From the IMG/VR virus record IMGVR_UViG_3300021356_000018, positions 1 through 64,000 of that record: a DNA stretch of 64,000 bases, one strand, 5' to 3'. The stretch's first letter is position 1. Each line of letters opens with the position of its first letter. This DNA comes from a virus. Shown in pieces: positions 1 through 64,000 of the stretch. Made by a program: the position numbers and the translations under genes. The notes beneath the pieces were generated by a model, which was not told where the DNA came from, ran no database searches, and saw only the letters and a list, made by a program, of their open reading frames with translations.

Positions 1-13
1 AATGGAGAATATT

Positions 14-460
14 ATGAGAATTGGTTTTACATGTAGTGCATTTGACTTATTACATGCTGGTCATGTACAAATGTTAAGAGATGCTAAAGCTCAATGTGAT
101 TATTTAATGGTAGGATTACAAATGGACCCTGCATTAGATAGACCCAAAGAAAAGAACCCACCTATACAAACAATCGTAGAAAGATACACTCAACTCAAAG
201 CAATTGGATATGTCGATGAGATTATTCCTTACAACTCTGAGCGAGACCTTATGGATATTTTGGAATTGTATCATATCGATGTTCGTATTTTAGGTGACGA
301 ATATAGAGATAAAGAATTTACAGGTAAAGATATCTGCCGTAAACGAGACATCGAGCTCTTCTTTAATAAACGAGACCATAGGTTTAGTACATCATCTTTG
401 CGAAAATCTTGTGCTTGGGTAAACAAAGACGGTGATTGGAAGATGACCGAAGAAGGATAA
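14..460 (+). CDS. Cytidylyltransferase-like nucleotidyltransferase
   Basis: A member of the HxGH nucleotidyltransferase superfamily resembling glycerol-3-phosphate cytidylyltransferase (TagD type). The HAGH nucleotide-binding signature lies about 17 residues from the start and the second signature FSTSSLR lies near the C-terminus; the length of about 148 aa is normal for the family. I chose the ATG at 14 because GGAG at 4-7 is an ideal ribosome binding site for it; the in-frame ATG at 2 would leave no visible upstream signal. The substrate is uncertain. It precedes the packaging genes and could make an activated alcohol or sugar for surface modification (inference). Confidence 0.75.
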   Translation: MRIGFTCSAFDLLHAGHVQMLRDAKAQCDYLMVGLQMDPALDRPKEKNPPIQTIVERYTQLKAIGYVDEIIPYNSERDLMDILELYHIDVRILGDEYRDKEFTGKDICRKRDIELFFNKRDHRFSTSSLRKSCAWVNKDGDWKMTEEG

Positions 461-463
461 ATA
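456..463 (+). promoter_or_regulatory. Possible late promoter box (GATAAATA)
   Basis: GATAAATA is one base off the T4 late box TATAAATA. It ends 4 nt before the gp16 start, so it could serve gp17 or later genes rather than gp16 itself; a chance match is possible. Confidence 0.3.
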
Positions 464-467
464 GTAT

Positions 468-974
468 ATGAGCGATGATAAGATAGCACAGGCACTCAAT
501 ATGAGATCGTTAAACGATGTACATGACGAAGAAAAGCAAGAAAAGCTGGACGAATTAAATCCAGACAAATTGCCTGATTTGCCTATCAACGCTTTTTCTA
601 CTAATGATGATGTTGAAAACTTACCTGCCGAACAACCAATCCAACATCCTGTTGTACTCGATGATGGTGCTGAAGAAAATTTAAAAGACATTGAGTTAGC
701 TAAAGCTAATATTGAAAACATTATTAGTTTAGGAGATGACTCAGTAAAAGAAATGGTCGAAATTGCTAAACAATCAGAATCGCCCAGAGCATTTGAAGTT
801 GTATCTACATTAATGAAAACATTACTTGATGCAAATAAAGATTATGTTGAAATGAGTACTAAAAAGAGATATGCTAAAGAAGAAGCAAATCCTGCAAAAC
901 AAGAAGTAACAAATAATAATCTTATTGTATCTACTGCAGATTTACTTAAAATGATAAAGGGCGAAGGTGACTAA
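468..974 (+). CDS. gp16: Terminase small subunit (gp16-like)
   Basis: DNA-packaging regulator, called from its position directly before the large terminase and from its make-up: 168 aa, acidic, predicted largely helical. In T4 gp16 forms rings that help the large subunit start packaging. The 3' end overlaps the gp17 start by 8 nt, as expected for translational coupling. The sequence itself is weakly conserved, so synteny carries much of the call. Confidence 0.85.
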   Translation: MSDDKIAQALNMRSLNDVHDEEKQEKLDELNPDKLPDLPINAFSTNDDVENLPAEQPIQHPVVLDDGAEENLKDIELAKANIENIISLGDDSVKEMVEIAKQSESPRAFEVVSTLMKTLLDANKDYVEMSTKKRYAKEEANPAKQEVTNNNLIVSTADLLKMIKGEGD

Positions 975-2574
975 CGGTTATTTAGGAAATACTTATCTCA
1001 AACGTTCTAACGAGCAAATTGAGTATACACCTGAGCAAATTAAGGAGTATATGAAATGCGCCGAGGACCCAATATATTTTGCAGAAAAGTATATTAAGAT
1101 TGTACATGTGGACAAAGGATTTGTTCCACTTGACATGTATGATTATCAAAAAGAGATAACAGAAAAAATTACAAAGAGTCGTCGTGTTGCTGTATTAACT
1201 GCTCGCCAGAGTGGTAAAACAACTACTGCAGTGGCTGTAATTCTTCATTACATTCTTTTTAACGAATTTAAAACAGTTGCAATACTTGCTAACAAAGGAG
1301 ATGCAGCTCGTGAAGTATTAGGTAGAGTACAACTTGCTTACGAAGCATTACCTAAATGGATGCAGCAAGGTATTGAAGAATGGAACAAAGGTAATATATC
1401 TTTGGAAAATGGATGTAAGATTTACGCTGGTACTACGACATCAAGTGCTATTCGTGGTAAATCAATCTCATTCCTATATTTGGACGAGGTTGCGTTTATT
1501 GAAGGGTTTGATGAATTCTTTGCTTCAGTTTATCCAACAATATCATCTGGTCAAACAACCAAGCTATTAATGACATCAACACCAAACGGATTAAACCATT
1601 TTTGGAAAACATGTAAAGGTGCAAGAGAAGGCACTAATGGTTATGAGTTTGTTGAAGTTATGTGGAGTGATGTTCCAGGCCGTAATGAAAAATGGAAAAA
1701 CGAAACGCTTGAAGCATTAGATTTTGACCAAGAAAAATTTAACCAAGAATATTGCTGCCAATTTTTAGGTAGCTCAGGAACTCTTATTGATGGTTCCAAA
1801 TTAAAAGAATTAGCTTATTCTCGACCAATACAAGAGGGTGAGGGAATAACACAATATGAAGCTGCAAAAGAAGGTCATACTTATGTTATGACAGTTGACG
1901 TATCTCGTGGTAAAGGATTAGATTATAGTACATTTAATGTAATAGATATCACAAAAATGCCTTACCAACAGGTTTGTACCTATAGAGATAACACTGTAAG
2001 TCCGGTGGATTTCGCAGCTATTATATATAGAATAGGATTAATGTACAATGAGAGTGCAATACTTATCGAAATCAACGATATCGGTGAACAAGTATCTGAT
2101 GTACTCTTAATGGACTATGGGTATGAGAATCTTCTTTATACTGAAAATGCTGGAAGGTCTGGAAAAAGAATTTCAAGCGGGTTTGGAAAAAGAGTAGATA
2201 ATGGCATAAGAACAACAAAAAGTGTTAAAAGTATCGGTTGTTCTATATTAAAATTGCTGATTGAACAAAATCAGCTTATTTTACAGGATTATAACACAAT
2301 ACAAGAGTTATCACGATTTAGTAAAAGAGGGTCTTCTTACGAAGCAGAATCTGGAGCACACGATGATTTGGTAATGAATTTAGTTATCTTTTCATGGTTA
2401 ACAGACCAAACGTTTTTTAAAGACCTTACTGATATTAATACAATGATGCGTTTAAGACAGAAAACAGAGGAACAAATAGAGCAAGATTTGTTACCATTTG
2501 GTTTTATTGATGATGGAGGAGATATTCCTGACGACGATGGTTTTGACATCGTAAGAGAATCATGGCAAATCTGA
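967..2574 (+). CDS. gp17: Terminase large subunit (gp17)
   Basis: Packaging ATPase and headful nuclease. Residues 80-86 (RQSGKTT) form Walker A, 169-174 (FLYLDE) Walker B and 202-208 (TSTPNG region) the coupling motif. The RNase H-fold nuclease begins with VDVSRG (Asp311), and HDD at 465-467 supplies further metal ligands. At 535 aa it is shorter than T4 gp17 (610). It starts with GTG inside the gp16 end. It would work at the portal (gp20), encoded downstream. Confidence 0.97.
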   Translation: MTNGYLGNTYLKRSNEQIEYTPEQIKEYMKCAEDPIYFAEKYIKIVHVDKGFVPLDMYDYQKEITEKITKSRRVAVLTARQSGKTTTAVAVILHYILFNEFKTVAILANKGDAAREVLGRVQLAYEALPKWMQQGIEEWNKGNISLENGCKIYAGTTTSSAIRGKSISFLYLDEVAFIEGFDEFFASVYPTISSGQTTKLLMTSTPNGLNHFWKTCKGAREGTNGYEFVEVMWSDVPGRNEKWKNETLEALDFDQEKFNQEYCCQFLGSSGTLIDGSKLKELAYSRPIQEGEGITQYEAAKEGHTYVMTVDVSRGKGLDYSTFNVIDITKMPYQQVCTYRDNTVSPVDFAAIIYRIGLMYNESAILIEINDIGEQVSDVLLMDYGYENLLYTENAGRSGKRISSGFGKRVDNGIRTTKSVKSIGCSILKLLIEQNQLILQDYNTIQELSRFSKRGSSYEAESGAHDDLVMNLVIFSWLTDQTFFKDLTDINTMMRLRQKTEEQIEQDLLPFGFIDDGGDIPDDDGFDIVRESWQI

Positions 2575-2588
2575 TAAATGCTAAATAT

Positions 2589-2596
2589 TATAAATA
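2589..2596 (+). promoter_or_regulatory. Late promoter (TATAAATA)
   Basis: Perfect T4-type late box in the 84-nt gap before the tail sheath gene; the sheath has a strong ribosome site (AAAGGAGAAATAAT). Late genes of T4-like phages are read through such boxes by gp55, which is encoded at 62546-63043. Confidence 0.85.
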
Positions 2597-2658
2597 ATAA
2601 CAGTGATAACTAATTTTAGACTAAGATTTTAAATAGATAATTTTAAAGGAGAAATAAT

Positions 2659-4581
2659 ATGGCTTTTTCCGTAAGTCCTTCGGTAATAGTTCGTGAAGTG
2701 GACGCATCAGCAGCGGTTCCTGCCATCGCAACGCCACCTGCCGCTATTGCAGGTGTTTTTAGATGGGGTCCGGTAGGCGAAACAGTTCTTGTTTCTTCAG
2801 AGAATGAGTTAGTAGCAAGATTTGGTACACCAACCAATGATAACTACGAAACGTTCTTTGTAGCAGCAGATTACCTTTCATATGCGAATGCTCTTTACGT
2901 AGCTAGAGTAGACAATGGTGCTGTCAAAGCATCGGCATCAGATACATCAAGTGCAAATACACAATTACATACATTCGGCGCCTTCGACGCAAAATATCCA
3001 GGAGCTCTAGGTAACTCCTTAGAAGTTGGATATGTTAAGTCTGATAAATTCGAATCTGATGTAATTGCTGTTGGAGACGTATCTGGTAGTAAATTAACAG
3101 GTAACACACAAATTTCACAAACATTAGATTTTAACGCAACACAAGTTGTATTTGAAGTTACACCTCCAAATGCTCTTGCAGCTGATGAATGGGAAGTTGA
3201 TGATACTATTGTAATTGGTAACGATTCTGTCGGATATCAAGATATTCCAGTAACAAGTTTTACTGAAGCAACTCTTGCATCTGATGGTACACCTACAGCA
3301 AATACTTCACTAATTGTATCACATCAATATACAATCGGTTTAGGTAATTCATACAGATTAGCAGAAAGTGATTTAAACAAATTATCACTTAACCGCAAAT
3401 GGAAATACCACAGCTTATTTGGTAGAGCTCCACAATCTGGTAACTATCATGTTATCGTAATTGATGAAGATGGAGATATTTCAGGTGAAGCAGGTGCAGC
3501 ATTAGAGTTATACGAAGATGTTTCAACAACTTCAACTGCAAAACTTTCTGATGGTTCAACAAACTACTATAAAGATGTAATTTTAAATAAATCAAGTTGG
3601 GTAGAAGTTGCTAATACAACACATTTTGAAGCATCAGCACAATCAAGCACATACGAAAGTTTAGCACTAGGTACTGATGGTACTTCTGAATCTGCTACAA
3701 CTCTCGGGCCTTTAGCAGGTGGATACGATTTATTTAAGAACTCAAATGAAATTGATGTTTCTTTCGTATTACAAGGTAAGGGTGATAACTCTGGTAATCT
3801 TGCAAATTACATTATTAGTAATATTGCAGATTATAGAAAAGACGCTGTTGCTTTCATCTCACCTTCTAAGGAAGCTGTTGTTGACGAAAACAAAACAAAT
3901 ACAAAACTATCTAATGTAATTGCATACAGAAACGCTTTACAAAATAGTTCATACTTCTTTATGGATTCTGGATATAAGTACAGATATGACAAGTACAACG
4001 ATGTATACAGATATGTACCATTAAATGGTGATACTGCAGGACTTGCTTCAAGAGTTGAACCTTTTGAATCTCCAGCAGGCTTCCGTAAGGGCGTAATTAA
4101 GAATGTTGTAAAACTTGCGTTTAACCCTAATAAAGCTCAACGTGACCAATTATACAGCAAAGATATTAACCCAGTAATGAGTCAAGTAGGACAAGGTATT
4201 GTACTATTTGGTGATAAGACTGGATTGGGTCTACCAAGCGCATTTGACAGACTGAATGTTCGTAGATTGTTTATCTCTGTTGAAAAGGCGATCGCAAATG
4301 CAGCTCAATCATTCTTATTTGAACTGAATGACGAGTTTTCTCAAACACAGTTTAAGAATATCGTCGAACCTTTCTTAAGAGAAATTCAAGGGCGAAGAGG
4401 AATTATTGATTTCAGAGTTATTTCTGATGCATCAGTAAATACTCCAGCAGTTGTTGACCAAGGTAAATTTAAAGCTAATATCTTTATTAAACCTGCAAGG
4501 TCAATCAACGTTATTGAGTTAACCTTTGTGGCGACACGAAGCGGAATTGAGTTTGAAGAAATTGTTGGCTCAATCGGTTAA
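2659..4581 (+). CDS. gp18: Tail sheath protein (gp18)
   Basis: Contractile tail sheath monomer, 640 aa. The N-terminus (MAFSVSPSVIVREVD) is typical of the family, as is the conserved C-terminal domain with FRVISDAS and the INVIELTFVATRSGIEF segment that binds the tube and the neighbouring subunits. It is followed by tube and portal genes as in T4-like phages. The middle region is the variable surface-exposed part. Confidence 0.97.
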   Translation: MAFSVSPSVIVREVDASAAVPAIATPPAAIAGVFRWGPVGETVLVSSENELVARFGTPTNDNYETFFVAADYLSYANALYVARVDNGAVKASASDTSSANTQLHTFGAFDAKYPGALGNSLEVGYVKSDKFESDVIAVGDVSGSKLTGNTQISQTLDFNATQVVFEVTPPNALAADEWEVDDTIVIGNDSVGYQDIPVTSFTEATLASDGTPTANTSLIVSHQYTIGLGNSYRLAESDLNKLSLNRKWKYHSLFGRAPQSGNYHVIVIDEDGDISGEAGAALELYEDVSTTSTAKLSDGSTNYYKDVILNKSSWVEVANTTHFEASAQSSTYESLALGTDGTSESATTLGPLAGGYDLFKNSNEIDVSFVLQGKGDNSGNLANYIISNIADYRKDAVAFISPSKEAVVDENKTNTKLSNVIAYRNALQNSSYFFMDSGYKYRYDKYNDVYRYVPLNGDTAGLASRVEPFESPAGFRKGVIKNVVKLAFNPNKAQRDQLYSKDINPVMSQVGQGIVLFGDKTGLGLPSAFDRLNVRRLFISVEKAIANAAQSFLFELNDEFSQTQFKNIVEPFLREIQGRRGIIDFRVISDASVNTPAVVDQGKFKANIFIKPARSINVIELTFVATRSGIEFEEIVGSIG

Positions 4582-4587
4582 TAAATA
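4580..4587 (+). promoter_or_regulatory. Late-type box AATAAATA
   Basis: AATAAATA overlaps the gp18 stop and lies 22 nt before the tail tube start. The NATAAATA form is accepted in marine T4-like phages. Confidence 0.55.
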
Positions 4588-4608
4588 GTATAAAAGGAGA
4601 ATACGAAC

Positions 4609-5142
4609 ATGGCATTTAATATTAATGAATTTAAATCACAACTAGTTGGTGGTGGTGCACGTCCTAGTCTGTTCCAAGTTCAAATCCTTAACCCTGTCGC
4701 CCCAGAAGCAGATTTTAAAGTTCCATTTATGTGTAGAGCAGCTGGTATTCCAGCATCTACCGTAGGGTCCTTTAACACTAACTACTTCGGTCGTCAAGTT
4801 AAGTATGCAGGTGATAGAACATTTGCAGATTGGACTGTAACAATTATAAACGACGAAGACTTTATAGTAAGAAACGGAATGGAAGCGTGGATGAATTCTA
4901 TCAATACTCACGATAGTAACCTACGTGCACTTCCGCAAGACTATAAATCAAATGGTATTATTACACAATATAGTAAAGATGGAGACGCAATTAGAACATA
5001 CGTCTTTGAAGGGATGTATCCAACCCAGGTAGACCAAATCACTATGGATTGGTCAACAGTTGACACTATCGAAGAATTTACGGTAACATTCAGCTATGAC
5101 TTCTGGCGTGTTGAAGGTTCAACTGGAATCCCGACAACCTAA
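4609..5142 (+). CDS. gp19: Tail tube protein (gp19)
   Basis: Inner tube of the contractile tail, 177 aa, close to T4 gp19 (163 aa). The MAFNINEFKSQL start, the FKVPFMCRAAGIPAST stretch and the TFSYDFWRV ending fit the T4 tube family. It is preceded by AAAAGGAGAATACGAAC as ribosome site and lies between sheath and portal, the standard order. Confidence 0.96.
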   Translation: MAFNINEFKSQLVGGGARPSLFQVQILNPVAPEADFKVPFMCRAAGIPASTVGSFNTNYFGRQVKYAGDRTFADWTVTIINDEDFIVRNGMEAWMNSINTHDSNLRALPQDYKSNGIITQYSKDGDAIRTYVFEGMYPTQVDQITMDWSTVDTIEEFTVTFSYDFWRVEGSTGIPTT

Positions 5143-5156
5143 TTTAGGTATATAAC

Positions 5157-6683
5157 ATGAAAATTTTTGGCTTTGAAATAACGAGGCCACAAAACGAGAC
5201 GGACAAAGATATTGTCTCCTTTGTGGAACCTCAAAATGATGACGGGGCAATTACTGTTTCTAGTAATTCCCTCGGTGGTTTTTATAGTACGATACTAGAT
5301 ATGGAAGGTTCCGCTAAAACGGAATCAGAACTTATCACAAAATATCGTAATATGGCAATGCAACCTGAAATTGCTCAGGCTGTAGATGATGTCGTTAACG
5401 AAGCGATATCAGTAGAAATGGACGAAAGCGTTGTAGAGATTACTCTTGGTGAAACTGATTTACCAGATAAAGTAAAAAATCGCATCGTAGAAGAATTTGG
5501 TAATATCGTTGCTATGCTAGATATGGCAAACAACGGTTACGATATGTTTCACAAATTCTACGTTGATGGTAGATTAAATTACCATATTGTAATTAACCCT
5601 AAAGATATCAAAAAGGGTATACAAGAACTTCGTTATTGTGACCCTCGTAAATTAAAATTAATACGAGAAGTTGACAAGAAGAGTAAGGACCCACACAGTG
5701 GGTCTCCTACTAAGAAGATTAAGAATGAGTATTATATGTACTCAGACAGTGGATTTGGTGCAACTAGTGCTTCAGGAAGTACTACAGGGTTTAGAATCGC
5801 TAAAGACAGTATAGCTCGAATCACATCGGGCTTAATGAATGAGAATAATAGTTTAGTACTATCTCATTTACACCCAGCGATTAAACCGTTAAACCAACTT
5901 CGTATGTTAGAGGATGCGACTGTTATTTACACATTAACAAGAGCACCTGAAAGAAGAATTTTTTATATTGATGTAGGTAACTTGCCTAAGAATAAGGCCG
6001 AGCAGTATCTAAGAGATATGATGACTCGACATAAGAATAAGTTACAATATAATTCGTCAACTGGTGAGATTAGTGACTCACGTAAAATGTTGACAATGAC
6101 TGAAGATTTTTGGTTCCCACGAAGAGGTGGTGAACGAACAACTGAAGTTGATACACTAGCTGGAGGCAGTGCTCAAGGCTTAAGTGATGATACAAACATG
6201 TTGTACTTCCAACGTAAACTTTATAAGGCGTTGAAAGTACCTTTAACACGTTTGGAGCCTGAAACACAGGCATCATTTGGTAGAACTTCAGAGATAACAA
6301 GAGATGAACTAAAATTTGGTAAGTTCATCAAAAGAATTAGAACACGTTTTTCTTGGTTGTTTAATATTATCTTGGAAAAACAACTTATTCTTAAAGGTAT
6401 TTTAACACCTGAAGAATTTGATGCAATTCGTAACGATATACGATATGAATTTGCTAAGGATAATTATTACGACGAATTGAAACAGTCTGAGATACTACGT
6501 GAACGTATGAGTACACTTAGAGATATCGAAGACCAAATTGGAAAATATTATTCTAGAGAATGGGTTATTCGTAACATATTACAGCTAAGTGAAGAAGAGT
6601 TTAGCGAGATGAATGACCAAATTGAAAAAGAAAAGGCAGAAGAGCCTATCGACGACGAAGGCGCAGATGAGAATCCTTTTTGA
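5157..6683 (+). CDS. gp20: Portal protein (gp20)
   Basis: Dodecameric head vertex portal through which DNA enters and leaves, 508 aa compared with 524 in T4. Typical segments include the MAMQPEIAQAVDDVVNEAI region, RAPERRIFYIDVGNLP and the DFWFPRRGGERTTEVDTL block. The C-terminus is acidic. It initiates prohead assembly with the gp21/gp22 core encoded just downstream. Confidence 0.97.
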   Translation: MKIFGFEITRPQNETDKDIVSFVEPQNDDGAITVSSNSLGGFYSTILDMEGSAKTESELITKYRNMAMQPEIAQAVDDVVNEAISVEMDESVVEITLGETDLPDKVKNRIVEEFGNIVAMLDMANNGYDMFHKFYVDGRLNYHIVINPKDIKKGIQELRYCDPRKLKLIREVDKKSKDPHSGSPTKKIKNEYYMYSDSGFGATSASGSTTGFRIAKDSIARITSGLMNENNSLVLSHLHPAIKPLNQLRMLEDATVIYTLTRAPERRIFYIDVGNLPKNKAEQYLRDMMTRHKNKLQYNSSTGEISDSRKMLTMTEDFWFPRRGGERTTEVDTLAGGSAQGLSDDTNMLYFQRKLYKALKVPLTRLEPETQASFGRTSEITRDELKFGKFIKRIRTRFSWLFNIILEKQLILKGILTPEEFDAIRNDIRYEFAKDNYYDELKQSEILRERMSTLRDIEDQIGKYYSREWVIRNILQLSEEEFSEMNDQIEKEKAEEPIDDEGADENPF

Positions 6684-6691
6684 AATAAATA
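6684..6691 (+). promoter_or_regulatory. Late-type box AATAAATA
   Basis: AATAAATA in the 42-nt gap between the portal gene and the next gene, 34 nt before its start. Confidence 0.5.
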
Positions 6692-6725
6692 AATTATAAC
6701 GAATTAAATTAAATAGGGACTAAAT

Positions 6726-7811
6726 ATGAAAAACTTTAAAGACCTCCTCTCTGAAGTGGCACAACCAAAGTCGCCAGAAGAGAAAGCTTTTAAAGACCAG
6801 CATAAAATTGAGTTAATCAAGCACCCGGTTGCTCCTGATTATGTTCATACTGGTGAAATTAAAGGCGTAACAAAAAAAGAGCGCCCAGCAGATACTAAAG
6901 CTGGTGACGACGAGAAAAAATATGATGGTGGAGCTGCAGCTAAAGCTAAACCATTTAAGATGCCTCGTAATATCGACGAAACAAAATTAACTTTTAAAGG
7001 ATTAATTGAAAAAGTATCTGATACAGAAGACCTTCTTGAGAGTCCCCAAGAAGAAGTATCTATGATGATGAAGCAATTACACTTTATCTGTTATGCTTCT
7101 GAAGAAATTATGGAGTATCTTGGTGCTGAAGATATGGACCCAGAAGAATGGTGGCAGAATAAATTAGCACAGACATTCGGTCAAATGAAATCTTTATATG
7201 CATATGCTAAAGGTTCAGAAGTTGTTAAGAAAGACATTGAACAAGACGACGACTTAGACCCAGATGGAGCTGATGACGACATTGCAGTACCTGATGATTC
7301 TGAAGTAGACAACATCATGAATAGCATGTATGAAGGTATCGAAGAAACAAAAATAATCAAAGAAGCTTTTGACTTAAGCGAATCAAAAATTGATGTTGAT
7401 TATATTGGAGATGATAAAACAAAAGCATCTCACGAAAAAAGATTTAACGTAAAAATCTCAATGCACGGCGACGATATGGCCTTTGTAAGTGGAGATGCAA
7501 AAGACGTTTGGAAATTTGCAGTATTCCATTATGACGGAGACAAAGACGACGCAGCTGATATCCATCCAAACCTTGCTAAGGAAGTTGGATATGAGATGTC
7601 AGAAGAGGTAAACGAAGCAAATTTTAAGCCTGGCAGTCTTAAACTTAAAAATGGTCAAACAGTTAAAGTTGATTTTGCAGATGTAAAACACTTAAATCAC
7701 TTTATGAAAGGTTTGAATCCAAAGAATAAGAAAGAGATGGAAGACCAGTTAATGAAAGACAAAAAAGGATTCGAAGAAATCCTAAAATTCGCTACTAAAG
7801 CGGGAATTTAA
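6726..7811 (+). CDS. Probable prohead core or internal head protein
   Basis: A 361-aa, strongly charged protein in the place where T4 carries the small prohead core genes 67 and 68, between portal and protease. The N-terminal third is Lys/Glu-rich; the middle (about 90-170) is predicted helical with an acidic DDDLDPDGADDD run, and the C-terminal part repeats KLKNGQTVKVDF-like segments. Low-complexity charged composition fits a scaffold or internal protein cleaved by gp21. The function is inferred from position only. Confidence 0.6.
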   Translation: MKNFKDLLSEVAQPKSPEEKAFKDQHKIELIKHPVAPDYVHTGEIKGVTKKERPADTKAGDDEKKYDGGAAAKAKPFKMPRNIDETKLTFKGLIEKVSDTEDLLESPQEEVSMMMKQLHFICYASEEIMEYLGAEDMDPEEWWQNKLAQTFGQMKSLYAYAKGSEVVKKDIEQDDDLDPDGADDDIAVPDDSEVDNIMNSMYEGIEETKIIKEAFDLSESKIDVDYIGDDKTKASHEKRFNVKISMHGDDMAFVSGDAKDVWKFAVFHYDGDKDDAADIHPNLAKEVGYEMSEEVNEANFKPGSLKLKNGQTVKVDFADVKHLNHFMKGLNPKNKKEMEDQLMKDKKGFEEILKFATKAGI

Positions 7812-7813
7812 TT

Positions 7814-8053
7814 ATGGCATGGGTTAGCGTCCCAGGTTCAAACGGTATTTGGGAATATGAAAATACCGCAACTGCATCTAATACATATAGTGATGCAAAC
7901 GGAACCACAACTGCAGGAGTTAGAACATTTACTCCAACGGGCGGAAACGCTCAGTATACTTACGTTAGAGTAAGAAAAGCAGGGGAAACTGTTGAACGTG
8001 GAGAGTTGAACAAAAACTTCTACGACAATAAAAACGCTAATGGTGTACCATAA
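7814..8053 (+). CDS. Small virion-cluster protein, unknown
   Basis: A 79-aa protein beginning MAWVSVPGSNGIWEYE. Thr, Asn and Gly are abundant and beta structure is likely. It starts 3 nt after the previous stop and lies within the head gene block, which suggests a structural or assembly role. I recall similar short proteins at this place in cyanophages but know no function. Confidence 0.7.
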   Translation: MAWVSVPGSNGIWEYENTATASNTYSDANGTTTAGVRTFTPTGGNAQYTYVRVRKAGETVERGELNKNFYDNKNANGVP

Positions 8054-8056
8054 GTT

Positions 8057-8064
8057 AATAAATA
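8057..8064 (+). promoter_or_regulatory. Late-type box AATAAATA
   Basis: AATAAATA, 30 nt before the protease start, in a 40-nt gap. Confidence 0.5.
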
Positions 8065-8093
8065 AATTAAAGATATTTAATTAAGGTGATAAT

Positions 8094-8780
8094 ATGAAAC
8101 TTATTACAGAACTAAATGAAAACCTTGAAGTAATTACCGAGGCTAAAGAGGACGGAACTAAGTCCCACTTTATCGAAGGTATCTTCATGCAAGGTGACAT
8201 TAAAAATAGAAACGGTAGAACATATCCAAGCGAAACTCTTGAAAAAGAGATGAAGCGTTATGATGCAGAATTTATCAAAAATAAACGCGCACTTGGAGAA
8301 CTGGGACATCCAGATGGTCCTACAATTAATGGTGATAGAGTATCACACTTAATTACATCAATGAGACGCGAAGGTAATGACTTTTACGGTAAAGCAAAAG
8401 TATTATCAACACCTATGGGTAATATTGTAAAATCATTACTTGACGAAGGTGTTAAAATTGGCGTTTCAACAAGAGGGTTAGGTTCGGTTAAGCAATTGAA
8501 AGATGGCGTAATGGAAGTTCAAAAAGACTTTCATTTGGCGACAGTTGATATTGTAACCGACCCATCAGCTCCTAATGCATTTGTAAATGGCATTATGGAG
8601 AACAGAGAGTATTATTACGATATCGCTTCTTCATCTTGGAGGCCTCAGGAAGTAGCTGAAGTCATCGAAGAAATTGTTGAAGAAGTCGAAAAGAAAGTTA
8701 ATCGTGTAGTGCGAACAATTGACGAAGCAACGGCAGCGAAAATGTTTCAAACATTCGTTCGTTCTTTGAGAAATAAATAA
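8094..8780 (+). CDS. gp21: Prohead core protease (gp21)
   Basis: Serine protease that matures the prohead, 228 aa (T4: 212). The family signatures are present: GELGHP carries the catalytic His, and GVSTRGLG carries the catalytic Ser. TVDIVTDPSAPNAFV completes the conserved core. It is expected to cleave gp22, gp23 and other core proteins after Glu. Located between head core genes and gp22 as in T4. Confidence 0.96.
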   Translation: MKLITELNENLEVITEAKEDGTKSHFIEGIFMQGDIKNRNGRTYPSETLEKEMKRYDAEFIKNKRALGELGHPDGPTINGDRVSHLITSMRREGNDFYGKAKVLSTPMGNIVKSLLDEGVKIGVSTRGLGSVKQLKDGVMEVQKDFHLATVDIVTDPSAPNAFVNGIMENREYYYDIASSSWRPQEVAEVIEEIVEEVEKKVNRVVRTIDEATAAKMFQTFVRSLRNK

Positions 8781-8791
8781 ATTAATAAATA
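8772..8791 (+). promoter_or_regulatory. Tandem late-type boxes before gp22
   Basis: Two AATAAATA boxes, 8772-8779 and 8784-8791, precede gp22. The scaffold is needed in quantity, so a doubled box is plausible, though the AT-rich context makes chance matches easy. Confidence 0.45.
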
Positions 8792-8844
8792 ATTTGCAAT
8801 CAGATTTAATTTGTATTTAAAACAAGTATTAAAGGAGAAAAATT

Positions 8845-9822
8845 ATGGCAGACGACAAAAATAAATTCGTTGCTGATGACGGTTACTCAAGTGTACCTCA
8901 GCCTGTAAAGCCTGAAGGTGGAGAAGACGTCAAAAAGAAAAAAGGCGAAGTCGAAGTCAAGAAATCAGATGTAAAGACTCCTGGTCAAGAAAAAGCCGGT
9001 GAGAAAGTACCAACTGCTGAAGAAGTAGAAACTACTGAAACAGACGAAGTTGTAGAAGAAGTTGTAGAGGTTAGCTCTTCAATCGAATCTATCTTTGAGG
9101 GTACTGAACTTTCAGATGAATTTAAACAAAACATTAAGCTAGTATTCGAAGCAGCTGTTAACGAAGAAGTTGCAACAAAGACTGAGTCTTTAAAAGAAGA
9201 ACTAGAAAGCACATTAGAAACTGAACTATCAGAAGCTATTGACAATCGAATGAAAGATGTTGTTGAAAATGTAGACAAATATCTAGATTACGTTGTTGGT
9301 GAGTGGATGGAAGAAAACAAGATTGCTGTTGAAGCTGGAATTAAAGTTGAAATGGCTGAATCTTTACTCGGTGGTTTAAAAGACCTATTTAACGAGCATA
9401 ACATCGAAATCGACGAAGATACATTCGACGTTGTTGATAGTTTAGAGAAACAAGTTGCTGATTTAGAAGAAGGTAGTAATGGTCTCGTAAATGAGAACAT
9501 TGAGCTTAAAGCTGCTATCTCATCTATGAAAGCAGAAAAAGTATTTGAGAGTATGACAGACGGCTTATCTGAAAATCAGGTAGAGCGTTTTAAAGTACTT
9601 TCTGAAAAGCTTGACGTGGAAGACATCGAAGATTATACTTCAAATCTTTCAGTAATCAAGGAATCCTTCTTTAGCGAAGGCAAAGTTGCCACACCTAAAG
9701 TAGAGGATGTCGAAGAAGACGAAATTATTCTAGAAGAACAGGAAGTCATTAAACCAACTTCTGATTACTCTTCTATTAACGCTCTAGTTGAAGCATTCAA
9801 TGCTAAGAATAAAAAGCAATAA
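8845..9822 (+). CDS. gp22: Prohead scaffold core protein (gp22)
   Basis: Major internal scaffold, 325 aa, very rich in Glu, Val, Lys and Ser and almost free of aromatic residues, with long predicted coiled coils from about 70 to 240. This composition and the place between gp21 and gp23 identify gp22. A strong ribosome site (AAAGGAGAAAAAT) precedes it. The first 75 residues form a disordered Lys/Glu tail. Confidence 0.92.
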   Translation: MADDKNKFVADDGYSSVPQPVKPEGGEDVKKKKGEVEVKKSDVKTPGQEKAGEKVPTAEEVETTETDEVVEEVVEVSSSIESIFEGTELSDEFKQNIKLVFEAAVNEEVATKTESLKEELESTLETELSEAIDNRMKDVVENVDKYLDYVVGEWMEENKIAVEAGIKVEMAESLLGGLKDLFNEHNIEIDEDTFDVVDSLEKQVADLEEGSNGLVNENIELKAAISSMKAEKVFESMTDGLSENQVERFKVLSEKLDVEDIEDYTSNLSVIKESFFSEGKVATPKVEDVEEDEIILEEQEVIKPTSDYSSINALVEAFNAKNKKQ

Positions 9823-9879
9823 GAATAATTAAATTGGTTTTTAAGTAATTTAATATTAACTAAAAAAGGGAGAATTACT

Positions 9880-11211
9880 ATGAGTAATTATCAAGCATTG
9901 GTAGAAAAGTGGGGCCCTATCCTAGAGCACGAATCTTTTTCTCCAATTACTGACTCACACAAGAAGGCAGTAACCGCTACTATCCTTGAGAATACAGAAA
10001 GAGCACTTTCAGAAACAGGTGACTTGTCTGCAAACATGACATCACTACTTTCAGAAGCAGCACCAACTAACGATGCTGGCACAGGTGGTTTCTCTGCAAC
10101 TGTATCTCCAGGTAATGCAGCAGCTGGTCCAACAGCTGGTTATGACCCTATCTTGATTTCACTAGTACGTAGAGCAGTACCTAACTTAATCGCATACGAC
10201 ATCTGTGGTGTCCAGCCTATGACTGGTCCTACAGGTCTTATCTTTGCGATGAGAGCTAGATACGGTTCACAGGGCGGAGACGAAGCTTTCTATAACGAAG
10301 CTGATACAGACTTCTCTGGTACTGGTACACACGCAAACACATTGACAAATGCTAACACAGCACTTATCACGACTGGTACAGGTCTTGACACAGGCGCTGG
10401 TGAAGCTTTAGGAGATGGTGTTGGTGACGCATACGCTGAAATGGCATTCTCAATTGAGAAAGTTACAGTGGCTGCGAAGACAAGAGCTTTAAAAGCTGAA
10501 TACACAACTGAGCTTGCTCAGGACCTAAGAGCTGTTCACGGCTTAGACGCTGAAACAGAACTTGCTAACATTCTTCAAACTGAAATCTTAACAGAAATCA
10601 ACCGTGAAGTTGTTAGAACTATCCATAACACTGCAGAAGTTGGTGCTCCTGGCACTGCAAACGCAGGCGTATTTGACTTAGACGTTGATGCGAATGGTAG
10701 ATGGTCTGTAGAGAAGTTCAAAGGCTTAATGTTCCAAGTTGAACAAGAAGCTAACGCTATTGCAAAGGGAACTCGTAGAGGGAAAGGTAACATCGTTATT
10801 TGTTCTTCAGACGTTGCTTCTGCTTTACAAATGGCTGGTGTACTTGACTACGCTCCTGCTCTTAACTCTAACTCTTTAGAAGTTGATGACACAGGTAATA
10901 CTTTTGCTGGTGTTCTTAACGGAAGATTCAGAGTATATATCGACCCATTTGCTGGCTCAAACTACTTAGTAGTTGGCTACAAAGGTTCAAGCGCTTTTGA
11001 CGCTGGTTTATTCTATTGCCCATACGTTCCATTACAAATGGTACGTGCTGTTGGTGAGAATAGCTTCCAACCAAAAATCGGGTTCAAAACTCGTTATGGA
11101 ATGGTTGCTAATCCATTTGCACAGGGTGATGTATCTAGCCAAGGTCTTGGTGCATTAACTAACGATACTAACAAGTACTACAGAAGAGTACGTGTAACTA
11201 ACTTATTCTAA
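9880..11211 (+). CDS. gp23: Major capsid protein (gp23)
   Basis: HK97-fold capsid subunit, 443 aa (T4: 521). The N-terminal part up to about residue 60 should be the pro-sequence removed by gp21. The conserved middle includes LIFAMRARYG, and the C-terminal region contains KIGFKTRYGMVANPF. The GC-richer codon use compared with neighbours fits a highly expressed gene. No good NATAAATA box is visible just upstream, so it may depend on the gp22 promoters. Confidence 0.97.
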   Translation: MSNYQALVEKWGPILEHESFSPITDSHKKAVTATILENTERALSETGDLSANMTSLLSEAAPTNDAGTGGFSATVSPGNAAAGPTAGYDPILISLVRRAVPNLIAYDICGVQPMTGPTGLIFAMRARYGSQGGDEAFYNEADTDFSGTGTHANTLTNANTALITTGTGLDTGAGEALGDGVGDAYAEMAFSIEKVTVAAKTRALKAEYTTELAQDLRAVHGLDAETELANILQTEILTEINREVVRTIHNTAEVGAPGTANAGVFDLDVDANGRWSVEKFKGLMFQVEQEANAIAKGTRRGKGNIVICSSDVASALQMAGVLDYAPALNSNSLEVDDTGNTFAGVLNGRFRVYIDPFAGSNYLVVGYKGSSAFDAGLFYCPYVPLQMVRAVGENSFQPKIGFKTRYGMVANPFAQGDVSSQGLGALTNDTNKYYRRVRVTNLF

Positions 11212-11234
11212 TAATAAATTAGTAGTATCTTTGG

Positions 11235-11261
11235 GAGGAGCCTTCGGGCTCCTCTTTTTTT
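11235..11261 (+). terminator. Rho-independent terminator after gp23
   Basis: Perfect 8-bp stem GAGGAGCC/GGCTCCTC with a TTCG tetraloop followed by seven T. It closes the structural operon. Confidence 0.95.
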
Positions 11262-11274
11262 GTCTGGAATTTGT

Positions 11275-11282
11275 TATAAATA
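11275..11282 (+). promoter_or_regulatory. Late promoter (TATAAATA)
   Basis: Perfect late box between the gp23 terminator and the small gene at 11331; it gives that gene its own late transcript. Confidence 0.8.
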
Positions 11283-11330
11283 ATAGGTACAGCAATGTAC
11301 ATGACACACATACACACACAGGAGAAAAAT

Positions 11331-11543
11331 ATGTCAAATTTAACAGGCTTTGAAATCAGAGCAAATCTATTAAGTCAAGCAGAAGGAATTCTGTACAGTA
11401 ATATCGAAAGAGAAATTCAAGCTGTGCAAGAGCATAACATGAATAATCCAGAAGATATCAAACCAATTCCAGTAAAGAAAATATCAGCAGCAGCTGTTAT
11501 TAGTCTTGCTCGAAAATTAAATGAGTTTGTTACTGAAAAGTAA
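11331..11543 (+). CDS. Small late protein, unknown
   Basis: A 70-aa protein, predicted helical, beginning MSNLTGFEIRANLL. I place the start at 11331 because ACAGGAGAAAAAT directly precedes it; an upstream in-frame ATG lacks such a site. The gene has its own late promoter and terminator, so it is an independent late unit. I recall similar short proteins in cyanophages; no function is known to me. Confidence 0.8.
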   Translation: MSNLTGFEIRANLLSQAEGILYSNIEREIQAVQEHNMNNPEDIKPIPVKKISAAAVISLARKLNEFVTEK

Positions 11544-11564
11544 TTACTAGAATTAAATAGAAGA

Positions 11565-11586
11565 GGGCCAGTCATGGCCCTTTTTT
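11565..11586 (+). terminator. Terminator between convergent units
   Basis: Stem GGGCCA/TGGCCC with a GTCA loop and six T on the plus strand. It ends the small late gene; the end of hemC (minus strand) follows at once. Confidence 0.85.
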
Positions 11587-12406
11587 ATAATAGTGACATA
11601 CCGACTCGGATTCCAATGGTCTTAAATGAATCTAGATGACCTTCTTCATAGGCTAATTTACCATTCTCAAAGTTTTTAGCTACCATTCTGATATTCTCTC
11701 CGTCAATATAGGTTAATGCACCAATCGGTGTTTGACAATCTCCGTTTATTGTTTTAAGCATTTCTTTTTCTGCCATACAACAATACCACGTTTCCATATC
11801 ATTTTTGTTTTGTATTTGTTTAATACTTTGATCGCCCTTACGAGTTTGTAAAGCAATTACACCTTGACCAGGTGCAGGCATCATATCAGCAGTACCAAAT
11901 ATACGACTTGCTTTAATAGTAATTCCCATCGCATCAAGTCCTGCTTTTGCTAAAACAATAGCATCATATTCGCTATTTTCTTGTTTAGCAATTCGAGTAT
12001 CTATATTACCACGAATAGGAACAATTTCTGCACCAGGATATAATTCTTTTAATTGCCAAATTCTGCGAGGACTACTTGTGCCAATTGTTCTTGGATTAAT
12101 ATGATTACCAATAAGTGCATCTCTAAAATCTGCTCTTGGTAATACACAGGCGATTTCTAATTTATCATCATTATCACGAGTCAAATCTTTAAACGCATGA
12201 CAAGCAATATCGATGTCACCATCTATAAGTGATTGTTCTATCTCTTTTGTAAATACTCCTTTGCCACCCATTTCTTCAATGGATGTTGTAGGATTAAGGT
12301 CGGCTGTTGAATCGATATGTACGATATCTAAATCAAGCTCTAAATGTTTTAAAGCTTTGTTTGTATAGGCGATCGCTAAGTCTGATTTACGAGTTCCTAT
12401 TTTCAT
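11585..12406 (-). CDS. hemC: Porphobilinogen deaminase (hydroxymethylbilane synthase)
   Basis: Joins four porphobilinogen units into hydroxymethylbilane in haem synthesis. Visible are the N-terminal GTRKSDLA, GGKG followed by FTKEIE, the active-site segment DIACHAFKD (Asp74), GTSSPRR, LAKAGLDAMG and PAPGQG. Cys224 in NGDCQTPIG is the residue that binds the dipyrromethane cofactor, so the enzyme looks complete. At 273 aa it is slightly shorter than cellular forms (about 310), losing C-terminal length. It ends a minus-strand run with two small membrane proteins and tRNA-Glu upstream, and the start overlaps the previous stop. HemE is encoded 9 kb away on the other strand. Confidence 0.93.
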   Translation of the reverse strand: MKIGTRKSDLAIAYTNKALKHLELDLDIVHIDSTADLNPTTSIEEMGGKGVFTKEIEQSLIDGDIDIACHAFKDLTRDNDDKLEIACVLPRADFRDALIGNHINPRTIGTSSPRRIWQLKELYPGAEIVPIRGNIDTRIAKQENSEYDAIVLAKAGLDAMGITIKASRIFGTADMMPAPGQGVIALQTRKGDQSIKQIQNKNDMETWYCCMAEKEMLKTINGDCQTPIGALTYIDGENIRMVAKNFENGKLAYEEGHLDSFKTIGIRVGMSLL

Positions 12407-12630
12407 TTACTATACTTCTTAGAAAAGTATGAGCGTAAAAGAAATATTCTAGTGTATGCTACGACTGTCATTACAAGAGTAACTAAAGTACCCAATTTGA
12501 TTGGGTCTGTTATACCGAGTTTTTCAATATAAATCCAGAGCAAGAACAAATTGAGTGGATAGTTTACAGCTAAACCAGTTGCAATTTGTGTTGCTGTTTC
12601 TTTATGAATACGTTTAGTTTCAGTTTTCAC
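12403..12630 (-). CDS. Small membrane protein (DUF7220-like)
   Basis: A 75-aa protein with two hydrophobic segments (about 15-34 and 46-64) and an RSYF-type basic C-terminus, resembling the small phage family DUF7220; that assignment is from memory. It begins with GTG in a GTGA overlap with the 44-aa ORF upstream and overlaps the hemC start downstream, so the three are probably co-translated. Function unknown. Confidence 0.65.
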   Translation of the reverse strand: MKTETKRIHKETATQIATGLAVNYPLNLFLLWIYIEKLGITDPIKLGTLVTLVMTVVAYTRIFLLRSYFSKKYSK

Positions 12631-12761
12631 AGAGCTGCCATAAGTAACTTAAAACATGTATTAGCAAAAGCACCTTCGGTCCATAATATAATCATAGCTA
12701 ATACACCTAGTCCAGTTAAACACCAAACTATTTCTCTTAAAAGTTGTATAAATTTTTCCAT
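12627..12761 (-). CDS. Tiny membrane protein, 44 aa
   Basis: ATG at 12761 to TGA at 12627. It begins MEKFIQLLREIVW and has one hydrophobic segment around residues 12-28. The stop shares the GTGA overlap with the next gene, which supports it being real. The ribosome site is weak. It lies between tRNA-Glu and the hemC group. Function unknown. Confidence 0.55.
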   Translation of the reverse strand: MEKFIQLLREIVWCLTGLGVLAMIILWTEGAFANTCFKLLMAAL

Positions 12762-12773
12762 AATATAAAGTGT

Positions 12774-12848
12774 TGGTACCCCGTAGGAGAGTCGAACTCC
12801 TGTTGCCGAGATGAAAACCCGGTGTCCTAACCACTAGACGAACGGGGC
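12774..12848 (-). tRNA. tRNA-Glu (anticodon UUC)
   Basis: Complete cloverleaf on the minus strand. The acceptor GCCCCGT pairs with ACGGGGT, the anticodon stem is CCGGG/CTCGG with loop TTTTCAT, and the T loop contains TTCGA. The CCA end is encoded. It is the only tRNA I found in the window. It sits directly upstream of the hemC group on the same strand; glutamyl-tRNA is also the precursor of 5-aminolevulinate in hosts with the C5 pathway. Confidence 0.95.
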
Positions 12849-12852
12849 AAGT

Positions 12853-13056
12853 TTATTCTTCGTCGTAACGAACTAATTCCTGCTCTGCTCCTGTGCCACG
12901 AGTTTTAACGTAGCCCATATCAATAAGGGTATTAATTGTTTCTTGAGTAATGCGTTTAGTTTCTGAAAGTGAGGCTTTACTTTTATCAGTCTTTGCCATC
13001 AAATAACCAGCAATGGTAAAAACTATTGATGTTATGATAAATTGAGTTGTATCCAC
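12853..13056 (-). CDS. Membrane-anchored small protein, unknown
   Basis: A 67-aa protein with an N-terminal membrane segment (about 6-21, ending in GYLMAK) followed by a short soluble helix-turn region containing INTLIDMGYVKTRG. It abuts the next gene upstream. The C-terminal part resembles a winged-helix tail seen in marine T4-like phage proteins, but no function is known to me. Confidence 0.7.
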   Translation of the reverse strand: MDTTQFIITSIVFTIAGYLMAKTDKSKASLSETKRITQETINTLIDMGYVKTRGTGAEQELVRYDEE

Positions 13057-13338
13057 TTAGACATCCCCGTATCTTGCTAAAACTTTTTCAATAATTTTTT
13101 GTTGAGCTGTTAGTTCAACATCTTCATCTATTTCTTTTTCGATTATATCTGTTTCATCTGCATCAGGAACAAAATCTTCTGTAGAAATAAATTTCTGCTC
13201 GATAGCTAAATCATAAACTAAATTTTCACCTAGTTCATCAAGCTTACTTAGAGCAGCATATAATACCGTTTCAGTATCTAAACTACCGTCGGTACATTCC
13301 TTCATTAAAGTTTTAACCATATCTTGGTTCATTGCCAT
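13057..13338 (-). CDS. Acidic phage protein, unknown
   Basis: A 93-aa acidic, predicted helical protein. The start at 13338 is set by a perfect AGGAGG five nt before ATG; the longer reading frame upstream overlaps the neighbouring gene in another frame and is not needed. The last 40 residues are rich in Asp and Glu. Function unknown. Confidence 0.75.
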   Translation of the reverse strand: MAMNQDMVKTLMKECTDGSLDTETVLYAALSKLDELGENLVYDLAIEQKFISTEDFVPDADETDIIEKEIDEDVELTAQQKIIEKVLARYGDV

Positions 13339-13378
13339 TAGTGCCTCCTTAATATACTTATAATAAACAATATTTCTC

Positions 13379-13978
13379 TTACGACGCTTCGTTGAGTGTT
13401 GCGTATGGTAAATGACCATCGTAACCTTCATATCCGCGCCACCAGCTAGGTGCTGGTCGACCCCAATCCCATTTCGCAAAAGGTTTTGCGGCATGGTAAT
13501 AGTTTCTGTATGCCTGAACTGGGTCGCCTTCAACTTTACAGTCAGGATAATGGCTCATTGCTTGTGCAAATTCAGTGAGCCCAATGTCTGGTATATTTTT
13601 AGGTGGCTTACTTAGCATGATGCCAAGTTTGTTCCACGTTGCATGTATTTTATTTCTACGATATTCGTATTCGTTAGCTAGGCCACGAAAGTGTTCGTAA
13701 TGCCATTCATAATTAGTCTTACTTTCTGCAGTCCACGTTGTACAAGGGTGGAATTTATGAACAGCTAAATAGTACATGTCATCTCTTTCGTCACCAAAAG
13801 AGTAGTACGTTTGTATAGTTTTACCTGAACGTGATGGTCTTTTTTCTGGTATACCATCGAGCATTCGGTGTACTGTTGAAAGCATTTGAGCACTCTCAAC
13901 AATCATTTTGGGTATATGTTTATCGCAACACATTTGTGCAGCAATAATTGGATTTTCGTCAAGTACAAATATATTCAT
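13379..13978 (-). CDS. Conserved phage protein, unknown
   Basis: A 199-aa soluble protein starting MNIFVLDENPIIAAQMCCDKH, a pattern I remember from many cyanophage and other phage hypothetical proteins (DKHIPKM, ESAQMLST). His, Trp and Tyr are abundant; AKWDWGRPAPSWW is a striking Trp-rich block near the C-terminus. It overlaps the next gene upstream by 4 nt. I do not know its activity; an enzyme is plausible. Confidence 0.8.
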   Translation of the reverse strand: MNIFVLDENPIIAAQMCCDKHIPKMIVESAQMLSTVHRMLDGIPEKRPSRSGKTIQTYYSFGDERDDMYYLAVHKFHPCTTWTAESKTNYEWHYEHFRGLANEYEYRRNKIHATWNKLGIMLSKPPKNIPDIGLTEFAQAMSHYPDCKVEGDPVQAYRNYYHAAKPFAKWDWGRPAPSWWRGYEGYDGHLPYATLNEAS

Positions 13979-14187
13979 TTTACCCAGATGTGATTATATT
14001 TTTCAGGTAGAGATTCGCAAGTGTAATCAAAACGCTCATCATAATTAATAACTTTTACACATTCGCCTGTTGAGTGACTGATATGCACATCAGGCATAGA
14101 TGCAACAGAACTTAGTCCCATATAGAATCCAGCACCAACTAGGCATATAAAAATTACTGTAAAGATTGCATTACGCATTGTATTCAC
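13975..14187 (-). CDS. Small exported or membrane protein
   Basis: A 70-aa protein with an N-terminal hydrophobic segment (about 8-26) and a short outside domain with two Cys, in TGECVKV and YTCESLP, that could form a disulfide. It overlaps both neighbours by a few bases. Function unknown. Confidence 0.7.
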   Translation of the reverse strand: MNTMRNAIFTVIFICLVGAGFYMGLSSVASMPDVHISHSTGECVKVINYDERFDYTCESLPEKYNHIWVK

Positions 14188-14365
14188 CTACCTTTTTAAA
14201 CTTTCTTCTTGCCTTAGAAAATTGTTTCATTGGAGATTTGAATGTTTTCAACTCTCCGTTTAGTGCTTGATAAGCAACTAATTGACCAAGCCCATTGACA
14301 TGATATTGGCCATTTGCAACTGGAGCATCGCCCCAGTCAGTTATTTCTTGAAGAATTTCAATCAT
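14171..14365 (-). CDS. Small phage protein, unknown
   Basis: A 64-aa protein with a basic C-terminus (KARRKFKKVG). It overlaps the gene upstream by 4 nt (ATGA) and the gene downstream by 17 nt, which supports a real coupled gene. No recognisable domain. Confidence 0.65.
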   Translation of the reverse strand: MIEILQEITDWGDAPVANGQYHVNGLGQLVAYQALNGELKTFKSPMKQFSKARRKFKKVGEYNA

Positions 14366-14586
14366 CTATAAGAACCTAGTAGTTTAGGACCTTTGGTCAC
14401 AAAATCCATTCCTGCAAAGCTTCCGTGGTAATCACCGTACTTTGCATTATAAGAGAAGTTAACTTTAACGGTATTCATGTATACCGATAAGCTTTGTTCT
14501 GCTACGAAGTGCGAAACTTCAGCTTCGACTTCTTTTCCACTGTCGACATTTTCGACAATACATTCTTTAGCATAAGTATGATTCAT
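14362..14586 (-). CDS. Small phage protein, unknown
   Basis: A 74-aa soluble protein, mixed alpha/beta by appearance, starting MNHTYAKECIVENV. It lies in a tight early run read from the promoter at 14898-14926. Function unknown. Confidence 0.65.
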   Translation of the reverse strand: MNHTYAKECIVENVDSGKEVEAEVSHFVAEQSLSVYMNTVKVNFSYNAKYGDYHGSFAGMDFVTKGPKLLGSYR

Positions 14587-14587
14587 G

Positions 14588-14863
14588 TTACACCGCCTTT
14601 AGAAGTGTAGGAGCTACTCTCCACAAACCAGCGTCTGTAGAAACTTGGATGTTTTTAATCATTACCTTAGTAACAACACCCTCGATTTTCTGTCCACGCT
14701 TATCGTTGAAGAATACGTTCTGTCCAACAGTAAAGCTATTCTTAGCCATTTGAGTTTTAGCTTTGAATTGCGTGTTGAACATTTGAGAAATCTCTTTCAT
14801 TTGGCTTGAGTCAGCCTTAGCAAAAAGAGCATTCAGTTTAGTCATTTCAGATTTAGTTAGCAT
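14588..14863 (-). CDS. Small protein with SH3-like (KOW-type) C-terminus
   Basis: A 91-aa protein: helical first 40 residues, then a stretch from about 44 to 88 with VGQNVFFNDKRGQ and a following VTKV strand that looks like a small SH3 or KOW barrel. Such domains bind nucleic acid or ribosomes. It is first in its early transcript. The fold call is by eye. Confidence 0.65.
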   Translation of the reverse strand: MLTKSEMTKLNALFAKADSSQMKEISQMFNTQFKAKTQMAKNSFTVGQNVFFNDKRGQKIEGVVTKVMIKNIQVSTDAGLWRVAPTLLKAV

Positions 14864-14897
14864 AATATAATTCCTTTCCTCATTAATTTATGGGTCT

Positions 14898-14926
14898 ATT
14901 ATAACCCGTTTGATTTGATTTGTCAA
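14898..14926 (-). promoter_or_regulatory. Early sigma70 promoter
   Basis: Minus-strand TTGACA (14926-14921), 17-bp spacer, TATAAT (14903-14898), preceded by AAGG. Drives the gene run 14863 to about 13057. Confidence 0.9.
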
Positions 14927-14949
14927 CCTTTTTTTGCATTTATTTTAAA

Positions 14950-15273
14950 TTAAAATGCAAATGCTTGTTGTTGTGTGTGGTAACCAGCAGCTTTTCCGTA
15001 GAATCCTAATGATTCTAGTTTTAGTACTAGTTCGTCGAAATCGTGAGGTGTTTCACCTTCTGCATATTGTGGATATATGCCTACTGTTAACGGGTCATTG
15101 ATAAAGAATTGGCAACCCTCAAACTCTGGATTTGCTGAGCAAAATTCGTTGACTAAAGCAACTCCTTTTCTCCATGTTACTTGAGATTTATGTCTCATTT
15201 CAAAGTCAGATATGTACATATCTTTCCTTGTTAAAGTTGGTTCTGGTTGGTTTCCTAAGATTCTATATTCCAT
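14950..15273 (-). CDS. Early protein, unknown
   Basis: A 107-aa soluble protein with its own early promoter. Contains GCQFFINDPLTVGIYPQY and a C-terminal Gln-rich end. Expression straight after infection suggests host interaction, but no family is recognised. Confidence 0.7.
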   Translation of the reverse strand: MEYRILGNQPEPTLTRKDMYISDFEMRHKSQVTWRKGVALVNEFCSANPEFEGCQFFINDPLTVGIYPQYAEGETPHDFDELVLKLESLGFYGKAAGYHTQQQAFAF

Positions 15274-15304
15274 TTATTCTCCGTTTTATTTAAAATATGA
15301 GTAT

Positions 15305-15333
15305 ATTATAATTGGTTTTGTATCGTTTGTCAA
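15305..15333 (-). promoter_or_regulatory. Early sigma70 promoter
   Basis: TTGACA (15333-15328), 17 bp, TATAAT (15310-15305) on the minus strand, serving the gene that starts at 15273. Confidence 0.9.
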
Positions 15334-15377
15334 CCCTTTTTGTTAAAATAATTCACCTTTTTTTCAATTTGTTTTAT

Positions 15378-15385
15378 TATAAATA
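15378..15385 (+). promoter_or_regulatory. Late promoter of the accessory island
   Basis: Perfect TATAAATA 37 nt before the first gene of the csg/hem island. It lies back to back with the early promoter at 15305-15333. Confidence 0.85.
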
Positions 15386-15422
15386 GAATCTGAGGCCCAA
15401 AGCTTCGTAAATGGAGTAAAAA

Positions 15423-15719
15423 ATGGAACAAATCTTGCAATTGATATCAGACGTCGGACTACCTATTGCTGGCGCACTAACAATGGGATTTTTCATATTT
15501 CTTATTATTAAGCAAATATTCGAAGGAATCATTGATAGTATCAAAACTCTAACAATTTTCAGTGAGGGTCTAGAAAATAGAGCGCGTTCTATGAGTAATG
15601 AAATTGTTAAAATCGACCTTTTAGTCAGTAGTGCATTAGACTTAAGACCTGATACGGATAGAATTGCAAGAGCAGAAAATTTTGTTGAAGACGGGAAAGT
15701 TGACGTAAGGAGAGACTGA
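15423..15719 (+). CDS. Holin-like small membrane protein A
   Basis: A 98-aa protein with one long hydrophobic segment (about 12-32) after a short N-terminus, followed by an amphipathic helical tail. It has the same layout as the protein at 15919-16224, so the two look like diverged copies. Position directly before csgF/csgG and the late promoter fit a lysis or secretion accessory role. Holin is a guess from topology. Confidence 0.6.
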   Translation: MEQILQLISDVGLPIAGALTMGFFIFLIIKQIFEGIIDSIKTLTIFSEGLENRARSMSNEIVKIDLLVSSALDLRPDTDRIARAENFVEDGKVDVRRD

Positions 15720-15929
15720 ATGTTATATTTTGATTTTCCATTTTCTATTACTGAAAATGGGTTGAAGTTAATTGGTGTGGATACAGAATTGGAACCACAT
15801 CAGCAAGTAAAAGTTGATAGAACACCGCTTAATGTAGGTGATACTTTTACATTGGAGTTAGATGAAGATGGATGTATGGTTTTTAGAAAACATGCACCAG
15901 TACAATATGAGTTAAACTTTGGAATTTGA
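15720..15929 (+). CDS. Small beta-rich protein, unknown
   Basis: A 69-aa soluble protein starting MLYFDFPFSITENG, probably all beta. It starts directly after the previous stop and overlaps the next gene by 11 nt, so it is tightly coupled between the two holin-like genes. Function unknown. Confidence 0.6.
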   Translation: MLYFDFPFSITENGLKLIGVDTELEPHQQVKVDRTPLNVGDTFTLELDEDGCMVFRKHAPVQYELNFGI

Positions 15930-16224
15930 TATAGCAACATTAATATCCGAATATGGCTTCCCAACAATCATGGTGGTAGGTCTAGGATATTTTGTTTATT
16001 TCGTTTGGAAATTTATTAACGAACAAATAAACCCAGCTATTGATAAACACCACATGCAACTTATTAAAGTGATTGATAGAGTAAGAATGCTCGACCAAGA
16101 CTTAATTCGTTTACAACAGAAAGTAAATGTAGTTTTGGAATATCGAGCAAGACAAGAACTGATGCAACACTATGATGATAAAATTGAGGCAGAGAAAAAA
16201 GATGAAAAAACTAAAGATAATTAA
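15919..16224 (+). CDS. Holin-like small membrane protein B
   Basis: A 101-aa protein with one membrane segment (about 14-33) and a coiled-coil, strongly charged C-terminal tail. The start is TTG at 15919, chosen because it gives the same N-terminal layout as the protein at 15423; an internal ATG would cut the membrane segment. The 3' end overlaps csgF. Possibly works with its relative and with CsgG in the envelope (inference). Confidence 0.6.
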   Translation: MEFDIATLISEYGFPTIMVVGLGYFVYFVWKFINEQINPAIDKHHMQLIKVIDRVRMLDQDLIRLQQKVNVVLEYRARQELMQHYDDKIEAEKKDEKTKDN

Positions 16225-16714
16225 TAAGACATTACTAGGGATTCTAGTTTTACTTTTATACTTTAGTGCACAGCATGTAATGGCTGAGCCTATTGTTCAT
16301 AAATTTAAAAATCCATCTTTTAGTGGAGTAGGAACTGGTGCTCATTACTTAACTATTGAGAACCAAGAACACAGCAGAAAGAAAGCAATTAAAGATGCTC
16401 TTGAAGCTGCAGAAAGAGCTGCACAAAGAGAATTAGATAATTCTACTCTATCAAAGTTTATTCGTAACTTGGAAAGTAGAATTTATGCTCAGTTAGCAAA
16501 ACAGTTAGTAGACAATATGTTCTCTAACGATGACGCAGTAAGATTTGGATCTTTTACATTGGAAGGTTCAGTCGTAACATATGAAGTCATTACAAATGCA
16601 GACGGTACAGAATTTATTAAGATGACAATTACTGACGAGAATGGTACTACAACTGTTATCGAGATTCCAGTAGGTACAGGAAACTTTGGAAGTGAGAATC
16701 CAGATGGCGGCTAA
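16202..16714 (+). CDS. csgF: Curli assembly protein CsgF-like
   Basis: Exported protein of 170 aa with a signal peptide (MKKLK start, hydrophobic core, VMA-E cleavage) and then VHKFKNPSFSG, which matches the N-terminal segment by which CsgF enters the CsgG pore and narrows it. The C-terminal part has ITDENGTTTVIEIPVG, like the end of CsgF. ATG at 16202 is used; upstream in-frame ATGs extend into the previous gene without need. It overlaps csgG by 11 nt, so both are made together. Confidence 0.85.
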   Translation: MKKLKIINKTLLGILVLLLYFSAQHVMAEPIVHKFKNPSFSGVGTGAHYLTIENQEHSRKKAIKDALEAAERAAQRELDNSTLSKFIRNLESRIYAQLAKQLVDNMFSNDDAVRFGSFTLEGSVVTYEVITNADGTEFIKMTITDENGTTTVIEIPVGTGNFGSENPDGG

Positions 16715-17675
16715 AATATTACCTGCACTTATGTCAACACTTATCTTGGCAAGTTGTGCACAAATGCCACAGTGGTCTGATGGACCAGCTTATTGTGAAT
16801 ATGGCGAAGGAAGATTTGCACAAGGATTTAATACCGATTTTGATAATGATGGTATTATAAATGATGATGCTTTAAGTTTTGGAAAACAAATATATACCGG
16901 TACTCGTAAATATGTTGAAACAAAACAAATTTGTGTCGAGGCACCAGAAGTTGTAAGGTTACCATCATATATTGATTTGCTTAATTTACCACCTGCTAAA
17001 AATAAGCCTGTGGTTGCTGTATATAACTTTTTAGATAAAACAGGACAACGTAAAGATTCAGTTTCTGGTCAAAGCTTTTCAACAGCTGTAACTCAAGGCG
17101 GAACTGAATTATTAATTGATGCACTCAAAACAGCAGGTGATGGTGCATGGTTTAGAGTAGTAGAAAGACAAGGGATTGATGCTTTAGTGAGAGAACGACA
17201 AATTATTCGTTCTGGCCGAGACGAAGCTGCTAGAGTATTAGGCGAAGAGCCACAAAATTTAGGACCACTTTTATTCGCAGGAATGATAATCGAAGGTGGT
17301 ATTATCGGTTATGATAGTAATATTAAAACCGGTGGCAGAGGAGCAAGAACACTTGGTATTGGATTTAGTAAACAATACAGACAAGACCAAGTAACTGTTT
17401 CCGTAAGAGCAGTATCTGTTCTTACAGGTGAAGTACTATTGAACGTACAAACGAAAAAGACAATTTTAAGTTATGGCTCAGGTGGTGATTTATTTAGATT
17501 TTATGAACAAGGAACACAGTTAGTAGAGTATGAAGACGGTGTAGGAAATAATGAGAGTGTGACGTATGCAGTGCGAACAGCAATAGAAGCTGCCGTGCTG
17601 GAAATGGTCTATCAAGGTAATCGTCGTGGATACTGGGAAATAGACTGGAATAAAAATAAAGAGGAAGAAGAATGA
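16704..17675 (+). CDS. csgG: Curli secretion channel CsgG
   Basis: Outer-membrane lipoprotein channel, 323 aa. The signal sequence ends in the lipobox LASC (Cys18). The CsgG domain includes VVAVYNFLDKTGQ, WFRVVERQGIDAL, the RQIIRSGR stretch, GGIIGYDSNIKTGG and VTVSVRAVSVLTGE. In E. coli nine copies form the pore that exports curlin subunits. The ATG at 16704 is preferred to TTG upstream. The last 10 residues are very acidic. The next gene overlaps by 4 nt and encodes a curlin-like substrate. Confidence 0.93.
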   Translation: MAAKILPALMSTLILASCAQMPQWSDGPAYCEYGEGRFAQGFNTDFDNDGIINDDALSFGKQIYTGTRKYVETKQICVEAPEVVRLPSYIDLLNLPPAKNKPVVAVYNFLDKTGQRKDSVSGQSFSTAVTQGGTELLIDALKTAGDGAWFRVVERQGIDALVRERQIIRSGRDEAARVLGEEPQNLGPLLFAGMIIEGGIIGYDSNIKTGGRGARTLGIGFSKQYRQDQVTVSVRAVSVLTGEVLLNVQTKKTILSYGSGGDLFRFYEQGTQLVEYEDGVGNNESVTYAVRTAIEAAVLEMVYQGNRRGYWEIDWNKNKEEEE

Positions 17676-18397
17676 TTAGAAAACTTTTAGGCCTAAGTTT
17701 AATTATTCCAACTTTCGCATTTGCGCAAGCTACTGACGATAATGAAATTAATATTGAGCAGGTTGGTGATACTTTAACACTATACATTGACCAATATGGA
17801 TATGGTAACAAAATAGGATTGGACAACTTTTCAAGTAGTTCAAGTGCTATGGTAATTACTGGTTCAAGCTTAGATATTGATATCGACCAAATAGGTAACG
17901 AAAACTTGTTATTTGGTACATTAACAGCAGATAGCTATGTTATGAATCTATTGTTTACTGGTGACAGTAACTCTTGGGATTGGAACATTGGTGATACAGG
18001 CTCATCTGATAGCTCTACAATGGATGTGGATATCACAGGTGATTCTAACACTATGGACTTTGACCAAGGATTTAATGCAAGTGCTGAGAGATTGGATTTT
18101 GATTTAACCTTAATAGGTGACAGTAATATTTTTGATGTTGATATTGACGTGGACGACGCAATATGGAATTTTGACGTAACGGGTGGTTCAAACAATATTA
18201 ATACTATGCAGAAAGATGGAGCAGAACATGAGATTAATTTAACTCTCGATGGTTCATCTGCTGATATTGATATTAATCAAATGAGTGGAACATGCCCTAC
18301 AGGTGTATCAACTTGTAATGGCATTATTACATTAGATGTCGACAGCGAAAATGCTACAATTCAGATTAATCAAAAAGATTCATCTAACGATAGCTAG
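17672..18397 (+). CDS. Curlin-repeat exported protein 1 (CsgA/CsgB-like)
   Basis: A 241-aa exported protein with a clean signal peptide (cleavage after AFA-Q near residue 19). After NEINIEQVGD and IDQYGYGNKI come repeated blocks of alternating hydrophobic residues with Q-x-G or G-D-S/N-x steps, the pattern of curlin beta-solenoid repeats, though very Asp-rich. A Cys pair lies near the C-terminus (TCPTGVSTCNG). It is the likely substrate of CsgG, with a 4-nt overlap. The high Asp content is unlike E. coli CsgA. Confidence 0.8.
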   Translation: MIRKLLGLSLIIPTFAFAQATDDNEINIEQVGDTLTLYIDQYGYGNKIGLDNFSSSSSAMVITGSSLDIDIDQIGNENLLFGTLTADSYVMNLLFTGDSNSWDWNIGDTGSSDSSTMDVDITGDSNTMDFDQGFNASAERLDFDLTLIGDSNIFDVDIDVDDAIWNFDVTGGSNNINTMQKDGAEHEINLTLDGSSADIDINQMSGTCPTGVSTCNGIITLDVDSENATIQINQKDSSNDS

Positions 18398-19502
18398 TAT
18401 TTTCCTAATGTTGCCGTTGAGTTTGTCTGCAGCAGACTCAATTGGCAACATTGTTGAATACAAAGGCGATGCAACTTTAACCAGAGAAGCTGGTGAAGAG
18501 TTTGTAGTAACTGGTGCGTTTATACCAGACATCGAAATGAACGATACGGCCGAAACAGAAAATGGCCGAATTAAAATAGAATTTTTAGACGAGGCAGAAC
18601 TTAGCCTCACAGAAAACACAAAAGTATACATCGATAAAGTATACTATGACCCAGACCCAAGCAAATCAAAAATGGCCATGAGAATGGCAATGGGAACTGC
18701 AAGATTTGCATCTGGTCGTTTGGGTATGGTCAATAAAAACAATATTGATATACAAACACCCACAGCTACAATATCAGTTCGTGGTACAGATTTTACAACA
18801 ACAATAGACGAATTAGGGAGGAGCCTCGTAGTACTACTTCCTGATGATAAAGGTAATCCATCAGGCACAATAGAAGTATTCAATCTGGGTGGTTCTGTGA
18901 TTCTAGATGAGGCCTACGCAGCTACAATGGTCTCAACTTTAGATAGTCCACCCACTAATTCTGTCACAATAAACAATATAACACCAGCGATGATTGATAA
19001 CATGTTTATCGTATCACCGCCTCAAGAAGTACAAGAATCTATAGACGAAGAGTTAGCAGATGACGCAAACCAAGACCAAGGTTTACTTGACATTGACTTC
19101 TTAGAATTTAATGAATTAGAATATGATTATTTAGCTGATGACGCTTTAGAATTTACAGAATTAGATATTGATTATCTTGATGTAGATTTCTTAACTGACC
19201 TTTTAGATGTAGTAGAAGAATTAGTTAAAACTACAGCAGCACTCGACGATAGAGCTATTTCAAGTAGTTCTTTTGGAGCACAACTTAAGGGTGCAGATTT
19301 TGGATTAAATGCAGATTCGCAATACAACGTTTTTGAAGATAGTGGTAGAATTGTATTTTACAGAAATGTACAAGGAACAATACGACTCGTATTTGCAGTA
19401 GATGCTTCAGTTAAACTTGACACTGAAGTAGATGGATATTCTGGTATCATTGACTTGAACAATGGCCAAAATTCAATAATTGTAATTAAGCAAGGTGGAT
19501 AA
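18351..19502 (+). CDS. Exported FecR-domain protein
   Basis: About 383 aa with a signal peptide (hydrophobic core around residues 12-24, SLSAAD cleavage) and a FecR domain between about 30 and 145, including PTATISVRGTDF, the family's signature. Residues about 230-290 are an acidic repeat of DIDFLEF-like units, and the C-terminus forms a small beta domain. The start is uncertain because the frame overlaps the curlin gene; ATG 18351 gives a sound signal peptide. FecR proteins bind in the periplasm and are often found next to CHASE2 cyclases, as here 2 kb downstream. Confidence 0.85.
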   Translation: MLQFRLIKKIHLTIASIFLMLPLSLSAADSIGNIVEYKGDATLTREAGEEFVVTGAFIPDIEMNDTAETENGRIKIEFLDEAELSLTENTKVYIDKVYYDPDPSKSKMAMRMAMGTARFASGRLGMVNKNNIDIQTPTATISVRGTDFTTTIDELGRSLVVLLPDDKGNPSGTIEVFNLGGSVILDEAYAATMVSTLDSPPTNSVTINNITPAMIDNMFIVSPPQEVQESIDEELADDANQDQGLLDIDFLEFNELEYDYLADDALEFTELDIDYLDVDFLTDLLDVVEELVKTTAALDDRAISSSSFGAQLKGADFGLNADSQYNVFEDSGRIVFYRNVQGTIRLVFAVDASVKLDTEVDGYSGIIDLNNGQNSIIVIKQGG

Positions 19503-19505
19503 ATA
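19498..19505 (+). promoter_or_regulatory. Possible late box GATAAATA
   Basis: GATAAATA at the FecR stop, just before the 29-aa ORF and the second curlin gene. It could give these genes extra late expression. Confidence 0.35.
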
Positions 19506-19508
19506 ATA

Positions 19509-19598
19509 ATGAGGTATAAAAATAATTACCAACGTTATTTAAGATTAAAATATGGATGGTTGCAAAGACCAGGACAGATAGTGGATATTTACATATGA
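19509..19598 (+). CDS. 29-aa leader ORF before curlin 2
   Basis: ATG at 19509 to TGA at 19598, basic and aromatic (begins MRYKNNYQRYLRL). AAGGTGG lies upstream, and the stop overlaps the start of the next gene as ATGA. That overlap fits translational coupling. It could be a genuine micro-protein or a control ORF. Confidence 0.45.
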   Translation: MRYKNNYQRYLRLKYGWLQRPGQIVDIYI

Positions 19599-20344
19599 AA
19601 GACGAAAAAATAGATAGAGGTTTACTATACTTAGGATGGTTCATTCTAGGAATGTATTTGTTTCTTGCTGCAGGAAAAGCTTATGGCGATAACGAAATCA
19701 GTATAGAACAAACCGGAGATAATCTTCAATTAGGCATCGACCAATTTGGTTATGATAATGTAATCCAAATGTTAGATAGTAATTCATACATTACAGCATC
19801 GAGTTTGGATATGTATTTGGTTCAATACAATGACCATACAACAACACTTCCTAATTCAATTACATTTGATGAAGTAAGTGGTTCAGGTAATCAAATGAAA
19901 TTAGGTCAAGGTGTCGATTGGGATACTCTCGATTCTGATACAGATTTAAATTGGTCATATGATTACTATGAAGGTGGTGGACACGAGATTGATATTACTT
20001 TATATGGTAACAATAATCAATTGGCAGTTCAACAAACAAACCAAACAGATGCAACAGACGGACACAACTTTGATTTACATTTAGCAGGTAGTAATAACGA
20101 AGTTAAAATTAAACAACAAAGTAGTGGCGTAAAGAATGTAGACCTTACAATATACAACGATTTTAACGATGTGTTCATTCGCCAAAAAGGCGCCAATGCA
20201 ACTCATAATGCTAATATTACTCTTGATGGTTTATATGGAACAGATTTAATTTTAAAACAAATGAGTACAACTAATCAGACATATAACTTATCAGTAGATT
20301 GTATGAACTCGAATGGTTGTGGTGTAACGGTGACGCAAGAATAA
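19595..20344 (+). CDS. Curlin-repeat exported protein 2
   Basis: About 249 aa. I start it at 19595 because of the ATGA overlap with the small ORF and because this gives a good signal peptide (hydrophobic 9-27, GKAYG cleavage). NEISIEQTGDNLQLGIDQFG repeats the opening of curlin 1, so the two are paralogues. Further strands carry Asn/Gln ladders (NNNQLAVQQ, NNEVKIKQQ, NDVFIRQKG), a closer match to CsgA than copy 1. Two Cys lie near the end (DCMNSNGCG). Likely CsgG substrate. Confidence 0.8.
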   Translation: MKDEKIDRGLLYLGWFILGMYLFLAAGKAYGDNEISIEQTGDNLQLGIDQFGYDNVIQMLDSNSYITASSLDMYLVQYNDHTTTLPNSITFDEVSGSGNQMKLGQGVDWDTLDSDTDLNWSYDYYEGGGHEIDITLYGNNNQLAVQQTNQTDATDGHNFDLHLAGSNNEVKIKQQSSGVKNVDLTIYNDFNDVFIRQKGANATHNANITLDGLYGTDLILKQMSTTNQTYNLSVDCMNSNGCGVTVTQE

Positions 20345-20655
20345 TGGAATTAGATATTTACGGAAATCCAGTAGGAACATTATATCCGGGTGATGAAGGT
20401 TGCCCTCAAGATATGATTTGTTTAACCGAAGAAGGATTTAACCAAATGCTTGCTGAAGCCGATATGCAATACAATACAGAAACGTTTCAAGTTGAGCCGA
20501 TGGGCGACGCAGAAGCTATTATAGATTTTACAACAGATTTGCTATTTTTAGATATATGGACAATTTTAAATATGGCAGTGCCTCTTACTATATTTGCCAT
20601 CTATGGCTTGACGCTATATGCTGGATTCAAATGGGTACAAAAACAATTTAATTAA
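20344..20655 (+). CDS. Tail-anchored membrane protein, unknown
   Basis: A 103-aa protein with a soluble acidic N-terminus (two Cys in GCPQDMIC) and one C-terminal membrane segment around 75-96 before WVQKQFN. The start overlaps the curlin 2 stop as TAATG, so it is coupled to the curlin genes and may act in their export or anchoring. No family recognised. Confidence 0.65.
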   Translation: MELDIYGNPVGTLYPGDEGCPQDMICLTEEGFNQMLAEADMQYNTETFQVEPMGDAEAIIDFTTDLLFLDIWTILNMAVPLTIFAIYGLTLYAGFKWVQKQFN

Positions 20656-20657
20656 TT

Positions 20658-21593
20658 ATGAAAACATTATTACAAAGGACCATACAGGATAAAGAGGTCA
20701 ATTTATATCCTGTTTGGTTAATGAGACAAGCCGGAAGATACATGCCAGAATATATGGCGATCAAAGAAAAATCAAATGGCTTTTTAGATATGGCTCTTAC
20801 TCCAAGTAAGGCAGCAGAAATTACAATGCAACCTATTAAAGAATTTGATATGGATGCAGCAATTATATTCTCAGACATATTAATAATCAATTATGCTTTA
20901 GGGCAAGAATTAGATTATACACCTAGTCCCGTACTGGGACCTTATAACGAATCTTTTTGGGAAACAACAGAAGGTGAGTTTATTCAAAAATGCGAACCTG
21001 TTTATGAAGCTATCAGAAGAGTAAGAGAAGAACTTGATGATAGTAAATCACTTATTGGTTTTGCAGCAGCTCCTTATACGCTCTGTAAGTACATGTGTGA
21101 TTCTGTAGATTCAGATATAGTTAACCGATTAATACCATATATTGTAACTCACCTTTCAATGCAGATTGAAGCTGGTTGTGATACGATACAAATATTCGAC
21201 AGTCATGCTGGTGATATATCGGAACATGACTTTGATGAAATTGTTATTGAACCAACAAAAATAATTGTTGATGTTATTCGAGCACATTATCCTCATGTTT
21301 GTATTATAGCTTTCCCAAGATTAGTTGGTGATAAAATAAACAAATACATCGAGATTGTCAATCCAGATTGTACAAATATTAGTGATGATAAACCCGTCGA
21401 TGAAATACACGGTGAAGTATTACAAGGTGGAATAACAGTACAAAGACTCATAAACGGAGAAGATATAACTCCTGTATTAGATAAAATGAAAGATAAACCT
21501 TACGTAGTAAATCTTGCTCATGGCATACATAAAACTACACCAGTAGAAAATGTGAGAGCATTAGTTAATACTGTTAAGGAATATCGTGCTTAA
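20658..21593 (+). CDS. hemE: Uroporphyrinogen decarboxylase
   Basis: Removes four carboxyl groups from uroporphyrinogen to give coproporphyrinogen. The signature PVWLMRQAGRYMPEY (Arg23, Arg27) and FSDIL with Asp73 are intact, as are FAAAPYTL and NLAHGIHKTTPVENVRALV at the C-terminus. It has 311 aa, slightly short for the family (about 340-350). It lies 2 nt after the previous gene and overlaps the cyclase gene by 8 nt. Together with HemC it covers two steps of the haem pathway; HemD and HemB are not in the window. Confidence 0.95.
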   Translation: MKTLLQRTIQDKEVNLYPVWLMRQAGRYMPEYMAIKEKSNGFLDMALTPSKAAEITMQPIKEFDMDAAIIFSDILIINYALGQELDYTPSPVLGPYNESFWETTEGEFIQKCEPVYEAIRRVREELDDSKSLIGFAAAPYTLCKYMCDSVDSDIVNRLIPYIVTHLSMQIEAGCDTIQIFDSHAGDISEHDFDEIVIEPTKIIVDVIRAHYPHVCIIAFPRLVGDKINKYIEIVNPDCTNISDDKPVDEIHGEVLQGGITVQRLINGEDITPVLDKMKDKPYVVNLAHGIHKTTPVENVRALVNTVKEYRA

Positions 21594-23658
21594 ATATCTC
21601 ACAAAATGGTGGACTGTATTAATTACGATTGGTGCATTCGGTGCTTTACAAATTAGTAATCCAGATATAATTCAATCTTTTAAATATTCTTATTATGACT
21701 ATCTACAATCAACACAAGAAACAATACAGTCAAGCGATATAGTATTAGTCAATATTGACGAAAAGGCGATCGCTCAAGAAGGTCAGTATCCATGGCCTCG
21801 AGATATAGTTGCTAAATATTTAAATGAAGCTCCTGCTGATGCACTTAATGTATTGAACATAATATATTCCGAACAAGATAGATTTGGTAAAGACAATGAC
21901 CTCGCAGAAGCAATGGCAAATAAAGCTGTCGTATTATCTTCTGCTCCCACTCAACAAACATCAGATGGAGTTGGAACCTTCGTTGGTGTTGCATTATTTG
22001 GAGAACAAAATGATAACTGGCTTTACGAATTCCCAGGCTTACTCTATCCTATTAATGAGTTATCTAGCTGGGCTTTTGGGGTTGGTGCTACTGTTGCAAT
22101 TCCTGACCAACCAACAGGAGTCGTGCGACGTGCACCGCTCGTTGTCAAAGCAGCCGGGAATCCCTACCCATCTCTCGCACTCGACACATTACGTGTGTAC
22201 TCTGGAGAACCAAGCTATCAGATGAAAGTCGGCACTAACGGTGTCGAATGGATTCGTATGGGAAGACAAAATCCAATTACAACAAACTCTTTTGCAGAAG
22301 TACCAATATCTTTTTGGAATGAGTTTGACTCAATCAGTATAACAGAATTATCTGAACGAACAACTCATGGCCAGAATCCCTGGAGCGGTAAAGTACTTTT
22401 ATATGGAATAACCGCAGAAGGTTACTCTAATCCAGTCGCAACCCCAATGGGTGCAAAGTATCCCCACGAAGTTCAAGCTCATCTGATTCAAACCGTTCTT
22501 TCAGGAGTTGAAATACAGATTCCCGACTGGCAGCCAATATTTGAGCTCGTCTTTCTTCTGATATGCTGTTTAGGAATCCTTGCAGCGGTCTATGGACTTC
22601 CCACAATTCCTGCGGTGATAAGTTCTCTTGCTCTTGTTGGTTCCGCTTACGGAGTAAGCTACTGGCTTTGGACCGATTCATTGACATTCGTCGACGCGAC
22701 ATTGAGTTCATTTGCTTCCTTAGTAGTATTTGCTCAATCAAGTTATAATAAGTATTATATCACGTTCCAAGAGAAACGTCAAATAGAAAAGCAATTTGCA
22801 GGTTATGCATCGCCCACAGTTGTTCGCCTCTTACAAGAGAATCCTTCTCTAATAAAAGATGGCATGAAACGTGAGATAAGTATTTGTTTTTCTGATTTGA
22901 GAGGTTTCACTCCGCTTGGGGAAAGTTTCGGTGACGACGTCAAAGGCTTGACTAAACTAATGAATGGATATATGGATGCTATCACCGAGCCTGTTCTCCA
23001 TGCAGATGGTATGATTATAAAGTATATAGGGGATGCGTCAATGCACATTCACAATGCACCTATAGAAGATAAAGAACATCCTAAAAATGCAGTACAAACT
23101 GGTATTAACATGCTTCGAGCAGTGGAGAAATTTAATGAACAGATTACGGCAGAAGGTAGACCACCAATTGGTATGGGGGCTGGGATTAACACTGGTCTTG
23201 GTTATCTTGGTGAGATGGGGTCTACAGCAAGACATAGTTATGACGTCCTTGGCGACAGCGTTTCAACTGCTGCACGAATTGAGTCAAAATGTAAAGAATA
23301 TGGTTGCTTATTATTAGTCGGTGAAGAAACAGTTAAACGATGTTCTCCTAATGATTTCTTTTTCTTAAAAGTAGATGACCTTGCAGTGAAAGGAAAAACA
23401 GTCGGAATTGGAATACACACTGTGTTAGACCTAGATAAGAATAAATATATTAAACCAGCAGAGATGCACGAAGCAATGCATTCAAATTATCAAAAGCAAA
23501 ACTTTGATAAGGCGATAAAAATATGTAATGACCTCATGGATTGCTTCGAAGGACAAATGCAAGGTTATTATAAAATGTGGATTGAGCGTTGTGAGTATAT
23601 GAAAACGCAAGATCTTCCGAAGGACTGGAATGGAGTTTTCATCGCGACCACTAAGTAG
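21586..23658 (+). CDS. CHASE2-sensor class III adenylate/guanylate cyclase
   Basis: A 690-aa membrane cyclase. Residues 8-22 are a membrane segment, about 30-310 an extracytoplasmic CHASE2 domain (IVLVNIDEKAIAQEGQYPWP), then three membrane segments at about 318-384, and a class III catalytic domain from about 428. Metal ligands Asp437 (FSDLRGFT) and Asp483 (YIGDAS), base-binding Lys479 and Asp553, and Arg564 are present. The transition-state Asn of the NxxxR motif is Ser560 (DSVSTAARIE), which may lower or change activity. About 75 residues follow the domain. The FecR gene nearby is a usual partner. Product cAMP or cGMP is inferred. Confidence 0.93.
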   Translation: MLKYLTKWWTVLITIGAFGALQISNPDIIQSFKYSYYDYLQSTQETIQSSDIVLVNIDEKAIAQEGQYPWPRDIVAKYLNEAPADALNVLNIIYSEQDRFGKDNDLAEAMANKAVVLSSAPTQQTSDGVGTFVGVALFGEQNDNWLYEFPGLLYPINELSSWAFGVGATVAIPDQPTGVVRRAPLVVKAAGNPYPSLALDTLRVYSGEPSYQMKVGTNGVEWIRMGRQNPITTNSFAEVPISFWNEFDSISITELSERTTHGQNPWSGKVLLYGITAEGYSNPVATPMGAKYPHEVQAHLIQTVLSGVEIQIPDWQPIFELVFLLICCLGILAAVYGLPTIPAVISSLALVGSAYGVSYWLWTDSLTFVDATLSSFASLVVFAQSSYNKYYITFQEKRQIEKQFAGYASPTVVRLLQENPSLIKDGMKREISICFSDLRGFTPLGESFGDDVKGLTKLMNGYMDAITEPVLHADGMIIKYIGDASMHIHNAPIEDKEHPKNAVQTGINMLRAVEKFNEQITAEGRPPIGMGAGINTGLGYLGEMGSTARHSYDVLGDSVSTAARIESKCKEYGCLLLVGEETVKRCSPNDFFFLKVDDLAVKGKTVGIGIHTVLDLDKNKYIKPAEMHEAMHSNYQKQNFDKAIKICNDLMDCFEGQMQGYYKMWIERCEYMKTQDLPKDWNGVFIATTK

Positions 23659-24259
23659 TTTATTACTAGGATTTCTTTTATTAGCAGTCCCGGTCTCAGC
23701 CTTTGTTCCAAAGGACCCATTTATTTCTGAAATCTCAGACGCGCGAAAAGAACTTATCAAAATGGGGCATGCAGCTCCTTACAATCAATTAACAGTTAAG
23801 AGAGTCGTTGTTGGTAAAGCAAGAGTAATGCCAAATGGTGCTATTGTTAATCTACCACACGGTCCTGATATGGTTCCCTCTTTTTACGCCTTACAACACG
23901 ACCCAAAATGGCAAGTAAAAAAAGAACCTAAATACGCAATAGACCACTGGACCGAAGATGAAAAACGAATCATAGATATACTTTTTTGGTCTGCTCAAGT
24001 ACTTGATGTCTATTCAACTTATCGTGGATTAAAATATGATTGTATAACCGAAGCAAATCCATTACTACCAGAAGTACCTGAGATACATGAAATGGTAGGA
24101 ATAAAACTTTTTATTATTGGTGGACTTGGCGCTTTGTCATCTGGTGATGAAAATTTTTGGTATGGATGGAAACTTGGCGCAGGTTTAACAACAGGTGCAG
24201 TTACAGTAAATAACTTTAGACTTTTAAGAAAAGCCGAAGGGCGATGTAATAGAAGATAA
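23630..24259 (+). CDS. Exported protein with DUF5658-like membrane region
   Basis: A 209-aa protein with an N-terminal signal sequence (SLLLGFLLLAVPVSA) and a C-terminal half resembling DUF5658: LDVYSTYRGLKYDCITEANPLLP followed by two weakly hydrophobic helices. The start overlaps the cyclase end by 29 nt with AAGGA upstream. Its place behind the cyclase suggests a linked envelope function. The DUF call is by motif memory. Confidence 0.65.
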   Translation: MEFSSRPLSSLLLGFLLLAVPVSAFVPKDPFISEISDARKELIKMGHAAPYNQLTVKRVVVGKARVMPNGAIVNLPHGPDMVPSFYALQHDPKWQVKKEPKYAIDHWTEDEKRIIDILFWSAQVLDVYSTYRGLKYDCITEANPLLPEVPEIHEMVGIKLFIIGGLGALSSGDENFWYGWKLGAGLTTGAVTVNNFRLLRKAEGRCNRR

Positions 24260-24267
24260 ATAACGGA

Positions 24268-24594
24268 ATGGTGGAACTAACAGATGCAGCAATACTTAAA
24301 GCGATTGAGAGAACAGAGAATGACAGCCGAGATACTATTCGTCTTGGTGTCACTGGGGGCGGGTGTGCTGGTTTTGAGTATATCATTGGTTACTCTGATT
24401 CAGTGGGCAATGACGATACTATCTTAGATTATGGCAAATTTAAAATTGCTATTGACGAGATGTCTAAGCCTTATCTAAAAGATTCTACTCTTGATTGGGT
24501 TCGCGAAGGACTCAATGAATACTTTAAAATTATTAATCCAAACGAAATAGCATCATGTGGATGCGGAGTATCAGTACAGTTTAAGGACGTTTAA
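24268..24594 (+). CDS. A-type Fe-S carrier (IscA/ErpA/HesB family)
   Basis: A 108-aa protein with the three conserved Cys of A-type carriers: one in GGGCAGFEY and two in CGCGVS near the C-terminus. These proteins carry Fe-S clusters to target enzymes. No other ISC or SUF gene is in the window, so it must work with the host's system. HesB-like genes are known in marine T4-like phages. Confidence 0.92.
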   Translation: MVELTDAAILKAIERTENDSRDTIRLGVTGGGCAGFEYIIGYSDSVGNDDTILDYGKFKIAIDEMSKPYLKDSTLDWVREGLNEYFKIINPNEIASCGCGVSVQFKDV

Positions 24595-24595
24595 A

Positions 24596-24757
24596 ATGGA
24601 ATTTATTTTATTAGCGATCATGCTAATTTCAGTAGCATATTGTATGGGAAGTTTATTGTTTATTAAGGAAGGTAGTAAAGGAATTACACAACCTTATAAA
24701 GGAAAGAGCGGTAAATTACATACAGCAAAAAAATCTAGAGTCGATTACATCGTATAA
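24596..24757 (+). CDS. Small membrane protein, 53 aa
   Basis: ATG at 24596, with AAGGACG upstream at the end of the previous gene. One membrane segment (about 3-22) then a short basic tail. Last gene of the plus-strand island, followed by a terminator. Function unknown. Confidence 0.65.
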   Translation: MEFILLAIMLISVAYCMGSLLFIKEGSKGITQPYKGKSGKLHTAKKSRVDYIV

Positions 24758-24760
24758 AGA

Positions 24761-24792
24761 AAAGCACCCATTTCTGAGTGCTTTAGCTTTTT
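24761..24792 (+). terminator. Terminator at the end of the accessory island
   Basis: Stem AAAGCAC/GTGCTTT with a 10-nt loop, followed by AGC and five T. It separates the island from the convergent minus-strand genes. Confidence 0.75.
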
Positions 24793-24804
24793 ACCTAGGT
24801 TTGT

Positions 24805-24918
24805 CTAAACGATTGTACTTACGGAATATACCATTACTCCTAACATCAGAGTACATAGTAAACACTCGACGCAAATCTCCACATTTAAATCAAACCATTT
24901 GCTTAGAATGGCTCTCAT
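24805..24918 (-). CDS. Tiny membrane protein, 37 aa
   Basis: ATG at 24918 preceded by AAGGAGACAAATA, a strong ribosome site. Starts MRAILSKWFDL and has a Cys-rich hydrophobic stretch (VECLLCTLMLGVMVY). It is last in a chain of tiny genes. Unknown function. Confidence 0.55.
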   Translation of the reverse strand: MRAILSKWFDLNVEICVECLLCTLMLGVMVYSVSTIV

Positions 24919-24930
24919 TATTTGTCTCCT

Positions 24931-25053
24931 TTATTTTGAGTTTTGCTTTTGCCGAGCTTCGAGCCAGAGCGCTTGTCGTATCTCGTACATAGGATTATGT
25001 TTGAGATGCAAGTATGCCATCAGTAAAGCTGTAGGAATTATAATTAATTCCAT
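24931..25053 (-). CDS. Tiny membrane-associated protein, 40 aa
   Basis: ATG at 25053 in a TAATG overlap with the gene upstream and with AGGTAGGTA before it. Hydrophobic N-terminus (MELIIIPTALLMAYL) then a charged helix. Unknown function. Confidence 0.55.
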   Translation of the reverse strand: MELIIIPTALLMAYLHLKHNPMYEIRQALWLEARQKQNSK

Positions 25054-25145
25054 TACCTACCTGTATGCCACGGTTGAATCCAATACTTAAAGAATGTTCT
25101 TGTCCACCCTCGGGTGAAAAATCTACGGATTGCTTTAAATAACAT
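25053..25145 (-). CDS. Tiny basic protein, 30 aa
   Basis: ATG at 25145 with AGGAG 9 nt upstream; ends in a TAATG overlap with the next ORF. Rich in Arg, Phe and Trp (begins MLFKAIRRFFTRGW), so it is an amphipathic cationic peptide. Possibly acts on membranes; unknown. Confidence 0.5.
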   Translation of the reverse strand: MLFKAIRRFFTRGWTRTFFKYWIQPWHTGR

Positions 25146-25227
25146 TTGGACTGACTCCTAATATTGAAACACAAAAAATACTAACGAGAACAAACAATTC
25201 TAATCGTTCTTGTATTTTTTCTTTCAT
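25135..25227 (-). CDS. Tiny membrane protein, 30 aa
   Basis: ATG at 25227 with AAAGGAAAATA before it and TAATG overlap with the EF-hand gene. Charged first 9 residues then one membrane segment. Overlaps the next tiny ORF by 11 nt. Unknown. Confidence 0.5.
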   Translation of the reverse strand: MKEKIQERLELFVLVSIFCVSILGVSPNVI

Positions 25228-25484
25228 TATTTTCCTTTAGGACATTTGCTTCTTATAATATACTCAGAAGCTTTTTTAGCTTCTTTTTTGTCTAAGAAGG
25301 AGTCTCTGTTTTTATCAGCGTGTTTAAAAAGAGATTCTTTTACTACACAGCCTGACGCCTTTAGCTCATTTACGCTTATTAGATTGTCACCATCCAAATC
25401 GAATCGTTCCATTCTCCAGTCTGCGTATACTGGTGCTGCAATTAAGCAAGCAGCAATTGCTATTGTGTATTTGTTGCTTTTCAT
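25227..25484 (-). CDS. Secreted EF-hand calcium-binding protein
   Basis: An 85-aa protein with a signal peptide (cleavage VYA-D near residue 21) and two canonical 12-residue EF-hand loops: DLDGDNLISVNE and DKNRDSFLDKKE, with acidic ligands at 1, 3, 5 and Glu at 12. Two Cys in the mature part could form a disulfide. The predicted place is periplasm or outside. It lies in a chain of tiny membrane ORFs. Calcium binding is well supported; the purpose is unknown. Confidence 0.88.
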   Translation of the reverse strand: MKSNKYTIAIAACLIAAPVYADWRMERFDLDGDNLISVNELKASGCVVKESLFKHADKNRDSFLDKKEAKKASEYIIRSKCPKGK

Positions 25485-25600
25485 TATATCTCAAAAGTAG
25501 TATGACACTCCATTATGTCATACATAACTATATATAATCAAAAGTAATAATGCTTTATAAAAATTGTATATATTTGTAATAATTTACAAACTTGTCACAA
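25485..25600. other. Non-coding gap with inverted repeat
   Basis: A 116-nt AT-rich stretch with no gene I can support. It holds an 8-bp perfect inverted repeat, GTATGACA (25500-25507) and TGTCATAC (25516-25523), with an 8-nt loop. This may be an operator or a minus-strand attenuator before the EF-hand gene; the rest probably contains its promoter, which I could not fix. Confidence 0.5.
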
Positions 25601-25765
25601 TTATTTAGATTTTGTAAAAAGTTTTCTAAGAAATCCACCTTCTTCCCAAGGTAGCGGTATGTATTTTCCCTGCTTTTGTTCTTCTGTTACATGAAAGCTC
25701 ATATAGCAAAACCAAAATGCACCTATCATAAATACCGATGCTCCTAGAAAGTTAAGAATTTCCAT
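25601..25765 (-). CDS. Small membrane protein, 54 aa
   Basis: ATG at 25765 in a TAATG overlap with the gene upstream. One hydrophobic segment rich in Phe and Met (about 4-25), then a charged tail with PLPWEEGGF. Unknown function. Confidence 0.55.
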   Translation of the reverse strand: MEILNFLGASVFMIGAFWFCYMSFHVTEEQKQGKYIPLPWEEGGFLRKLFTKSK

Positions 25766-25890
25766 TATTCTTCACCATCATCATTTAGTTGCTCAAGCCT
25801 TTCAGCCATGAGCTTGAGAAGATTGATGATTTCATCACCAACATCTCTATCTTCTTTTGTGTCAATTTCGACATCAAATTTAATTTTCAT
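25765..25890 (-). CDS. Small acidic protein, 41 aa
   Basis: ATG at 25890 with AAGGACAAAAAAG upstream; ends in a TAATG overlap. Begins MKIKFDVEIDTKED and is acidic with a helical second half. Unknown function. Confidence 0.5.
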   Translation of the reverse strand: MKIKFDVEIDTKEDRDVGDEIINLLKLMAERLEQLNDDGEE

Positions 25891-26005
25891 CTTTTTTGTC
25901 CTTAAACTCTTCGAGCTTTTTTTCTATCTCGTCAAGTCGAATTAAAATCTTTTCAATACCATCTACGATAGCATTATGAATTTGCGATTGAGTTGGATAG
26001 CTCAT
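25880..26005 (-). CDS. Small coiled-coil protein, 41 aa
   Basis: ATG at 26005 with AAGGAAGCATA upstream and a TAATG overlap with the previous gene. Residues 15-40 form a charged coiled coil (LDEIEKKLEEF). Unknown function. Confidence 0.55.
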   Translation of the reverse strand: MSYPTQSQIHNAIVDGIEKILIRLDEIEKKLEEFKDKKDEN

Positions 26006-26406
26006 TATGCTTCCTTATCAATATCCCACTTAACTCTTTTCTCAAAGTTTCTTTGTGAGATTTTTTTCCAGAGATTGAAGCTTGATTGTTCTTCTCTCCA
26101 GTCTTGCACCCATTTAGAGCCATCACGCTCAGCATCTTTAAACACTGCATTAGTCATGATGATTGGAAACAATACACCAAAGTGTACAAAAATACTTGTT
26201 ACTGTAGAGTAGCCAATCCATCCCATGTAGTAAGATGCTACAAATCCAAAATAAACAGACCACATAGTAAAGAGTACTAATGTGAAGTATGCTTGTAAGC
26301 TTGGGTCTGGTATAAATCTTAGTGGATTGTATTTTGCATCCATTACGAGCCTCCAGCTGTCTACGACGAACATAAGAGCTCTTCTATGTAAAGCTGGTTT
26401 TTCCAT
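26005..26406 (-). CDS. Membrane protein, unknown
   Basis: A 133-aa protein with two membrane segments at about 39-60 and 67-88 and Trp-rich charged ends. The start at 26406 is supported by AAGG upstream and by the TAATG overlap with the previous gene. Function unknown. Confidence 0.7.
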   Translation of the reverse strand: MEKPALHRRALMFVVDSWRLVMDAKYNPLRFIPDPSLQAYFTLVLFTMWSVYFGFVASYYMGWIGYSTVTSIFVHFGVLFPIIMTNAVFKDAERDGSKWVQDWREEQSSFNLWKKISQRNFEKRVKWDIDKEA

Positions 26407-26762
26407 TATGAATACCTTCCCATTTTCCACATTGCGTCTGATAGATATCTGTGAATGTACACATCCATTTCAGCAGCATTTGCCATTCCACCAATCACAT
26501 CGCCAAAGGAAGTATATCCTCTGAGTTTACCAGTTCTTGAGTTTCTGATTTTATTGATAGGCTTTCTTGCCTTAAGAGTTGTTCTGAATCTAATTGGTCT
26601 GCCAAATTTATCAAGAGCGTTGTGATACTTGAGCTCTTTATTCATATGCTTAACCATGTTTTTGATAGATTCTACTTCCAACATGTCACCTGAACATTCT
26701 GTTGAGAATGTACCTACATAAGCGTCAGTTCTGACTTTACCGTTTTTATCCAATTTTACCAT
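26406..26762 (-). CDS. Early basic protein, unknown
   Basis: A 118-aa soluble, basic protein first behind an early promoter. Contains FRTTLKARKPINKIRN and RGYTSFGDVIGG. Could bind nucleic acid, but there is no recognised domain. Confidence 0.7.
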   Translation of the reverse strand: MVKLDKNGKVRTDAYVGTFSTECSGDMLEVESIKNMVKHMNKELKYHNALDKFGRPIRFRTTLKARKPINKIRNSRTGKLRGYTSFGDVIGGMANAAEMDVYIHRYLSDAMWKMGRYS

Positions 26763-26803
26763 AATATATCCTTTTCCAAAGTTTAATTTAATTTATAAGT
26801 ACT

Positions 26804-26832
26804 ATTATATCAAACAAAAATGAATTTGTCAA
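26804..26832 (-). promoter_or_regulatory. Early sigma70 promoter
   Basis: Minus strand TTGACA (26832-26827), 17 bp, TATAAT (26809-26804) before the gene at 26762. Confidence 0.9.
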
Positions 26833-26872
26833 CCCTTTTGCTAAAAATAATAGCACTTATTTCCTCAAGGAA

Positions 26873-26888
26873 GGTAGCTTACGCTACC
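26873..26888 (-). terminator. Hairpin at the end of the DUF932 gene
   Basis: GGTAGC/GCTACC stem with a 4-nt loop overlapping the stop codon of the DUF932 gene, followed by a second small TTCC/GGAA hairpin. There is no T run, so it may be a stability hairpin rather than a strong terminator. Confidence 0.5.
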
Positions 26889-27835
26889 TCCGCCATTTCG
26901 ACTGCAAGGTCAAGAGCATCAAGCTTTCGTCTTGCGTTTCCGCCGAACAATGAAGATGTTGCTCTTGTATCAGCATTTCTTCCGAGTTCGTGGTCAGTCA
27001 AATAAGTTACTGCATTATATGCATTCCACCATGAGCCAGGCTTGAAATTCGCTCCTGGTTGAGTTTCAACAATTTCTAATGCACGTTCACCAGTTCTGCT
27101 AAGAACCTTGTTTTCTTGTGAGGATGTACCAAATACCTTTGCAAGGAATTTGATATAAGCTTCGTCAGTATATCTCTTGGAACCAAGAAATTCTGCAGCT
27201 TCTTTAAATTGTTCAACACGAGTGTGTGAAATACCAAGTAGCTCTTTTACTACTTCAGCATCAAACTCGTTTCTGTGAGATAGCCTTACAGCAGGTTGTC
27301 CTTTTTCTGTAAGTGCCATTGACAATGTGTTGTTACATACAACTCGAGTCATTACAAATTTAACGTCGATTGATTTACCATAAACATGTGGGTTAGAGAA
27401 AAGCAAATAGCCTTTAACTTCGTCACCATTAAAGAGTGTAAATCCATCATTTACGTCGGCAGCTGCAAATACCATTCTACCATCATTGATAGAACCTGCA
27501 GTGTCCATTACCATATCTCCAGCATTTACGAAGTCATTAAAGAACTCGAATGCCGTTTCGTTTTGACATGGATTCCAGTTGTCACCAACGTTTGTCAAAA
27601 TTTTGTTGTCAGATTCTCTGATAAGAGATTGCTGACCTGTTGGAATTTGTTCACCATTTACTTCGATGAAAGATTGTACTTTACGAACAGTCCAGTCGAG
27701 ACCAGCTGCCTTCATCATTTCTAACGGTGTCATGTCATCGCTAACTGGAACACCGAGACCGTGCCAGGGTACACCCTTGCTGAGTCGATATGCCATTTGA
27801 GCTTCACCGTTTACCATTTCTAATTCATGTGCCAT
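26879..27835 (-). CDS. DUF932 / phage-plasmid-like protein (TIGR03299 type)
   Basis: A 318-aa soluble protein whose N-terminal WHGLGVPV and central VMTRVVCNNTLSMAL segments match the DUF932 phage/plasmid family. The family is widespread in phages and plasmids and thought to act in DNA metabolism, but its activity is unknown to me. Genes around it are early genes. Confidence 0.8.
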   Translation of the reverse strand: MAHELEMVNGEAQMAYRLSKGVPWHGLGVPVSDDMTPLEMMKAAGLDWTVRKVQSFIEVNGEQIPTGQQSLIRESDNKILTNVGDNWNPCQNETAFEFFNDFVNAGDMVMDTAGSINDGRMVFAAADVNDGFTLFNGDEVKGYLLFSNPHVYGKSIDVKFVMTRVVCNNTLSMALTEKGQPAVRLSHRNEFDAEVVKELLGISHTRVEQFKEAAEFLGSKRYTDEAYIKFLAKVFGTSSQENKVLSRTGERALEIVETQPGANFKPGSWWNAYNAVTYLTDHELGRNADTRATSSLFGGNARRKLDALDLAVEMAEVA

Positions 27836-27861
27836 AATATATTTTCCTTTTCAATTATTAA

Positions 27862-28257
27862 TTAAACGCCGAAGAATGCTTTAACATCCTTCCACTTACC
27901 ATCTACCAAAGGAGCATCGAAATTATTATCTTTACCCCAAACTGTTGCACGTCCGTGGTCATTTGGACTTACACAGTACAATACATCACCAGTATCCAAA
28001 GAACAAATACGGAAGTCGTCGTACAAGACGTTGCCACAGTTGTTTTTGAAAAACACGTAGTGCTTGTTCATATCAATCTTATCAGACAAACAAAGTTGCT
28101 TGAGCTTCTTTGTTAAGAAGATTGTTTTGTTTCGCAATGAAGATTGCTTACAGAACCAGTCGTACCAACCAGCATCGCACTGAGTTTGGTAGTCGTCTGA
28201 ATCATACTTACCATCATTAAAGTTGGTAATGAATTGTTGAATTGATATGTCGCTCAT
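27862..28257 (-). CDS. Early protein, unknown
   Basis: A 131-aa soluble protein with several Cys and aromatic residues (GWYDWFC), no recognised domain. It has its own early promoter and precedes the DUF932 gene. Confidence 0.7.
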   Translation of the reverse strand: MSDISIQQFITNFNDGKYDSDDYQTQCDAGWYDWFCKQSSLRNKTIFLTKKLKQLCLSDKIDMNKHYVFFKNNCGNVLYDDFRICSLDTGDVLYCVSPNDHGRATVWGKDNNFDAPLVDGKWKDVKAFFGV

Positions 28258-28288
28258 AATGTATTCCTTTTTTCAATTTGTTGGGTAT

Positions 28289-28317
28289 ATTATAACAAAA
28301 CAAAATCGTTTTGTCAA
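28289..28317 (-). promoter_or_regulatory. Early sigma70 promoter
   Basis: TTGACA (28317-28312), 17 bp, TATAAT (28294-28289), minus strand, for the gene at 28257. Confidence 0.9.
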
Positions 28318-28351
28318 CCCTTTTTTGCAATTATTTTCAATTTGTTTCAAA

Positions 28352-28798
28352 TTATGCAACAAAGTAATCGTATTCTGCAATTTGTGCAAGACGCTCTTTG
28401 CGATAATCAAGAGCACCTTCGCCAAGATAAATGTTGCCATCTTCAGCTCTATACAATGTAGCTAGAGAAGCTTTATCGTCTTTTGCTCTTTGAATAAGTG
28501 AGAACTCAGCTTGCTCAAGAGTGATTGCACCAATTTGAACAAAGTCAAGTAACATGTCTGCGAAAGGGATTTCGCCATTTGATTTCCAAACTGTGAGGCC
28601 ATCGACTTGTGCAGTATCTTCAAATTTCATCTCGATGCTCTTATCCCAGATGTTGCCTTGTGGGTCTGCTCTCAGTTGGTCGGTGAATAGAACATCACCT
28701 GTAAAAGTTTTGTTTTCGTCGTGGATAGACGCCATACCAAAACGTTGCTTAGTATGAGTGTCACCAGCGATTGTGATTTCGTTTGAAAGAATATTCAT
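28352..28798 (-). CDS. Early protein, unknown
   Basis: A 148-aa soluble acidic protein, no recognised motif. It shares a TAATG-type junction with the gene upstream, so both are read from the promoter at 29144-29172. Confidence 0.7.
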   Translation of the reverse strand: MNILSNEITIAGDTHTKQRFGMASIHDENKTFTGDVLFTDQLRADPQGNIWDKSIEMKFEDTAQVDGLTVWKSNGEIPFADMLLDFVQIGAITLEQAEFSLIQRAKDDKASLATLYRAEDGNIYLGEGALDYRKERLAQIAEYDYFVA

Positions 28799-29109
28799 TA
28801 TGCAGCTCTCCTGTTATAACGTCCTCTGCCAGAGTATCCGACAGCATTGACAGCTTCAAGTGGTGAAAGTTCAGTTGAAACTTTGAGGTATTCCTCAACA
28901 GTGTAGTTGTCAACTAAACAGTTAATCCAAGATTTGTAAGGGAAAGAACCATACTTGTGTCTTGCGATAAAAGCAGGTTTTACTTTGCCTACCCATGATG
29001 GGTGACAGTTAGGATGTACTTCGTCCATAGTCTTAGAACCGATGTAATCGCCTCTGTACATGAGGTACATTCCGTCCCATGTAAATTGTGTTTTGTCAAA
29101 TCTTGTCAT
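28798..29109 (-). CDS. Early protein, unknown
   Basis: A 103-aa soluble protein rich in Tyr and Trp with a basic end (GRGRYNRRAA). First gene behind its early promoter. No family recognised. Confidence 0.7.
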   Translation of the reverse strand: MTRFDKTQFTWDGMYLMYRGDYIGSKTMDEVHPNCHPSWVGKVKPAFIARHKYGSFPYKSWINCLVDNYTVEEYLKVSTELSPLEAVNAVGYSGRGRYNRRAA

Positions 29110-29143
29110 AATAATTCCTTTCCATTTAATATTTTATGAGACT

Positions 29144-29172
29144 ATTATAACACGCTATTCTACAAATGTCAA
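29144..29172 (-). promoter_or_regulatory. Early sigma70 promoter
   Basis: TTGACA (29172-29167), 17 bp, TATAAT (29149-29144), minus strand, for the gene at 29109. Confidence 0.9.
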
Positions 29173-29206
29173 CCCTTTTTGTGAAAAAAGTTGAAATTGT
29201 TTTAAA

Positions 29207-29734
29207 TTATTTCTTGTCCCAGTGTTCTTTTAGGACTTCTTGAGCTTTATTAAGTAGTTTTGCGTCAGCTTTCGTTAAGATGTTGAGCATATATTGCTTT
29301 TCATGCTTGAAAGCTTTGTGGAAGAACTTTTGGTCATGCTCGATTATAGATTCGGCATTAGACAAAAGGTCTGCGATTTTAATTGTTTGGGACTCGGCTG
29401 GGCCCAAAGCGAAGTGGTCTGCATCCATTTTCTTACGGAACGCACGGTTCCCATCGTCTTTTTCAGACACGTTGGTGCAGTAGTGTACATATTCAGCGAC
29501 TGTATCGCCAAACTTTTCTTTGATATCTCTTAATGTAACAGGAGTATCTTCTACGACATCGTGTAGTATAGCTGCAGCTAGCATTTCAGTTGTAGCTTCA
29601 ACTTCTTTTTCTAGAATGTCTGCGACTTGAATTGGGTGAACAACATAAGGCTCACCTGTATATTTTCTACGTTGGTCACCATGAGCTTCTATTGCGAACA
29701 TGGTGGCTTCACTTATTACTTTTCTGTCTATCAT
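29207..29734 (-). CDS. HD-domain (p)ppGpp hydrolase-like protein (MESH1/SpoT hydrolase type)
   Basis: A 175-aa protein consisting only of the SpoT-type hydrolase domain. The metal-binding pattern is intact: His18 in AHGDQRRKYTGEPYVVHP, His33, His58-Asp59 in LHDVVEDT with Glu62-Asp63, and KIADLLSNAES further on. No synthetase domain follows, so it resembles small alarmone hydrolases that break down ppGpp. The ATG at 29734 lies 7 nt after the -10 box, so its mRNA should be leaderless. Lowering the host's stringent signal early in infection is the inferred role. Confidence 0.85.
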   Translation of the reverse strand: MIDRKVISEATMFAIEAHGDQRRKYTGEPYVVHPIQVADILEKEVEATTEMLAAAILHDVVEDTPVTLRDIKEKFGDTVAEYVHYCTNVSEKDDGNRAFRKKMDADHFALGPAESQTIKIADLLSNAESIIEHDQKFFHKAFKHEKQYMLNILTKADAKLLNKAQEVLKEHWDKK

Positions 29735-29741
29735 ACTTGTT

Positions 29742-29770
29742 ATTGTAACACGTTCTTTTGTGTTTGTCAA
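29742..29770 (-). promoter_or_regulatory. Early promoter giving a leaderless mRNA
   Basis: TTGACA (29770-29765), 17 bp, TACAAT (29747-29742). Seven nt separate the -10 box from the ATG, so transcription should start at or next to the start codon; no ribosome site is present. Confidence 0.85.
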
Positions 29771-29773
29771 CCC

Positions 29774-30121
29774 TTAATGTATTGTTTGATTTCCATTCTC
29801 AAAAAGTATTTCCAGCATTTCTGCTGATTCTTCGTAGTGCCCAGACTTTATAATGTCTACAACACTAGGAAATTCTGAATCTGTCATTACTGGTAATGCA
29901 GTAAGTTTTTTATATTTGTGAGGTGCGAACATATCTTTAGCAAAACTGTCTGCTGCAGTTTGTGTTTTAAAAGAACATGCTGTTGTTAAATTAAAAGGAT
30001 TATTAGATGCAAAACAAGCAAAGACTCGTCCGTCATCTTCATATCCTAACTCTCGACCATCGTATGTTCCTAAGAACACACCCATGTCTTTATCAGCTAA
30101 AATGTATCGTCTCTTTTTCAT
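29774..30121 (-). CDS. Early/middle protein, unknown
   Basis: A 115-aa soluble protein. Overlaps the 3' end of the nuclease gene by 29 nt and runs to the promoter of the HD gene. Begins MKKRRYILADKDMGVF. No domain recognised. Confidence 0.65.
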   Translation of the reverse strand: MKKRRYILADKDMGVFLGTYDGRELGYEDDGRVFACFASNNPFNLTTACSFKTQTAADSFAKDMFAPHKYKKLTALPVMTDSEFPSVVDIIKSGHYEESAEMLEILFENGNQTIH

Positions 30122-30782
30122 GCAGTTCTGAATATTTCTCCCTTACAGCTTTAAAGTGTTCTAAATATTCGTTAGTATCAATAATAAACTCTTGTGGGTC
30201 ATTATCGTCTACACCAATAAGTACAACACCTTTTGATATATTCTGTCCAGTAATTTCATTAAATGCTTTTGCATAAAATGAAACTTGCATAAAATAACCA
30301 GTAATGTCTTCTTCTTTTTTCAGTCTGCGAGATGTTTTAAAATCAATAACAGATAACTCTCCGTCATATTCTGCAATACAGTCAACCTGTCCAGCAGTTC
30401 TTAATTCATCACTATGAAGAAAACACTCTTGGAACCATATATTATTTATCTTTTCATCTATTACGGCTCTCATTGTATTGAACATGTACATATTTGCAGG
30501 TTGCACACCCTCTTTCCAATCTTCTTTATTATCAATATAGTTTTCACATATTTTATGGACAGCTGTTCCTCTACGAGAAGCTTGAGTTGAAATACGATTT
30601 GCAACTTCTTCACCTACTCTTTTTCGCCATGCAATAATTGATGCTTTACTTAAGATACTAAGTACTGTTGTAACAGAAGGATAAGCGTCACCCGCAGGTG
30701 TAAAATATCTTCGGCCTTCCTCTGTTGTTTTTCTTGTTAATGTTGGTAAATCAATACCATGTTCAAAATGCTTAAAAGCCAT
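30093..30782 (-). CDS. PD-(D/E)XK exonuclease (RecB/MGME1-like)
   Basis: A 229-aa nuclease. GTAVHKICE near residue 75, GQVDCIAEYDG and VIDFKTS (the D-x-E/D-x-K core with Lys) around 135-160, and a Gln in YFMQVSFYAKAF are the RecB-type nuclease motifs. Similar exonucleases occur in cyanomyoviruses and probably trim DNA ends in recombination or degrade host DNA. Confidence 0.82.
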   Translation of the reverse strand: MAFKHFEHGIDLPTLTRKTTEEGRRYFTPAGDAYPSVTTVLSILSKASIIAWRKRVGEEVANRISTQASRRGTAVHKICENYIDNKEDWKEGVQPANMYMFNTMRAVIDEKINNIWFQECFLHSDELRTAGQVDCIAEYDGELSVIDFKTSRRLKKEEDITGYFMQVSFYAKAFNEITGQNISKGVVLIGVDDNDPQEFIIDTNEYLEHFKAVREKYSELHEKETIHFS

Positions 30783-30803
30783 AATGTAGTTTCCGTTTTT
30801 GTT

Positions 30804-31052
30804 TTATACTATATCAACCGTTCTGGAATCACCACAAAACTTTTCTCTAAAGCTGTCAGCATGTGCTGCTAATTCAAACATAAATGTATATTCATCAGCA
30901 TCAACATCGTAGGCATGTGTAAACGATCGCTCGGTTACATTTTCTTCAATCCAATTAAAATATTGGTCTGAGTCACTACCTTTTACTTTCACTCTAAAGA
31001 CTTGTTTTGTTAACCATTTAAGTCTATAGTCGTCTATTGTTTGTTGTGTCAT
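30804..31052 (-). CDS. Small phage protein, unknown
   Basis: An 82-aa soluble protein, mixed alpha/beta, starting MTQQTIDDYRLKWL. Lies between phoH and the exonuclease with a hairpin in front of it. I recall similar proteins in cyanophages; no function known to me. Confidence 0.65.
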   Translation of the reverse strand: MTQQTIDDYRLKWLTKQVFRVKVKGSDSDQYFNWIEENVTERSFTHAYDVDADEYTFMFELAAHADSFREKFCGDSRTVDIV

Positions 31053-31073
31053 AATTTTGTACCTTAGGAGTTG

Positions 31074-31089
31074 AGGGGCCGAAGCCCCT
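31074..31089 (-). terminator. TTCG hairpin after phoH
   Basis: On the minus strand AGGGGC-TTCG-GCCCCT, a very stable tetraloop hairpin just after the phoH stop. No T tract follows, so it may protect the mRNA end or only partly terminate. Confidence 0.65.
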
Positions 31090-31104
31090 TTGAATCTCTC
31101 CTTT

Positions 31105-31112
31105 TATTTATT
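31105..31112 (-). promoter_or_regulatory. Late-type box AATAAATA
   Basis: Minus-strand AATAAATA at the phoH stop, upstream of the gene at 31052. Confidence 0.4.
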
Positions 31113-31896
31113 ATGCTACTGCAAATTTAGTTGTTCCATAACTCACAGGTGAGTGCACTTGTAATTTACTAGCGCGCTCTTTAGCAATAATATATTCTTT
31201 CACTAATCCACTTCTTACGATATCTTCAACGCCGAATTTTACTACGCTGAAGCTCTGGATTTTTTCTAGTACTTTCATAAAACTACTAAGACCAGAGACA
31301 TCGTGTTTGTGTCTAGTTCCTGCTAAATCATCTTGAGCTGTGTCACCACAGAAGATAATTTTGCTTGTCTCACCAACACGAGTAATAATACTATCTAACT
31401 CGTGATACGTCATGCTTTGACATTCGTCGACTATAATAATCGAATTATCAAATGTCAATCCTCTCACAAAAGATGAAGTCATAAATTTTACTTGGTTTTT
31501 CTGTTTAAGAATTTCCCAGGCATCGCCCCGGCCAAATAAATCATTTACTATATCGGCATAAGGTACTGAATAAACTGCTTCTTTTTGAGCTTGTGAACCA
31601 GGCATAAAACCTTGTTCTCTTGTTTGTACAGCCGAGCGTACGATTACAATTTGGTCATATTCATCTTTGTTCATAATATCATTTAGACCAAGGTATAATG
31701 CACACATCGTTTTACCTGTTCCTGCCGTACCAACCGCAGCTATATTATAGCCTGTTCGATAATCATCAAATAATTCTTGTTGAGTATCTGTGATTGGCTG
31801 AATGGGTCGCATACTAAATTTTCTATCTAGTGTTCCGTTACCATTCTTAGCGAGTCTTCGTCTCTCCTTTTGTGAAATACGACGTTGTTTGGACAT
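31111..31896 (-). CDS. phoH: PhoH-like ATPase
   Basis: A 261-aa P-loop ATPase. Walker A GTAGTGKT, the RSAVQTREQGFMPGSQAQKE block, Walker B IIVDECQSM and IFCGDTAQDDL match PhoH. The gene is a hallmark of marine phages. The N-terminal 35 residues are basic. Its cellular role (RNA-related helicase or nuclease partner) is not settled. Confidence 0.95.
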   Translation of the reverse strand: MSKQRRISQKERRRLAKNGNGTLDRKFSMRPIQPITDTQQELFDDYRTGYNIAAVGTAGTGKTMCALYLGLNDIMNKDEYDQIVIVRSAVQTREQGFMPGSQAQKEAVYSVPYADIVNDLFGRGDAWEILKQKNQVKFMTSSFVRGLTFDNSIIIVDECQSMTYHELDSIITRVGETSKIIFCGDTAQDDLAGTRHKHDVSGLSSFMKVLEKIQSFSVVKFGVEDIVRSGLVKEYIIAKERASKLQVHSPVSYGTTKFAVA

Positions 31897-31928
31897 ATAT
31901 AATCTCCTTGTTAATGGAAGATAAATTT

Positions 31929-32174
31929 CTATTTCCAGTCATTTATCTTGTTTCCTGTATAGCTTTTGTTATTTTTCATTGACGAAAGTATATCACGAAA
32001 ACCTTGGTCGGGTTTCATACGACCAAGTCGAGCACTGTCAATCACAGGTCGTGCTCCAGAAATTATTTGCTTTAAGTGAGGATTTTCTTTGAGGTAGGGT
32101 TCGCGCTCTGAGAGTTTAAGAATTTTCTCAAAGGTTTCACCAGTTTCGGTGTTTTGAAATTCGTATGTTGGCAT
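31929..32174 (-). CDS. Small protein with FmdB-like N-terminus
   Basis: An 81-aa protein beginning MPTYEFQNTETGE, like FmdB zinc-ribbon proteins but without the Cys that bind zinc. The C-terminal half is basic with a GRMKPDQGFRDIL segment. I remember the type from cyanophages; function unknown. Confidence 0.7.
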   Translation of the reverse strand: MPTYEFQNTETGETFEKILKLSEREPYLKENPHLKQIISGARPVIDSARLGRMKPDQGFRDILSSMKNNKSYTGNKINDWK

Positions 32175-32202
32175 TAATTAAATATCCAATCTATCATTAT
32201 TT

Positions 32203-32210
32203 TATTTATT
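32203..32210 (-). promoter_or_regulatory. Late-type box AATAAATA
   Basis: Minus-strand AATAAATA 29 nt before the gene at 32174 and at the end of the HAD gene. Confidence 0.45.
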
Positions 32211-32796
32211 ACTGATTTACTATCATTTCGTAGATTTCTTTCCAATTTTTTACTTTTGGAATGGAATCGTTTTTGTAATCAGCATTAAATAAATGTTCAA
32301 TTAATACTGACCTTAAGCCTAAATCATATCCACATTCAGCATTAAGTGGTTTATCTTCAACCCAGATACATCCACTATCTTTATATGGTAATAATCCATC
32401 GTCTTTGTCAGCCCCACAGTCCAAACAGACAATCTTTTCAAACACAGCTGGTCCAAAAAGTTTTTCTAAATTTTGTTGTCTGAGTTTCCCAGCGTAATAA
32501 TCAGTACTTAAGCTGGTTATACAATGAAAGATATATCCTTCATCGTGTAATCTTTTAACATATTTGATTGCATCACGCAACCCTGGTAGAAATCCAATCC
32601 TTGCTGATTCGTTGAATTGTCTTACCAATTTTTTACTTTCATCTTTTGTTATTCCGAAAGTTTCTGCTACATCGTAAACACCTTCTGTTGCAACTTCGTA
32701 GCCGTTTTCTGACATCCATTTATAGAATGCGTATTTCCAGTCTAGTAGTACGCCATCGCAATCTACTAGTATTAATTTATCAGTTCTATGGTCCAT
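32209..32796 (-). CDS. HAD-family hydrolase
   Basis: A 195-aa phosphatase of the HAD superfamily. Motif I is VDCDGVLLDW with both catalytic Asp, motif II Ser/Thr lies in CITSLS, and the C-terminal WVEDKPLNAE gives motif IV. A nucleotide or sugar phosphatase is possible (for example 5'-nucleotidase-like); the substrate cannot be read from the sequence. Confidence 0.85.
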   Translation of the reverse strand: MDHRTDKLILVDCDGVLLDWKYAFYKWMSENGYEVATEGVYDVAETFGITKDESKKLVRQFNESARIGFLPGLRDAIKYVKRLHDEGYIFHCITSLSTDYYAGKLRQQNLEKLFGPAVFEKIVCLDCGADKDDGLLPYKDSGCIWVEDKPLNAECGYDLGLRSVLIEHLFNADYKNDSIPKVKNWKEIYEMIVNQ

Positions 32797-32826
32797 AATT
32801 TATCCTTTTCCTATTCATTATTAGAT

Positions 32827-32855
32827 ATTGTAACATGTTTTTATGCATTTGTCAA
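32827..32855 (-). promoter_or_regulatory. Early sigma70 promoter
   Basis: TTGACA (32855-32850), 17 bp, TACAAT (32832-32827), minus strand, for the HAD gene at 32796. Confidence 0.85.
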
Positions 32856-32858
32856 CCC

Positions 32859-33656
32859 CTATTTGAATAGTCCTTCAATGTCCCAGTTTGTTACATACTG
32901 GTCAATTTCAGGCTCACCAGTCCAAGTTATTTCCCTGTTATAGGGATTATATTTGTCACCTGAAAAGTAATCCTCGTAACAAACCAGTTCACCTGGTACC
33001 ATACTATATAGCTTGGCCATATTGTCATAATTCTCAGTTAATTGAGTAACTAGAGAGCGCATTGACATGGTCGTTTTTGCATGGAATACTGGGTCGTCTG
33101 GGTCCATTGTTGCTTTATAAGGCTCTTTTGTTTTACCATAAGTGCCACGATGTAATTGTAGCATTCTCTTATAATAATCATTTTCTGGCGTTAAATGAGT
33201 TAATGCTACATTTGTAATAAACCCAGTATGGCCGAATGAGCCATCACGCCGAACTGCTAACCAACTTTTAATTTGTGCTCTAAAGTCACGACGATACAAA
33301 TAGTAAACTTTATCAGCATGTTCTAAAATAGTTTTTATTTGAAATAAGTCGGCTTCTGTCTTATAATTAAATCGCTTATGGAAATGGCTAGGCATAATTT
33401 TATAACATGCTTTTGCACCAAATCTTAACTCATCAAATATATTCCAGTTACTTAAAGCAAGATTAGCAATGTTTGCATCTTTGTATTTAAATTTTTTATT
33501 GAAATCATCGGGCGTCAATAGTTTACCAATACTGTGAGGTCTCTCGTGAGAAAATAATTCACCTTTATATGGCAAATCATATTCTTCTGCTTTGTTTAAT
33601 GTAAAGCTTGTGCTACCTGTACGAAAGTTTGTTACGACAACAACATTATTGGTCAT
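32859..33656 (-). CDS. Sulfotransferase-like protein
   Basis: A 265-aa protein. The N-terminal TNFRTGSTSF is the 5'-phosphosulfate loop of PAPS-dependent sulfotransferases, and YLYRRDFRAQIKSWL fits the 3'-phosphate motif (R-D...Q..S). The rest is alpha/beta. It would move sulfate from PAPS to a sugar or lipid, perhaps on the cell surface. The acceptor is unknown. Confidence 0.8.
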   Translation of the reverse strand: MTNNVVVVTNFRTGSTSFTLNKAEEYDLPYKGELFSHERPHSIGKLLTPDDFNKKFKYKDANIANLALSNWNIFDELRFGAKACYKIMPSHFHKRFNYKTEADLFQIKTILEHADKVYYLYRRDFRAQIKSWLAVRRDGSFGHTGFITNVALTHLTPENDYYKRMLQLHRGTYGKTKEPYKATMDPDDPVFHAKTTMSMRSLVTQLTENYDNMAKLYSMVPGELVCYEDYFSGDKYNPYNREITWTGEPEIDQYVTNWDIEGLFK

Positions 33657-33789
33657 ACTTATCTTTTAATCTTTGCCTGCGCTTTGTTTGTCTACGCTTG
33701 TTTTTGCGTTTCTCATTTAGACGGTCTTCTTTACGAGGGTCTTGTCCCCAGCCGTCACCTTTGCGATAATCTCTAAATCGCTTAGGCAT
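33646..33789 (-). CDS. Small highly basic protein, 47 aa
   Basis: ATG at 33789 preceded by GAAGGAATGCAACT. Begins MPKRFRDYRKGDGWGQD and is packed with Lys and Arg in its second half, so RNA or DNA binding is likely. It overlaps the sulfotransferase start by 11 nt. Similar short proteins occur in cyanophages. Confidence 0.7.
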   Translation of the reverse strand: MPKRFRDYRKGDGWGQDPRKEDRLNEKRKNKRRQTKRRQRLKDKYDQ

Positions 33790-33802
33790 AGTTGCATTCC
33801 TT

Positions 33803-34243
33803 CTATCGCATATCCATCGGAGTTGTTAGTAAGTCTGGGAAAGCTTCTAACAGAGTTGGTAAGGTTAATCCTTTAACTTTAGTATGTGACAACATATTAT
33901 GAGCTAGTAATCCAGCATCGTCATTGTCAATATCTTCTAAAAGTTTAATGAATAATTGCTCACGCTTAATTGGTTTCATATCATCGTAACCACCACCTTT
34001 AATGAAGATTTTTAAGCGTCTTGCTTCTCTATAAAGCATAGTTTTTGCTTCATCTTCAAATTGGTTTGTTTTCCAAGGTGGAGCAGTATCGGGTAACAAG
34101 AACTCAATACTCTCGTCGTATATTAAACGCAATACATTGCGGAAAGGTACATTGTCATTCTCACGAAGCCATGCAACCTTATCAGCTTTTGTTTTCTTTT
34201 TTGGAAGTTCAGATAGAACTTCGGACATAGATAATCTAATCAT
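33803..34243 (-). CDS. Conserved phage protein (DUF6433-like)
   Basis: A 146-aa helical protein starting two bases after the RNase H stop. Its KADKVAWLREND and NVLRLIYDESIEFLLP segments recall a family conserved in T4-like marine phages (DUF6433, from memory). The tight link to RNase H suggests a replication-related role. Confidence 0.7.
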   Translation of the reverse strand: MIRLSMSEVLSELPKKKTKADKVAWLRENDNVPFRNVLRLIYDESIEFLLPDTAPPWKTNQFEDEAKTMLYREARRLKIFIKGGGYDDMKPIKREQLFIKLLEDIDNDDAGLLAHNMLSHTKVKGLTLPTLLEAFPDLLTTPMDMR

Positions 34244-34244
34244 T

Positions 34245-35102
34245 TTAAAAATCCTGTATATCTGTAATCAAGTTTTTCAACTTTTTCTTAACAAAGAAAT
34301 TAAAGAGATGTTCACGACCAATTTCTTTGTCTATATTAAATTGCTCAAGAATTTTGTCTTTGAACTCTTGAGGTACCAAGCTCAGGTCAATCATTTGCTT
34401 GTTTCTGTTTAAACGCAGTTTTGTCTCTTCGTCCATTGTCTCTGGCTCAGTTAAAAACTGTGTTAATCTTTTCTTAGTCATTGGTCTTTGTCTTTCACCA
34501 ATAGCTAAACAATTGTCAGCACTAAGTATATTAGGGATGCCATCTCCAACATCGCCTTTTAATATGTGCTCTTCTAAGTATTTATTTGGATCGTTATGTC
34601 TTACCCATTTTTTCATTACAGGATTGTATTGGTCAACATTCCCATAAGTCTGTAATTGGATAAAGTCTTTGTCACCAGAAAGAATTAGAATTTTTTCAGC
34701 TCCTGTATTCATCACAGTACCATATTCATGTACTAATGTAGCAATAATATCATCAGCTTCACAGCGTTCTATATTGATAACTTTGTAAGGAAAAAATTCT
34801 TCAATCTCTTGTCTGATTCCATGGATAACTTCAAAGAGTTTATTCCAATCCATTTCAGAAGCATCACGACCTTTTTTACGATTAGCTTTATAATAAGGGA
34901 AATAGTCACGTCGCCATACGTCTTTGTTATCGCAACATAAAACAATCTCACCGTATTCTTCAGAGAATTTTTTACGATTAAATCGAATTGAATTTAAGAA
35001 CATATGACGAATAAGATTCTCGTCTGGTTCCACATTGTGGTGGTTGCCTATACTCGCAAAGAGTGAAGCTAACATCACCTGGTTGTAGTCTACTAATATC
35101 AT
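34245..35102 (-). CDS. rnh: RNase H / 5'-3' flap exonuclease (T4 rnh-like)
   Basis: FEN1-family nuclease of 285 aa that removes RNA primers from Okazaki fragments. Visible are MILVDYNQ (Asp5), CDNKDVWRRDYFPYYKANR, the acidic ERCEADDIIA, SGDKDF and GDVGDGIPN followed by the helix-hairpin-helix region. It has its own early promoter. T4 RNase H is 305 aa. Confidence 0.94.
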   Translation of the reverse strand: MILVDYNQVMLASLFASIGNHHNVEPDENLIRHMFLNSIRFNRKKFSEEYGEIVLCCDNKDVWRRDYFPYYKANRKKGRDASEMDWNKLFEVIHGIRQEIEEFFPYKVINIERCEADDIIATLVHEYGTVMNTGAEKILILSGDKDFIQLQTYGNVDQYNPVMKKWVRHNDPNKYLEEHILKGDVGDGIPNILSADNCLAIGERQRPMTKKRLTQFLTEPETMDEETKLRLNRNKQMIDLSLVPQEFKDKILEQFNIDKEIGREHLFNFFVKKKLKNLITDIQDF

Positions 35103-35131
35103 AATTTTACCATAATTTAATTTAAGAGTAT

Positions 35132-35160
35132 ATTATATCATACTTCTTCGTCGTTGTCAA
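35132..35160 (-). promoter_or_regulatory. Early sigma70 promoter
   Basis: TTGACA (35160-35155), 17 bp, TATAAT (35137-35132), minus strand. It lies partly in the 3' end of the gene upstream. Confidence 0.88.
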
Positions 35161-35518
35161 CCCCTATGTCGAGCGTAGTTTTTAGTCCGCCTACAGTATG
35201 AGCCCCATCTGACTCAAGTACTACTACATTCTTATTAGCAAACTCATGTAGTGGGTGGTCGACATCTAATGTTTTCAAATGTAAAGCTTTGATACTTTCA
35301 AATACAAGAATCATACTCGGAAAGTATTTTTCTATATCTGAGTCAAAGTCACAATTAGCGCGCGCCATTTCATGTAGCACATTTTCCCAAATAATTTCAG
35401 ATAAATCGTTCGCATAATTTTCTTTATATGTGTTTAATTTATCTTTAACTTCACCCGCTGTCATTGGCGGGTCTGAAATTAGCCTAGGAAACTGTACGAC
35501 GTTATCCTTGTCCGCCAT
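35138..35518 (-). CDS. Phage protein, unknown
   Basis: A 126-aa acidic protein starting MADKDNVVQFPRL. Helical by appearance. Its last codons carry the -35 and -10 boxes for RNase H, so the sequence does two jobs. Overlaps the glycosyltransferase end by 17 nt. Function unknown. Confidence 0.65.
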   Translation of the reverse strand: MADKDNVVQFPRLISDPPMTAGEVKDKLNTYKENYANDLSEIIWENVLHEMARANCDFDSDIEKYFPSMILVFESIKALHLKTLDVDHPLHEFANKNVVVLESDGAHTVGGLKTTLDIGVDNDEEV

Positions 35519-36464
35519 TAGTTAAGTTCCTTAAAATTGTGTTCCACATTACTTGGAATGACTGAACACTGTTTCTTGCGAGATTAAACCTATCTGAATA
35601 GGTAAATCCATTAAAATATCCTGGATTCTGTTTCATGCTTTCTAGCACTTGTCTTACAACTGAGAATGCATAGTTTGCATGAACTTGTGGGTCTTCGTTC
35701 CAGTCATACATGATCGTTGCATTCTGTGCTGTTTCAGGTAATGCACCATAATTTGGATGGATACAAATAACCTGACTTTTAATTGCTTCAATAAGAGCAA
35801 TACATGAAGTTTCTTTCCATATATTTGGATATAAGAAAATATGAGCATCATCAAGCGCAGCAAGAACTTCTTCGTTAGATTTTACTCCGTGATATGTCAT
35901 ATTTGGATGTGCTTCAATTGTTGCAAATAAACCTTTATAAGCTTCATTGCGTTGTTCCCATCCATAAATTTCAAAACCAGAGTAAACATCTAAATGAATG
36001 TTATCGTATTGCTTACTCAATGCATCAAAGATTGGTACTAATAATTCCAATCCACGATGTGGTGTTGTGTGATAGATGAACTTAACTGTGTCTGTATTTT
36101 TCTCTGTTGGTGCAAATTGCTTTTCAACAGCATTATAAATCACAGTACATTTACTGTATGGAATTCCAAAGCGAACGATGTATTGGTCACGTTGCCATGC
36201 TGATACAAAAACAAAATGGTCAAACTTTTCCCAACCACCATCTAATAAGATTTTATTCTCTGGGTCTTCTGCCAAATCGTGGCACCATAAAATATTTAAT
36301 ACATCATCTTTCAATTCACGAGGTCTACTCAAGTGAACAGCAACTTTTTCTTGTAGGTCTTTATCTACGAGGTCAACAAAACGTTGCCTCATCATTTCAG
36401 TTCCGCCTTTAGCGTTACCTGATTGTTCGGAGTCGATTACTTCTCCTTTATACACGCAACTCAT
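35502..36464 (-). CDS. Glycosyltransferase, GT4 type
   Basis: A 320-aa GT-B fold enzyme. An N-terminal GGTEMM motif, VFVSAWQRD, IYNAVE, FIYHTTPHRGLELL and the C-terminal E-x7-E pattern around KETSCIALIEAIK are typical of family GT4. Acceptor unknown: DNA, capsid or surface sugar are all possible. Followed by a GT25-like gene upstream, forming a glycosylation pair. Confidence 0.88.
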   Translation of the reverse strand: MSCVYKGEVIDSEQSGNAKGGTEMMRQRFVDLVDKDLQEKVAVHLSRPRELKDDVLNILWCHDLAEDPENKILLDGGWEKFDHFVFVSAWQRDQYIVRFGIPYSKCTVIYNAVEKQFAPTEKNTDTVKFIYHTTPHRGLELLVPIFDALSKQYDNIHLDVYSGFEIYGWEQRNEAYKGLFATIEAHPNMTYHGVKSNEEVLAALDDAHIFLYPNIWKETSCIALIEAIKSQVICIHPNYGALPETAQNATIMYDWNEDPQVHANYAFSVVRQVLESMKQNPGYFNGFTYSDRFNLARNSVQSFQVMWNTILRNLTNGGQG

Positions 36465-36633
36465 TTTCTACTTTCTCCAATTTTTCATTCACAGACTTCT
36501 TTAGTGAATCTGCATAATCTCTTAATGTATTGATAGTCGTATACAAGTATCCTTGTGCTTGTCTACCATCAATTTGCTTTTCTAAATCGCTAATTACAAT
36601 TTGTACTGCGCATAGTTTTTCTAAATCATTCAT
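36448..36633 (-). CDS. Small coiled-coil protein
   Basis: A 61-aa helical protein. The start at 36633 is set by GAGGAA 7 nt upstream, overlapping the previous gene's end by 8 nt. Begins MNDLEKLCAVQIVISDLE; probably a dimer. Function unknown. Confidence 0.6.
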   Translation of the reverse strand: MNDLEKLCAVQIVISDLEKQIDGRQAQGYLYTTINTLRDYADSLKKSVNEKLEKVENELRV

Positions 36634-37417
36634 ATTTCGCTTCCTCATAAATTTCAGTTAATGATTTTGTTGAGCCTTTTTTTCTCCACCAATCTGTTAA
36701 AAATTCGTAAGAGTAAATAGCACTCTGTGCTTGTTGGTTATAATAATATATATTCTTCGAACGAAAGTCGATTACATTCTGATTGAACAGTGGAAATGTA
36801 TACACTGGTCCAAATCCGTGCATCACGTTGTTTTCAAATGATGGTGGAGCACCTAATGGCATTTTATAGTGAATTGCAAGTGATTGGTTGTTTTCTGTTT
36901 CAATAAAATAATAATCAATAATCTTTTTAGCGTATTCACGCTTTAATGCATAACACTGTAAACCGTGGTCCCATAAATTACGACGACGAATATTCATTGG
37001 TGGATATTCAGTATCTTTATCGTAGGGATATTCAAATACATTACACAGATGTAATGCTCCCCACTCTACTTCAATACCTTCAATAAATTCCATGAGTGTA
37101 AAGTTCCAATGCTTTACAGGCTCAAAGTCTACATCATCTTCAAAGAATAAACCAATCTCTTCGTTAGTATTTTCGTACCACCATTTGATTGTAAGTAAAT
37201 GAGATGATGTAACACCTTTGGTCATTATTTCTAATAACCCTGGTTCACCAATGAATCCTATAGAATTTTTATTGTATCGCTCATAGACATGAACATGTAT
37301 GTTGTCTACTCCGAGCTTTGCAAATTCTTTTTCTGTATATGATTTACGTTCGGGACAATCAATCAGATTGATTATGTTCGGTGTCGGTATCTTCTCTAAT
37401 TTCTGTGTTAGCTTCAA
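36626..37417 (-). CDS. Glycosyltransferase, GT25-like
   Basis: A 263-aa protein with IINLIDCPERK near the start and the acidic FFEDDVDF metal site, both typical of LPS-type GT25 enzymes. GLQCYALKREYAKKII is the conserved later segment. Its start lies inside the end of the kinase gene (59-nt overlap). Acceptor unknown. Confidence 0.75.
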   Translation of the reverse strand: MKLTQKLEKIPTPNIINLIDCPERKSYTEKEFAKLGVDNIHVHVYERYNKNSIGFIGEPGLLEIMTKGVTSSHLLTIKWWYENTNEEIGLFFEDDVDFEPVKHWNFTLMEFIEGIEVEWGALHLCNVFEYPYDKDTEYPPMNIRRRNLWDHGLQCYALKREYAKKIIDYYFIETENNQSLAIHYKMPLGAPPSFENNVMHGFGPVYTFPLFNQNVIDFRSKNIYYYNQQAQSAIYSYEFLTDWWRKKGSTKSLTEIYEEAKYE

Positions 37418-38042
37418 TTTTATAATCTTCGTTTAGTTCATTGTAAATATCAGTTAGAATACTATGGAAGTTTCTGACTGAGCCATTATTATGTACACGA
37501 TATGTCTTGATGTTCATTTCTTCTTCAAGCACATAAGCACCGTCAATAGGTGTTTCGTAATTGATTGTGTATTCTTTTATTAGATTACCATTAAAGTATC
37601 TACGACTATCTGAAGAATAATCATGACCATCTCTTGTAATCTGAACAATTACAATATTTTCTCTACCGACTTTTTCGATGAGTGGTTTGAGTTCTTCTAC
37701 AAATCCACCATCTGCAACTGCATAATGTACTTCATCTTCAATTTCGTCTGCTACCAATTTGCCAAAATAATCTAAACCTTTCTTTGGCTTCATTACATTT
37801 TCAGATACATGTATCATTGCTTCTCTTCGCGAATGGTCACCAAGAGCATGTTCTACAATTTCTTTTTGGTCTCTGTCATTATAACCTTGCATAAACCAAT
37901 CTTTATCGACACCAAAAAACTCAATCGTTTCTTTGAACAATTGATGTTTAAAACTTAATGATTTAAAGCCAAACATCTCTTTATATAAAGATGCAGCTTC
38001 GTCTTTACCACTGCCTGGTGGTCCGTTAAATATTACTATCAT
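37359..38042 (-). CDS. Deoxynucleoside monophosphate kinase-like (T4 gp1 role)
   Basis: A 227-aa P-loop kinase. Walker A is FNGPPGSGKDEA near the N-terminus, which I start at ATG 38042 with GGAAAAGAAA upstream. DRDQKEIVEHALGDHSRREA and KGLDYFGK look like the lid and substrate region. T4 gp1 phosphorylates dTMP, dGMP and hydroxymethyl-dCMP; because a dCMP hydroxymethylase is encoded at 52699-53364, a kinase of this kind is needed. The substrate is inferred. Confidence 0.75.
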   Translation of the reverse strand: MIVIFNGPPGSGKDEAASLYKEMFGFKSLSFKHQLFKETIEFFGVDKDWFMQGYNDRDQKEIVEHALGDHSRREAMIHVSENVMKPKKGLDYFGKLVADEIEDEVHYAVADGGFVEELKPLIEKVGRENIVIVQITRDGHDYSSDSRRYFNGNLIKEYTINYETPIDGAYVLEEEMNIKTYRVHNNGSVRNFHSILTDIYNELNEDYKIEANTEIREDTDTEHNQSD

Positions 38043-38586
38043 TTTCTTTTCCGTTAAAAAATCCGAATTTTGCGATATAATAAGCATCAACAATATCAGA
38101 TATTGGATTATATCCTTTTATTATATCAAGTTTGACACGAATGTCAACCCCTGTTTCTTCTTTAAAGGAATCTAACATCATGTCTTTATTTGCATTACCT
38201 TTACCAGTTGCAAACTTTTTAATTTCTGTAGGAGCAGGTACTGTGTACTCTATTCCTTTTTCCCAGAGTTTGTATTTAAGGAGTCCTGCGTTTTCTGCAA
38301 TTTGGAAGACTCTTCCGACTGCTCCAAAGGCATATCCTTCAATAGCAACTCTACTACATCCGGCGGTAGATATCCAGTGTAAACTCCACTCGGCCAAATT
38401 ATTGAAGCGCTCACAGTCCTCGCTCCATTCTGGATAAACTGTGCAATTATAGTTTTCAGCTTCTCTAATCTTTTTCTCATTTGGCACCATGTAATAAAAT
38501 TTGCAATTTGAATAACTCCACTCTTCGCCTGAATGTACACAAACTGCAGGTGATGTTAAACTGTAATCTACTCCTGCAACGACCAT
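38026..38586 (-). CDS. RuvC-like Holliday junction resolvase
   Basis: A 186-aa RNase H-fold nuclease. Acidic residues sit at the expected places: Asp7 in VAGVDYSLT, Glu in RVAIEGYAFG, and Asp in the C-terminal ISDIVDAYYIA; GKGNANKDMM is the typical later loop. T4 uses endonuclease VII for this job; a RuvC-type enzyme is common in marine relatives. A late box lies upstream and an early promoter lies inside the gene. Confidence 0.85.
   Translation of the reverse strand: MVVAGVDYSLTSPAVCVHSGEEWSYSNCKFYYMVPNEKKIREAENYNCTVYPEWSEDCERFNNLAEWSLHWISTAGCSRVAIEGYAFGAVGRVFQIAENAGLLKYKLWEKGIEYTVPAPTEIKKFATGKGNANKDMMLDSFKEETGVDIRVKLDIIKGYNPISDIVDAYYIAKFGFFNGKENDSNI
38120..38147 (-). promoter_or_regulatory. 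Early promoter inside the RuvC-like gene
   Basis: TTGACA (38147-38142), 16 bp, TATAAT (38125-38120), minus strand. It gives the kinase and glycosyltransferase genes early expression while RuvC is under a late box. Confidence 0.8.
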
Positions 38587-38610
38587 AATAAACTCCTCAT
38601 TATAAAGGAT

Positions 38611-38618
38611 TATTTATA
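38611..38618 (-). promoter_or_regulatory. Late promoter (TATAAATA)
   Basis: Perfect late box on the minus strand, 25 nt before the RuvC-like start and just after the endolysin stop. Confidence 0.8.
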
Positions 38619-39146
38619 TTAGTCGGCACGGTAAAATATGTGACTTCCTATTGTGCCTACAGCTTGTAAAGTTGGTGCCCAATATGGCTCAATCCAATCT
38701 GCATGATAGTGAGTAGAGCCTTCAGTTAATCCACGATATTTTCCTTCTTTAATTATTTGTGATGATATTAAAACAGCTTCATTCCAAGAGTCAGTATCAT
38801 AAGGGTCATCGCTTTTTCCATCGCAATACCAACTGAACTGACAACGATTACGCACAGGTACGAGTTTACTAGGGTCTTTCCAAGATGGTTTATGGTCTCC
38901 CTGGTATATTACATCACATACTGTATGTGGGTATCTATCGTCTCGTACTCTATTCAGAACCACATCAGCTACTGCAAATTTACCTGCAAGATTATCACTT
39001 CTTGCTTCATGGTAAATATTAAGTGCCATACAGTGTTCTGCTTGTGTTAAAACATAATCAAATTTAATTTCTTTAGATTCAGCAACTATTGGTCCTATTG
39101 TTAAAAACAAAGGAGCAATCAGAGCGATCGCTATTTTTCTGTTCAT
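38619..39146 (-). CDS. SleB-type cell-wall hydrolase, probable endolysin
   Basis: A 175-aa hydrolase_2 (SleB) protein. A signal peptide (residues 1-22, IVAES) precedes EHCMALNIYHEARSD, whose Glu is the expected catalytic residue, then DVVLNRV and CQFSWYCDG with conserved Cys and Trp. Being exported by the host Sec system it would not need a large holin hole; the small membrane proteins at 15.4-16.2 kb could help release. Peptidoglycan cutting is well supported, lysis role inferred. Confidence 0.87.
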   Translation of the reverse strand: MNRKIAIALIAPLFLTIGPIVAESKEIKFDYVLTQAEHCMALNIYHEARSDNLAGKFAVADVVLNRVRDDRYPHTVCDVIYQGDHKPSWKDPSKLVPVRNRCQFSWYCDGKSDDPYDTDSWNEAVLISSQIIKEGKYRGLTEGSTHYHADWIEPYWAPTLQAVGTIGSHIFYRAD

Positions 39147-39418
39147 GTTCTACTTTGGTATGCAGCAAGAAGAGCTTCACCTTCTAGTTTTTCACCAAAA
39201 GTATGAATGAGTTTTCCATTTTGGAATCTTTCGATATGTCCATCTGGATAAGAATAATCAACTACCATTCCGTTGTCAGTATGTTTTTGTGTTTCTTCTG
39301 TTTCATACCACATTGACTTTAGTCTATGCATATGCATTCCTGTAGATTGCTTATTCCATTCATCTGCTTCAATTAACATAGAGTATTTCTCCACCATCGC
39401 TTTATATTCAGTCATCAT
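39143..39418 (-). CDS. Small phage protein, unknown
   Basis: A 91-aa soluble protein. The start at 39418 has AAGGGAAGAAAA upstream. YSYPDGHIERFQNGKLIHTFGEK looks like a beta strand pair. Overlaps the endolysin start by 4 nt. Function unknown. Confidence 0.6.
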   Translation of the reverse strand: MMTEYKAMVEKYSMLIEADEWNKQSTGMHMHRLKSMWYETEETQKHTDNGMVVDYSYPDGHIERFQNGKLIHTFGEKLEGEALLAAYQSRT

Positions 39419-39680
39419 TTTTCTTCCCTTCAATCTCACCTTTTAAGTCGTCGAGTGCTTTCTCGAGATCTTTCAAGTGAGGGTATCTTGTATAGGCAGG
39501 ATGAGCAAATTCAGAACTTGATTCTTCATCTTCATCGACATCAGCCTCTCCGTACCAATTCGCCCTTTCAGGTTTTGGTTGTTCTTTCTTTTTACCAAAG
39601 ATACGATCCCATTCAGAATCAAACTTTTTCTTATCTTCAGGTCTTCTTTTTGAGCCCTTGCCACCGTGCCATTTACTCAT
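39408..39680 (-). CDS. Small charged protein with GGKGSKRRP N-terminus
   Basis: A 90-aa, charged, mostly disordered protein starting MSKWHGGKGSKRRP, a start seen in many phage hypothetical proteins. The C-terminal 25 residues form a helix. Overlaps both neighbours. Function unknown. Confidence 0.65.
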   Translation of the reverse strand: MSKWHGGKGSKRRPEDKKKFDSEWDRIFGKKKEQPKPERANWYGEADVDEDEESSSEFAHPAYTRYPHLKDLEKALDDLKGEIEGKKNDD

Positions 39681-39961
39681 AATCTACCTAATTTACTCAT
39701 CGCTTGATGAACTCTATCTAAATCTGGGTCATTTAAATGCCCATAAATTCCAACATCGCCCGACCAAGTGTATTCACTCATAAAGTCGAGCGGTGGTTCC
39801 ACAAAATCTTGTGTATCTCTATCCATAAAGGCAACTTCCCATAGGCCTTTTCTCCACCCATAAGAACCAGTAAATCTTACAGCTGATACGATGTAATCAT
39901 CATAATCAAATTGTATTCGCACACCGTCGTGCCACTTTTGTTTTTCAGGCCATTTAGGCAT
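39677..39961 (-). CDS. Small phage protein, unknown
   Basis: A 94-aa protein rich in Trp and Asp (WSGDVGIYG). The start at 39961 is supported by GGGAGAA upstream and by the TAATG overlap with the 44-aa ORF. Function unknown. Confidence 0.65.
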   Translation of the reverse strand: MPKWPEKQKWHDGVRIQFDYDDYIVSAVRFTGSYGWRKGLWEVAFMDRDTQDFVEPPLDFMSEYTWSGDVGIYGHLNDPDLDRVHQAMSKLGRL

Positions 39962-40095
39962 TAGCTCATTCTCCCTATAATAAATCCTAGCCAAAATACG
40001 AAGATGTCAATAAAGAAATGCATGATAAAACTTAGTGCAAAAATTTCTTTCCAATGAACTTTGCAAATATTAAACCATTCAGCAATACTTTTCAT
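39961..40095 (-). CDS. Tiny membrane protein, 44 aa
   Basis: ATG at 40095 to TAA at 39961, overlapping both neighbours in TAATG junctions. One hydrophobic, Phe-rich segment (about 18-40). Begins MKSIAEWFNICKVHW. Unknown function. Confidence 0.6.
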   Translation of the reverse strand: MKSIAEWFNICKVHWKEIFALSFIMHFFIDIFVFWLGFIIGRMS

Positions 40096-41216
40096 TAATC
40101 TTCTCTTTGGCCAAATCCATAATCAATTACAACTGGGAATCTTGGTATTCCATCAGGCGTCTCGTTAAAGTATCTTAGTGTTGCCCAATTTGGTGTATCA
40201 CCATTGTCCCATAATTTTTTAAGTACATCTTGTGTACCTCTTACTCCTGCTCCAAAGTTTGTACCATCTGGTTTTTGTAATACAAAATGTTTTACATAAC
40301 CAGCCCAGTTACCTTTACCTTCTAACATTGAAACAACTTTAAATTCGTCAGTAATAAACTCTTTACGCTTTAGTAAGTATTTACTTCTTTTGTTTTCGTA
40401 AGGCATATCGTATCGCACCATTTGCCCTTCGTAACCATCTTCCATCCATTGACCATAAAGATTGTCTAAACTTTCTTGTGATTGTACTGATATAGTTTCT
40501 ACAACTTTAATTGCATTCATGTCAGAAAGTGTCATACCCAGCCTAAAAAACCTGCTTGAGAAGACTAAATCGCTCTCAGAAGTGTCATACATATCATAAA
40601 CATGGTATTGCACAAGCCTTTCTGATTCTAAAATGTCATACTCTGTAGATTTTTGTTTACGAACAAGCGATGTGATTTTATTAAAGTCATCTTTAAGTTC
40701 GTGGTTATATAACTCACCATCGAATACATACTCTGGATGCTCATCAAATATTCCTTTAATCTCATTCCAAATATGTGGGCAACTTGTAATTGGCTTATTT
40801 GCTCTCGTCCAAAGTCCACTCTTGTTTGCAATGCATCGTATACCATCGAGCTTTGGTTGAGCGATAATTGGAAAATCATCATTCTCTTTATAACCACCAG
40901 CTAACATTGGTTTAAATGCTGTATAAGAGTCGATGTCTTTGATATCTTTGAAGTACTCTTTTTCAATTCTACGATCGTAGATGCTCATTGCTTCAGTTAT
41001 TGCTTGAGTATAAGCATTGGTTGCATTTGCACGACCAACATTTTTTGCTTTAGTTTCTTTCCAGCCTGATGTTACAAGCTTTCCATCTTTAATTCCAGCA
41101 ATACTTCTAATTGCAGCAACATCATCTGAATCCCAACCATATTGAATAGTCAGTTCTCTGATTTTACCTTTTGTATCTCTTTTATAGAGAGTTGGTAATG
41201 ATGATATATTTTGCAT
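40095..41216 (-). CDS. ATP-dependent DNA ligase (gp30 role)
   Basis: A 373-aa ligase. Motif I AQPKLDGIRC holds the AMP-binding Lys122; motif III FDGELY, motif IV EGQMVR and motif V YLLKRKE follow, then an OB-fold C-terminus. Shorter than T4 gp30 (487 aa), the loss being in the N-terminal region. It seals nicks after RNase H and polymerase action. Confidence 0.93.
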   Translation of the reverse strand: MQNISSLPTLYKRDTKGKIRELTIQYGWDSDDVAAIRSIAGIKDGKLVTSGWKETKAKNVGRANATNAYTQAITEAMSIYDRRIEKEYFKDIKDIDSYTAFKPMLAGGYKENDDFPIIAQPKLDGIRCIANKSGLWTRANKPITSCPHIWNEIKGIFDEHPEYVFDGELYNHELKDDFNKITSLVRKQKSTEYDILESERLVQYHVYDMYDTSESDLVFSSRFFRLGMTLSDMNAIKVVETISVQSQESLDNLYGQWMEDGYEGQMVRYDMPYENKRSKYLLKRKEFITDEFKVVSMLEGKGNWAGYVKHFVLQKPDGTNFGAGVRGTQDVLKKLWDNGDTPNWATLRYFNETPDGIPRFPVVIDYGFGQRED

Positions 41217-41647
41217 TAGTTTCTCCTCATTTTAGCAATCTCTTCTGCTTGTTTAGTACCTTTCATAACTGGAACTGCGTTTGATTTGTGCATAGTAGCA
41301 ATACCAACAATCAGGTCACCAGTATACTTAAGTGTTTCTTTCTTAGTACCACTGCCACCGCCTGTAACTTCTAGCGAAGGATAGTTTGGTGTTTCTCTAC
41401 GATAAGCAGATTGTGGTTGATAAGTTTTGAAATTTTTATAGTGACGAGGGTCTGGCATTTTTGTACGACCATAAGAGTAATCGATGTACTCTTGTAGAGT
41501 ATCATATCGTAAGTCGTGCATACCTTTACGTTTCATGTCACGATTGTGCTCTCGCCATTGCAGCTCGAGTTCTTGCAATTTTGCTTTCGTGATTTTGACC
41601 TTTCGCTTTTTAGTGCTTATGGTCGATAATCCTCTAGCTAATCCCAT
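41216..41647 (-). CDS. Conserved phage protein, unknown
   Basis: A 143-aa basic protein with a KAKLQELELQWREHNRDM helix and a GGGSGTKKE linker. It starts directly behind an early promoter and couples to the ligase. I recall related proteins in cyanophages; function unknown. Confidence 0.7.
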   Translation of the reverse strand: MGLARGLSTISTKKRKVKITKAKLQELELQWREHNRDMKRKGMHDLRYDTLQEYIDYSYGRTKMPDPRHYKNFKTYQPQSAYRRETPNYPSLEVTGGGSGTKKETLKYTGDLIVGIATMHKSNAVPVMKGTKQAEEIAKMRRN

Positions 41648-41674
41648 ATAATAAACCTCATAATATAAAAAACT

Positions 41675-41703
41675 ATTATAACACGTTAGAATGTATTTGT
41701 CAA
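41675..41703 (-). promoter_or_regulatory. Early sigma70 promoter
   Basis: TTGACA (41703-41698), 17 bp, TATAAT (41680-41675), minus strand, for the gene at 41647. A perfect inverted repeat ACCCTT/AAGGGT (41703-41716) sits against the -35. Confidence 0.88.
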
Positions 41704-41716
41704 CCCTTAAAAGGGT

Positions 41717-41871
41717 GGTCTTGCGGTCGGCTGTTTTGGTGTTCCGTTCCTACTCAGTATGTCGGTAGTTCTGGTGTTCCATATTGAGCGCGGTAGGCGT
41801 CGTGGGTCCTAAATGGTAGAGCTATTAACTCCGTGATTCCATCTCGCCGTCATGCTTTAATCCCGCAGACC
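41717..41871 (+). ncRNA. Putative structured RNA, unassigned
   Basis: About 155 nt, clearly GC-richer than the surroundings and without a credible ORF. The ends pair over 9 bp with one bulged U (41717-41726 with 41863-41871). Inside, 41753-41761 pairs with 41780-41788 over 9 bp including a G-U that is allowed only on the plus strand; GGCG (41796-41799) can pair with CGCC (41845-41848) and ATGG (41813-41816) with CCAT (41839-41842). An 18-nt element is repeated (41728-41745 and 41763-41780, 15 of 18 identical). No plus-strand promoter is seen; on the minus strand it would be the 3' region of the bS21 mRNA. Confidence 0.5.
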
Positions 41872-41882
41872 ATAAACTTGTA

Positions 41883-42164
41883 TTACCTTCTTCCTCGGTA
41901 GTTACTCAATTGTTCAGATGCTACTTTTTTAAGCCATCTCTTTCTGCCTTCAGCTTTTTTACGTTTACGTTTTGCTGTCGGCTTTTCATAAAATTCTCTA
42001 GCTCTTAATTCTTTTATAATTCCAGCTTTTTCAATCTGTTTTCTAAATTTCCTTAAAGCTATATCGAAAGGCATATCTTGTGGTGGCCTTCTATCTTTTG
42101 GATGTCTTGGCCTTGCTCTTAAATCAACGGTTCTCCCATTGATTTGCTTATTATATTTTCTCAT
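41883..42164 (-). CDS. rpsU: Ribosomal protein bS21
   Basis: A 93-aa bS21 homologue. [31 protein letters not shown] matches cellular bS21 closely, followed by a Lys/Arg tail. bS21 sits next to the anti-Shine-Dalgarno end of 16S rRNA and influences start-site choice. I use ATG at 42164, 7 nt after the -10 box, so the mRNA should be leaderless; a longer frame would run into the promoter. The phage copy may replace host bS21 on ribosomes. Confidence 0.93.
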
Positions 42165-42171
42165 AAGTGTT

Positions 42172-42200
42172 ATTATAATTGGTTTTGTTTGATTTGTCAA
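42172..42200 (-). promoter_or_regulatory. Early promoter giving a leaderless bS21 mRNA
   Basis: TTGACA (42200-42195), 17 bp, TATAAT (42177-42172), then 7 nt to the ATG at 42164 with no ribosome site. Same geometry as the promoter at 29742. Confidence 0.88.
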
Positions 42201-42225
42201 CCCTTTTTTGCATTTATTTTTAAAT

Positions 42226-42253
42226 TAAAAAAAGGGAAGCACTAAGCTTCCCT
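42226..42253 (-). terminator. Terminator after the peroxiredoxin gene
   Basis: Minus strand GGGAAGC/GCTTCCC with a 5-nt loop followed by seven or more T. It separates peroxiredoxin from the bS21 promoter. Confidence 0.9.
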
Positions 42254-42298
42254 CCAAAAACGGCCAGGCGAGATGTCACCCACGTGGATTGTTTTTGA

Positions 42299-42814
42299 TT
42301 AGGCTCCCCTAAGAAACTCTAATACTGTTTCAGGTGATGTTTCTCCGTAAGGGTCAGTTTCACAATCATCAGATTTGCCAGGTTCAACAAACATCTTTTC
42401 GACAACACCATCATTTACAATCATAGCGTATCTCCAAGACCTTGCGCCAAAGCCTAGGTTATCTTTACGAACAAGCATATCCATTCCAGCGGTAAATTCA
42501 CATGAACCATCTGGGATAAATCTCACATTTTGTACGCGTTGGTCTTGCAACCAAGCATTCATAACAAAAGCGTCATTACATGATACACAGTAAACATCAT
42601 CAATCCCTTCTGCTTGAAAATCCTCAAACCTAGCTTCATAGCCGGGTACTTGGAAGTTTGAACAGGTTGGAGTAAATGCACCTGGTAATGAGAATACAAT
42701 TACTCTTTTACCACCGAAGTAATCATCGGTAGTGAGTTCTTGCCATTCAAAATCACCAGTATCTACGTTTCGAGAGCGTGTTTTAAAAGTTACATTAGGT
42801 ACTCTTTTTTCCAT
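42299..42814 (-). CDS. Peroxiredoxin, Prx5-like
   Basis: A 171-aa thiol peroxidase. [18 protein letters not shown] holds the peroxidatic Cys, and [12 protein letters not shown] the conserved Arg region. CDNAF-like Cys further on may be the resolving partner. Removes H2O2 or organic peroxides; a glutaredoxin gene at 54966 could reduce it. Phage-encoded, so it may protect during infection. Confidence 0.9.
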
Positions 42815-42837
42815 AATATATTTTCCTATAGGTTAGT

Positions 42838-42858
42838 GAGAGGGCATTGCGCCCTCTC
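42838..42858 (-). terminator. Hairpin after hsp20
   Basis: Perfect 8-bp stem GAGAGGGC/GCCCTCTC with a 5-nt loop just after the hsp20 stop. No T run, so termination may be partial. Confidence 0.65.
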
Positions 42859-42869
42859 GTCAATTAAAG

Positions 42870-43319
42870 TTATTCTACTAAGAATTCCTTTTTATTATTG
42901 ATTTTAATTTTCTGTGGTTTTTTATGGTCTGGAATAATTCGTTCCAATCCAATAGTTAATAAACCATTTTTGAAGCTAGCTCCGACGACTTCAATGTCAT
43001 CTGCAAGAGTAAAGCTTCGTGTAAATTTCCTTTTGGAAATTCCTTTGTGTACAAAGACTTCAGTTGTTTCTTCTTTTGTATCATACGTTGATTTGATTGT
43101 CAACTGATTTTCTTTGACTTCGATATCTACATCAGATTCATCAAGTCCCGCAAGAGCTAATTCAATAGAGAATTTGTCCTCGGCTTTATTTACTCTGATG
43201 TTATAAGGTGGAAAACCTCCGCCTTGAGTTGGGTGGTTTTCAATTTCGACCAATCTATCGAAGATTCTATCGAACCCCACAGTGAATGGGGAAAGGTTGT
43301 GTATATTTAATCCAGTCAT
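42870..43319 (-). CDS. Small heat-shock protein Hsp20/IbpA
   Basis: A 149-aa alpha-crystallin-domain chaperone. PPYNIRVNKAEDKFSIELALAG opens the domain, GISKRKFTRSFTL and ASFKNGLLTIGLER carry the conserved strands. Common in cyanophages and pelagiphages. Under a late box, so it may help fold virion proteins. Confidence 0.94.
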   Translation of the reverse strand: MTGLNIHNLSPFTVGFDRIFDRLVEIENHPTQGGGFPPYNIRVNKAEDKFSIELALAGLDESDVDIEVKENQLTIKSTYDTKEETTEVFVHKGISKRKFTRSFTLADDIEVVGASFKNGLLTIGLERIIPDHKKPQKIKINNKKEFLVE

Positions 43320-43408
43320 TTTTATCTCCTTTTAAGCAAGATTATTATTATACTATGGTGGCTATTAGCACACCGCCTATGTGAACCGATAATTCGTATT
43401 CACAAAAT

Positions 43409-43416
43409 TATTTATA
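43409..43416 (-). promoter_or_regulatory. Late promoter (TATAAATA) for hsp20
   Basis: Perfect minus-strand late box about 90 nt upstream of hsp20, overlapping the end of the 49-aa gene. Confidence 0.75.
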
Positions 43417-43561
43417 CAGCTTCAGCGCTTTTACTAATAAAATTTTTAATAAAATTTCGTACTTCACGCGATGCAGATGTGTCATCATCTTTACATAGCT
43501 GTATGAATTGTTTCTTTTGTTCTTTGTTAATCTTAATTATTAACGTATCATCTTTTTTCAT
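43412..43561 (-). CDS. Small ribbon-helix-helix-like DNA-binding protein
   Basis: A 49-aa protein beginning MKKDDTLIIKINKEQKKQF with TSASREVRNFIKNF, the strand-helix-helix layout of Arc/MetJ repressors. ATG at 43561 has AAAGGTGAC upstream; the longer frame is not supported. It could regulate nearby promoters. Confidence 0.7.
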   Translation of the reverse strand: MKKDDTLIIKINKEQKKQFIQLCKDDDTSASREVRNFIKNFISKSAEAV

Positions 43562-43598
43562 TTTTGTCACCTTTTTGTCACACACATGTAACATTTGA

Positions 43599-43606
43599 TA
43601 TAAATA
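43599..43606 (+). promoter_or_regulatory. Late promoter (TATAAATA), plus strand
   Basis: Perfect late box 35 nt before the lone plus-strand gene at 43641. Confidence 0.75.
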
Positions 43607-43620
43607 AAGTATATACAAAA

Positions 43621-43628
43621 TATTTATA
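43621..43628 (-). promoter_or_regulatory. Possible late box, minus strand, facing the previous one
   Basis: TATAAATA on the minus strand, 60 nt before the ribbon-helix-helix gene. It overlaps the ribosome site region of the plus-strand gene, so it may be fortuitous. Confidence 0.45.
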
Positions 43629-43640
43629 AGGAGAAATACA

Positions 43641-44006
43641 ATGCTATACGATATATTCAAAAAATTCGACAAACTAATGAAGTCTGGCGATTTCTTAAAA
43701 GTAGCCAATAAATTCTTAGCTACACTTCTTATTGTTCCTTCATTAGCTTTTGCAGATGAAGTTAATATTCGTCACATAGACCATACAACTATAATGACTA
43801 AAGATGCAATGGTCATATTAGACAAAACAGCTGGTAAATTTTGGAATGCAAATTTAGATTGCAAACTTCCAATTACCACCGACTCTAAAGTCAATTTTAA
43901 AACTGACTCAAGAACAATTAAGGAAGGTTCAGAACTAACATTTATTATTGGTTCTAAACAAAAAGATAAGCACCAATGTAGAGTTACAACTCTAGCTGCT
44001 CTTTAA
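43641..44006 (+). CDS. Exported protein, unknown
   Basis: A 121-aa protein with a membrane/signal segment ending ALAFADE near residue 38 after a charged N-terminus. The mature part (about 83 aa, two Cys) is beta-rich. It is the only plus-strand gene within 39 kb of minus-strand genes, has its own late box, and overlaps the dUTPase stop by 4 nt head to head. Unknown function; exported late protein. Confidence 0.75.
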   Translation: MLYDIFKKFDKLMKSGDFLKVANKFLATLLIVPSLAFADEVNIRHIDHTTIMTKDAMVILDKTAGKFWNANLDCKLPITTDSKVNFKTDSRTIKEGSELTFIIGSKQKDKHQCRVTTLAAL

Positions 44007-44509
44007 TCTCCAGTACTTCCTATTCCACCATCTCGGTCAGTTTTCTGGCCGGGACGTTCACTAATAAATTCTGGTATATGCTGATGAATAGGTTCAATCA
44101 TACATTGAGCCAATCTTTCACCGTGTACTATTCGCGATAAACTATCTGAAATATTAAGTAGAAGAATATGAGTTTCTTCGACATAATCACAATCTATAAT
44201 ACCTACTCCGTTACTGAGCGCTAAACCTTTTTTGGCAGCTGCACTTGAACGAATAAACATTTTCATTACATGGTGGTCAGGTATATCAAATATTAAACCT
44301 GTTGGAACAAGGGCTCTTTGGCCAGGGTGTAATAAAAATGCAGGTTCACCTTCTATATCTTTAGCTGTAATATCAACTTTTCTATTTACTGTATTATACG
44401 CTTGTATCTTTTCACCAGTTTTAAATGCTGCAGAAATATCAAAGCAAGCACTGCCTCGAGTAGCGTATGTTGGAAGGATTGCACATTCTTTTGTTTTAAA
44501 CACATTCAT
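44003..44509 (-). CDS. dut: dUTPase
   Basis: A 168-aa trimeric dUTP diphosphatase. Motif I RGSACFDI, motif II RSSAAAKKGL, motif III GIIDCDYVEETH, and the C-terminal motif V RDGGIGSTGD are present. Removes dUTP and supplies dUMP. In a hydroxymethylcytosine phage the related T4 enzyme (gp56) also destroys dCTP; this one is of the dUTPase type. mRNA leader is very short. Confidence 0.93.
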   Translation of the reverse strand: MNVFKTKECAILPTYATRGSACFDISAAFKTGEKIQAYNTVNRKVDITAKDIEGEPAFLLHPGQRALVPTGLIFDIPDHHVMKMFIRSSAAAKKGLALSNGVGIIDCDYVEETHILLLNISDSLSRIVHGERLAQCMIEPIHQHIPEFISERPGQKTDRDGGIGSTGD

Positions 44510-44523
44510 AATTTATATACCAT

Positions 44524-44552
44524 ATTATATCACAAATTTATAATAATGTCAA
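44524..44552 (-). promoter_or_regulatory. Early sigma70 promoter
   Basis: TTGACA (44552-44547), 17 bp, TATAAT (44529-44524), minus strand; leads to dUTPase with a leader of only about 7 nt and no ribosome site. Confidence 0.85.
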
Positions 44553-44962
44553 CTAGTTTTTGCGTTTCCAATATTATATTTCACTGTCAGTTCCCAATCA
44601 TCTTTTTCTTTATAAGAAATAATCTTAATCTGATTTAATGATGCGATAGGGTCTTTTGTTTTTTCAACATCTACAATCTTTACTAATTCCCATTCTTCTA
44701 ATAGGTTAACAATTGTGTTCCTACGAGCGTGGTCTTCTTCTGTAAATGTATTGTGTTTGCCGTCAAGGATAAACAATTCTTTAAAATGTAGAATTGAGTA
44801 TCTACCCTTCTTGTGCAAAATGTGGCAGGACTGAAATAGCTTCTTGTCTTTACGACTTGAAATACCAATCCTCGTGAGTGTTTCTTTGATTTTTAAGAAA
44901 CTGTCGGGTGTCGGTAACGTAACTTCTACACCTACACCTCTAAAAATATCTTCTTGTTCCAT
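44549..44962 (-). CDS. regA: Translational repressor RegA
   Basis: A 137-aa RegA homologue: EVTLPTPDSFLKIKETLTRIGI, KLFQSCHILHKKGRY, and the LEEWELVKIVD segment match T4 RegA (122 aa). RegA binds start regions of early mRNAs and stops their translation. Placed after gp62 as in T4. Confidence 0.94.
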   Translation of the reverse strand: MEQEDIFRGVGVEVTLPTPDSFLKIKETLTRIGISSRKDKKLFQSCHILHKKGRYSILHFKELFILDGKHNTFTEEDHARRNTIVNLLEEWELVKIVDVEKTKDPIASLNQIKIISYKEKDDWELTVKYNIGNAKTS

Positions 44963-45019
44963 GATACATATTCACCTTTTAATTATTTTGTGACTGATGG
45001 TATATAACCACTATAGAGT

Positions 45020-45027
45020 TATTTATC
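45020..45027 (-). promoter_or_regulatory. Possible late-type box GATAAATA
   Basis: Minus-strand GATAAATA between gp62 and regA, 58 nt before regA. Confidence 0.35.
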
Positions 45028-45038
45028 TTTTTCAAAAC

Positions 45039-45437
45039 TTAACCACCTGTCACGAGTTTGTCGTGAACACTTTGAAGTTGTTCTTCATTAAGAACTTTCA
45101 GATATTGTTTTGCCACTGTCCTATTGCACTGATAAACTTCTTGTATTGCATCAAGATTAATGTCTTTATCAGCCTTAGGCCATTTTGAGAATCTCTTACG
45201 CTTTCGTAGTACAGCACGGTAATAATCAAACTGTGCTGCTGGGAACAATTCATGCCTCTGGTTCATTTCATTAGCATGAAGTATCGTATCTTCGAAGTTC
45301 GTAAACCCACGGTTAACAATATAAGCATTGTATTGTTTTTCCGTTACGTCTGGTATGTCGCTATCTCTTATGATATCCGCTTTACTAAAAGACGCGGCAT
45401 TCATAAAATCAAACGGACTTAAATCACCCTTTGCCAT
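45039..45437 (-). CDS. gp62: Clamp loader small subunit (gp62)
   Basis: A 132-aa protein with LSPFDFMNAAS near the start and FDYYRAVLRKRKRFSKWPKA, typical of marine gp62 (T4: 187 aa, so this is short). Forms the clamp loader with gp44 encoded upstream. Synteny supports the call. Confidence 0.88.
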   Translation of the reverse strand: MAKGDLSPFDFMNAASFSKADIIRDSDIPDVTEKQYNAYIVNRGFTNFEDTILHANEMNQRHELFPAAQFDYYRAVLRKRKRFSKWPKADKDINLDAIQEVYQCNRTVAKQYLKVLNEEQLQSVHDKLVTGG

Positions 45438-45612
45438 TTTGTATCTCCTCTATGTTTATAAGAATTTCGTTCATGTCTTTTGCACAAGTTGCACACATTT
45501 TGAGTTCCGCTTCACCATCCGATGCTTGGTACTTTAGAGTGTATTCTTCACCTCCTTCTACACTCACGTCGCAATTAAAGCATTGGTATGATTTTTGGAA
45601 ATCAATTTTCAT
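45424..45612 (-). CDS. Small zinc-ribbon protein
   Basis: A 62-aa protein with CFNC and CATC, four Cys in the arrangement of a zinc ribbon. Overlaps gp62 by 14 nt and touches gp44, so it is inserted into the clamp-loader operon. Function unknown; nucleic-acid or protein contact is possible. Confidence 0.7.
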   Translation of the reverse strand: MKIDFQKSYQCFNCDVSVEGGEEYTLKYQASDGEAELKMCATCAKDMNEILINIEEIQNGKG

Positions 45613-46559
45613 TAGACATACTCGGATTCAATCATAACTTCAGTTAAAAAGGCAACCATGTTAACCTCTTGGTCAGCTACGAAATTACTCTTATACATAT
45701 AGTCAGCGAGAGTCACAACAAAACCAGGTTGGGTTTTAAATTCTACTCGTTCTTGCATCATATCATAGATACGTCTGAACATCTCATTCATATCTTGGTC
45801 TGAGTTCTTTGCTACCCATTTACGCATATTCGTAAAGTCTTTTGATTTGAGTAAGTTATATAACTCATCAATACTTTCTTGTTTTAGATTTACAAATATA
45901 CCTTCGTCAATTTTACCTGAAGCTGCATAAGATTGTAGTTCAGTCAATACTCTACGAAAGTCTGGGAAGTGTTTTTCAATCACTTTTGCTACAACTGCTT
46001 TATCGTAACTAACATTCTCATTCTCGAGAATACTAATAACTCTTTTAAAGAATTGCATAGCAAGAAGTGGGCGCTCTGTCGTTTCAATAGTAAAATCTAC
46101 TTCAGATAACCTTGAACGAAGCGGAGCAATAATTCTGTTTTTGAAATTACAAGTAAATATAAATCCACAATTCGCTGAATATTCTTCAATGAAATTACGA
46201 AGAGCAGGTTGTACATTTGCTGCACTAAGATAATCTGCTTCGTCAAAGATTACATATTTTCTGCCTCCACCAAGGGAAACAGCACTTGCATAAGTTGAGA
46301 TATCATATCGAAGAGTGTCGATATTCACATTAAGAGAACCATTTTTAACGATATAGTCACAGCCCATCTCATCGAGCATAGCTTTAGCGATCGTAGTTTT
46401 ACCTACTCCTGGTCCGCCGGTTAGTAATAAATTGGGTACACTTTCGTCATTTACGAACTTACGAAAAGTGTTTTTCATTTTTTCTGGTAAGATTGTATCG
46501 TCAATAGATTGCGGACGATATTTCTCTACCCAGAGTACTTCATTTTGTTTGTGTTGCAT
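45612..46559 (-). CDS. gp44: Clamp loader ATPase (gp44)
   Basis: A 315-aa AAA+ ATPase. GGPGVGKTT is Walker A, VIFDEADYLS Walker B, and FTCNFKNRIIAPLRSR carries sensor 1 and the SRC-like motif. Loads the gp45 clamp on primed DNA. T4 gp44 is 319 aa. Confidence 0.96.
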   Translation of the reverse strand: MQHKQNEVLWVEKYRPQSIDDTILPEKMKNTFRKFVNDESVPNLLLTGGPGVGKTTIAKAMLDEMGCDYIVKNGSLNVNIDTLRYDISTYASAVSLGGGRKYVIFDEADYLSAANVQPALRNFIEEYSANCGFIFTCNFKNRIIAPLRSRLSEVDFTIETTERPLLAMQFFKRVISILENENVSYDKAVVAKVIEKHFPDFRRVLTELQSYAASGKIDEGIFVNLKQESIDELYNLLKSKDFTNMRKWVAKNSDQDMNEMFRRIYDMMQERVEFKTQPGFVVTLADYMYKSNFVADQEVNMVAFLTEVMIESEYV

Positions 46560-46597
46560 AGTTCACCAATAATCATAATATAAAATAAATTGAGGGC

Positions 46598-46622
46598 GGG
46601 GATAAGCATAAGCTGTATCCCC
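46598..46622 (-). terminator. Hairpin before gp44
   Basis: GGGGATA/TATCCCC extended by AGC/GCT with a 4-nt loop and one bulge, 10 bp in all. No T run; probably an attenuator or mRNA processing site between the 92-aa gene and gp44. Confidence 0.55.
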
Positions 46623-46646
46623 TGTTCTCGAGAAAGAGAGTAGTTG

Positions 46647-46925
46647 TTAGTCAACTACTTTGTCAGCTAATTCGCCGACAGGTGGAGCTACATCCACTTC
46701 ACCGTCCGCTCCTGCTGGAGCTTCTTGTTGTGGCATGTTTTGTCTTAGGTAAGCTTCGAGCTTATTCCTTAACATTCCTACACCTGCTAGTTCATTACCT
46801 TGAAACCCGCCTCTTGTTGATACTACATCAATAAGTTGCAGGATTGTTGAGAGGTCGTTCATATTGATTACGACTTCTTCTTGCTGCTGTTGGCCACCGA
46901 AGTTGCCTTGTACTGCGTCATTCAT
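46647..46925 (-). CDS. Small phage protein between clamp and loader
   Basis: A 92-aa protein with a Gln-rich N-terminus, a central helical part (LSTILQLIDVVSTRGGF) and an acidic Pro-rich tail. Found between gp45 and gp44. I recall relatives in cyanophages at this site; function unknown. Confidence 0.75.
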   Translation of the reverse strand: MNDAVQGNFGGQQQQEEVVINMNDLSTILQLIDVVSTRGGFQGNELAGVGMLRNKLEAYLRQNMPQQEAPAGADGEVDVAPPVGELADKVVD

Positions 46926-46933
46926 AGTTTCAC

Positions 46934-47596
46934 CTATCCTTTATTATATGTTGACTTTGAATCTATTGCCACAAAATAAGTGACGTTATCCCCTTTGAAC
47001 TCTGAGATACCTTTTGAACAAATGGTAACCTCATAATCCATTGGCATTAGTTTCAAGTTATCAGTTTTAATGATGACTTTAAACTCATCGTCAGTTTCAC
47101 CAATTTCAACACCAAAGTCATCTGTGTTGTCATTAGCACTGTCGATTGCTTTCAGAGTACACTTGCCGTTTTCACCAACAAATGCAATCTCTGTGAACTG
47201 AAGAACTCCCGCTGCTTTGAGAACTGAAGAAAGGTCACTTTCTGTTACATTCACTACAACGTCTTCAGATGGTATATTTATATCTTTTTCGGGTGGAGTA
47301 TGAATCATAGAGATGTCTGCATAGACATATTTGGTTCGTCTCTTACCTTCCGATATAATAAAGTATTTATCACCAAACTCTACGTCTGGGTCATTATACA
47401 AGCCTAAAATTGACAGGAATCTAGATAAATCATATACACAAGCTTCGCTTGGTATTTCATCTGGAATTTCTGCAATTGCAATAAGCGTTTTTTCTGGAGT
47501 AATCGTCTTTAGAACATTACCTGGCTTCATCAAAATAGATTTGTTGATTGAGGTAAAGCTCTTGAGAACACTCAAGGTTTCGTTAGAAAATTTCAT
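46934..47596 (-). CDS. gp45: Sliding clamp (gp45)
   Basis: A 220-aa trimeric clamp (T4: 228). MKFSNETLSVLKSFTSIN and the central LPEDY-type regions fit; the C-terminal YFVAIDSKS matches the family. It serves polymerase gp43 and, in T4, late transcription with gp55. Confidence 0.95.
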   Translation of the reverse strand: MKFSNETLSVLKSFTSINKSILMKPGNVLKTITPEKTLIAIAEIPDEIPSEACVYDLSRFLSILGLYNDPDVEFGDKYFIISEGKRRTKYVYADISMIHTPPEKDINIPSEDVVVNVTESDLSSVLKAAGVLQFTEIAFVGENGKCTLKAIDSANDNTDDFGVEIGETDDEFKVIIKTDNLKLMPMDYEVTICSKGISEFKGDNVTYFVAIDSKSTYNKG

Positions 47597-47628
47597 AATA
47601 TAAATTTCTCCTGATTAATGAAAGGTTT

Positions 47629-47657
47629 ATTATAACATACTTTAGGTTGTTTGTCAA
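47629..47657 (-). promoter_or_regulatory. Early sigma70 promoter
   Basis: TTGACA (47657-47652), 17 bp, TATAAT (47634-47629), minus strand, before gp45, which also has AGGAGAAATTTATATT as ribosome site. Confidence 0.88.
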
Positions 47658-47660
47658 CCA

Positions 47661-48512
47661 CTACTTATAACTCTTTTTACTAGAAGTGCTATCAGCAGTT
47701 GCTGTCACTCCAAGCTCTGCAATGGAACCCATACCACCTTTAAAGATATATGTTCCTGTGTGGTTTAGTTGCATCCAAGGACACATCCAAACTTTCAGTC
47801 CCGCTTTACGGGCTTGCTTACAGAAGAAATAATCTTCTGATAAGTAACGCTTAGAATCTGGGTCAATAACACAATCAAAGAAAGCTGTAATTTCTCTTGT
47901 GCCATCAAATTGGTCTGTTCGTACATGGTCTGGTAAATACGATAACTCTGGATACGCATCACGATATTTTTCTAATGCTTCTCTTGAGATTAACATAAAT
48001 CCAGTTCCTGCTTCTTGTACTTCAACCGGTTCACTCAATTTAAATGATTGCATACCTTTAACTGGGTTGAATACGAAGTCTGATGTAAATCTTTCTAGTT
48101 CAAATGGATTCTCATCTGATTTACCCATTTGCGCAGCTCTAGCTACTTTTTCCCATGCAATTGTTTTCTTAGGATAAGGTCCTGTTACAATTGGATATTC
48201 TTCTGGGTCTTGTAAATGTAAACCAAGTAATGCTAATGCATCACGAGGATTGAATGCAATATCTGCATCAATGAATAATAAGTGAGAACAATCTGAACGG
48301 AGGAATTCGTCTACAATATAGTTCCTAGCACGTTGTACAAGGCTCTCATTGAAAAGGAAATAGTATTTTAATGGGATACCATGGGTGGCACATAACATGC
48401 TTAGATCGTTGGTAGATTTTGTGTAAAGGCCCGTTGCCTGACCACCATACATTGGTGTACCTACAAAGATACTATACTTTCTTAGTTCTTCTGTTTTAAT
48501 TTCAATTTTCAT
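47661..48512 (-). CDS. Glycosyltransferase, GT-A type
   Basis: A 283-aa enzyme. FIDADIAF is the DxD metal site, after YSIFVGTPMYGG and VQRARNYIVDEFL; GTGFMLISREAL and SEDYFFCKQARKAGLKVW are the acceptor region. Belongs to a group common in marine T4-like phages. Acceptor may be DNA, protein or a sugar; its neighbours are modification genes. Confidence 0.85.
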   Translation of the reverse strand: MKIEIKTEELRKYSIFVGTPMYGGQATGLYTKSTNDLSMLCATHGIPLKYYFLFNESLVQRARNYIVDEFLRSDCSHLLFIDADIAFNPRDALALLGLHLQDPEEYPIVTGPYPKKTIAWEKVARAAQMGKSDENPFELERFTSDFVFNPVKGMQSFKLSEPVEVQEAGTGFMLISREALEKYRDAYPELSYLPDHVRTDQFDGTREITAFFDCVIDPDSKRYLSEDYFFCKQARKAGLKVWMCPWMQLNHTGTYIFKGGMGSIAELGVTATADSTSSKKSYK

Positions 48513-49135
48513 ATTTGCTCCAAATCATTTTCTGCTCTTACGATTGCTTGTAACCTAAGTACATCTGCTAATACATCCCAAGAACTATCATGCGCTTTAA
48601 ATGTTTTATCCCATTTTTCTGTGTCGGCAATAGGACAGAATCCGTTTTGTTTGTTTTCAAAGTTAAATTTAGCATCAATATAAGTTCTCATATCACGTAC
48701 CATATAGTATTTCAAATAGTTATAGAGATGAGCTTTACGACCTTGACTATCAAAAAGTCTTGTAATAATAATTGGGTCGAAAGCATTACCACGAGTCCAC
48801 CAATGGCCGATATTTTCGTCAACAACTAAGTTGTGAAAATTTGATACGAACTCTTTTACTGTAAGGTCTTGCTGTGATGGTTTAATTTTATCACGAACTT
48901 CTTTAGATTGTTCTGACCAAAACTGAATTACATCTTGTTCAATCTCATAACCATATTCCTTAACTTGTTCTGCAACATTAAGCTTAAACCTACGAGTTTT
49001 ATTGATGTCTGCTGGAGTATAAGGATTTGTAGTAAAATTATCCCAGTCAAAAATCATTACTGAACAGTCAACGACTGCACAAGTTGTAGGCTCTGTGCCC
49101 ATTGTTTCAAAGTCAAGTACTAAATGTTTTTTCAT
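48509..49135 (-). CDS. dexA: DEDD 3'-5' exonuclease (DexA-like)
   Basis: A 208-aa DnaQ-fold exonuclease. LDFETMG gives the first two acidic ligands, WWTRGNAFDP the third and SSWDVLADV the last. Matches T4 DexA (227 aa), which degrades DNA from 3' ends. Overlaps the methyltransferase-like gene end by 4 nt. Confidence 0.87.
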   Translation of the reverse strand: MKKHLVLDFETMGTEPTTCAVVDCSVMIFDWDNFTTNPYTPADINKTRRFKLNVAEQVKEYGYEIEQDVIQFWSEQSKEVRDKIKPSQQDLTVKEFVSNFHNLVVDENIGHWWTRGNAFDPIIITRLFDSQGRKAHLYNYLKYYMVRDMRTYIDAKFNFENKQNGFCPIADTEKWDKTFKAHDSSWDVLADVLRLQAIVRAENDLEQI

Positions 49136-50364
49136 GTCATAAACTCGGTTATATCTACAGATGAGTGACTATCACGAATACGCTGTGATAAGTTGTCTTG
49201 GTACATAAATGTAGCATCTTCCATCGGTAATTTTTTCTCTATTGCTTTCTTAACCTGAGTAGCCATATCCCTTGCAGTTTTGTAAGGTACATTTTGGCAG
49301 ATGTGGTTGATGCTTTTCTCTGGGTCAAGTAATTCATAATCTTCAGGAAGTCCCATGATGTTCATTGCTTCCCTTATGTTTATATATCTATCTTCGACGG
49401 GGTGAGTAAGAACATGTGGCATATGTACTACAAATGCTCCAATGTATCGAATAGGAATTACTGTTCCTCTCCACATTACTCCACCACCTGCTTTAAGTTT
49501 TTCATATCGTCTCATACATTTATCGGCTTCTCTATCAAGTCCTAGCCCTCTCATGTATTCAGATACTTCAGCATAGTTTTTACCATGATGATGTATGATT
49601 TCACTTTCAACATTATACGATGCTCTTGTGAATGTTTCGTCTTCTCTTAATTCTGCAGCAAAATCACTATGAGTCATTCCGCCTTTTAATTCTTCTAGTA
49701 AGTATTTGTAGTATGGGTCATCTTGAGATGGAATACGCTTATTAATTGTTTCTGTTTGGAAATTAGATTTTGTTTCTAATAACAAGTCAGTAATGGTTGG
49801 CATCTCTTTGTCAAAATACTCAAATACTGGTACCTTATTTTTAAATACATCTTTTTTCCAAAAGAAATAAAACGATCGCCTACGAACTTGAGGATTACCA
49901 TGCAACAATGTCTTTGTAGTATAAATGGTCATGTTATAACCAGCTTCTTGCCCAATTTCCATAAGCTTCTTTTTCATAAATGCACCAACATTGGTAGCAA
50001 GAGCAGGAGCGTTTTCACCCCATAAAACTTTAGGAGCAATCTCATTGAGTACAAATTTTGTAGATTTTACAAGCCATTGGTTATTTGGATTCTGTTCACC
50101 ATAAGAATTGTGATAACTACTCAAACCTGCACAAGGACATACTGACGATACCACATCAACTTTCTTATATCGCTTAGGTGCATTCTCGCCATCAACAACG
50201 TGATATGGAATATTGTGGTCGTGTTCTTTATAATAATTTAACAAATGCTTTTCATTACCTTCAAATCCGCCGTATGTCATTAAGTACTCAGGCTTCTGTC
50301 CGTAAGCTTCGTCAGATGCTAATATCTCCCCTCCAATTAGTGGGATAATTCCTGCATGTTTCAT
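49132..50364 (-). CDS. C5-cytosine methyltransferase-like protein
   Basis: A 410-aa protein with motif IV SSVCPCAGLSS (catalytic Cys after Pro, Gln replaced by Ala), motif VI WGENAP, motif VIII PQVRRRSFYFF and motif IX REAMNIMGLPEDY of C5 methyltransferases. The usual N-terminal SAM motif (FxGxGG) is not evident: the start reads MKHAGIIPLIGGEI. It could be an active divergent enzyme, or bind rather than methylate. Next to glycosyltransferase genes and a dCMP hydroxymethylase. Confidence 0.8.
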   Translation of the reverse strand: MKHAGIIPLIGGEILASDEAYGQKPEYLMTYGGFEGNEKHLLNYYKEHDHNIPYHVVDGENAPKRYKKVDVVSSVCPCAGLSSYHNSYGEQNPNNQWLVKSTKFVLNEIAPKVLWGENAPALATNVGAFMKKKLMEIGQEAGYNMTIYTTKTLLHGNPQVRRRSFYFFWKKDVFKNKVPVFEYFDKEMPTITDLLLETKSNFQTETINKRIPSQDDPYYKYLLEELKGGMTHSDFAAELREDETFTRASYNVESEIIHHHGKNYAEVSEYMRGLGLDREADKCMRRYEKLKAGGGVMWRGTVIPIRYIGAFVVHMPHVLTHPVEDRYINIREAMNIMGLPEDYELLDPEKSINHICQNVPYKTARDMATQVKKAIEKKLPMEDATFMYQDNLSQRIRDSHSSVDITEFMT

Positions 50365-51485
50365 TCTACTACTCCTAAAAGCTCACTTCTTTGTGTTGCT
50401 TTATCTAGTGGGTGGTTATCATAAAGACATTCTTTTTGAGCCTTACCCAGTCTTGTTAATTCTTCAACAGACATATTCTCAACACTCTCAATTGTATTTC
50501 CAACATATGCCTCCCCGTAAATTGCACCTTCTGCATCTGAACATACAAGTACTGACTCTACATCAGCAACCTGTTGAACACGAGAGCGCCACCAACCAGA
50601 ACCTGCATGATAATATTCAGGCATCATGCAACCCCAGTTCTCATTATAAATTTTGCACATCTCAGGCTCTTTAACTCTATATGTTTCAATGCCTTTAGTT
50701 TGTTTTGTTTCTCGTCTTGGGCCAAAGTTTAATACATCCCATGTTGGCTTCTGTTTGTTAAACCAACCCATAGTTTTACTTTGAACAATAGATGAGAATA
50801 TCCACCTGAGTTTTTTCTCATCGGGTGGAAGAATAATTGGCTCATCATCAAAGAATCCAAGTAATCCAGCATCTTCGCCATAATTATTTTCTGGTCTACG
50901 ATTAAGGTTATAAGGATTTGGATTATAATTGATAATCTTACCTTTATAATCAATTTTGAATTTGTCGTTGTCACCACCAGCAAATGTACATAAAATCAAG
51001 TCATTCTGTTTTTGGTTTACAATATGACATGCTTCAATGAATGTGTCAATATGTTTACCCATATCTTCAAGTGGTGTGTCACCTTTATATAGATTTGCTA
51101 GGTATGTATTTGTTCCATAATCAAAGAATGGTTTGCCCGATTCTTTATGAGCAATAAGATTTTCTTCATACAATTTAAATGAGATGAATACTTCACGCAC
51201 TTGCCAATCATCGTTGGCGAGAATTGCATCAGGTCTTGCTGTCAATGCATATAAAGCGTCGAAAGCATGGTGAGCAAAAGATTTAACAGATGAAAGATAG
51301 ATAATAACTTTATCATATCCGCTAAGGTCTTCGCCAATTGATACTGTTCGTTGTTCAATCTCGTGGCCCATATCTTCAAGGCATCGAATTAAACTGTAAT
51401 GTGAGTTTAGAATTTTGAGCTCTTTACCAAGATAGTAATCTTTAGTACATTGCTCTTTGTTAAACCCTGTGATTAAGATTTTCAT
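50361..51485 (-). CDS. Probable GT-B glycosyltransferase-like protein
   Basis: A 374-aa protein starting MKILITGF, with an N-terminal Rossmann-like half (YDKVIIYLSSVKSFAHHAF) and a FFDDEPIILPPDEKKLRW linker. The layout recalls T4 beta-glucosyltransferase, but I see no diagnostic motif, so the call rests on overall shape and its overlap (4 nt) with the methyltransferase-like gene. DNA glucosylation is a guess. Confidence 0.45.
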   Translation of the reverse strand: MKILITGFNKEQCTKDYYLGKELKILNSHYSLIRCLEDMGHEIEQRTVSIGEDLSGYDKVIIYLSSVKSFAHHAFDALYALTARPDAILANDDWQVREVFISFKLYEENLIAHKESGKPFFDYGTNTYLANLYKGDTPLEDMGKHIDTFIEACHIVNQKQNDLILCTFAGGDNDKFKIDYKGKIINYNPNPYNLNRRPENNYGEDAGLLGFFDDEPIILPPDEKKLRWIFSSIVQSKTMGWFNKQKPTWDVLNFGPRRETKQTKGIETYRVKEPEMCKIYNENWGCMMPEYYHAGSGWWRSRVQQVADVESVLVCSDAEGAIYGEAYVGNTIESVENMSVEELTRLGKAQKECLYDNHPLDKATQRSELLGVVE

Positions 51486-51497
51486 AATATCTCCATT

Positions 51498-52181
51498 CTA
51501 TAGTTTGGATTCCCACTCCAAAAACTTTTGTTCGTCAAATAATTTAGTACCTCCAGCTGTGGTTATGTGCTGAATGTATTTACCCTTTTTACCCCAGTGA
51601 CCCCATTCGTTACTAATGCTTGTGTATTTACCATAATGGTTACCGACTAGGACATTAAACAATGATTGGTCATGCTGTGGTTGAGGCACATCAAGTTGTG
51701 CTCTCCAGTGGTCTTTTGTTGCTTCGTAATATTTTCTATCAAATAAAACTGTACCTGAGCAAAAGTATATATGCTCATCAGGTATTCCTAAGCGTTCGTT
51801 AAATCTTTTTTGTTTTGCAGCTGCTGCTTCTGTATTGTAGCCATAATCCATCATTGCTGAAAATTCATCGTTCTCAAATAAGTTAGGACAAATTTTAGTA
51901 ATAATAGCATCACTATCCAAGTACATAATTTTATCGTACCCTTGCTCGAATAGTTTGTAAATATAAAGTTTATGATAAGCAGGTGAGTATTGGCTACCTA
52001 ACCACTCATCTGTTGTAAGTCTGAAATACTCTGCATCATGTTGCATCGCATAAGCTTTTGCTCGTTGTGCTGAGTAATCGTAAAGTTCTTGTGCGTAATG
52101 AAATTTTTTCTTGCCTTCTGAGCGACCGCCATTCGGCTTTATCTGCACTTGAAAAACAAGGTTCTTTTCAATTTTACTCAT
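51498..52181 (-). CDS. Glycosyltransferase, GT8-like
   Basis: A 227-aa GT-A enzyme. MYLDSDAIITK is the DxD metal site, AKAYAMQHDAEYF precedes it, and FCSGTVLFDR and DQSLFNVLV follow as in GT8. Next to a weak -10 at 52207-52212 and a late-type box. Acceptor unknown. Confidence 0.82.
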   Translation of the reverse strand: MSKIEKNLVFQVQIKPNGGRSEGKKKFHYAQELYDYSAQRAKAYAMQHDAEYFRLTTDEWLGSQYSPAYHKLYIYKLFEQGYDKIMYLDSDAIITKICPNLFENDEFSAMMDYGYNTEAAAAKQKRFNERLGIPDEHIYFCSGTVLFDRKYYEATKDHWRAQLDVPQPQHDQSLFNVLVGNHYGKYTSISNEWGHWGKKGKYIQHITTAGGTKLFDEQKFLEWESKL

Positions 52182-52239
52182 AATGTAATCACCTAATTAA
52201 TTGTATATTATAACATGTTTTTATTGGAATGTACACAAT

Positions 52240-52247
52240 TATTTATG
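52240..52247 (-). promoter_or_regulatory. Possible late-type box CATAAATA
   Basis: Minus-strand CATAAATA 59 nt before the GT8 gene; a weak sigma70-like -10 (TATAAT at 52212-52207) lies between. Confidence 0.35.
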
Positions 52248-52253
52248 AAAATT

Positions 52254-52709
52254 TTACAGTGTAATTTCGCTGGCGTCATATATCGACCAAGCAACTCCTG
52301 CTTCTAAAAACATATTGGATGTTTTAGTAAAGGAACTCTTCCAATTATCTGGTACATCTTCTGCTGCCATAACAGTTCTTACACATCCTACTTGAATTAT
52401 GCCTTTTGCACATTCATGGCAAATTGGTAAACCCCAAACGTATGCAGTTGCACCACGAAGAGATTGACCATGAGCTGTGGCATTGTATATACCATTCATT
52501 TCTGCATGAGATACTAACTCATACTTAAGCTCTCTATCGTTGTATCGTTCTTCTGTATCTTCGATACCTCGTGGAAAGCCATTATAACCTGTAGAGACGA
52601 TTCTACGATTGACAACATAGACAGCACCTATTTGTTTAGATGGGTCTTTACTCCATGTAGAAACTTCTCTTGCTAATCTTAAAAATCTTACATCCCATTT
52701 ATCTGGCAC
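52254..52709 (-). CDS. cd: dCMP deaminase
   Basis: A 151-aa zinc deaminase making dUMP. SHAEMNGI (His, Glu) and ICHECAKG (two Cys) give the zinc site, preceded by STWSKDPSKQIGAV. I use GTG 52709, seven nt after GAGGAA in the end of the gene upstream; this gives the usual family start. T4 Cd is 193 aa. It competes with the hydroxymethylase for dCMP. Confidence 0.92.
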   Translation of the reverse strand: MPDKWDVRFLRLAREVSTWSKDPSKQIGAVYVVNRRIVSTGYNGFPRGIEDTEERYNDRELKYELVSHAEMNGIYNATAHGQSLRGATAYVWGLPICHECAKGIIQVGCVRTVMAAEDVPDNWKSSFTKTSNMFLEAGVAWSIYDASEITL

Positions 52710-53364
52710 TAATAAGTTCCTCAATAAAGTTGAAGTGTCTTTCGTAAACATGGAAGTTGGATGCTGTCCATATCAAATTACCACATTGAACACCGAGTTC
52801 ATATGCAAGTTTATGTTGAACGCTTCTTGCCCATGCTTTATCATTGTTATAACCAAAGACTGCATCGTTCGAACGCATCAGATAATGAGATTCAAGTTGA
52901 CCATCGCGAATATAAAATGTATTTGCATATGTACACATAAAGTCATTCATGCCATCGCGAGACATATCGACATGCATACTTGGTCTATTGTATATCATAG
53001 TGGCTCTACGTGAATTTGGATTGTTTTTCAGTTCACGCAAAACATGTTTATATTGGTTACCATTATCTTCAGAATAAATGCACCAGCCGTAATTAGAATT
53101 AATCTCACCTTCTGTTGATGCAATTGATTTCCATATCTGAGGAGTTTCTCCAGGAATATCGTTTACATTAAGCGATTGAGATTCATACCATTCCAATTCA
53201 CGTTCGATGTACTCATAGGCTGGTTTACGAATAACATAGTCTTCGTCTGCAATAAATGTTGCACCAATGATTTCAATAGTTTTAGCACCTGTTCTGTCGA
53301 TTACAAAATCTTCATCAAGGTACTTATCAATAATCAGTTGTCTTATGTTACCAACTGTTAACAT
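52699..53364 (-). CDS. gp42: dCMP hydroxymethylase (gp42)
   Basis: A 221-aa thymidylate-synthase-fold enzyme close to T4 gp42 (246 aa): KTIEIIGATFIAD, RELEWYESQSLNVNDIPGETP, GEINSNYGW, DGMNDFMCT with catalytic Cys144, and MRSNDAVFGYNND. Asp175 replaces the Asn of thymidylate synthase, which is what lets T4 gp42 use dCMP. Makes 5-hydroxymethyl-dCMP. The end is about 20 aa shorter than T4. Strong sign that phage DNA contains hydroxymethylcytosine. Confidence 0.92.
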   Translation of the reverse strand: MLTVGNIRQLIIDKYLDEDFVIDRTGAKTIEIIGATFIADEDYVIRKPAYEYIERELEWYESQSLNVNDIPGETPQIWKSIASTEGEINSNYGWCIYSEDNGNQYKHVLRELKNNPNSRRATMIYNRPSMHVDMSRDGMNDFMCTYANTFYIRDGQLESHYLMRSNDAVFGYNNDKAWARSVQHKLAYELGVQCGNLIWTASNFHVYERHFNFIEELISAR

Positions 53365-53618
53365 TAAATACTCTCCAGCAATGCTTCCATATCTTCAACT
53401 TCAGTTACTACTGAGCTGATATTTTGTTTGTGAAAAACTCTTGCAGCTTTTCGTAGTGTTGCTTTTGGGATATCAACATCATCTGCTAATGCATCAATTG
53501 CATCTTTTTGGAATGCTCTTTCGCCTTCCATTCTTACATATGAATTACTAATTTCTTCAAATGCACCACGTATGCGTTTTTTATCTTCTTCGCTTGAAGG
53601 TATAATGATATTACTCAT
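53364..53618 (-). CDS. DsbA-like late-transcription DNA-binding protein
   Basis: An 84-aa helical protein. ATG at 53618 has AGGAGAAATAGAG upstream. The KATLRKAARVFHKQN segment and acidic tail recall T4 DsbA (89 aa), which binds late promoter regions. Similarity by eye only. Confidence 0.55.
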   Translation of the reverse strand: MSNIIIPSSEEDKKRIRGAFEEISNSYVRMEGERAFQKDAIDALADDVDIPKATLRKAARVFHKQNISSVVTEVEDMEALLESI

Positions 53619-53949
53619 CTCTATTTCTCCTGTTAAATACATCATGACGAGGGTCTTGGCCTGGAATCATATGTCGAGCATATGCAACAAAGAAACTCGA
53701 ATAGTTAATTAAGTCTTTAGCTGAATCTTCAAGCGATTCAAAGTTGGGTTCGTAATCATCAGATTGCATGGCTTCCATGACAGATTTCATGCGGAGCATT
53801 TTAGCGTGCATGATGTCATGGATTGTGGTTAAGCCATTAGGATAATAGTCCGCTTGGGAAACGGACGAATTAGGATTCTGATAATCACGAGATTTTTGTT
53901 CTTGTAAGTCAATGCATTCTTGCAAGACGTTTACAGATTCTCGGGACAT
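53611..53949 (-). CDS. Nmad1 (DUF1599)-like protein
   Basis: A 112-aa helical protein: KSRDYQNP, THDIMHAKMLRM-type segment and ESLEDSAKDLINYSSFF fit the Nmad1 family (nucleotide modification associated domain 1). ATG at 53949 has AAGGTGAAAAC upstream. Family members occur beside base-modification genes; the reaction is not known to me. It sits directly before the gp42 pair. Confidence 0.65.
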   Translation of the reverse strand: MSRESVNVLQECIDLQEQKSRDYQNPNSSVSQADYYPNGLTTIHDIMHAKMLRMKSVMEAMQSDDYEPNFESLEDSAKDLINYSSFFVAYARHMIPGQDPRHDVFNRRNRDE

Positions 53950-53980
53950 AGTTTTCACCTTTTTCATAATTTAAAGTGTT

Positions 53981-54009
53981 ATTATAACACGTTGTGTAAG
54001 TTTTGTCAA
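53981..54009 (-). promoter_or_regulatory. Early sigma70 promoter
   Basis: TTGACA (54009-54004), 17 bp, TATAAT (53986-53981), minus strand, for Nmad1, DsbA-like and gp42 genes. Confidence 0.88.
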
Positions 54010-54014
54010 CCTTT

Positions 54015-54248
54015 TTATACAACTTTTGGTGGCACTGGCTTAGCAAAATGATTGTTTACATTTAAGAGTTTGTCTTCAGCTTCAGATAATAGCTCTAACT
54101 CTTTGTCAATCGTTTCAATAACACCAGGATGTTCTGCAACACCTACGCCATTCTCAAGCATAACAGTAATATTTGCTTTATGCTCAGCAATTGCAGCTTG
54201 ATACTTAGCGATCAAAGCTTGTAAAATTGTTTCTCTCAGTTCTTTCAT
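54015..54248 (-). CDS. Small coiled-coil phage protein
   Basis: A 77-aa helical protein, KELRETILQALIAKY at the start and an IDKELELLSEAEDKLL helix later, with a Gly-rich link. Conserved type in cyanophages from memory; unknown function. Confidence 0.7.
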   Translation of the reverse strand: MKELRETILQALIAKYQAAIAEHKANITVMLENGVGVAEHPGVIETIDKELELLSEAEDKLLNVNNHFAKPVPPKVV

Positions 54249-54257
54249 GATATACTC

Positions 54258-54659
54258 CTATAAGTCTGAAAATTTGCCGTGATTACCTTCATGCGAAGGT
54301 GGGTACCAATCATCGGGCTTAATTAAATCTGGTACTCCAAGTGGATTAGGGCGAGATGGCTTTTCACCTACCTCTTTGTTCATATTAGCTTTAAGAACTT
54401 CGTCCCAAGCTTTATAAGGGTCGACACCGAAAGCATCGAGTGTGCCTATGGCAACAACACATAGGTCAATTAATCCATCTACAATTTCTTCTGCATCATT
54501 TTCAGATACAGCTTTACGAGTTTCTTCTAGTTCTTCATTGAGAAAGTCAACACGAAACTCGAGAAACTTTTTTAGTTTCTCTGGATTGTTTTCAACCCAT
54601 TGTCTTGTTAGATATTTACCTTGCATTAAGTGAATATCTTCTACCCAGTTTTTACTCAT
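54258..54659 (-). CDS. MazG-like nucleotide pyrophosphohydrolase
   Basis: A 133-aa all-alpha NTP pyrophosphatase. FLNEELEETRKAV provides the E-E-x-x-E helix and EIVDGLIDL the second acidic helix. ATG at 54659 has AAGGAATGCCT upstream and overlaps the cytochrome gene end by 8 nt. Substrate could be dUTP, dCTP or a modified nucleotide. In T4 dCTP is destroyed to favour modified C; this enzyme might do it (inference). Confidence 0.75.
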   Translation of the reverse strand: MSKNWVEDIHLMQGKYLTRQWVENNPEKLKKFLEFRVDFLNEELEETRKAVSENDAEEIVDGLIDLCVVAIGTLDAFGVDPYKAWDEVLKANMNKEVGEKPSRPNPLGVPDLIKPDDWYPPSHEGNHGKFSDL

Positions 54660-54969
54660 TAGGCATTCCTTGTTGAATGTATACGCCGATGGTACCAATT
54701 TGACCATCTGTTAAACCTTTAGCTGTGGGCCACATCATTGCAGATTGTGGTCCTACGACTTGACCTGCTTTATAAGCAAGTAGTTTTGAAATAATGTAAT
54801 CAGCATTTTGTCCTTGTAATTTAGGACCTAGTCCGCCTTGGCCTTGTGGGCCATGACATGCTGCACATGTATTCCAAACTTGTCTGATATCTTTGAAGCT
54901 ATCAAGATTGTCTTCTGCTGCTGCATTTGCTGATAACACTAATGTCATCGCGATAATTAATTTGTTCAT
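54652..54969 (-). CDS. Exported c-type cytochrome
   Basis: A 105-aa class I cytochrome c. Signal peptide (cleavage ANAAAE near 18), haem-binding CAACH (Cys35, Cys38, His39), GLGPKLQGQ, and the axial Met in SAMMWPTAKGL (Met78 or Met79), ending in a helix VYIQQG. Closest to small c553/c5-type carriers. It must be matured by the host Ccm system in the periplasm. Overlaps glutaredoxin by 4 nt. Phage-made electron carrier. Confidence 0.92.
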   Translation of the reverse strand: MNKLIIAMTLVLSANAAAEDNLDSFKDIRQVWNTCAACHGPQGQGGLGPKLQGQNADYIISKLLAYKAGQVVGPQSAMMWPTAKGLTDGQIGTIGVYIQQGMPNE

Positions 54970-55181
54970 AGTTTTGCCTCTAGTTCTGTATATCCACCTA
55001 TAGCTTCACCGTCCATAGTAATCTGAGGAAACGTTCGAGCTGTAGGAAACTTTTCAAAAAATTCTTCAGTGGTATAATCTTCTTGTAGAGTTAAGTACTC
55101 ATACTCTACACCTTTCTGTTCACATAGTGATTTTGCCATTACACAATAACCACATGATGGTTTACCATAAATTGTTACCAT
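54966..55181 (-). CDS. Glutaredoxin
   Basis: A 71-aa glutaredoxin with CGYC active site, FPTARTFPQI (cis-Pro) and DGEAIGGYTEL. Reduces disulfides; could serve ribonucleotide reductase or the phage peroxiredoxin. Confidence 0.93.
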   Translation of the reverse strand: MVTIYGKPSCGYCVMAKSLCEQKGVEYEYLTLQEDYTTEEFFEKFPTARTFPQITMDGEAIGGYTELEAKL

Positions 55182-55189
55182 AGTTTCTC

Positions 55190-55480
55190 CTATACTAATT
55201 TAAGTCCACCACTCGAGTCAGGCATTGCAATACCTGTAGTAGCTTCAATAACTTGTCTTTTCAATTCATCAGCAGGTTCTAACTGGAACATAACATGTTG
55301 TTCGCCAATAACTACTGGGCCACGTTTTGCATAAGGTACAAATGGAACCATTCCGATTTTACCTTCTCCTGCCGGAACTAACAGAATAGCGTCTGTTAAT
55401 GTGTAAAAGCCTTTGTCATAACTGACTTCTGCAACAACCTCTTCGCCCGTTACTAGCCTTACAATTTGTACATCTTTCAT
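55190..55480 (-). CDS. Small beta-barrel phage protein
   Basis: A 96-aa protein. VRLVTGEEVVAEV and ILLVPAGEGKIGMVPFVPYAK look like an Sm-like or SH3-type barrel, followed by a disordered tail with a VIGEQHVMF strand. Highly conserved type in marine T4-like phages; function unknown. Confidence 0.7.
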   Translation of the reverse strand: MKDVQIVRLVTGEEVVAEVSYDKGFYTLTDAILLVPAGEGKIGMVPFVPYAKRGPVVIGEQHVMFQLEPADELKRQVIEATTGIAMPDSSGGLKLV

Positions 55481-55506
55481 AATGTCATTCTCCTATTTTG
55501 TGCTAT

Positions 55507-55535
55507 ATTATAACACGTTTGTTTGTATTTGTCAA
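55507..55535 (-). promoter_or_regulatory. Early sigma70 promoter
   Basis: TTGACA (55535-55530), 17 bp, TATAAT (55512-55507), minus strand, for the gene at 55480 and onwards to cytochrome c. It touches the polymerase stop. Confidence 0.88.
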
Positions 55536-58078
55536 CCAAAAAATAAATCCAATGTATCTTGTTTTTCAGAAGTCCAGCCGAGAGCTTCAATGATATGCTC
55601 GATAGGACTAAGGAATACTTTACCGAATTGTGTTTCGTAATCTATATATCGCTCGAGTCCAAGTTCTGGCGGTAGAACAGTTGGGAATGAGATAACATTT
55701 TCACGTATCGGATTTGGTACTTTGAGATACACAAACTTTACCTTATCGCCTGACTGAATGGACTCGTATCGTTTACTGAGACCTTTGTCTTTAAGATAAT
55801 GGTTAAATAATATGCAACCACGAACATGTATTGGACAACCTTTCTTGTATCCACCCTTGGTCATATACTTCTCGATATTGTCAGTACCTGAGTTACGACC
55901 AACAGCTTCTGCAGGAAGTTTAAAGAACTCTTGTTTGAAGTCTGCAATAAATTTTTGAGTCTGTTCTTCACCTTCGTTTAGAATTACGCTGAAGATTTCA
56001 CGCATTTTGTCACGACATACTTCTGGCGTTGATGAACGAACTGATTCAAGTCCTGTCACACTGATTTTTGGTTTTTCGTAATGTACACCTTCTGAGTTAA
56101 GCGTATTAAGTATATATCGCTTTTTAGCAATGAAGATTGCACGGTCATTAATTTTCTCACGTTTCATTACCATCGCATTACGATAGGCACCCATATCAGA
56201 TGCAAGCTTCTCGTAACCTTGTTCGATAATCTGTTCGATTTTAGTTTGGCATACTTTATCAAGGAACTCTTCGCCAGTCTTGCGATCGATGTCAGTCGTA
56301 CCATAGACCTTTTCAACGAGGTCTGCAAAGTTAACGTAAATTGAGTCAGTGTCGATATAGATGATATAGTCTTTGTCTTTTGTTTTCAGTACTTTGTTGA
56401 GATAATCGTTTACAGACTTTTGTGCATATCGAATCGAGAGCTGACCTGATGTGGTAATAGCTTCAGCCATATCATTAATATAGTATAAGAAGTATATGTT
56501 TGCTGTAGCACCATAGAGTGAGTTCATCGAAATTTTTATCGACATTTGAGAATTGTGCAATTGGTTAGCTTCTGTCTTAAGCTTTTTCTTTTCTGTAGGG
56601 TCAGTTTCAACTTCAAGTTGTTGTTCAACCGCAAGCATTTGCTTTTTGATTTGAGCACGATTATTATAGTACTCATCAATAATCTCGGGAATAATACCGA
56701 GTTTATCATTACTGAAACATGCACCATTTGCAGCAACAGAATATGATTTATTGTTATTTTTAAATTCGTCTTTAAGTACCATATCTTGAGATACATACTC
56801 ACGTTCATCTTGCAAATAAGTTTCAGGTGACATATTGTATTGAAGCATCAAGTGAGGATACAGTGAGTTCAAGTCAAATGATACTACCCAAGGGTACATT
56901 GCAGGTTTAGGGTCTTTAACATAACCACCTACAAGACCAGAACCTCGTTGACCTGGTGATTCTTTGATTGGTGGAACAATCTTGTCACTCATCAGTTTAC
57001 GATAGATAATAGATTCCCATATACCTACAGTGCCGAATGCATCGTTATAGTTAACTCCACCACCATAAGCAACAGTCATCACAAGAGCAAGTAGAGATGT
57101 TTCCTCTTCCAACCTTTCAATGAGCTGTGTGTCTTTTAAGTTATAGTCGAGATAGAGTTGCGGGTTCTGTTCGTATAAAGCATTTAGATTACCATATTCA
57201 GAATAATCCAATTTCTTTTCACCGAGTACAACATTCGCAATATGGTCAAGTCTGTAGGATTCTTGTGGTCCGTACTTGTAACCAAACTTTTTAAACGCAT
57301 CCATATAGTCAATAACAGCAACACCTGAGATTGTGTAAGATGATTGTACCTTACCAAACACTTCTCGCGAATATTTACGAATATTATTCCAAGGGCTGAG
57401 TCGTTTGGATAATTCCTCACCACATAGATTTGTAATACGAGTCACAATATACTGAATGTCAAAGTATTGTACGTTCCAACCAGTTACAACGTCCGGATAA
57501 TCAGATACCCATATCTCAACGAATCGTCTGAGTAATTGTACCTCTGAGTCAAATTTGATGAATACAATATTCTCGGGGTCGATACCAGTAATAGTTTTTG
57601 TCTTATCAAAATCTTTGCGTCCAAGCAAATAGTACAGGTTTGATTTAGATGATTTATATGCAATAGATGTGATTTCTTTGTCAGCATATTCTGTGTTTGC
57701 ATACCCATCGCTGATATCGACCTCGATATCGAAGGAGACGATGTTGACTTGGTTAATGTCATAACGTACATCGTCGGGATAATTCTCTTGAATAAATTGA
57801 GCAGTATAGTTTGTGTTACCAAAGATTTTCATGCCATGAACACCTTTGTACTCTTCAGTAAATTCTTTAGCTTCACGCATTGAGCCAAACTGCTGAGGAC
57901 TCAATGGTAAGTTACCTTTAAGGGAAGTATATCCCTCGTCACCAGATTTTGGTGTGTGTAAGTAAAGAGTTGGTTTGTAAGGAACGCGATATGAGAAACG
58001 TTTACCGTTTTCGTAACCACGATGCAAGATGTTATTGCCGTAACGCTCGACTGAAGTGTAAAAAGAAGTCATACTCAT
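55532..58078 (-). CDS. gp43: DNA polymerase (gp43, family B)
   Basis: An 848-aa replicative polymerase with proofreading (T4: 898). Exo I SFDIEV (Asp117, Glu119), exo II GWNVQYFDI, motif A FDLNSLYP (Asp402), motif B KISMNSLYGA and motif C IDTDS (Asp576, Asp578) are all intact. ATG at 58078 or at the third codon. Confidence 0.98.
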   Translation of the reverse strand: MSMTSFYTSVERYGNNILHRGYENGKRFSYRVPYKPTLYLHTPKSGDEGYTSLKGNLPLSPQQFGSMREAKEFTEEYKGVHGMKIFGNTNYTAQFIQENYPDDVRYDINQVNIVSFDIEVDISDGYANTEYADKEITSIAYKSSKSNLYYLLGRKDFDKTKTITGIDPENIVFIKFDSEVQLLRRFVEIWVSDYPDVVTGWNVQYFDIQYIVTRITNLCGEELSKRLSPWNNIRKYSREVFGKVQSSYTISGVAVIDYMDAFKKFGYKYGPQESYRLDHIANVVLGEKKLDYSEYGNLNALYEQNPQLYLDYNLKDTQLIERLEEETSLLALVMTVAYGGGVNYNDAFGTVGIWESIIYRKLMSDKIVPPIKESPGQRGSGLVGGYVKDPKPAMYPWVVSFDLNSLYPHLMLQYNMSPETYLQDEREYVSQDMVLKDEFKNNNKSYSVAANGACFSNDKLGIIPEIIDEYYNNRAQIKKQMLAVEQQLEVETDPTEKKKLKTEANQLHNSQMSIKISMNSLYGATANIYFLYYINDMAEAITTSGQLSIRYAQKSVNDYLNKVLKTKDKDYIIYIDTDSIYVNFADLVEKVYGTTDIDRKTGEEFLDKVCQTKIEQIIEQGYEKLASDMGAYRNAMVMKREKINDRAIFIAKKRYILNTLNSEGVHYEKPKISVTGLESVRSSTPEVCRDKMREIFSVILNEGEEQTQKFIADFKQEFFKLPAEAVGRNSGTDNIEKYMTKGGYKKGCPIHVRGCILFNHYLKDKGLSKRYESIQSGDKVKFVYLKVPNPIRENVISFPTVLPPELGLERYIDYETQFGKVFLSPIEHIIEALGWTSEKQDTLDLFFG

Positions 58079-58101
58079 ATTATTCCATATTGTAGGGTAC
58101 T

Positions 58102-58130
58102 ATTATAACACGTTGTGTGGAATTTGTCAA
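58102..58130 (-). promoter_or_regulatory. Early sigma70 promoter
   Basis: TTGACA (58130-58125), 17 bp, TATAAT (58107-58102), minus strand, before the polymerase gene. Confidence 0.88.
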
Positions 58131-58135
58131 CCGTT

Positions 58136-59848
58136 TTATGCGGCAATCTCACTAAAGTTTTTCACCTTTTGGAACGTGATACTAGTGTCAAATTTCTCTG
58201 CAAATTGGTCGCCTCTATGTGAGATAACAAAGATATTGTCATCAGCATTCAAGCTATGCAGAGTTTCAATTAAACTTTCGATACCTACACTATCAAGTGC
58301 ACCATCTAGAGTTTCATCAAGTATGAGAAGGTTGGTTGATACTGAGTTACGTAGTTTGGCAACTGAACGCCATGATAACATAATACTCAATGTGATACGA
58401 AGCTTCTCACCTTCTGAAAAAGAAGCATAAGAGAACTTATCTCTAAATCTAGATTTGATAATCTCATTAAAGTTCTCGTCAAGTTGGAAATCAACGAAGA
58501 GGTCAAACGCAGCTAAATATTTGTTTATAAGCTTATTCATAACTGGAATATACTGACTGATGATACGAGCTTTGATGCCACCATCTTGTAGTATTGTTCT
58601 AACAACATTCAGCACTTCACGTTCTTCTAGAAGTTCTGTTCTTTGCTGTTGTTTCTTCTCTAAGTCTTTTTCTAATTTTAAAAGTTTACTAGTGTCAACT
58701 TCATCAACTTCACGTTGTGCATCATCTAATTCTTTTTTCATAGCGATCAAAGCATTCTTAGACATCTTAATTTCAGCACGATGTTCTGAAATCTTAAAGT
58801 TAACATTTTGAATTTCTGTTTCGATTTTAGATATTGAGTTGAGTCTGTCTTGGTGAGTTTTAATAACACCAGCTGTTTCTACAAGACCTTTTTCAATATC
58901 ATCTTTCTTTGTATTTTTCTCATTAATTTGGTCTTGTTTAAAGTCGTGTTCAATACCTTGTTTACAGGTTGGGCAATTGTCATGGTCGTGATAAAAGGAT
59001 AACTCTTTTTCGTATGCAATACGCTGTCGTTCGAGTTCTGTTCTCTTTTCTGTTGCCTCTTGGAATTTTTGTTTCTCATCTGCTTTATCAGATATATCAT
59101 CATAAAGAGTTTTAATAATCTCATCTTGCGCATCAATCATTTTGTTTTTAGATTCTACAGCATCGATTTCAACACCCATACGCTCTTTGATTTTAGATAC
59201 TTCAACTTCTTTAATCTTACGAATCTCTTCGTTGTTCTCTTTAGCACTTTCAATTTTAGATTCTGTTAACTCAATCTTATATGAATTGTCATTGATATCA
59301 TCAGTTGTTGCTTTCATCTGGTCTTTAGCTAACCAACCCATTGTACTGAATACTTGAATGTCAAGCAAATCTTCAATGATATCTCGTCTTGCTCCTGCAT
59401 GTAACTCCATAAATGGAACATAGGTAGCTGAACCGAGCACAACAATTTGGTTGAAGGATTTGTAATTAATACCAATGATAGATGTTTCTAGATACTCTTG
59501 GTAATCTTTCTTTGCAGCGTCTTGGTTAATGAGTTGACCATCTTGATAGATTTCAAATACAACAGGTCTCATACCTCGTTTCACCATGTAGTTTTTACCA
59601 CCAACAGCAAAATAAATCTCAACCAATAATTCTTTGTTATTGATTGTGTTAATTAACTGACCTTTATTGACTTTACGAAATGGCTTTCCGTATAAGCCGA
59701 AAACAATAGCATCGAGCAATGTGCTTTTACCTGAACCATTAGAACCACTAATAAGTGTGGTAGGTTTAGTATCAAAGTCGATTGTGGTAAAATTGTTTCC
59801 TGTGGATAATATGTTTTTGTATTTAATCTTCTTAAAATGTATTCGCAT
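58136..59848 (-). CDS. gp46: Recombination nuclease subunit gp46 (Rad50/SbcC-like)
   Basis: A 570-aa SMC-like ATPase. Walker A GSNGSGKST at 35-43, coiled coils from about 190, the zinc hook CPTC (Cys292, Cys295), ABC signature FSEGEKLRI and Walker B LLILDET. Works with gp47 to process DNA ends for recombination-dependent replication. Confidence 0.97.
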   Translation of the reverse strand: MRIHFKKIKYKNILSTGNNFTTIDFDTKPTTLISGSNGSGKSTLLDAIVFGLYGKPFRKVNKGQLINTINNKELLVEIYFAVGGKNYMVKRGMRPVVFEIYQDGQLINQDAAKKDYQEYLETSIIGINYKSFNQIVVLGSATYVPFMELHAGARRDIIEDLLDIQVFSTMGWLAKDQMKATTDDINDNSYKIELTESKIESAKENNEEIRKIKEVEVSKIKERMGVEIDAVESKNKMIDAQDEIIKTLYDDISDKADEKQKFQEATEKRTELERQRIAYEKELSFYHDHDNCPTCKQGIEHDFKQDQINEKNTKKDDIEKGLVETAGVIKTHQDRLNSISKIETEIQNVNFKISEHRAEIKMSKNALIAMKKELDDAQREVDEVDTSKLLKLEKDLEKKQQQRTELLEEREVLNVVRTILQDGGIKARIISQYIPVMNKLINKYLAAFDLFVDFQLDENFNEIIKSRFRDKFSYASFSEGEKLRITLSIMLSWRSVAKLRNSVSTNLLILDETLDGALDSVGIESLIETLHSLNADDNIFVISHRGDQFAEKFDTSITFQKVKNFSEIAA

Positions 59849-60909
59849 TATAAACTAAGGGCCTCATGATATAAGTCGTCGATAACTTGTTTGATACGAG
59901 TTTTGTCAACTTGGGTCTCTATACTATCTATATACTGGTGAAGGATTTCCCCAGTGTCTTTAGTTTCGTCGAGTACCTCGTCAACACCAACATGTTCAAG
60001 GTTAAGGTTATCGTCTATCGCTTTCACATCAACCGCACCGGATTCACTCATTCGACTCATAAACAGGTCGTAGAGATAAGCATTGGTACGATTCTTCACT
60101 ATAACTTTTACAAATGTATCTTTATACTGGTCAACATCAAAATTAGCTACATCATCGACAGTCCAGTTGGAATCATCATAATCAATTTTGTAAAAAACTT
60201 TGTTTGGATTTTCGTGTTTGGTCATCTCTCTCGTTTCAGTATCAAACACATGGAATCCACGGCTACCATTATAGTCTGACCAAGTCATTTCATAAGGAGC
60301 TCCGAGATATTCTACATTGCCATAACGAGATGGGTGGTGGAAGTGACCAGAGTAAACATCTTCAAAATGTTTGAATACTTCCATTTCTGTACCATGAGTA
60401 CAAGGAACACCTTTGAGCATTTCAAATCCTTTCACTTCAAGGTGACCCATAACAACATCAGCTTTAGATTCAGCTAACATTTTGTAATTGTATTCTGCGT
60501 TCTGTTTATTAATCCAAGGTAACATCAAGAATGTTGTCGAGCCAAGAGTTAAGTGTTCAGCTTTATCTTGGTATAGATTAAAGTTTTCATAGTCTTGCAA
60601 TAACAAATTCATACTATTAATGTCATTCGTATTTGTATAGAATATGTCGTGGTTACCAATCAATGCATGAAAATCAATATTACGTTTGTCAAGCTCATCA
60701 AAAAAGAACTCACGACAGCGTTCCAAACTTACAAAGTTAACATACTTTCTTCGGTCAAAAGTGTCACCAAGGTCAAATACAGTAGTAATATTATGTTCGT
60801 CTACATAAGGGAAAAATACTTCTTGGAAAAACTTTCTTTGTACTTCGTGAAATACACGACTATCTCCTCTAGCACCGAAATGTAAATCGGTAACAATCGC
60901 AATTTTCAT
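59848..60909 (-). CDS. gp47: Recombination nuclease subunit gp47 (Mre11/SbcD-like)
   Basis: A 353-aa metallophosphoesterase nuclease. TDLHFG, GDTFDRR, GNHD, GHLE and SGHFHH carry the two-metal site. Couples with gp46, whose start meets its stop. Confidence 0.97.
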   Translation of the reverse strand: MKIAIVTDLHFGARGDSRVFHEVQRKFFQEVFFPYVDEHNITTVFDLGDTFDRRKYVNFVSLERCREFFFDELDKRNIDFHALIGNHDIFYTNTNDINSMNLLLQDYENFNLYQDKAEHLTLGSTTFLMLPWINKQNAEYNYKMLAESKADVVMGHLEVKGFEMLKGVPCTHGTEMEVFKHFEDVYSGHFHHPSRYGNVEYLGAPYEMTWSDYNGSRGFHVFDTETREMTKHENPNKVFYKIDYDDSNWTVDDVANFDVDQYKDTFVKVIVKNRTNAYLYDLFMSRMSESGAVDVKAIDDNLNLEHVGVDEVLDETKDTGEILHQYIDSIETQVDKTRIKQVIDDLYHEALSL

Positions 60910-61506
60910 TTAATCTCCAGTGTTCAGGTCTAATACTTCTTCTGCCTGAGCTTTTTCTTTTTGTGCCATAGCATTAAGATATGTCATGGCTTCTCGCATT
61001 TTCTTTCTTTGTTTTTGGATTTTATTTTTCTTAGTCGTAGCTCTATCCCATTTGAGACGAGATACTTTTTCTTTAAATACTACCCCGTTAAGGTGGTCAA
61101 ACTCATGCAAGAAGCATCGAGCACCATATCCATCAAGTGTTCCGCTTTGTTTCTCACCATGTTCATCTAGCCATTCAGCTGAAACTGTTTTTGGTCTAGC
61201 AATATTTAAGAACATGTCTGGAAAGCTTAGACAACCTTCTGGCGCCAATTCTGTTTCTTCACTAAAGGAAAGTATCTTTGGATTGATTACCATGATAGCA
61301 GATTCTCTTGTTTCTCCAATTACGAAGCAACGCATGTTCAAACCAACTTGTGGAGCAGATAGGCCAATACCTTTCTTATTTACCATCAAGTCAACCATTT
61401 GTTCTTTCAAGTCTGCAGCATCTGCGAATATTTCTTTGACTTTATCAAAATCAAAATCTTCCATTCCTTTCCCAAGAATTGGGTCGGGGTAGTATACTAA
61501 TTTCAT
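60910..61506 (-). CDS. def: Peptide deformylase
   Basis: A 198-aa metallo-hydrolase. GIGLSAPQVGL, EGCLSFP (metal Cys) and HEFDHLNG (HExxH) are the three motifs. Removes formyl from new proteins; phage copies are known in cyanophages. The last 35 residues are a basic helical extension. Confidence 0.95.
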   Translation of the reverse strand: MKLVYYPDPILGKGMEDFDFDKVKEIFADAADLKEQMVDLMVNKKGIGLSAPQVGLNMRCFVIGETRESAIMVINPKILSFSEETELAPEGCLSFPDMFLNIARPKTVSAEWLDEHGEKQSGTLDGYGARCFLHEFDHLNGVVFKEKVSRLKWDRATTKKNKIQKQRKKMREAMTYLNAMAQKEKAQAEEVLDLNTGD

Positions 61507-61928
61507 AATTTACCTTCTTCTCTCATTTTAGCTCTAATTTTTGTAGCACTGATGTTATGTACATCTTCGCCTAGGTCGTGCTCTGTAAATGTATAACCAA
61601 CACCTCGACCATAACTAATGTCTACGATGTTTGGTACGGCCATAATCATATATTCACGACCTTCTTCATAACCTGCTTCGCCTAAACCTTTTTTAATACC
61701 ATCAATAACAGCAATCTCACCAAAGGGATTGTCTGTCTGTGCAACAGTACGACCAGCTCCAGCATCGCCTTCGATGCCAAATACTTCACGTACCATTATA
61801 ACAACTTGTCCTGTAATTGTCAAGGCTTTTTCGAATAATTTTGTGTGACCTTCATGCCACGGTTGCCATCTACCCAACATTTGCACTGTTGGTTTCTTAA
61901 AATCGAATGCATCTTCCATTTCAAACAT
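61503..61928 (-). CDS. Nucleotidyltransferase, HxGH family
   Basis: A 141-aa adenylyl/cytidylyltransferase-fold protein: GRWQPWHEGHTKLFEKAL (HEGH), and ISATKIRAKMR for the second motif. It could act on NMN, a sugar or another acceptor; compare the first gene of the window, which is also in this superfamily. Between deformylase and the DUF2061 gene with coupled ends. Confidence 0.82.
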   Translation of the reverse strand: MFEMEDAFDFKKPTVQMLGRWQPWHEGHTKLFEKALTITGQVVIMVREVFGIEGDAGAGRTVAQTDNPFGEIAVIDGIKKGLGEAGYEEGREYMIMAVPNIVDISYGRGVGYTFTEHDLGEDVHNISATKIRAKMREEGKL

Positions 61929-62140
61929 TACTCTTTTACTCCAAATTTTATGTAGTTATACCATAAGCGTTCATGCCCATAATACAATACAAATTTTATT
62001 ACTATATCAGCAAGAAAAACTGCGCCAACTGCTTTTTGGGGTAAACCAAAGTATAGTGCAATGCCAGCTGTAGTTATACTTGCAATGATTCTCCATGTAA
62101 CTGCTTTAGCTAAATGTCTTGATTTTGTTACTTCACTCAT
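61928..62140 (-). CDS. DUF2061 small membrane protein
   Basis: A 70-aa protein with RHLAKAVTWRIIASI, ITTAGIALYFG and the FVLYYGHERLWYNY ending, the DUF2061 signature, two membrane segments. In bacteria DUF2061 genes often accompany adenylylsulfate kinase genes, as here. Function unknown. Confidence 0.88.
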   Translation of the reverse strand: MSEVTKSRHLAKAVTWRIIASITTAGIALYFGLPQKAVGAVFLADIVIKFVLYYGHERLWYNYIKFGVKE

Positions 62141-62549
62141 ATTTTGCTTTGATTACATTTGCCATTGAAACGTGAGTGTCAGGCATCCACGTATGTACAA
62201 TATGGTCTACAACTTGTGGCGCTTCAAAGATTTTATTAGTATCTTCAAATCGTCCTTCCTTAATTGTATCCATCCAGACTAAGTAATCTGCTCCAAAATC
62301 TACTCGAGCTTTTTCGAACGGACAAACAAAATCGGTAATAGCATATTTTCCAGCTCGAACTACACCGTCTGCGAGATATTTCATTCTCATTGCTTGTCTC
62401 ATACGACCTTCATCTGTAAAATCCCAGTCGTCATAATATTCACGTACTTGGTCAGCGTTAATCCAAACACCGCCCAAAGCCTCGGCCAACGGTTCTGCAA
62501 GATAGCTCTTACCCGAACCAGGAAGCCCGCATATTAAGATTTTTTTCAT
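62133..62549 (-). CDS. Adenylylsulfate kinase-like P-loop kinase
   Basis: A 138-aa kinase. Walker A GLPGSGKS; WINADQVREYYDDWDFTDEGR and AITDFVCPFEKAR match APS kinases, though the domain is about 40 aa shorter than CysC. Would make PAPS for sulfotransferases (one is encoded at 32859-33656). Substrate inferred. Confidence 0.78.
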   Translation of the reverse strand: MKKILICGLPGSGKSYLAEPLAEALGGVWINADQVREYYDDWDFTDEGRMRQAMRMKYLADGVVRAGKYAITDFVCPFEKARVDFGADYLVWMDTIKEGRFEDTNKIFEAPQVVDHIVHTWMPDTHVSMANVIKAKYE

Positions 62550-63043
62550 TTCTTTTCTTCGTTTCCTTTTTTAAATTTCTTTTCGAAATCATCAATGAAT
62601 CGGCTTATGTACTCAGGTGGCTCATTCATTTGAATAGTTTGTGCATCACTATCTTGAAGTATGCTCTGAGTTAACATATTTTGAGAAGCTTTAAACTTAA
62701 TATAAGTCTGCTTCTTTTCTTTTTGAATTCTTCGAAGGAATGCAAACCAGATAATTTGAGTAAAGTAAGCAAAGGGATTGCTACTTTTCTCTGGGTCGAA
62801 GTTGTGAATATACATTAAGCAATTCTCAATTCCATCTGATATCATTTCTTCTTTATATGAGTAGCCAGAAAAATTTGGTTTAGTTGCAAGTCTAGTTGCA
62901 ATAAGTAGAATGCACTTTCCAATGTATTCTGGTACTTGTGGGTTTTTATCTCCAGCGTCTTCAGCTTCCTTGCATAGAGCTTTGTAATCTATCAAGGCAG
63001 CAAGTAAATCTGGATTATTGACATAATTTCTTTTTCTTGCCAT
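62546..63043 (-). CDS. gp55: Late sigma-like factor gp55
   Basis: A 165-aa homologue of T4 gp55 (185 aa). CILLIATRLATKPNFSGY, DGIENCLMYIHNFDPEKS and PFAYFTQIIWFAFLRRI are the sigma region 2-like core. It directs RNA polymerase to TATAAATA boxes such as those found here. Confidence 0.96.
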   Translation of the reverse strand: MARKRNYVNNPDLLAALIDYKALCKEAEDAGDKNPQVPEYIGKCILLIATRLATKPNFSGYSYKEEMISDGIENCLMYIHNFDPEKSSNPFAYFTQIIWFAFLRRIQKEKKQTYIKFKASQNMLTQSILQDSDAQTIQMNEPPEYISRFIDDFEKKFKKGNEEKK

Positions 63044-63078
63044 TAGTATTTCCTTATGTTGGAATTTTTAAAGGTTAA

Positions 63079-63107
63079 ATTATAACATGTTTTATACAAT
63101 TTGTCAA
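63079..63107 (-). promoter_or_regulatory. Early sigma70 promoter for gp55
   Basis: TTGACA (63107-63102), 17 bp, TATAAT (63084-63079), minus strand. Confidence 0.88.
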
Positions 63108-63155
63108 CCTTTATGTTCATATTTGAAAAAAGTTGCATTATTTTTAAAAAAAGGG

Positions 63156-63184
63156 TTGACAACTACTAAAAAGCGTGGTATAAT
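63156..63184 (+). promoter_or_regulatory. Perfect sigma70 promoter pointing antisense into uvsW
   Basis: Plus-strand TTGACA (63156-63161), 17 bp, TATAAT (63179-63184), preceded by AAAGGG as in the early promoters. Downstream is only a small hairpin (AAGGTT/AACCTT, 63185-63199) and then uvsW in antisense. Confidence 0.8.
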
Positions 63185-63215
63185 AAGGTTATCAACCTTT
63201 AAGGTATCTAATAAA

Positions 63216-64000
63216 CTATATCTCTACAGTGTAAATCTTATAAGGGAACTCTTCAGCTCCGTAGATTTCAATCCTCTTCTTAAAGTGCTTAAGCGTATAG
63301 TTCTCAAAGCTTCCAATAGATAAATCATCAGTAATATCATACAGAACGGCCTCGGTCGAGTCGTCAGCTTTTCTCAATGTTCTACCGATAGATTGAAGTA
63401 CTTTGATTTCACTCTTCGAACCAGTAGCAAATATCACATTATCTAATCTTTTCAAATTAACACCGGTGGAGAAAACTCCGTAAGAAGCAAGTATGTCGTG
63501 CCTCTTTTCAGAATCATTCTCAACTAAGTGTCGTATATCTTCACGTTCAGTTCCTTTGGTCCCACCATATATAAAGTGGAGCTCTCTTCCTTCTTTGCGA
63601 AGCAAAGGTTCTAAAACTTTACCGTGTTTTTCTACAAGGTCAAATAGAATCAAATTATTCTGACCTTCTAAACTATGTACGAGATTCTTAATAAAGTTAT
63701 TTCGTTTCTCGTTATTGACAATAAACTCTCGTTCAGCTGGCCACTTTTTAGTTCCATCCAAATTTTTGAGAGCGTCTTTGAATTTCTTTCTTGTATCATT
63801 ACTATGAGATAACACAATTGCTTTGACTTTAAAATCGGCAACCGTTCCTTTATCCATAAGCTCTTTTGTGTTTACGAATCGTTTGACCTCACCAAAACAA
63901 CCTTCAAGTACTAACCTATGAGTTTTACTTTCTGATGATTTAAGAGTACCTGTAAATCCGTGTCTGTACTCACAGTCAGTTAATGATTCCATAATCTTGG
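63216..64000 (-). CDS. uvsW: UvsW helicase, C-terminal part (cut by window end)
   Basis: At least 261 codons of an SF2 helicase that continues beyond the window; the Met at 63992 is internal. YRHGFTGTLKS, IVLSHSND, ASYGVFSTGVNLKRLDNVIFA and VLQSIGRTLRKA (motif VI) match T4 UvsW, which unwinds R-loops and branched DNA and switches origin use. The missing N-terminal half should hold Walker A. Confidence 0.93.
   Translation of the reverse strand, partial: KIMESLTDCEYRHGFTGTLKSSESKTHRLVLEGCFGEVKRFVNTKELMDKGTVADFKVKAIVLSHSNDTRKKFKDALKNLDGTKKWPAEREFIVNNEKRNNFIKNLVHSLEGQNNLILFDLVEKHGKVLEPLLRKEGRELHFIYGGTKGTEREDIRHLVENDSEKRHDILASYGVFSTGVNLKRLDNVIFATGSKSEIKVLQSIGRTLRKADDSTEAVLYDITDDLSIGSFENYTLKHFKKRIEIYGAEEFPYKIYTVEI

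Follow-up and report, generated by a model that had tools for sequence, protein, structure and literature searches.

Cyanophages offer the best-described case of viruses taking over energy metabolism, through photosystem genes, plastocyanin, and PTOX, and the phage electron carriers already known include plastocyanin and ferredoxin. The family described here is that of a phage haem cytochrome c, unlisted in phage databases. The cyanophage cassette of petE (plastocyanin) and PTOX combines a small electron carrier with a quinol oxidase in T4-like marine phages (PMC3037559), and that paper cites a proposal by which PTOX helps to keep ATP and NADPH in balance during infection. Closer to respiration, vAlaS and other phage tetrapyrrole genes have been connected by those who described them with the supply of haem to respiration (PMC11480375), and sequences of a viral cbb3 oxidase subunit from viromes of the Indian Ocean led to the attribution of respiratory parts to marine viruses (PMC3474794). 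Neither a phage cytochrome c nor an alternative oxidase (AOX) in phages of heterotrophs turned up in the open-access literature; other journals and preprints may differ.

The cytochrome gene and its operon

The locus lies in the window, i.e., the whole stretch of 64,000 nucleotides that was analysed, which belongs to an IMG/VR virus contig of 64,222 bases carrying both gp43 and Gp23. By sequence, gp43 marks the genome as T4-like, and Gp23 supports a T4-like virion. The features concerned are, with positions in the window and strand:

10135-11196 (+), Gp23 major capsid protein (PF07068, E 8e-146)
52254-53967 (-), nucleotide-metabolism unit of a phrog_18404-like 'hydrolase', a 93-aa ORF, thymidylate synthase, and dCMP deaminase (phrog_160, E 1e-57; phrog_174, E 1e-36), in the same order in relatives
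53981-54009 (-), next sigma70-type promoter (12/12 consensus matches)
54015-54248 (-), 77-aa protein, last gene before that promoter (phrog_1811, E 3e-21)
54258-54659 (-), nucleotide pyrophosphohydrolase of the MazG/PRA-PH type, 133 aa when started at the ATG of 54659 (PF01503, E 4.4e-12; phrog_671, E 8.6e-22)
54652-54969 (-), exported class I cytochrome c, ATG start, 105 aa (PF00034)
54966-55181 (-), glutaredoxin (CGYC), T4 NrdC-like (PF00462, E 3.1e-13; phrog_22, E 6.7e-19)
55190-55480 (-), 96-aa protein, first gene of the operon, with the same place ahead of glutaredoxin in relatives (phrog_527, E 6.7e-15; no Pfam match)
55507-55535 (-), sigma70-type promoter TTGACA-N17-TATAAT with extended -10 (TG before the -10), 12/12 consensus matches, likely driving the cytochrome operon
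55532-58078 (-), T4-type DNA polymerase gp43 (polB; tblastn 44.8% over 100% to cyanophage S-RIM12, the best of 2583 phage records)

The open reading frame at 54652-54969 (cytC hereafter) was confirmed at the sequence level as a phage-encoded class I c-type cytochrome. Its product consists of a predicted signal peptide, MNKLIIAMTLVLSANAAA, followed by a mature part that begins ED, EDNLDSFKDIRQVWNTCAACHGPQGQGGLGPKLQGQNADYIISKLLAYKAGQVVGPQSAMMWPTAKGLTDGQIGTIGVYIQQGMPNE; the signal peptide covers residues 1-18 and, as read from the sequence, has an AxA-type end. The protein scores above the gathering score of Pfam Cytochrom_C (PF00034, E 1.2e-7), and its haem motif CAACH (C35-A-A-C38-H39) lies near the N-terminus. 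Within a Met pair at residues 78/79, M79 is invariant (126/126 distinct phage sequences with a residue there) and is also kept in the cellular rows of the alignment; since M79 is the invariant one, it is the likely axial ligand rather than M78. Across the 126 distinct phage sequences, C35, C38, H39, P49, L51, and M79 show no variation, an invariance that is partly due to selection, as the search patterns favoured CxxCH (some with CAACHG) and, in two scans, Met too. The sequence-only reading of this DNA, made before our analysis, had described a small cytochrome c with signal peptide, CAACH, and an axial Met, and the Pfam match, the motif at residues 35-39, and the invariant M79 bear this out.

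A helical cytochrome c fold was predicted for window cytC by an AlphaFold2 model (mean pLDDT 86, with blocks of 94-98 over most of the mature domain) and its alignment to solved structures. With VIA-align, the model matched 8yts at Z 12.4 (80 residues), the c554 structure 2zzs at Z 11.6, and the c552 structure 1cno at Z 11.4; among those that followed was 8smr_K, the c4 chain in the bc1-cbb3 supercomplex of P. aeruginosa, at Z 10.7. Structures of c6 reached only Z 5.8-5.9, against 12.4 for the c4-like best, and none of the 16 PDB sequence matches to cytC was a c6. With one CxxCH and 105 aa, window cytC lacks the two haem domains of cytochrome c4 and resembles only a c4 half. Judging from its sequence features, it is probably functional and exported.

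The start of cytC shares 4 bases with the end of the glutaredoxin gene (54966-54969), and its stop shares 8 bases with the MazG start (54652-54659), so that glutaredoxin, cytC, and MazG look translationally coupled. The unit between the two promoters comprises the 96-aa ORF, glutaredoxin, cytC, MazG, and the 77-aa ORF, and is bounded at 53981-54009, because the promoter there starts the following unit. Perfect or near-perfect members of the TTGACA-N17-TATAAT family occur at 21 sites in the window, spanning 14.9-63.2 kb, and several share the core CGTGTTATAAT. Since 21 sites stand against 1.3 expected and nearly all are on the (-) strand, the set fits host-sigma70 early promoters. The proposal of an early operon with glutaredoxin, also part of the sequence-only reading, thereby gains sequence support from the PF00462 neighbour and the 12/12 promoter upstream.

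We found the order gp43, 96-aa protein, glutaredoxin, cytC, MazG, and, further on, thymidylate synthase and dCMP deaminase to be kept in ~40 IMG/VR contigs from many samples; the gene thus recurs beside glutaredoxin in T4-like virus contigs, where the earlier reading had proposed to look for it. This gene order persists down to ~57% glutaredoxin identity, with small insertions in some contigs. A first scan of IMG/VR returned 45 loci with cytC relatives, and a second, alignment-based scan returned 80. A perfect sigma70-type promoter stood at the same distance from the operon in all 60 loci holding that stretch (among them some overlapping copies of one contig), with diverged spacers. Upon estimating dN/dS for cytC, we obtained 0.28 in the window's group and 0.26 and 0.26 in two other groups, i.e., the gene is under purifying selection (dN/dS ~0.27). 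It lies in a virus genome between virus genes and is kept by selection, as an auxiliary metabolic gene is.

The cytochrome family and its neighbours

A scan with the membrane-anchored form returned at least 524 viral relatives of cytC, the best 80 of which were inspected. The extent of this family, its anchored form, and the RNR (ribonucleotide reductase) and AOX neighbours described below go beyond the sequence-only reading. Contigs with cytC that exceed 130 kb include IMGVR_UViG_3300032087_002150, 3300020056_002227, and 3300021960_000023. Export signals in the phage family are of three kinds: a cleavable signal peptide, a lipobox (e.g., LLLAGC), and an N-terminal helix. In the anchored form, the N-terminal TM helix is followed by a conserved C-x-G-x-C-Y segment (L361-L437, e.g., L285, L296); in 369 gammaproteobacterial genomes, nearly all matches covered the cytochrome part only, and just a few weak ones reached this segment. 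In one phage contig (L182, 8098-8854), the gene right after cytC encodes a membrane protein of the DoxX family (PF07681, E 4e-6). Proteins of window cytC, an anchored form (L177), and a group II form (L153) had no tblastn match in the 50,697 records of INPHARED, 0 of 48 family members matched PHROGs, and a BFVD fold search with cytC gave none at E 0.001 (best E 0.6), a missing match there being no proof of absence.

Phylogenetic placement, which had been proposed with the sequence-only reading, returned mono-haem c4/c553-like proteins of Gammaproteobacteria as the nearest cellular relatives found, no close cellular donor in the genome samples searched, and a clade of the phages' own. Identity of window cytC to cellular relatives was at most ~40% over its length in a pattern-limited scan, and the best cellular profile match had E 2.4e-23 (samples of 274 and 398 genomes). 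As read from the sequence, some cellular sisters adjoin what appears to be a PQQ-type sugar dehydrogenase in Marinobacter-like genomes, and others an oxidoreductase of ~1200 aa that is accompanied by another mono-haem cytochrome. In a careful tree of 84 rows and 82 columns, 44 of 48 phage representatives formed one clade (support 96/91) apart from the cellular cytochromes, in which the soluble forms, window cytC among them, make up one subclade (94/90) and the anchored forms another (95/92). The rows L173, L182, L184, and L298, all from phages, were not resolved near the base, giving three label changes and not one. A quick tree placed all 49 phage rows on one side of a branch (SH-aLRT 85). 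With trees that rest on 82-84 columns only, the plain reading is that phage cytC would be a long-separate virus lineage whose exact root is unsettled with so few columns.

Genes for AOX stand beside cytC relatives in other phages. Phage AOX genes were noted in these records:

L141, 10306-10872 (+), AOX (PF01786), starting at the cytC stop
L144, 1562-2149 (+), AOX (PF01786)
L153, 122-694 (+), AOX (PF01786)
L274, L285, and L291, further AOX genes (PF01786)

In group II phages, the AOX matches PF01786 at E 1e-63 to 1e-68, and the acidic and His residues expected as di-iron ligands are invariant. Six of the 27 cytC records carry AOX; the record of the window, itself a fragment, has none, so that the pairing is seen only in relatives. 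An AOX scan returned at least 545 viral relatives, and among 80 of these loci, 22 had cytC in the flank, several at 0.4-1.4 kb. INPHARED held one AOX relative (62.9%), annotated as 'hypothetical', in phage C48C1 of the Kyanoviridae. Compared to PTOX, the phage AOX gave a marginal PHROG match only (E 0.002), and at the sequence level, it is a family distinct from cyanophage PTOX. A cyanophage origin of the cytC records was set aside, with no reaction-centre gene (psbA/psbD, PF00124) in 34 of 34 records, some of 130-200 kb and most of them fragments; not every cyanophage has psbA/psbD.

Around the anchored form, grouped into 29 clusters at 70% identity, NrdB lay within 2.5 kb of cytC in 17, glutaredoxin within 1.2 kb in 21, AOX within 6 kb in 8, and IscU or IscA within 6 kb in 10, counts that are lower bounds because the contigs are fragments and that stand without a random-gene control. 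The family assignments of these neighbours were confirmed. Glutaredoxin and RNR are common genes in T4-like phages. Anchored cytC often sits between NrdB and glutaredoxin, and many phages have NrdA-NrdB-cytC-glutaredoxin(-AOX) operons. As glutaredoxin lies upstream of cytC in the window type and mostly downstream in the anchored type, there are at least two different gene orders, so that the adjacency of the two genes appears to be more than chance. Phage IscU-like and A-type Fe-S assembly proteins were observed near cytC and glutaredoxin at L181 4915-5328 and L177 673-1014.

The window also holds genes of haem and Fe-S metabolism:

11585-12406 (-), HemC (PF01379/PF03900)
20658-21593 (+), HemE (PF01208)
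24268-24594 (+), A-type Fe-S carrier (PF01521)

The sequence-only reading had drawn on these genes in suggesting that the phage adjusts the electron transport chain. All three are real. The link of HemC and HemE to cytC is weak: the two occurred in 1 of 27 cytC virus records, being absent from the other 26 searched (several of 78-108 kb), an absence that is suggestive and not final because these records are fragments. Hence, HemC and HemE do not visibly travel with cytC. We dropped them as general partners of cytC, as they were seen in the window record only, and they may add to haem supply in the window phage alone. INPHARED matches to HemE and HemC were 24-36% identical, and several look bacterial.

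Other features of the window deserve mention in their own right. Its only tRNA, tRNA-Glu(UUC) at 12774-12848 (-), adjoins HemC (-); glutamyl-tRNA is the entry substrate of the C5 tetrapyrrole pathway. At 16172-20344 (+), CsgG (PF03783, E 1e-54) is encoded together with a FecR-domain protein and a weakly matched curlin-repeat protein (E 8e-4), a curli-like export/fibre set; a protein with CHASE2 and adenylate/guanylate cyclase domains at 21586-23658 (+) lies between HemE and the Fe-S carrier; and a peptide deformylase is found at 60910-61506 (-) (PF01327, E 4e-40).

Proposed role and alternatives

Because hundreds of marine contigs hold cytC, some beside AOX and many among genes for DNA building blocks, we suggest that viruses with cytC patch the host respiratory chain during infection. 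The AOX genes beside cytC relatives strengthen the view of the sequence-only reading that electron transport is adjusted by the phage. Our main reading, to which we assign a probability of about 0.6, is that cytC carries electrons in the periplasm and so sustains respiration in the infected host for dNTP synthesis. Its starting points are read from the DNA, namely the identity and predicted fold of cytC, its export signals, ligand conservation, selection, operon, promoter, clade, and AOX/RNR neighbours; the loading with haem, the redox partner, the way in which electrons flow, the gain for the phage, and the host are inferred.

In bacteria, host Sec provides export and host Ccm haem attachment; proteins of the c4/c552 kind accept electrons from bc1 or from periplasmic dehydrogenases and pass them on to cbb3 or to other terminal acceptors; and AOX oxidises quinol without proton pumping. 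Early in infection, the phage would make cytC from its host-type sigma70 promoter, host Sec would export the predicted protein, and host Ccm is assumed to link haem to C35/C38, where H39 and M79 would be the axial ligands. In the periplasm, the cytochrome would then take single electrons from an assumed bc1 (or from a periplasmic dehydrogenase) and deliver them to a terminal oxidase, the simplest assumption being the cbb3 type that is served by c4/c5-like proteins. Electron flow, proton motive force, and ATP could thereby be kept up during host gene shut-off and phage dNTP synthesis, and in phages with AOX, quinol electrons would be vented too. Window cytC would be one member of a large virus-specific family, in which other members are TM- or lipobox-anchored and many lie in NrdA-NrdB-cytC-glutaredoxin operons.

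The gene neighbourhood also lends itself to a different role, in which cytC would serve a dNTP/iron-redox cassette of glutaredoxin, Fe-S carriers, and class I RNR instead of the main respiratory chain, e.g., by feeding a periplasmic peroxidase or by lowering O2 and peroxide harmful to di-iron and Fe-S enzymes. The position of anchored cytC between NrdB and glutaredoxin in many operons and the IscU/IscA genes in 10 of 29 anchored clusters favour such a role, as does the place of window cytC between glutaredoxin and MazG, near thymidylate synthase and dCMP deaminase. We nevertheless regard it, including these specific functions, as unlikely: cytC and glutaredoxin act on opposite sides of the membrane, the neighbourhood of cytC yielded no glutaredoxin in group II phages (L141, L144, L153, and kin), and no peroxidase gene was recognised adjoining cytC among the neighbours looked at. 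The separation of the cytoplasmic glutaredoxin from the periplasmic cytochrome also weighs against our main reading, as the two genes may adjoin just because they are expressed at the same time. It is quite improbable, in our view, that cytC diverts or blocks host respiration by taking bc1 electrons and delivering them poorly, or by outcompeting the host cytochrome, with flow passing to the phage AOX uncoupled from proton pumping. AOX does bypass bc1 and the oxidase, and some phages pair it with cytC, but its electrons come from quinol and not from cytochrome c, the axial Met and fold of cytC are as in ordinary carriers, and no AOX was seen in most cytC loci, including that of the window.

Phages do acquire host genes, and the dN/dS of cytC (0.28) is higher than that of its operon neighbours glutaredoxin (0.17) and MazG (0.14), as might be expected if cytC were a recently captured passenger, a transient host gene with no function in the phage. 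Yet, the phage-specific clade, the low identity to cells, the purifying selection, and the same operon position and promoter across deep divergence make this very hard to sustain. An assembly join with host DNA, which the earlier reading had named as a possible refutation and which the metagenomic source of the contig could have produced, was ruled out by the recurrence of the same junctions in ~40 other IMG/VR contigs of many samples; with T4-type gp43 and gp23 on the same record, we give almost no credence to either a join or a false virus call.

Returning to cytC as a respiratory carrier, we see roughly even odds for a wider statement: that marine T4-like phages of non-photosynthetic bacteria carry a respiratory module of a virus-specific cytC (soluble, lipoprotein, or anchored), in some with AOX, expressed with RNR and glutaredoxin, by which respiration would be re-plumbed to pay for dNTPs. 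Such a module, present in hundreds of virus contigs and unlisted in phage databases, would be a counterpart of the cyanophage photosynthesis module. If marine phages of heterotrophs indeed carry cytC and AOX in or near a DNA-precursor operon, viral control of host respiration becomes concrete and testable, with consequences for modelling oxygen use in infected seawater communities. The cytochrome clade and the AOX family, the former missed by current phage annotation, would provide marker genes for such phages in any metagenome.

Relation to known systems

Among cellular proteins, window cytC is most like the mono-haem c4/c552/c554-like cytochromes of Gammaproteobacteria (1cno, 2zzs, 8yts) and c4 halves, sharing the fold, CxxCH, GPxLxGQ, and distal Met region at 33-35% identity and Z 11-12. 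It differs from the gammaproteobacterial c4-like proteins in having its own clade, a CHGPQGQGG(I/L)GP and M-(W/Y) signature, and a place in T4-like early operons. Compared to the tetrapyrrole genes (PMC11480375), where AlaS, HemO, and bilin reductases were described, the present case involves HemC, HemE, and the cytochrome itself. Where the Indian Ocean work (PMC3474794) concerned an oxidase subunit from virome sequences, we find a cytochrome c whose genomic surroundings can be read from long contigs.

In its logic, the petE/PTOX cassette comes closest: an electron carrier and a quinol oxidase occur in the same phage in 6 of 27 cytC records, the window record being one without AOX. In these phages, a haem cytochrome stands in for the copper protein and AOX for PTOX, with no photosystem reaction-centre gene in the 34 records examined. 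By this analogy, cytC is best read as a respiratory counterpart of cyanophage plastocyanin/PTOX.
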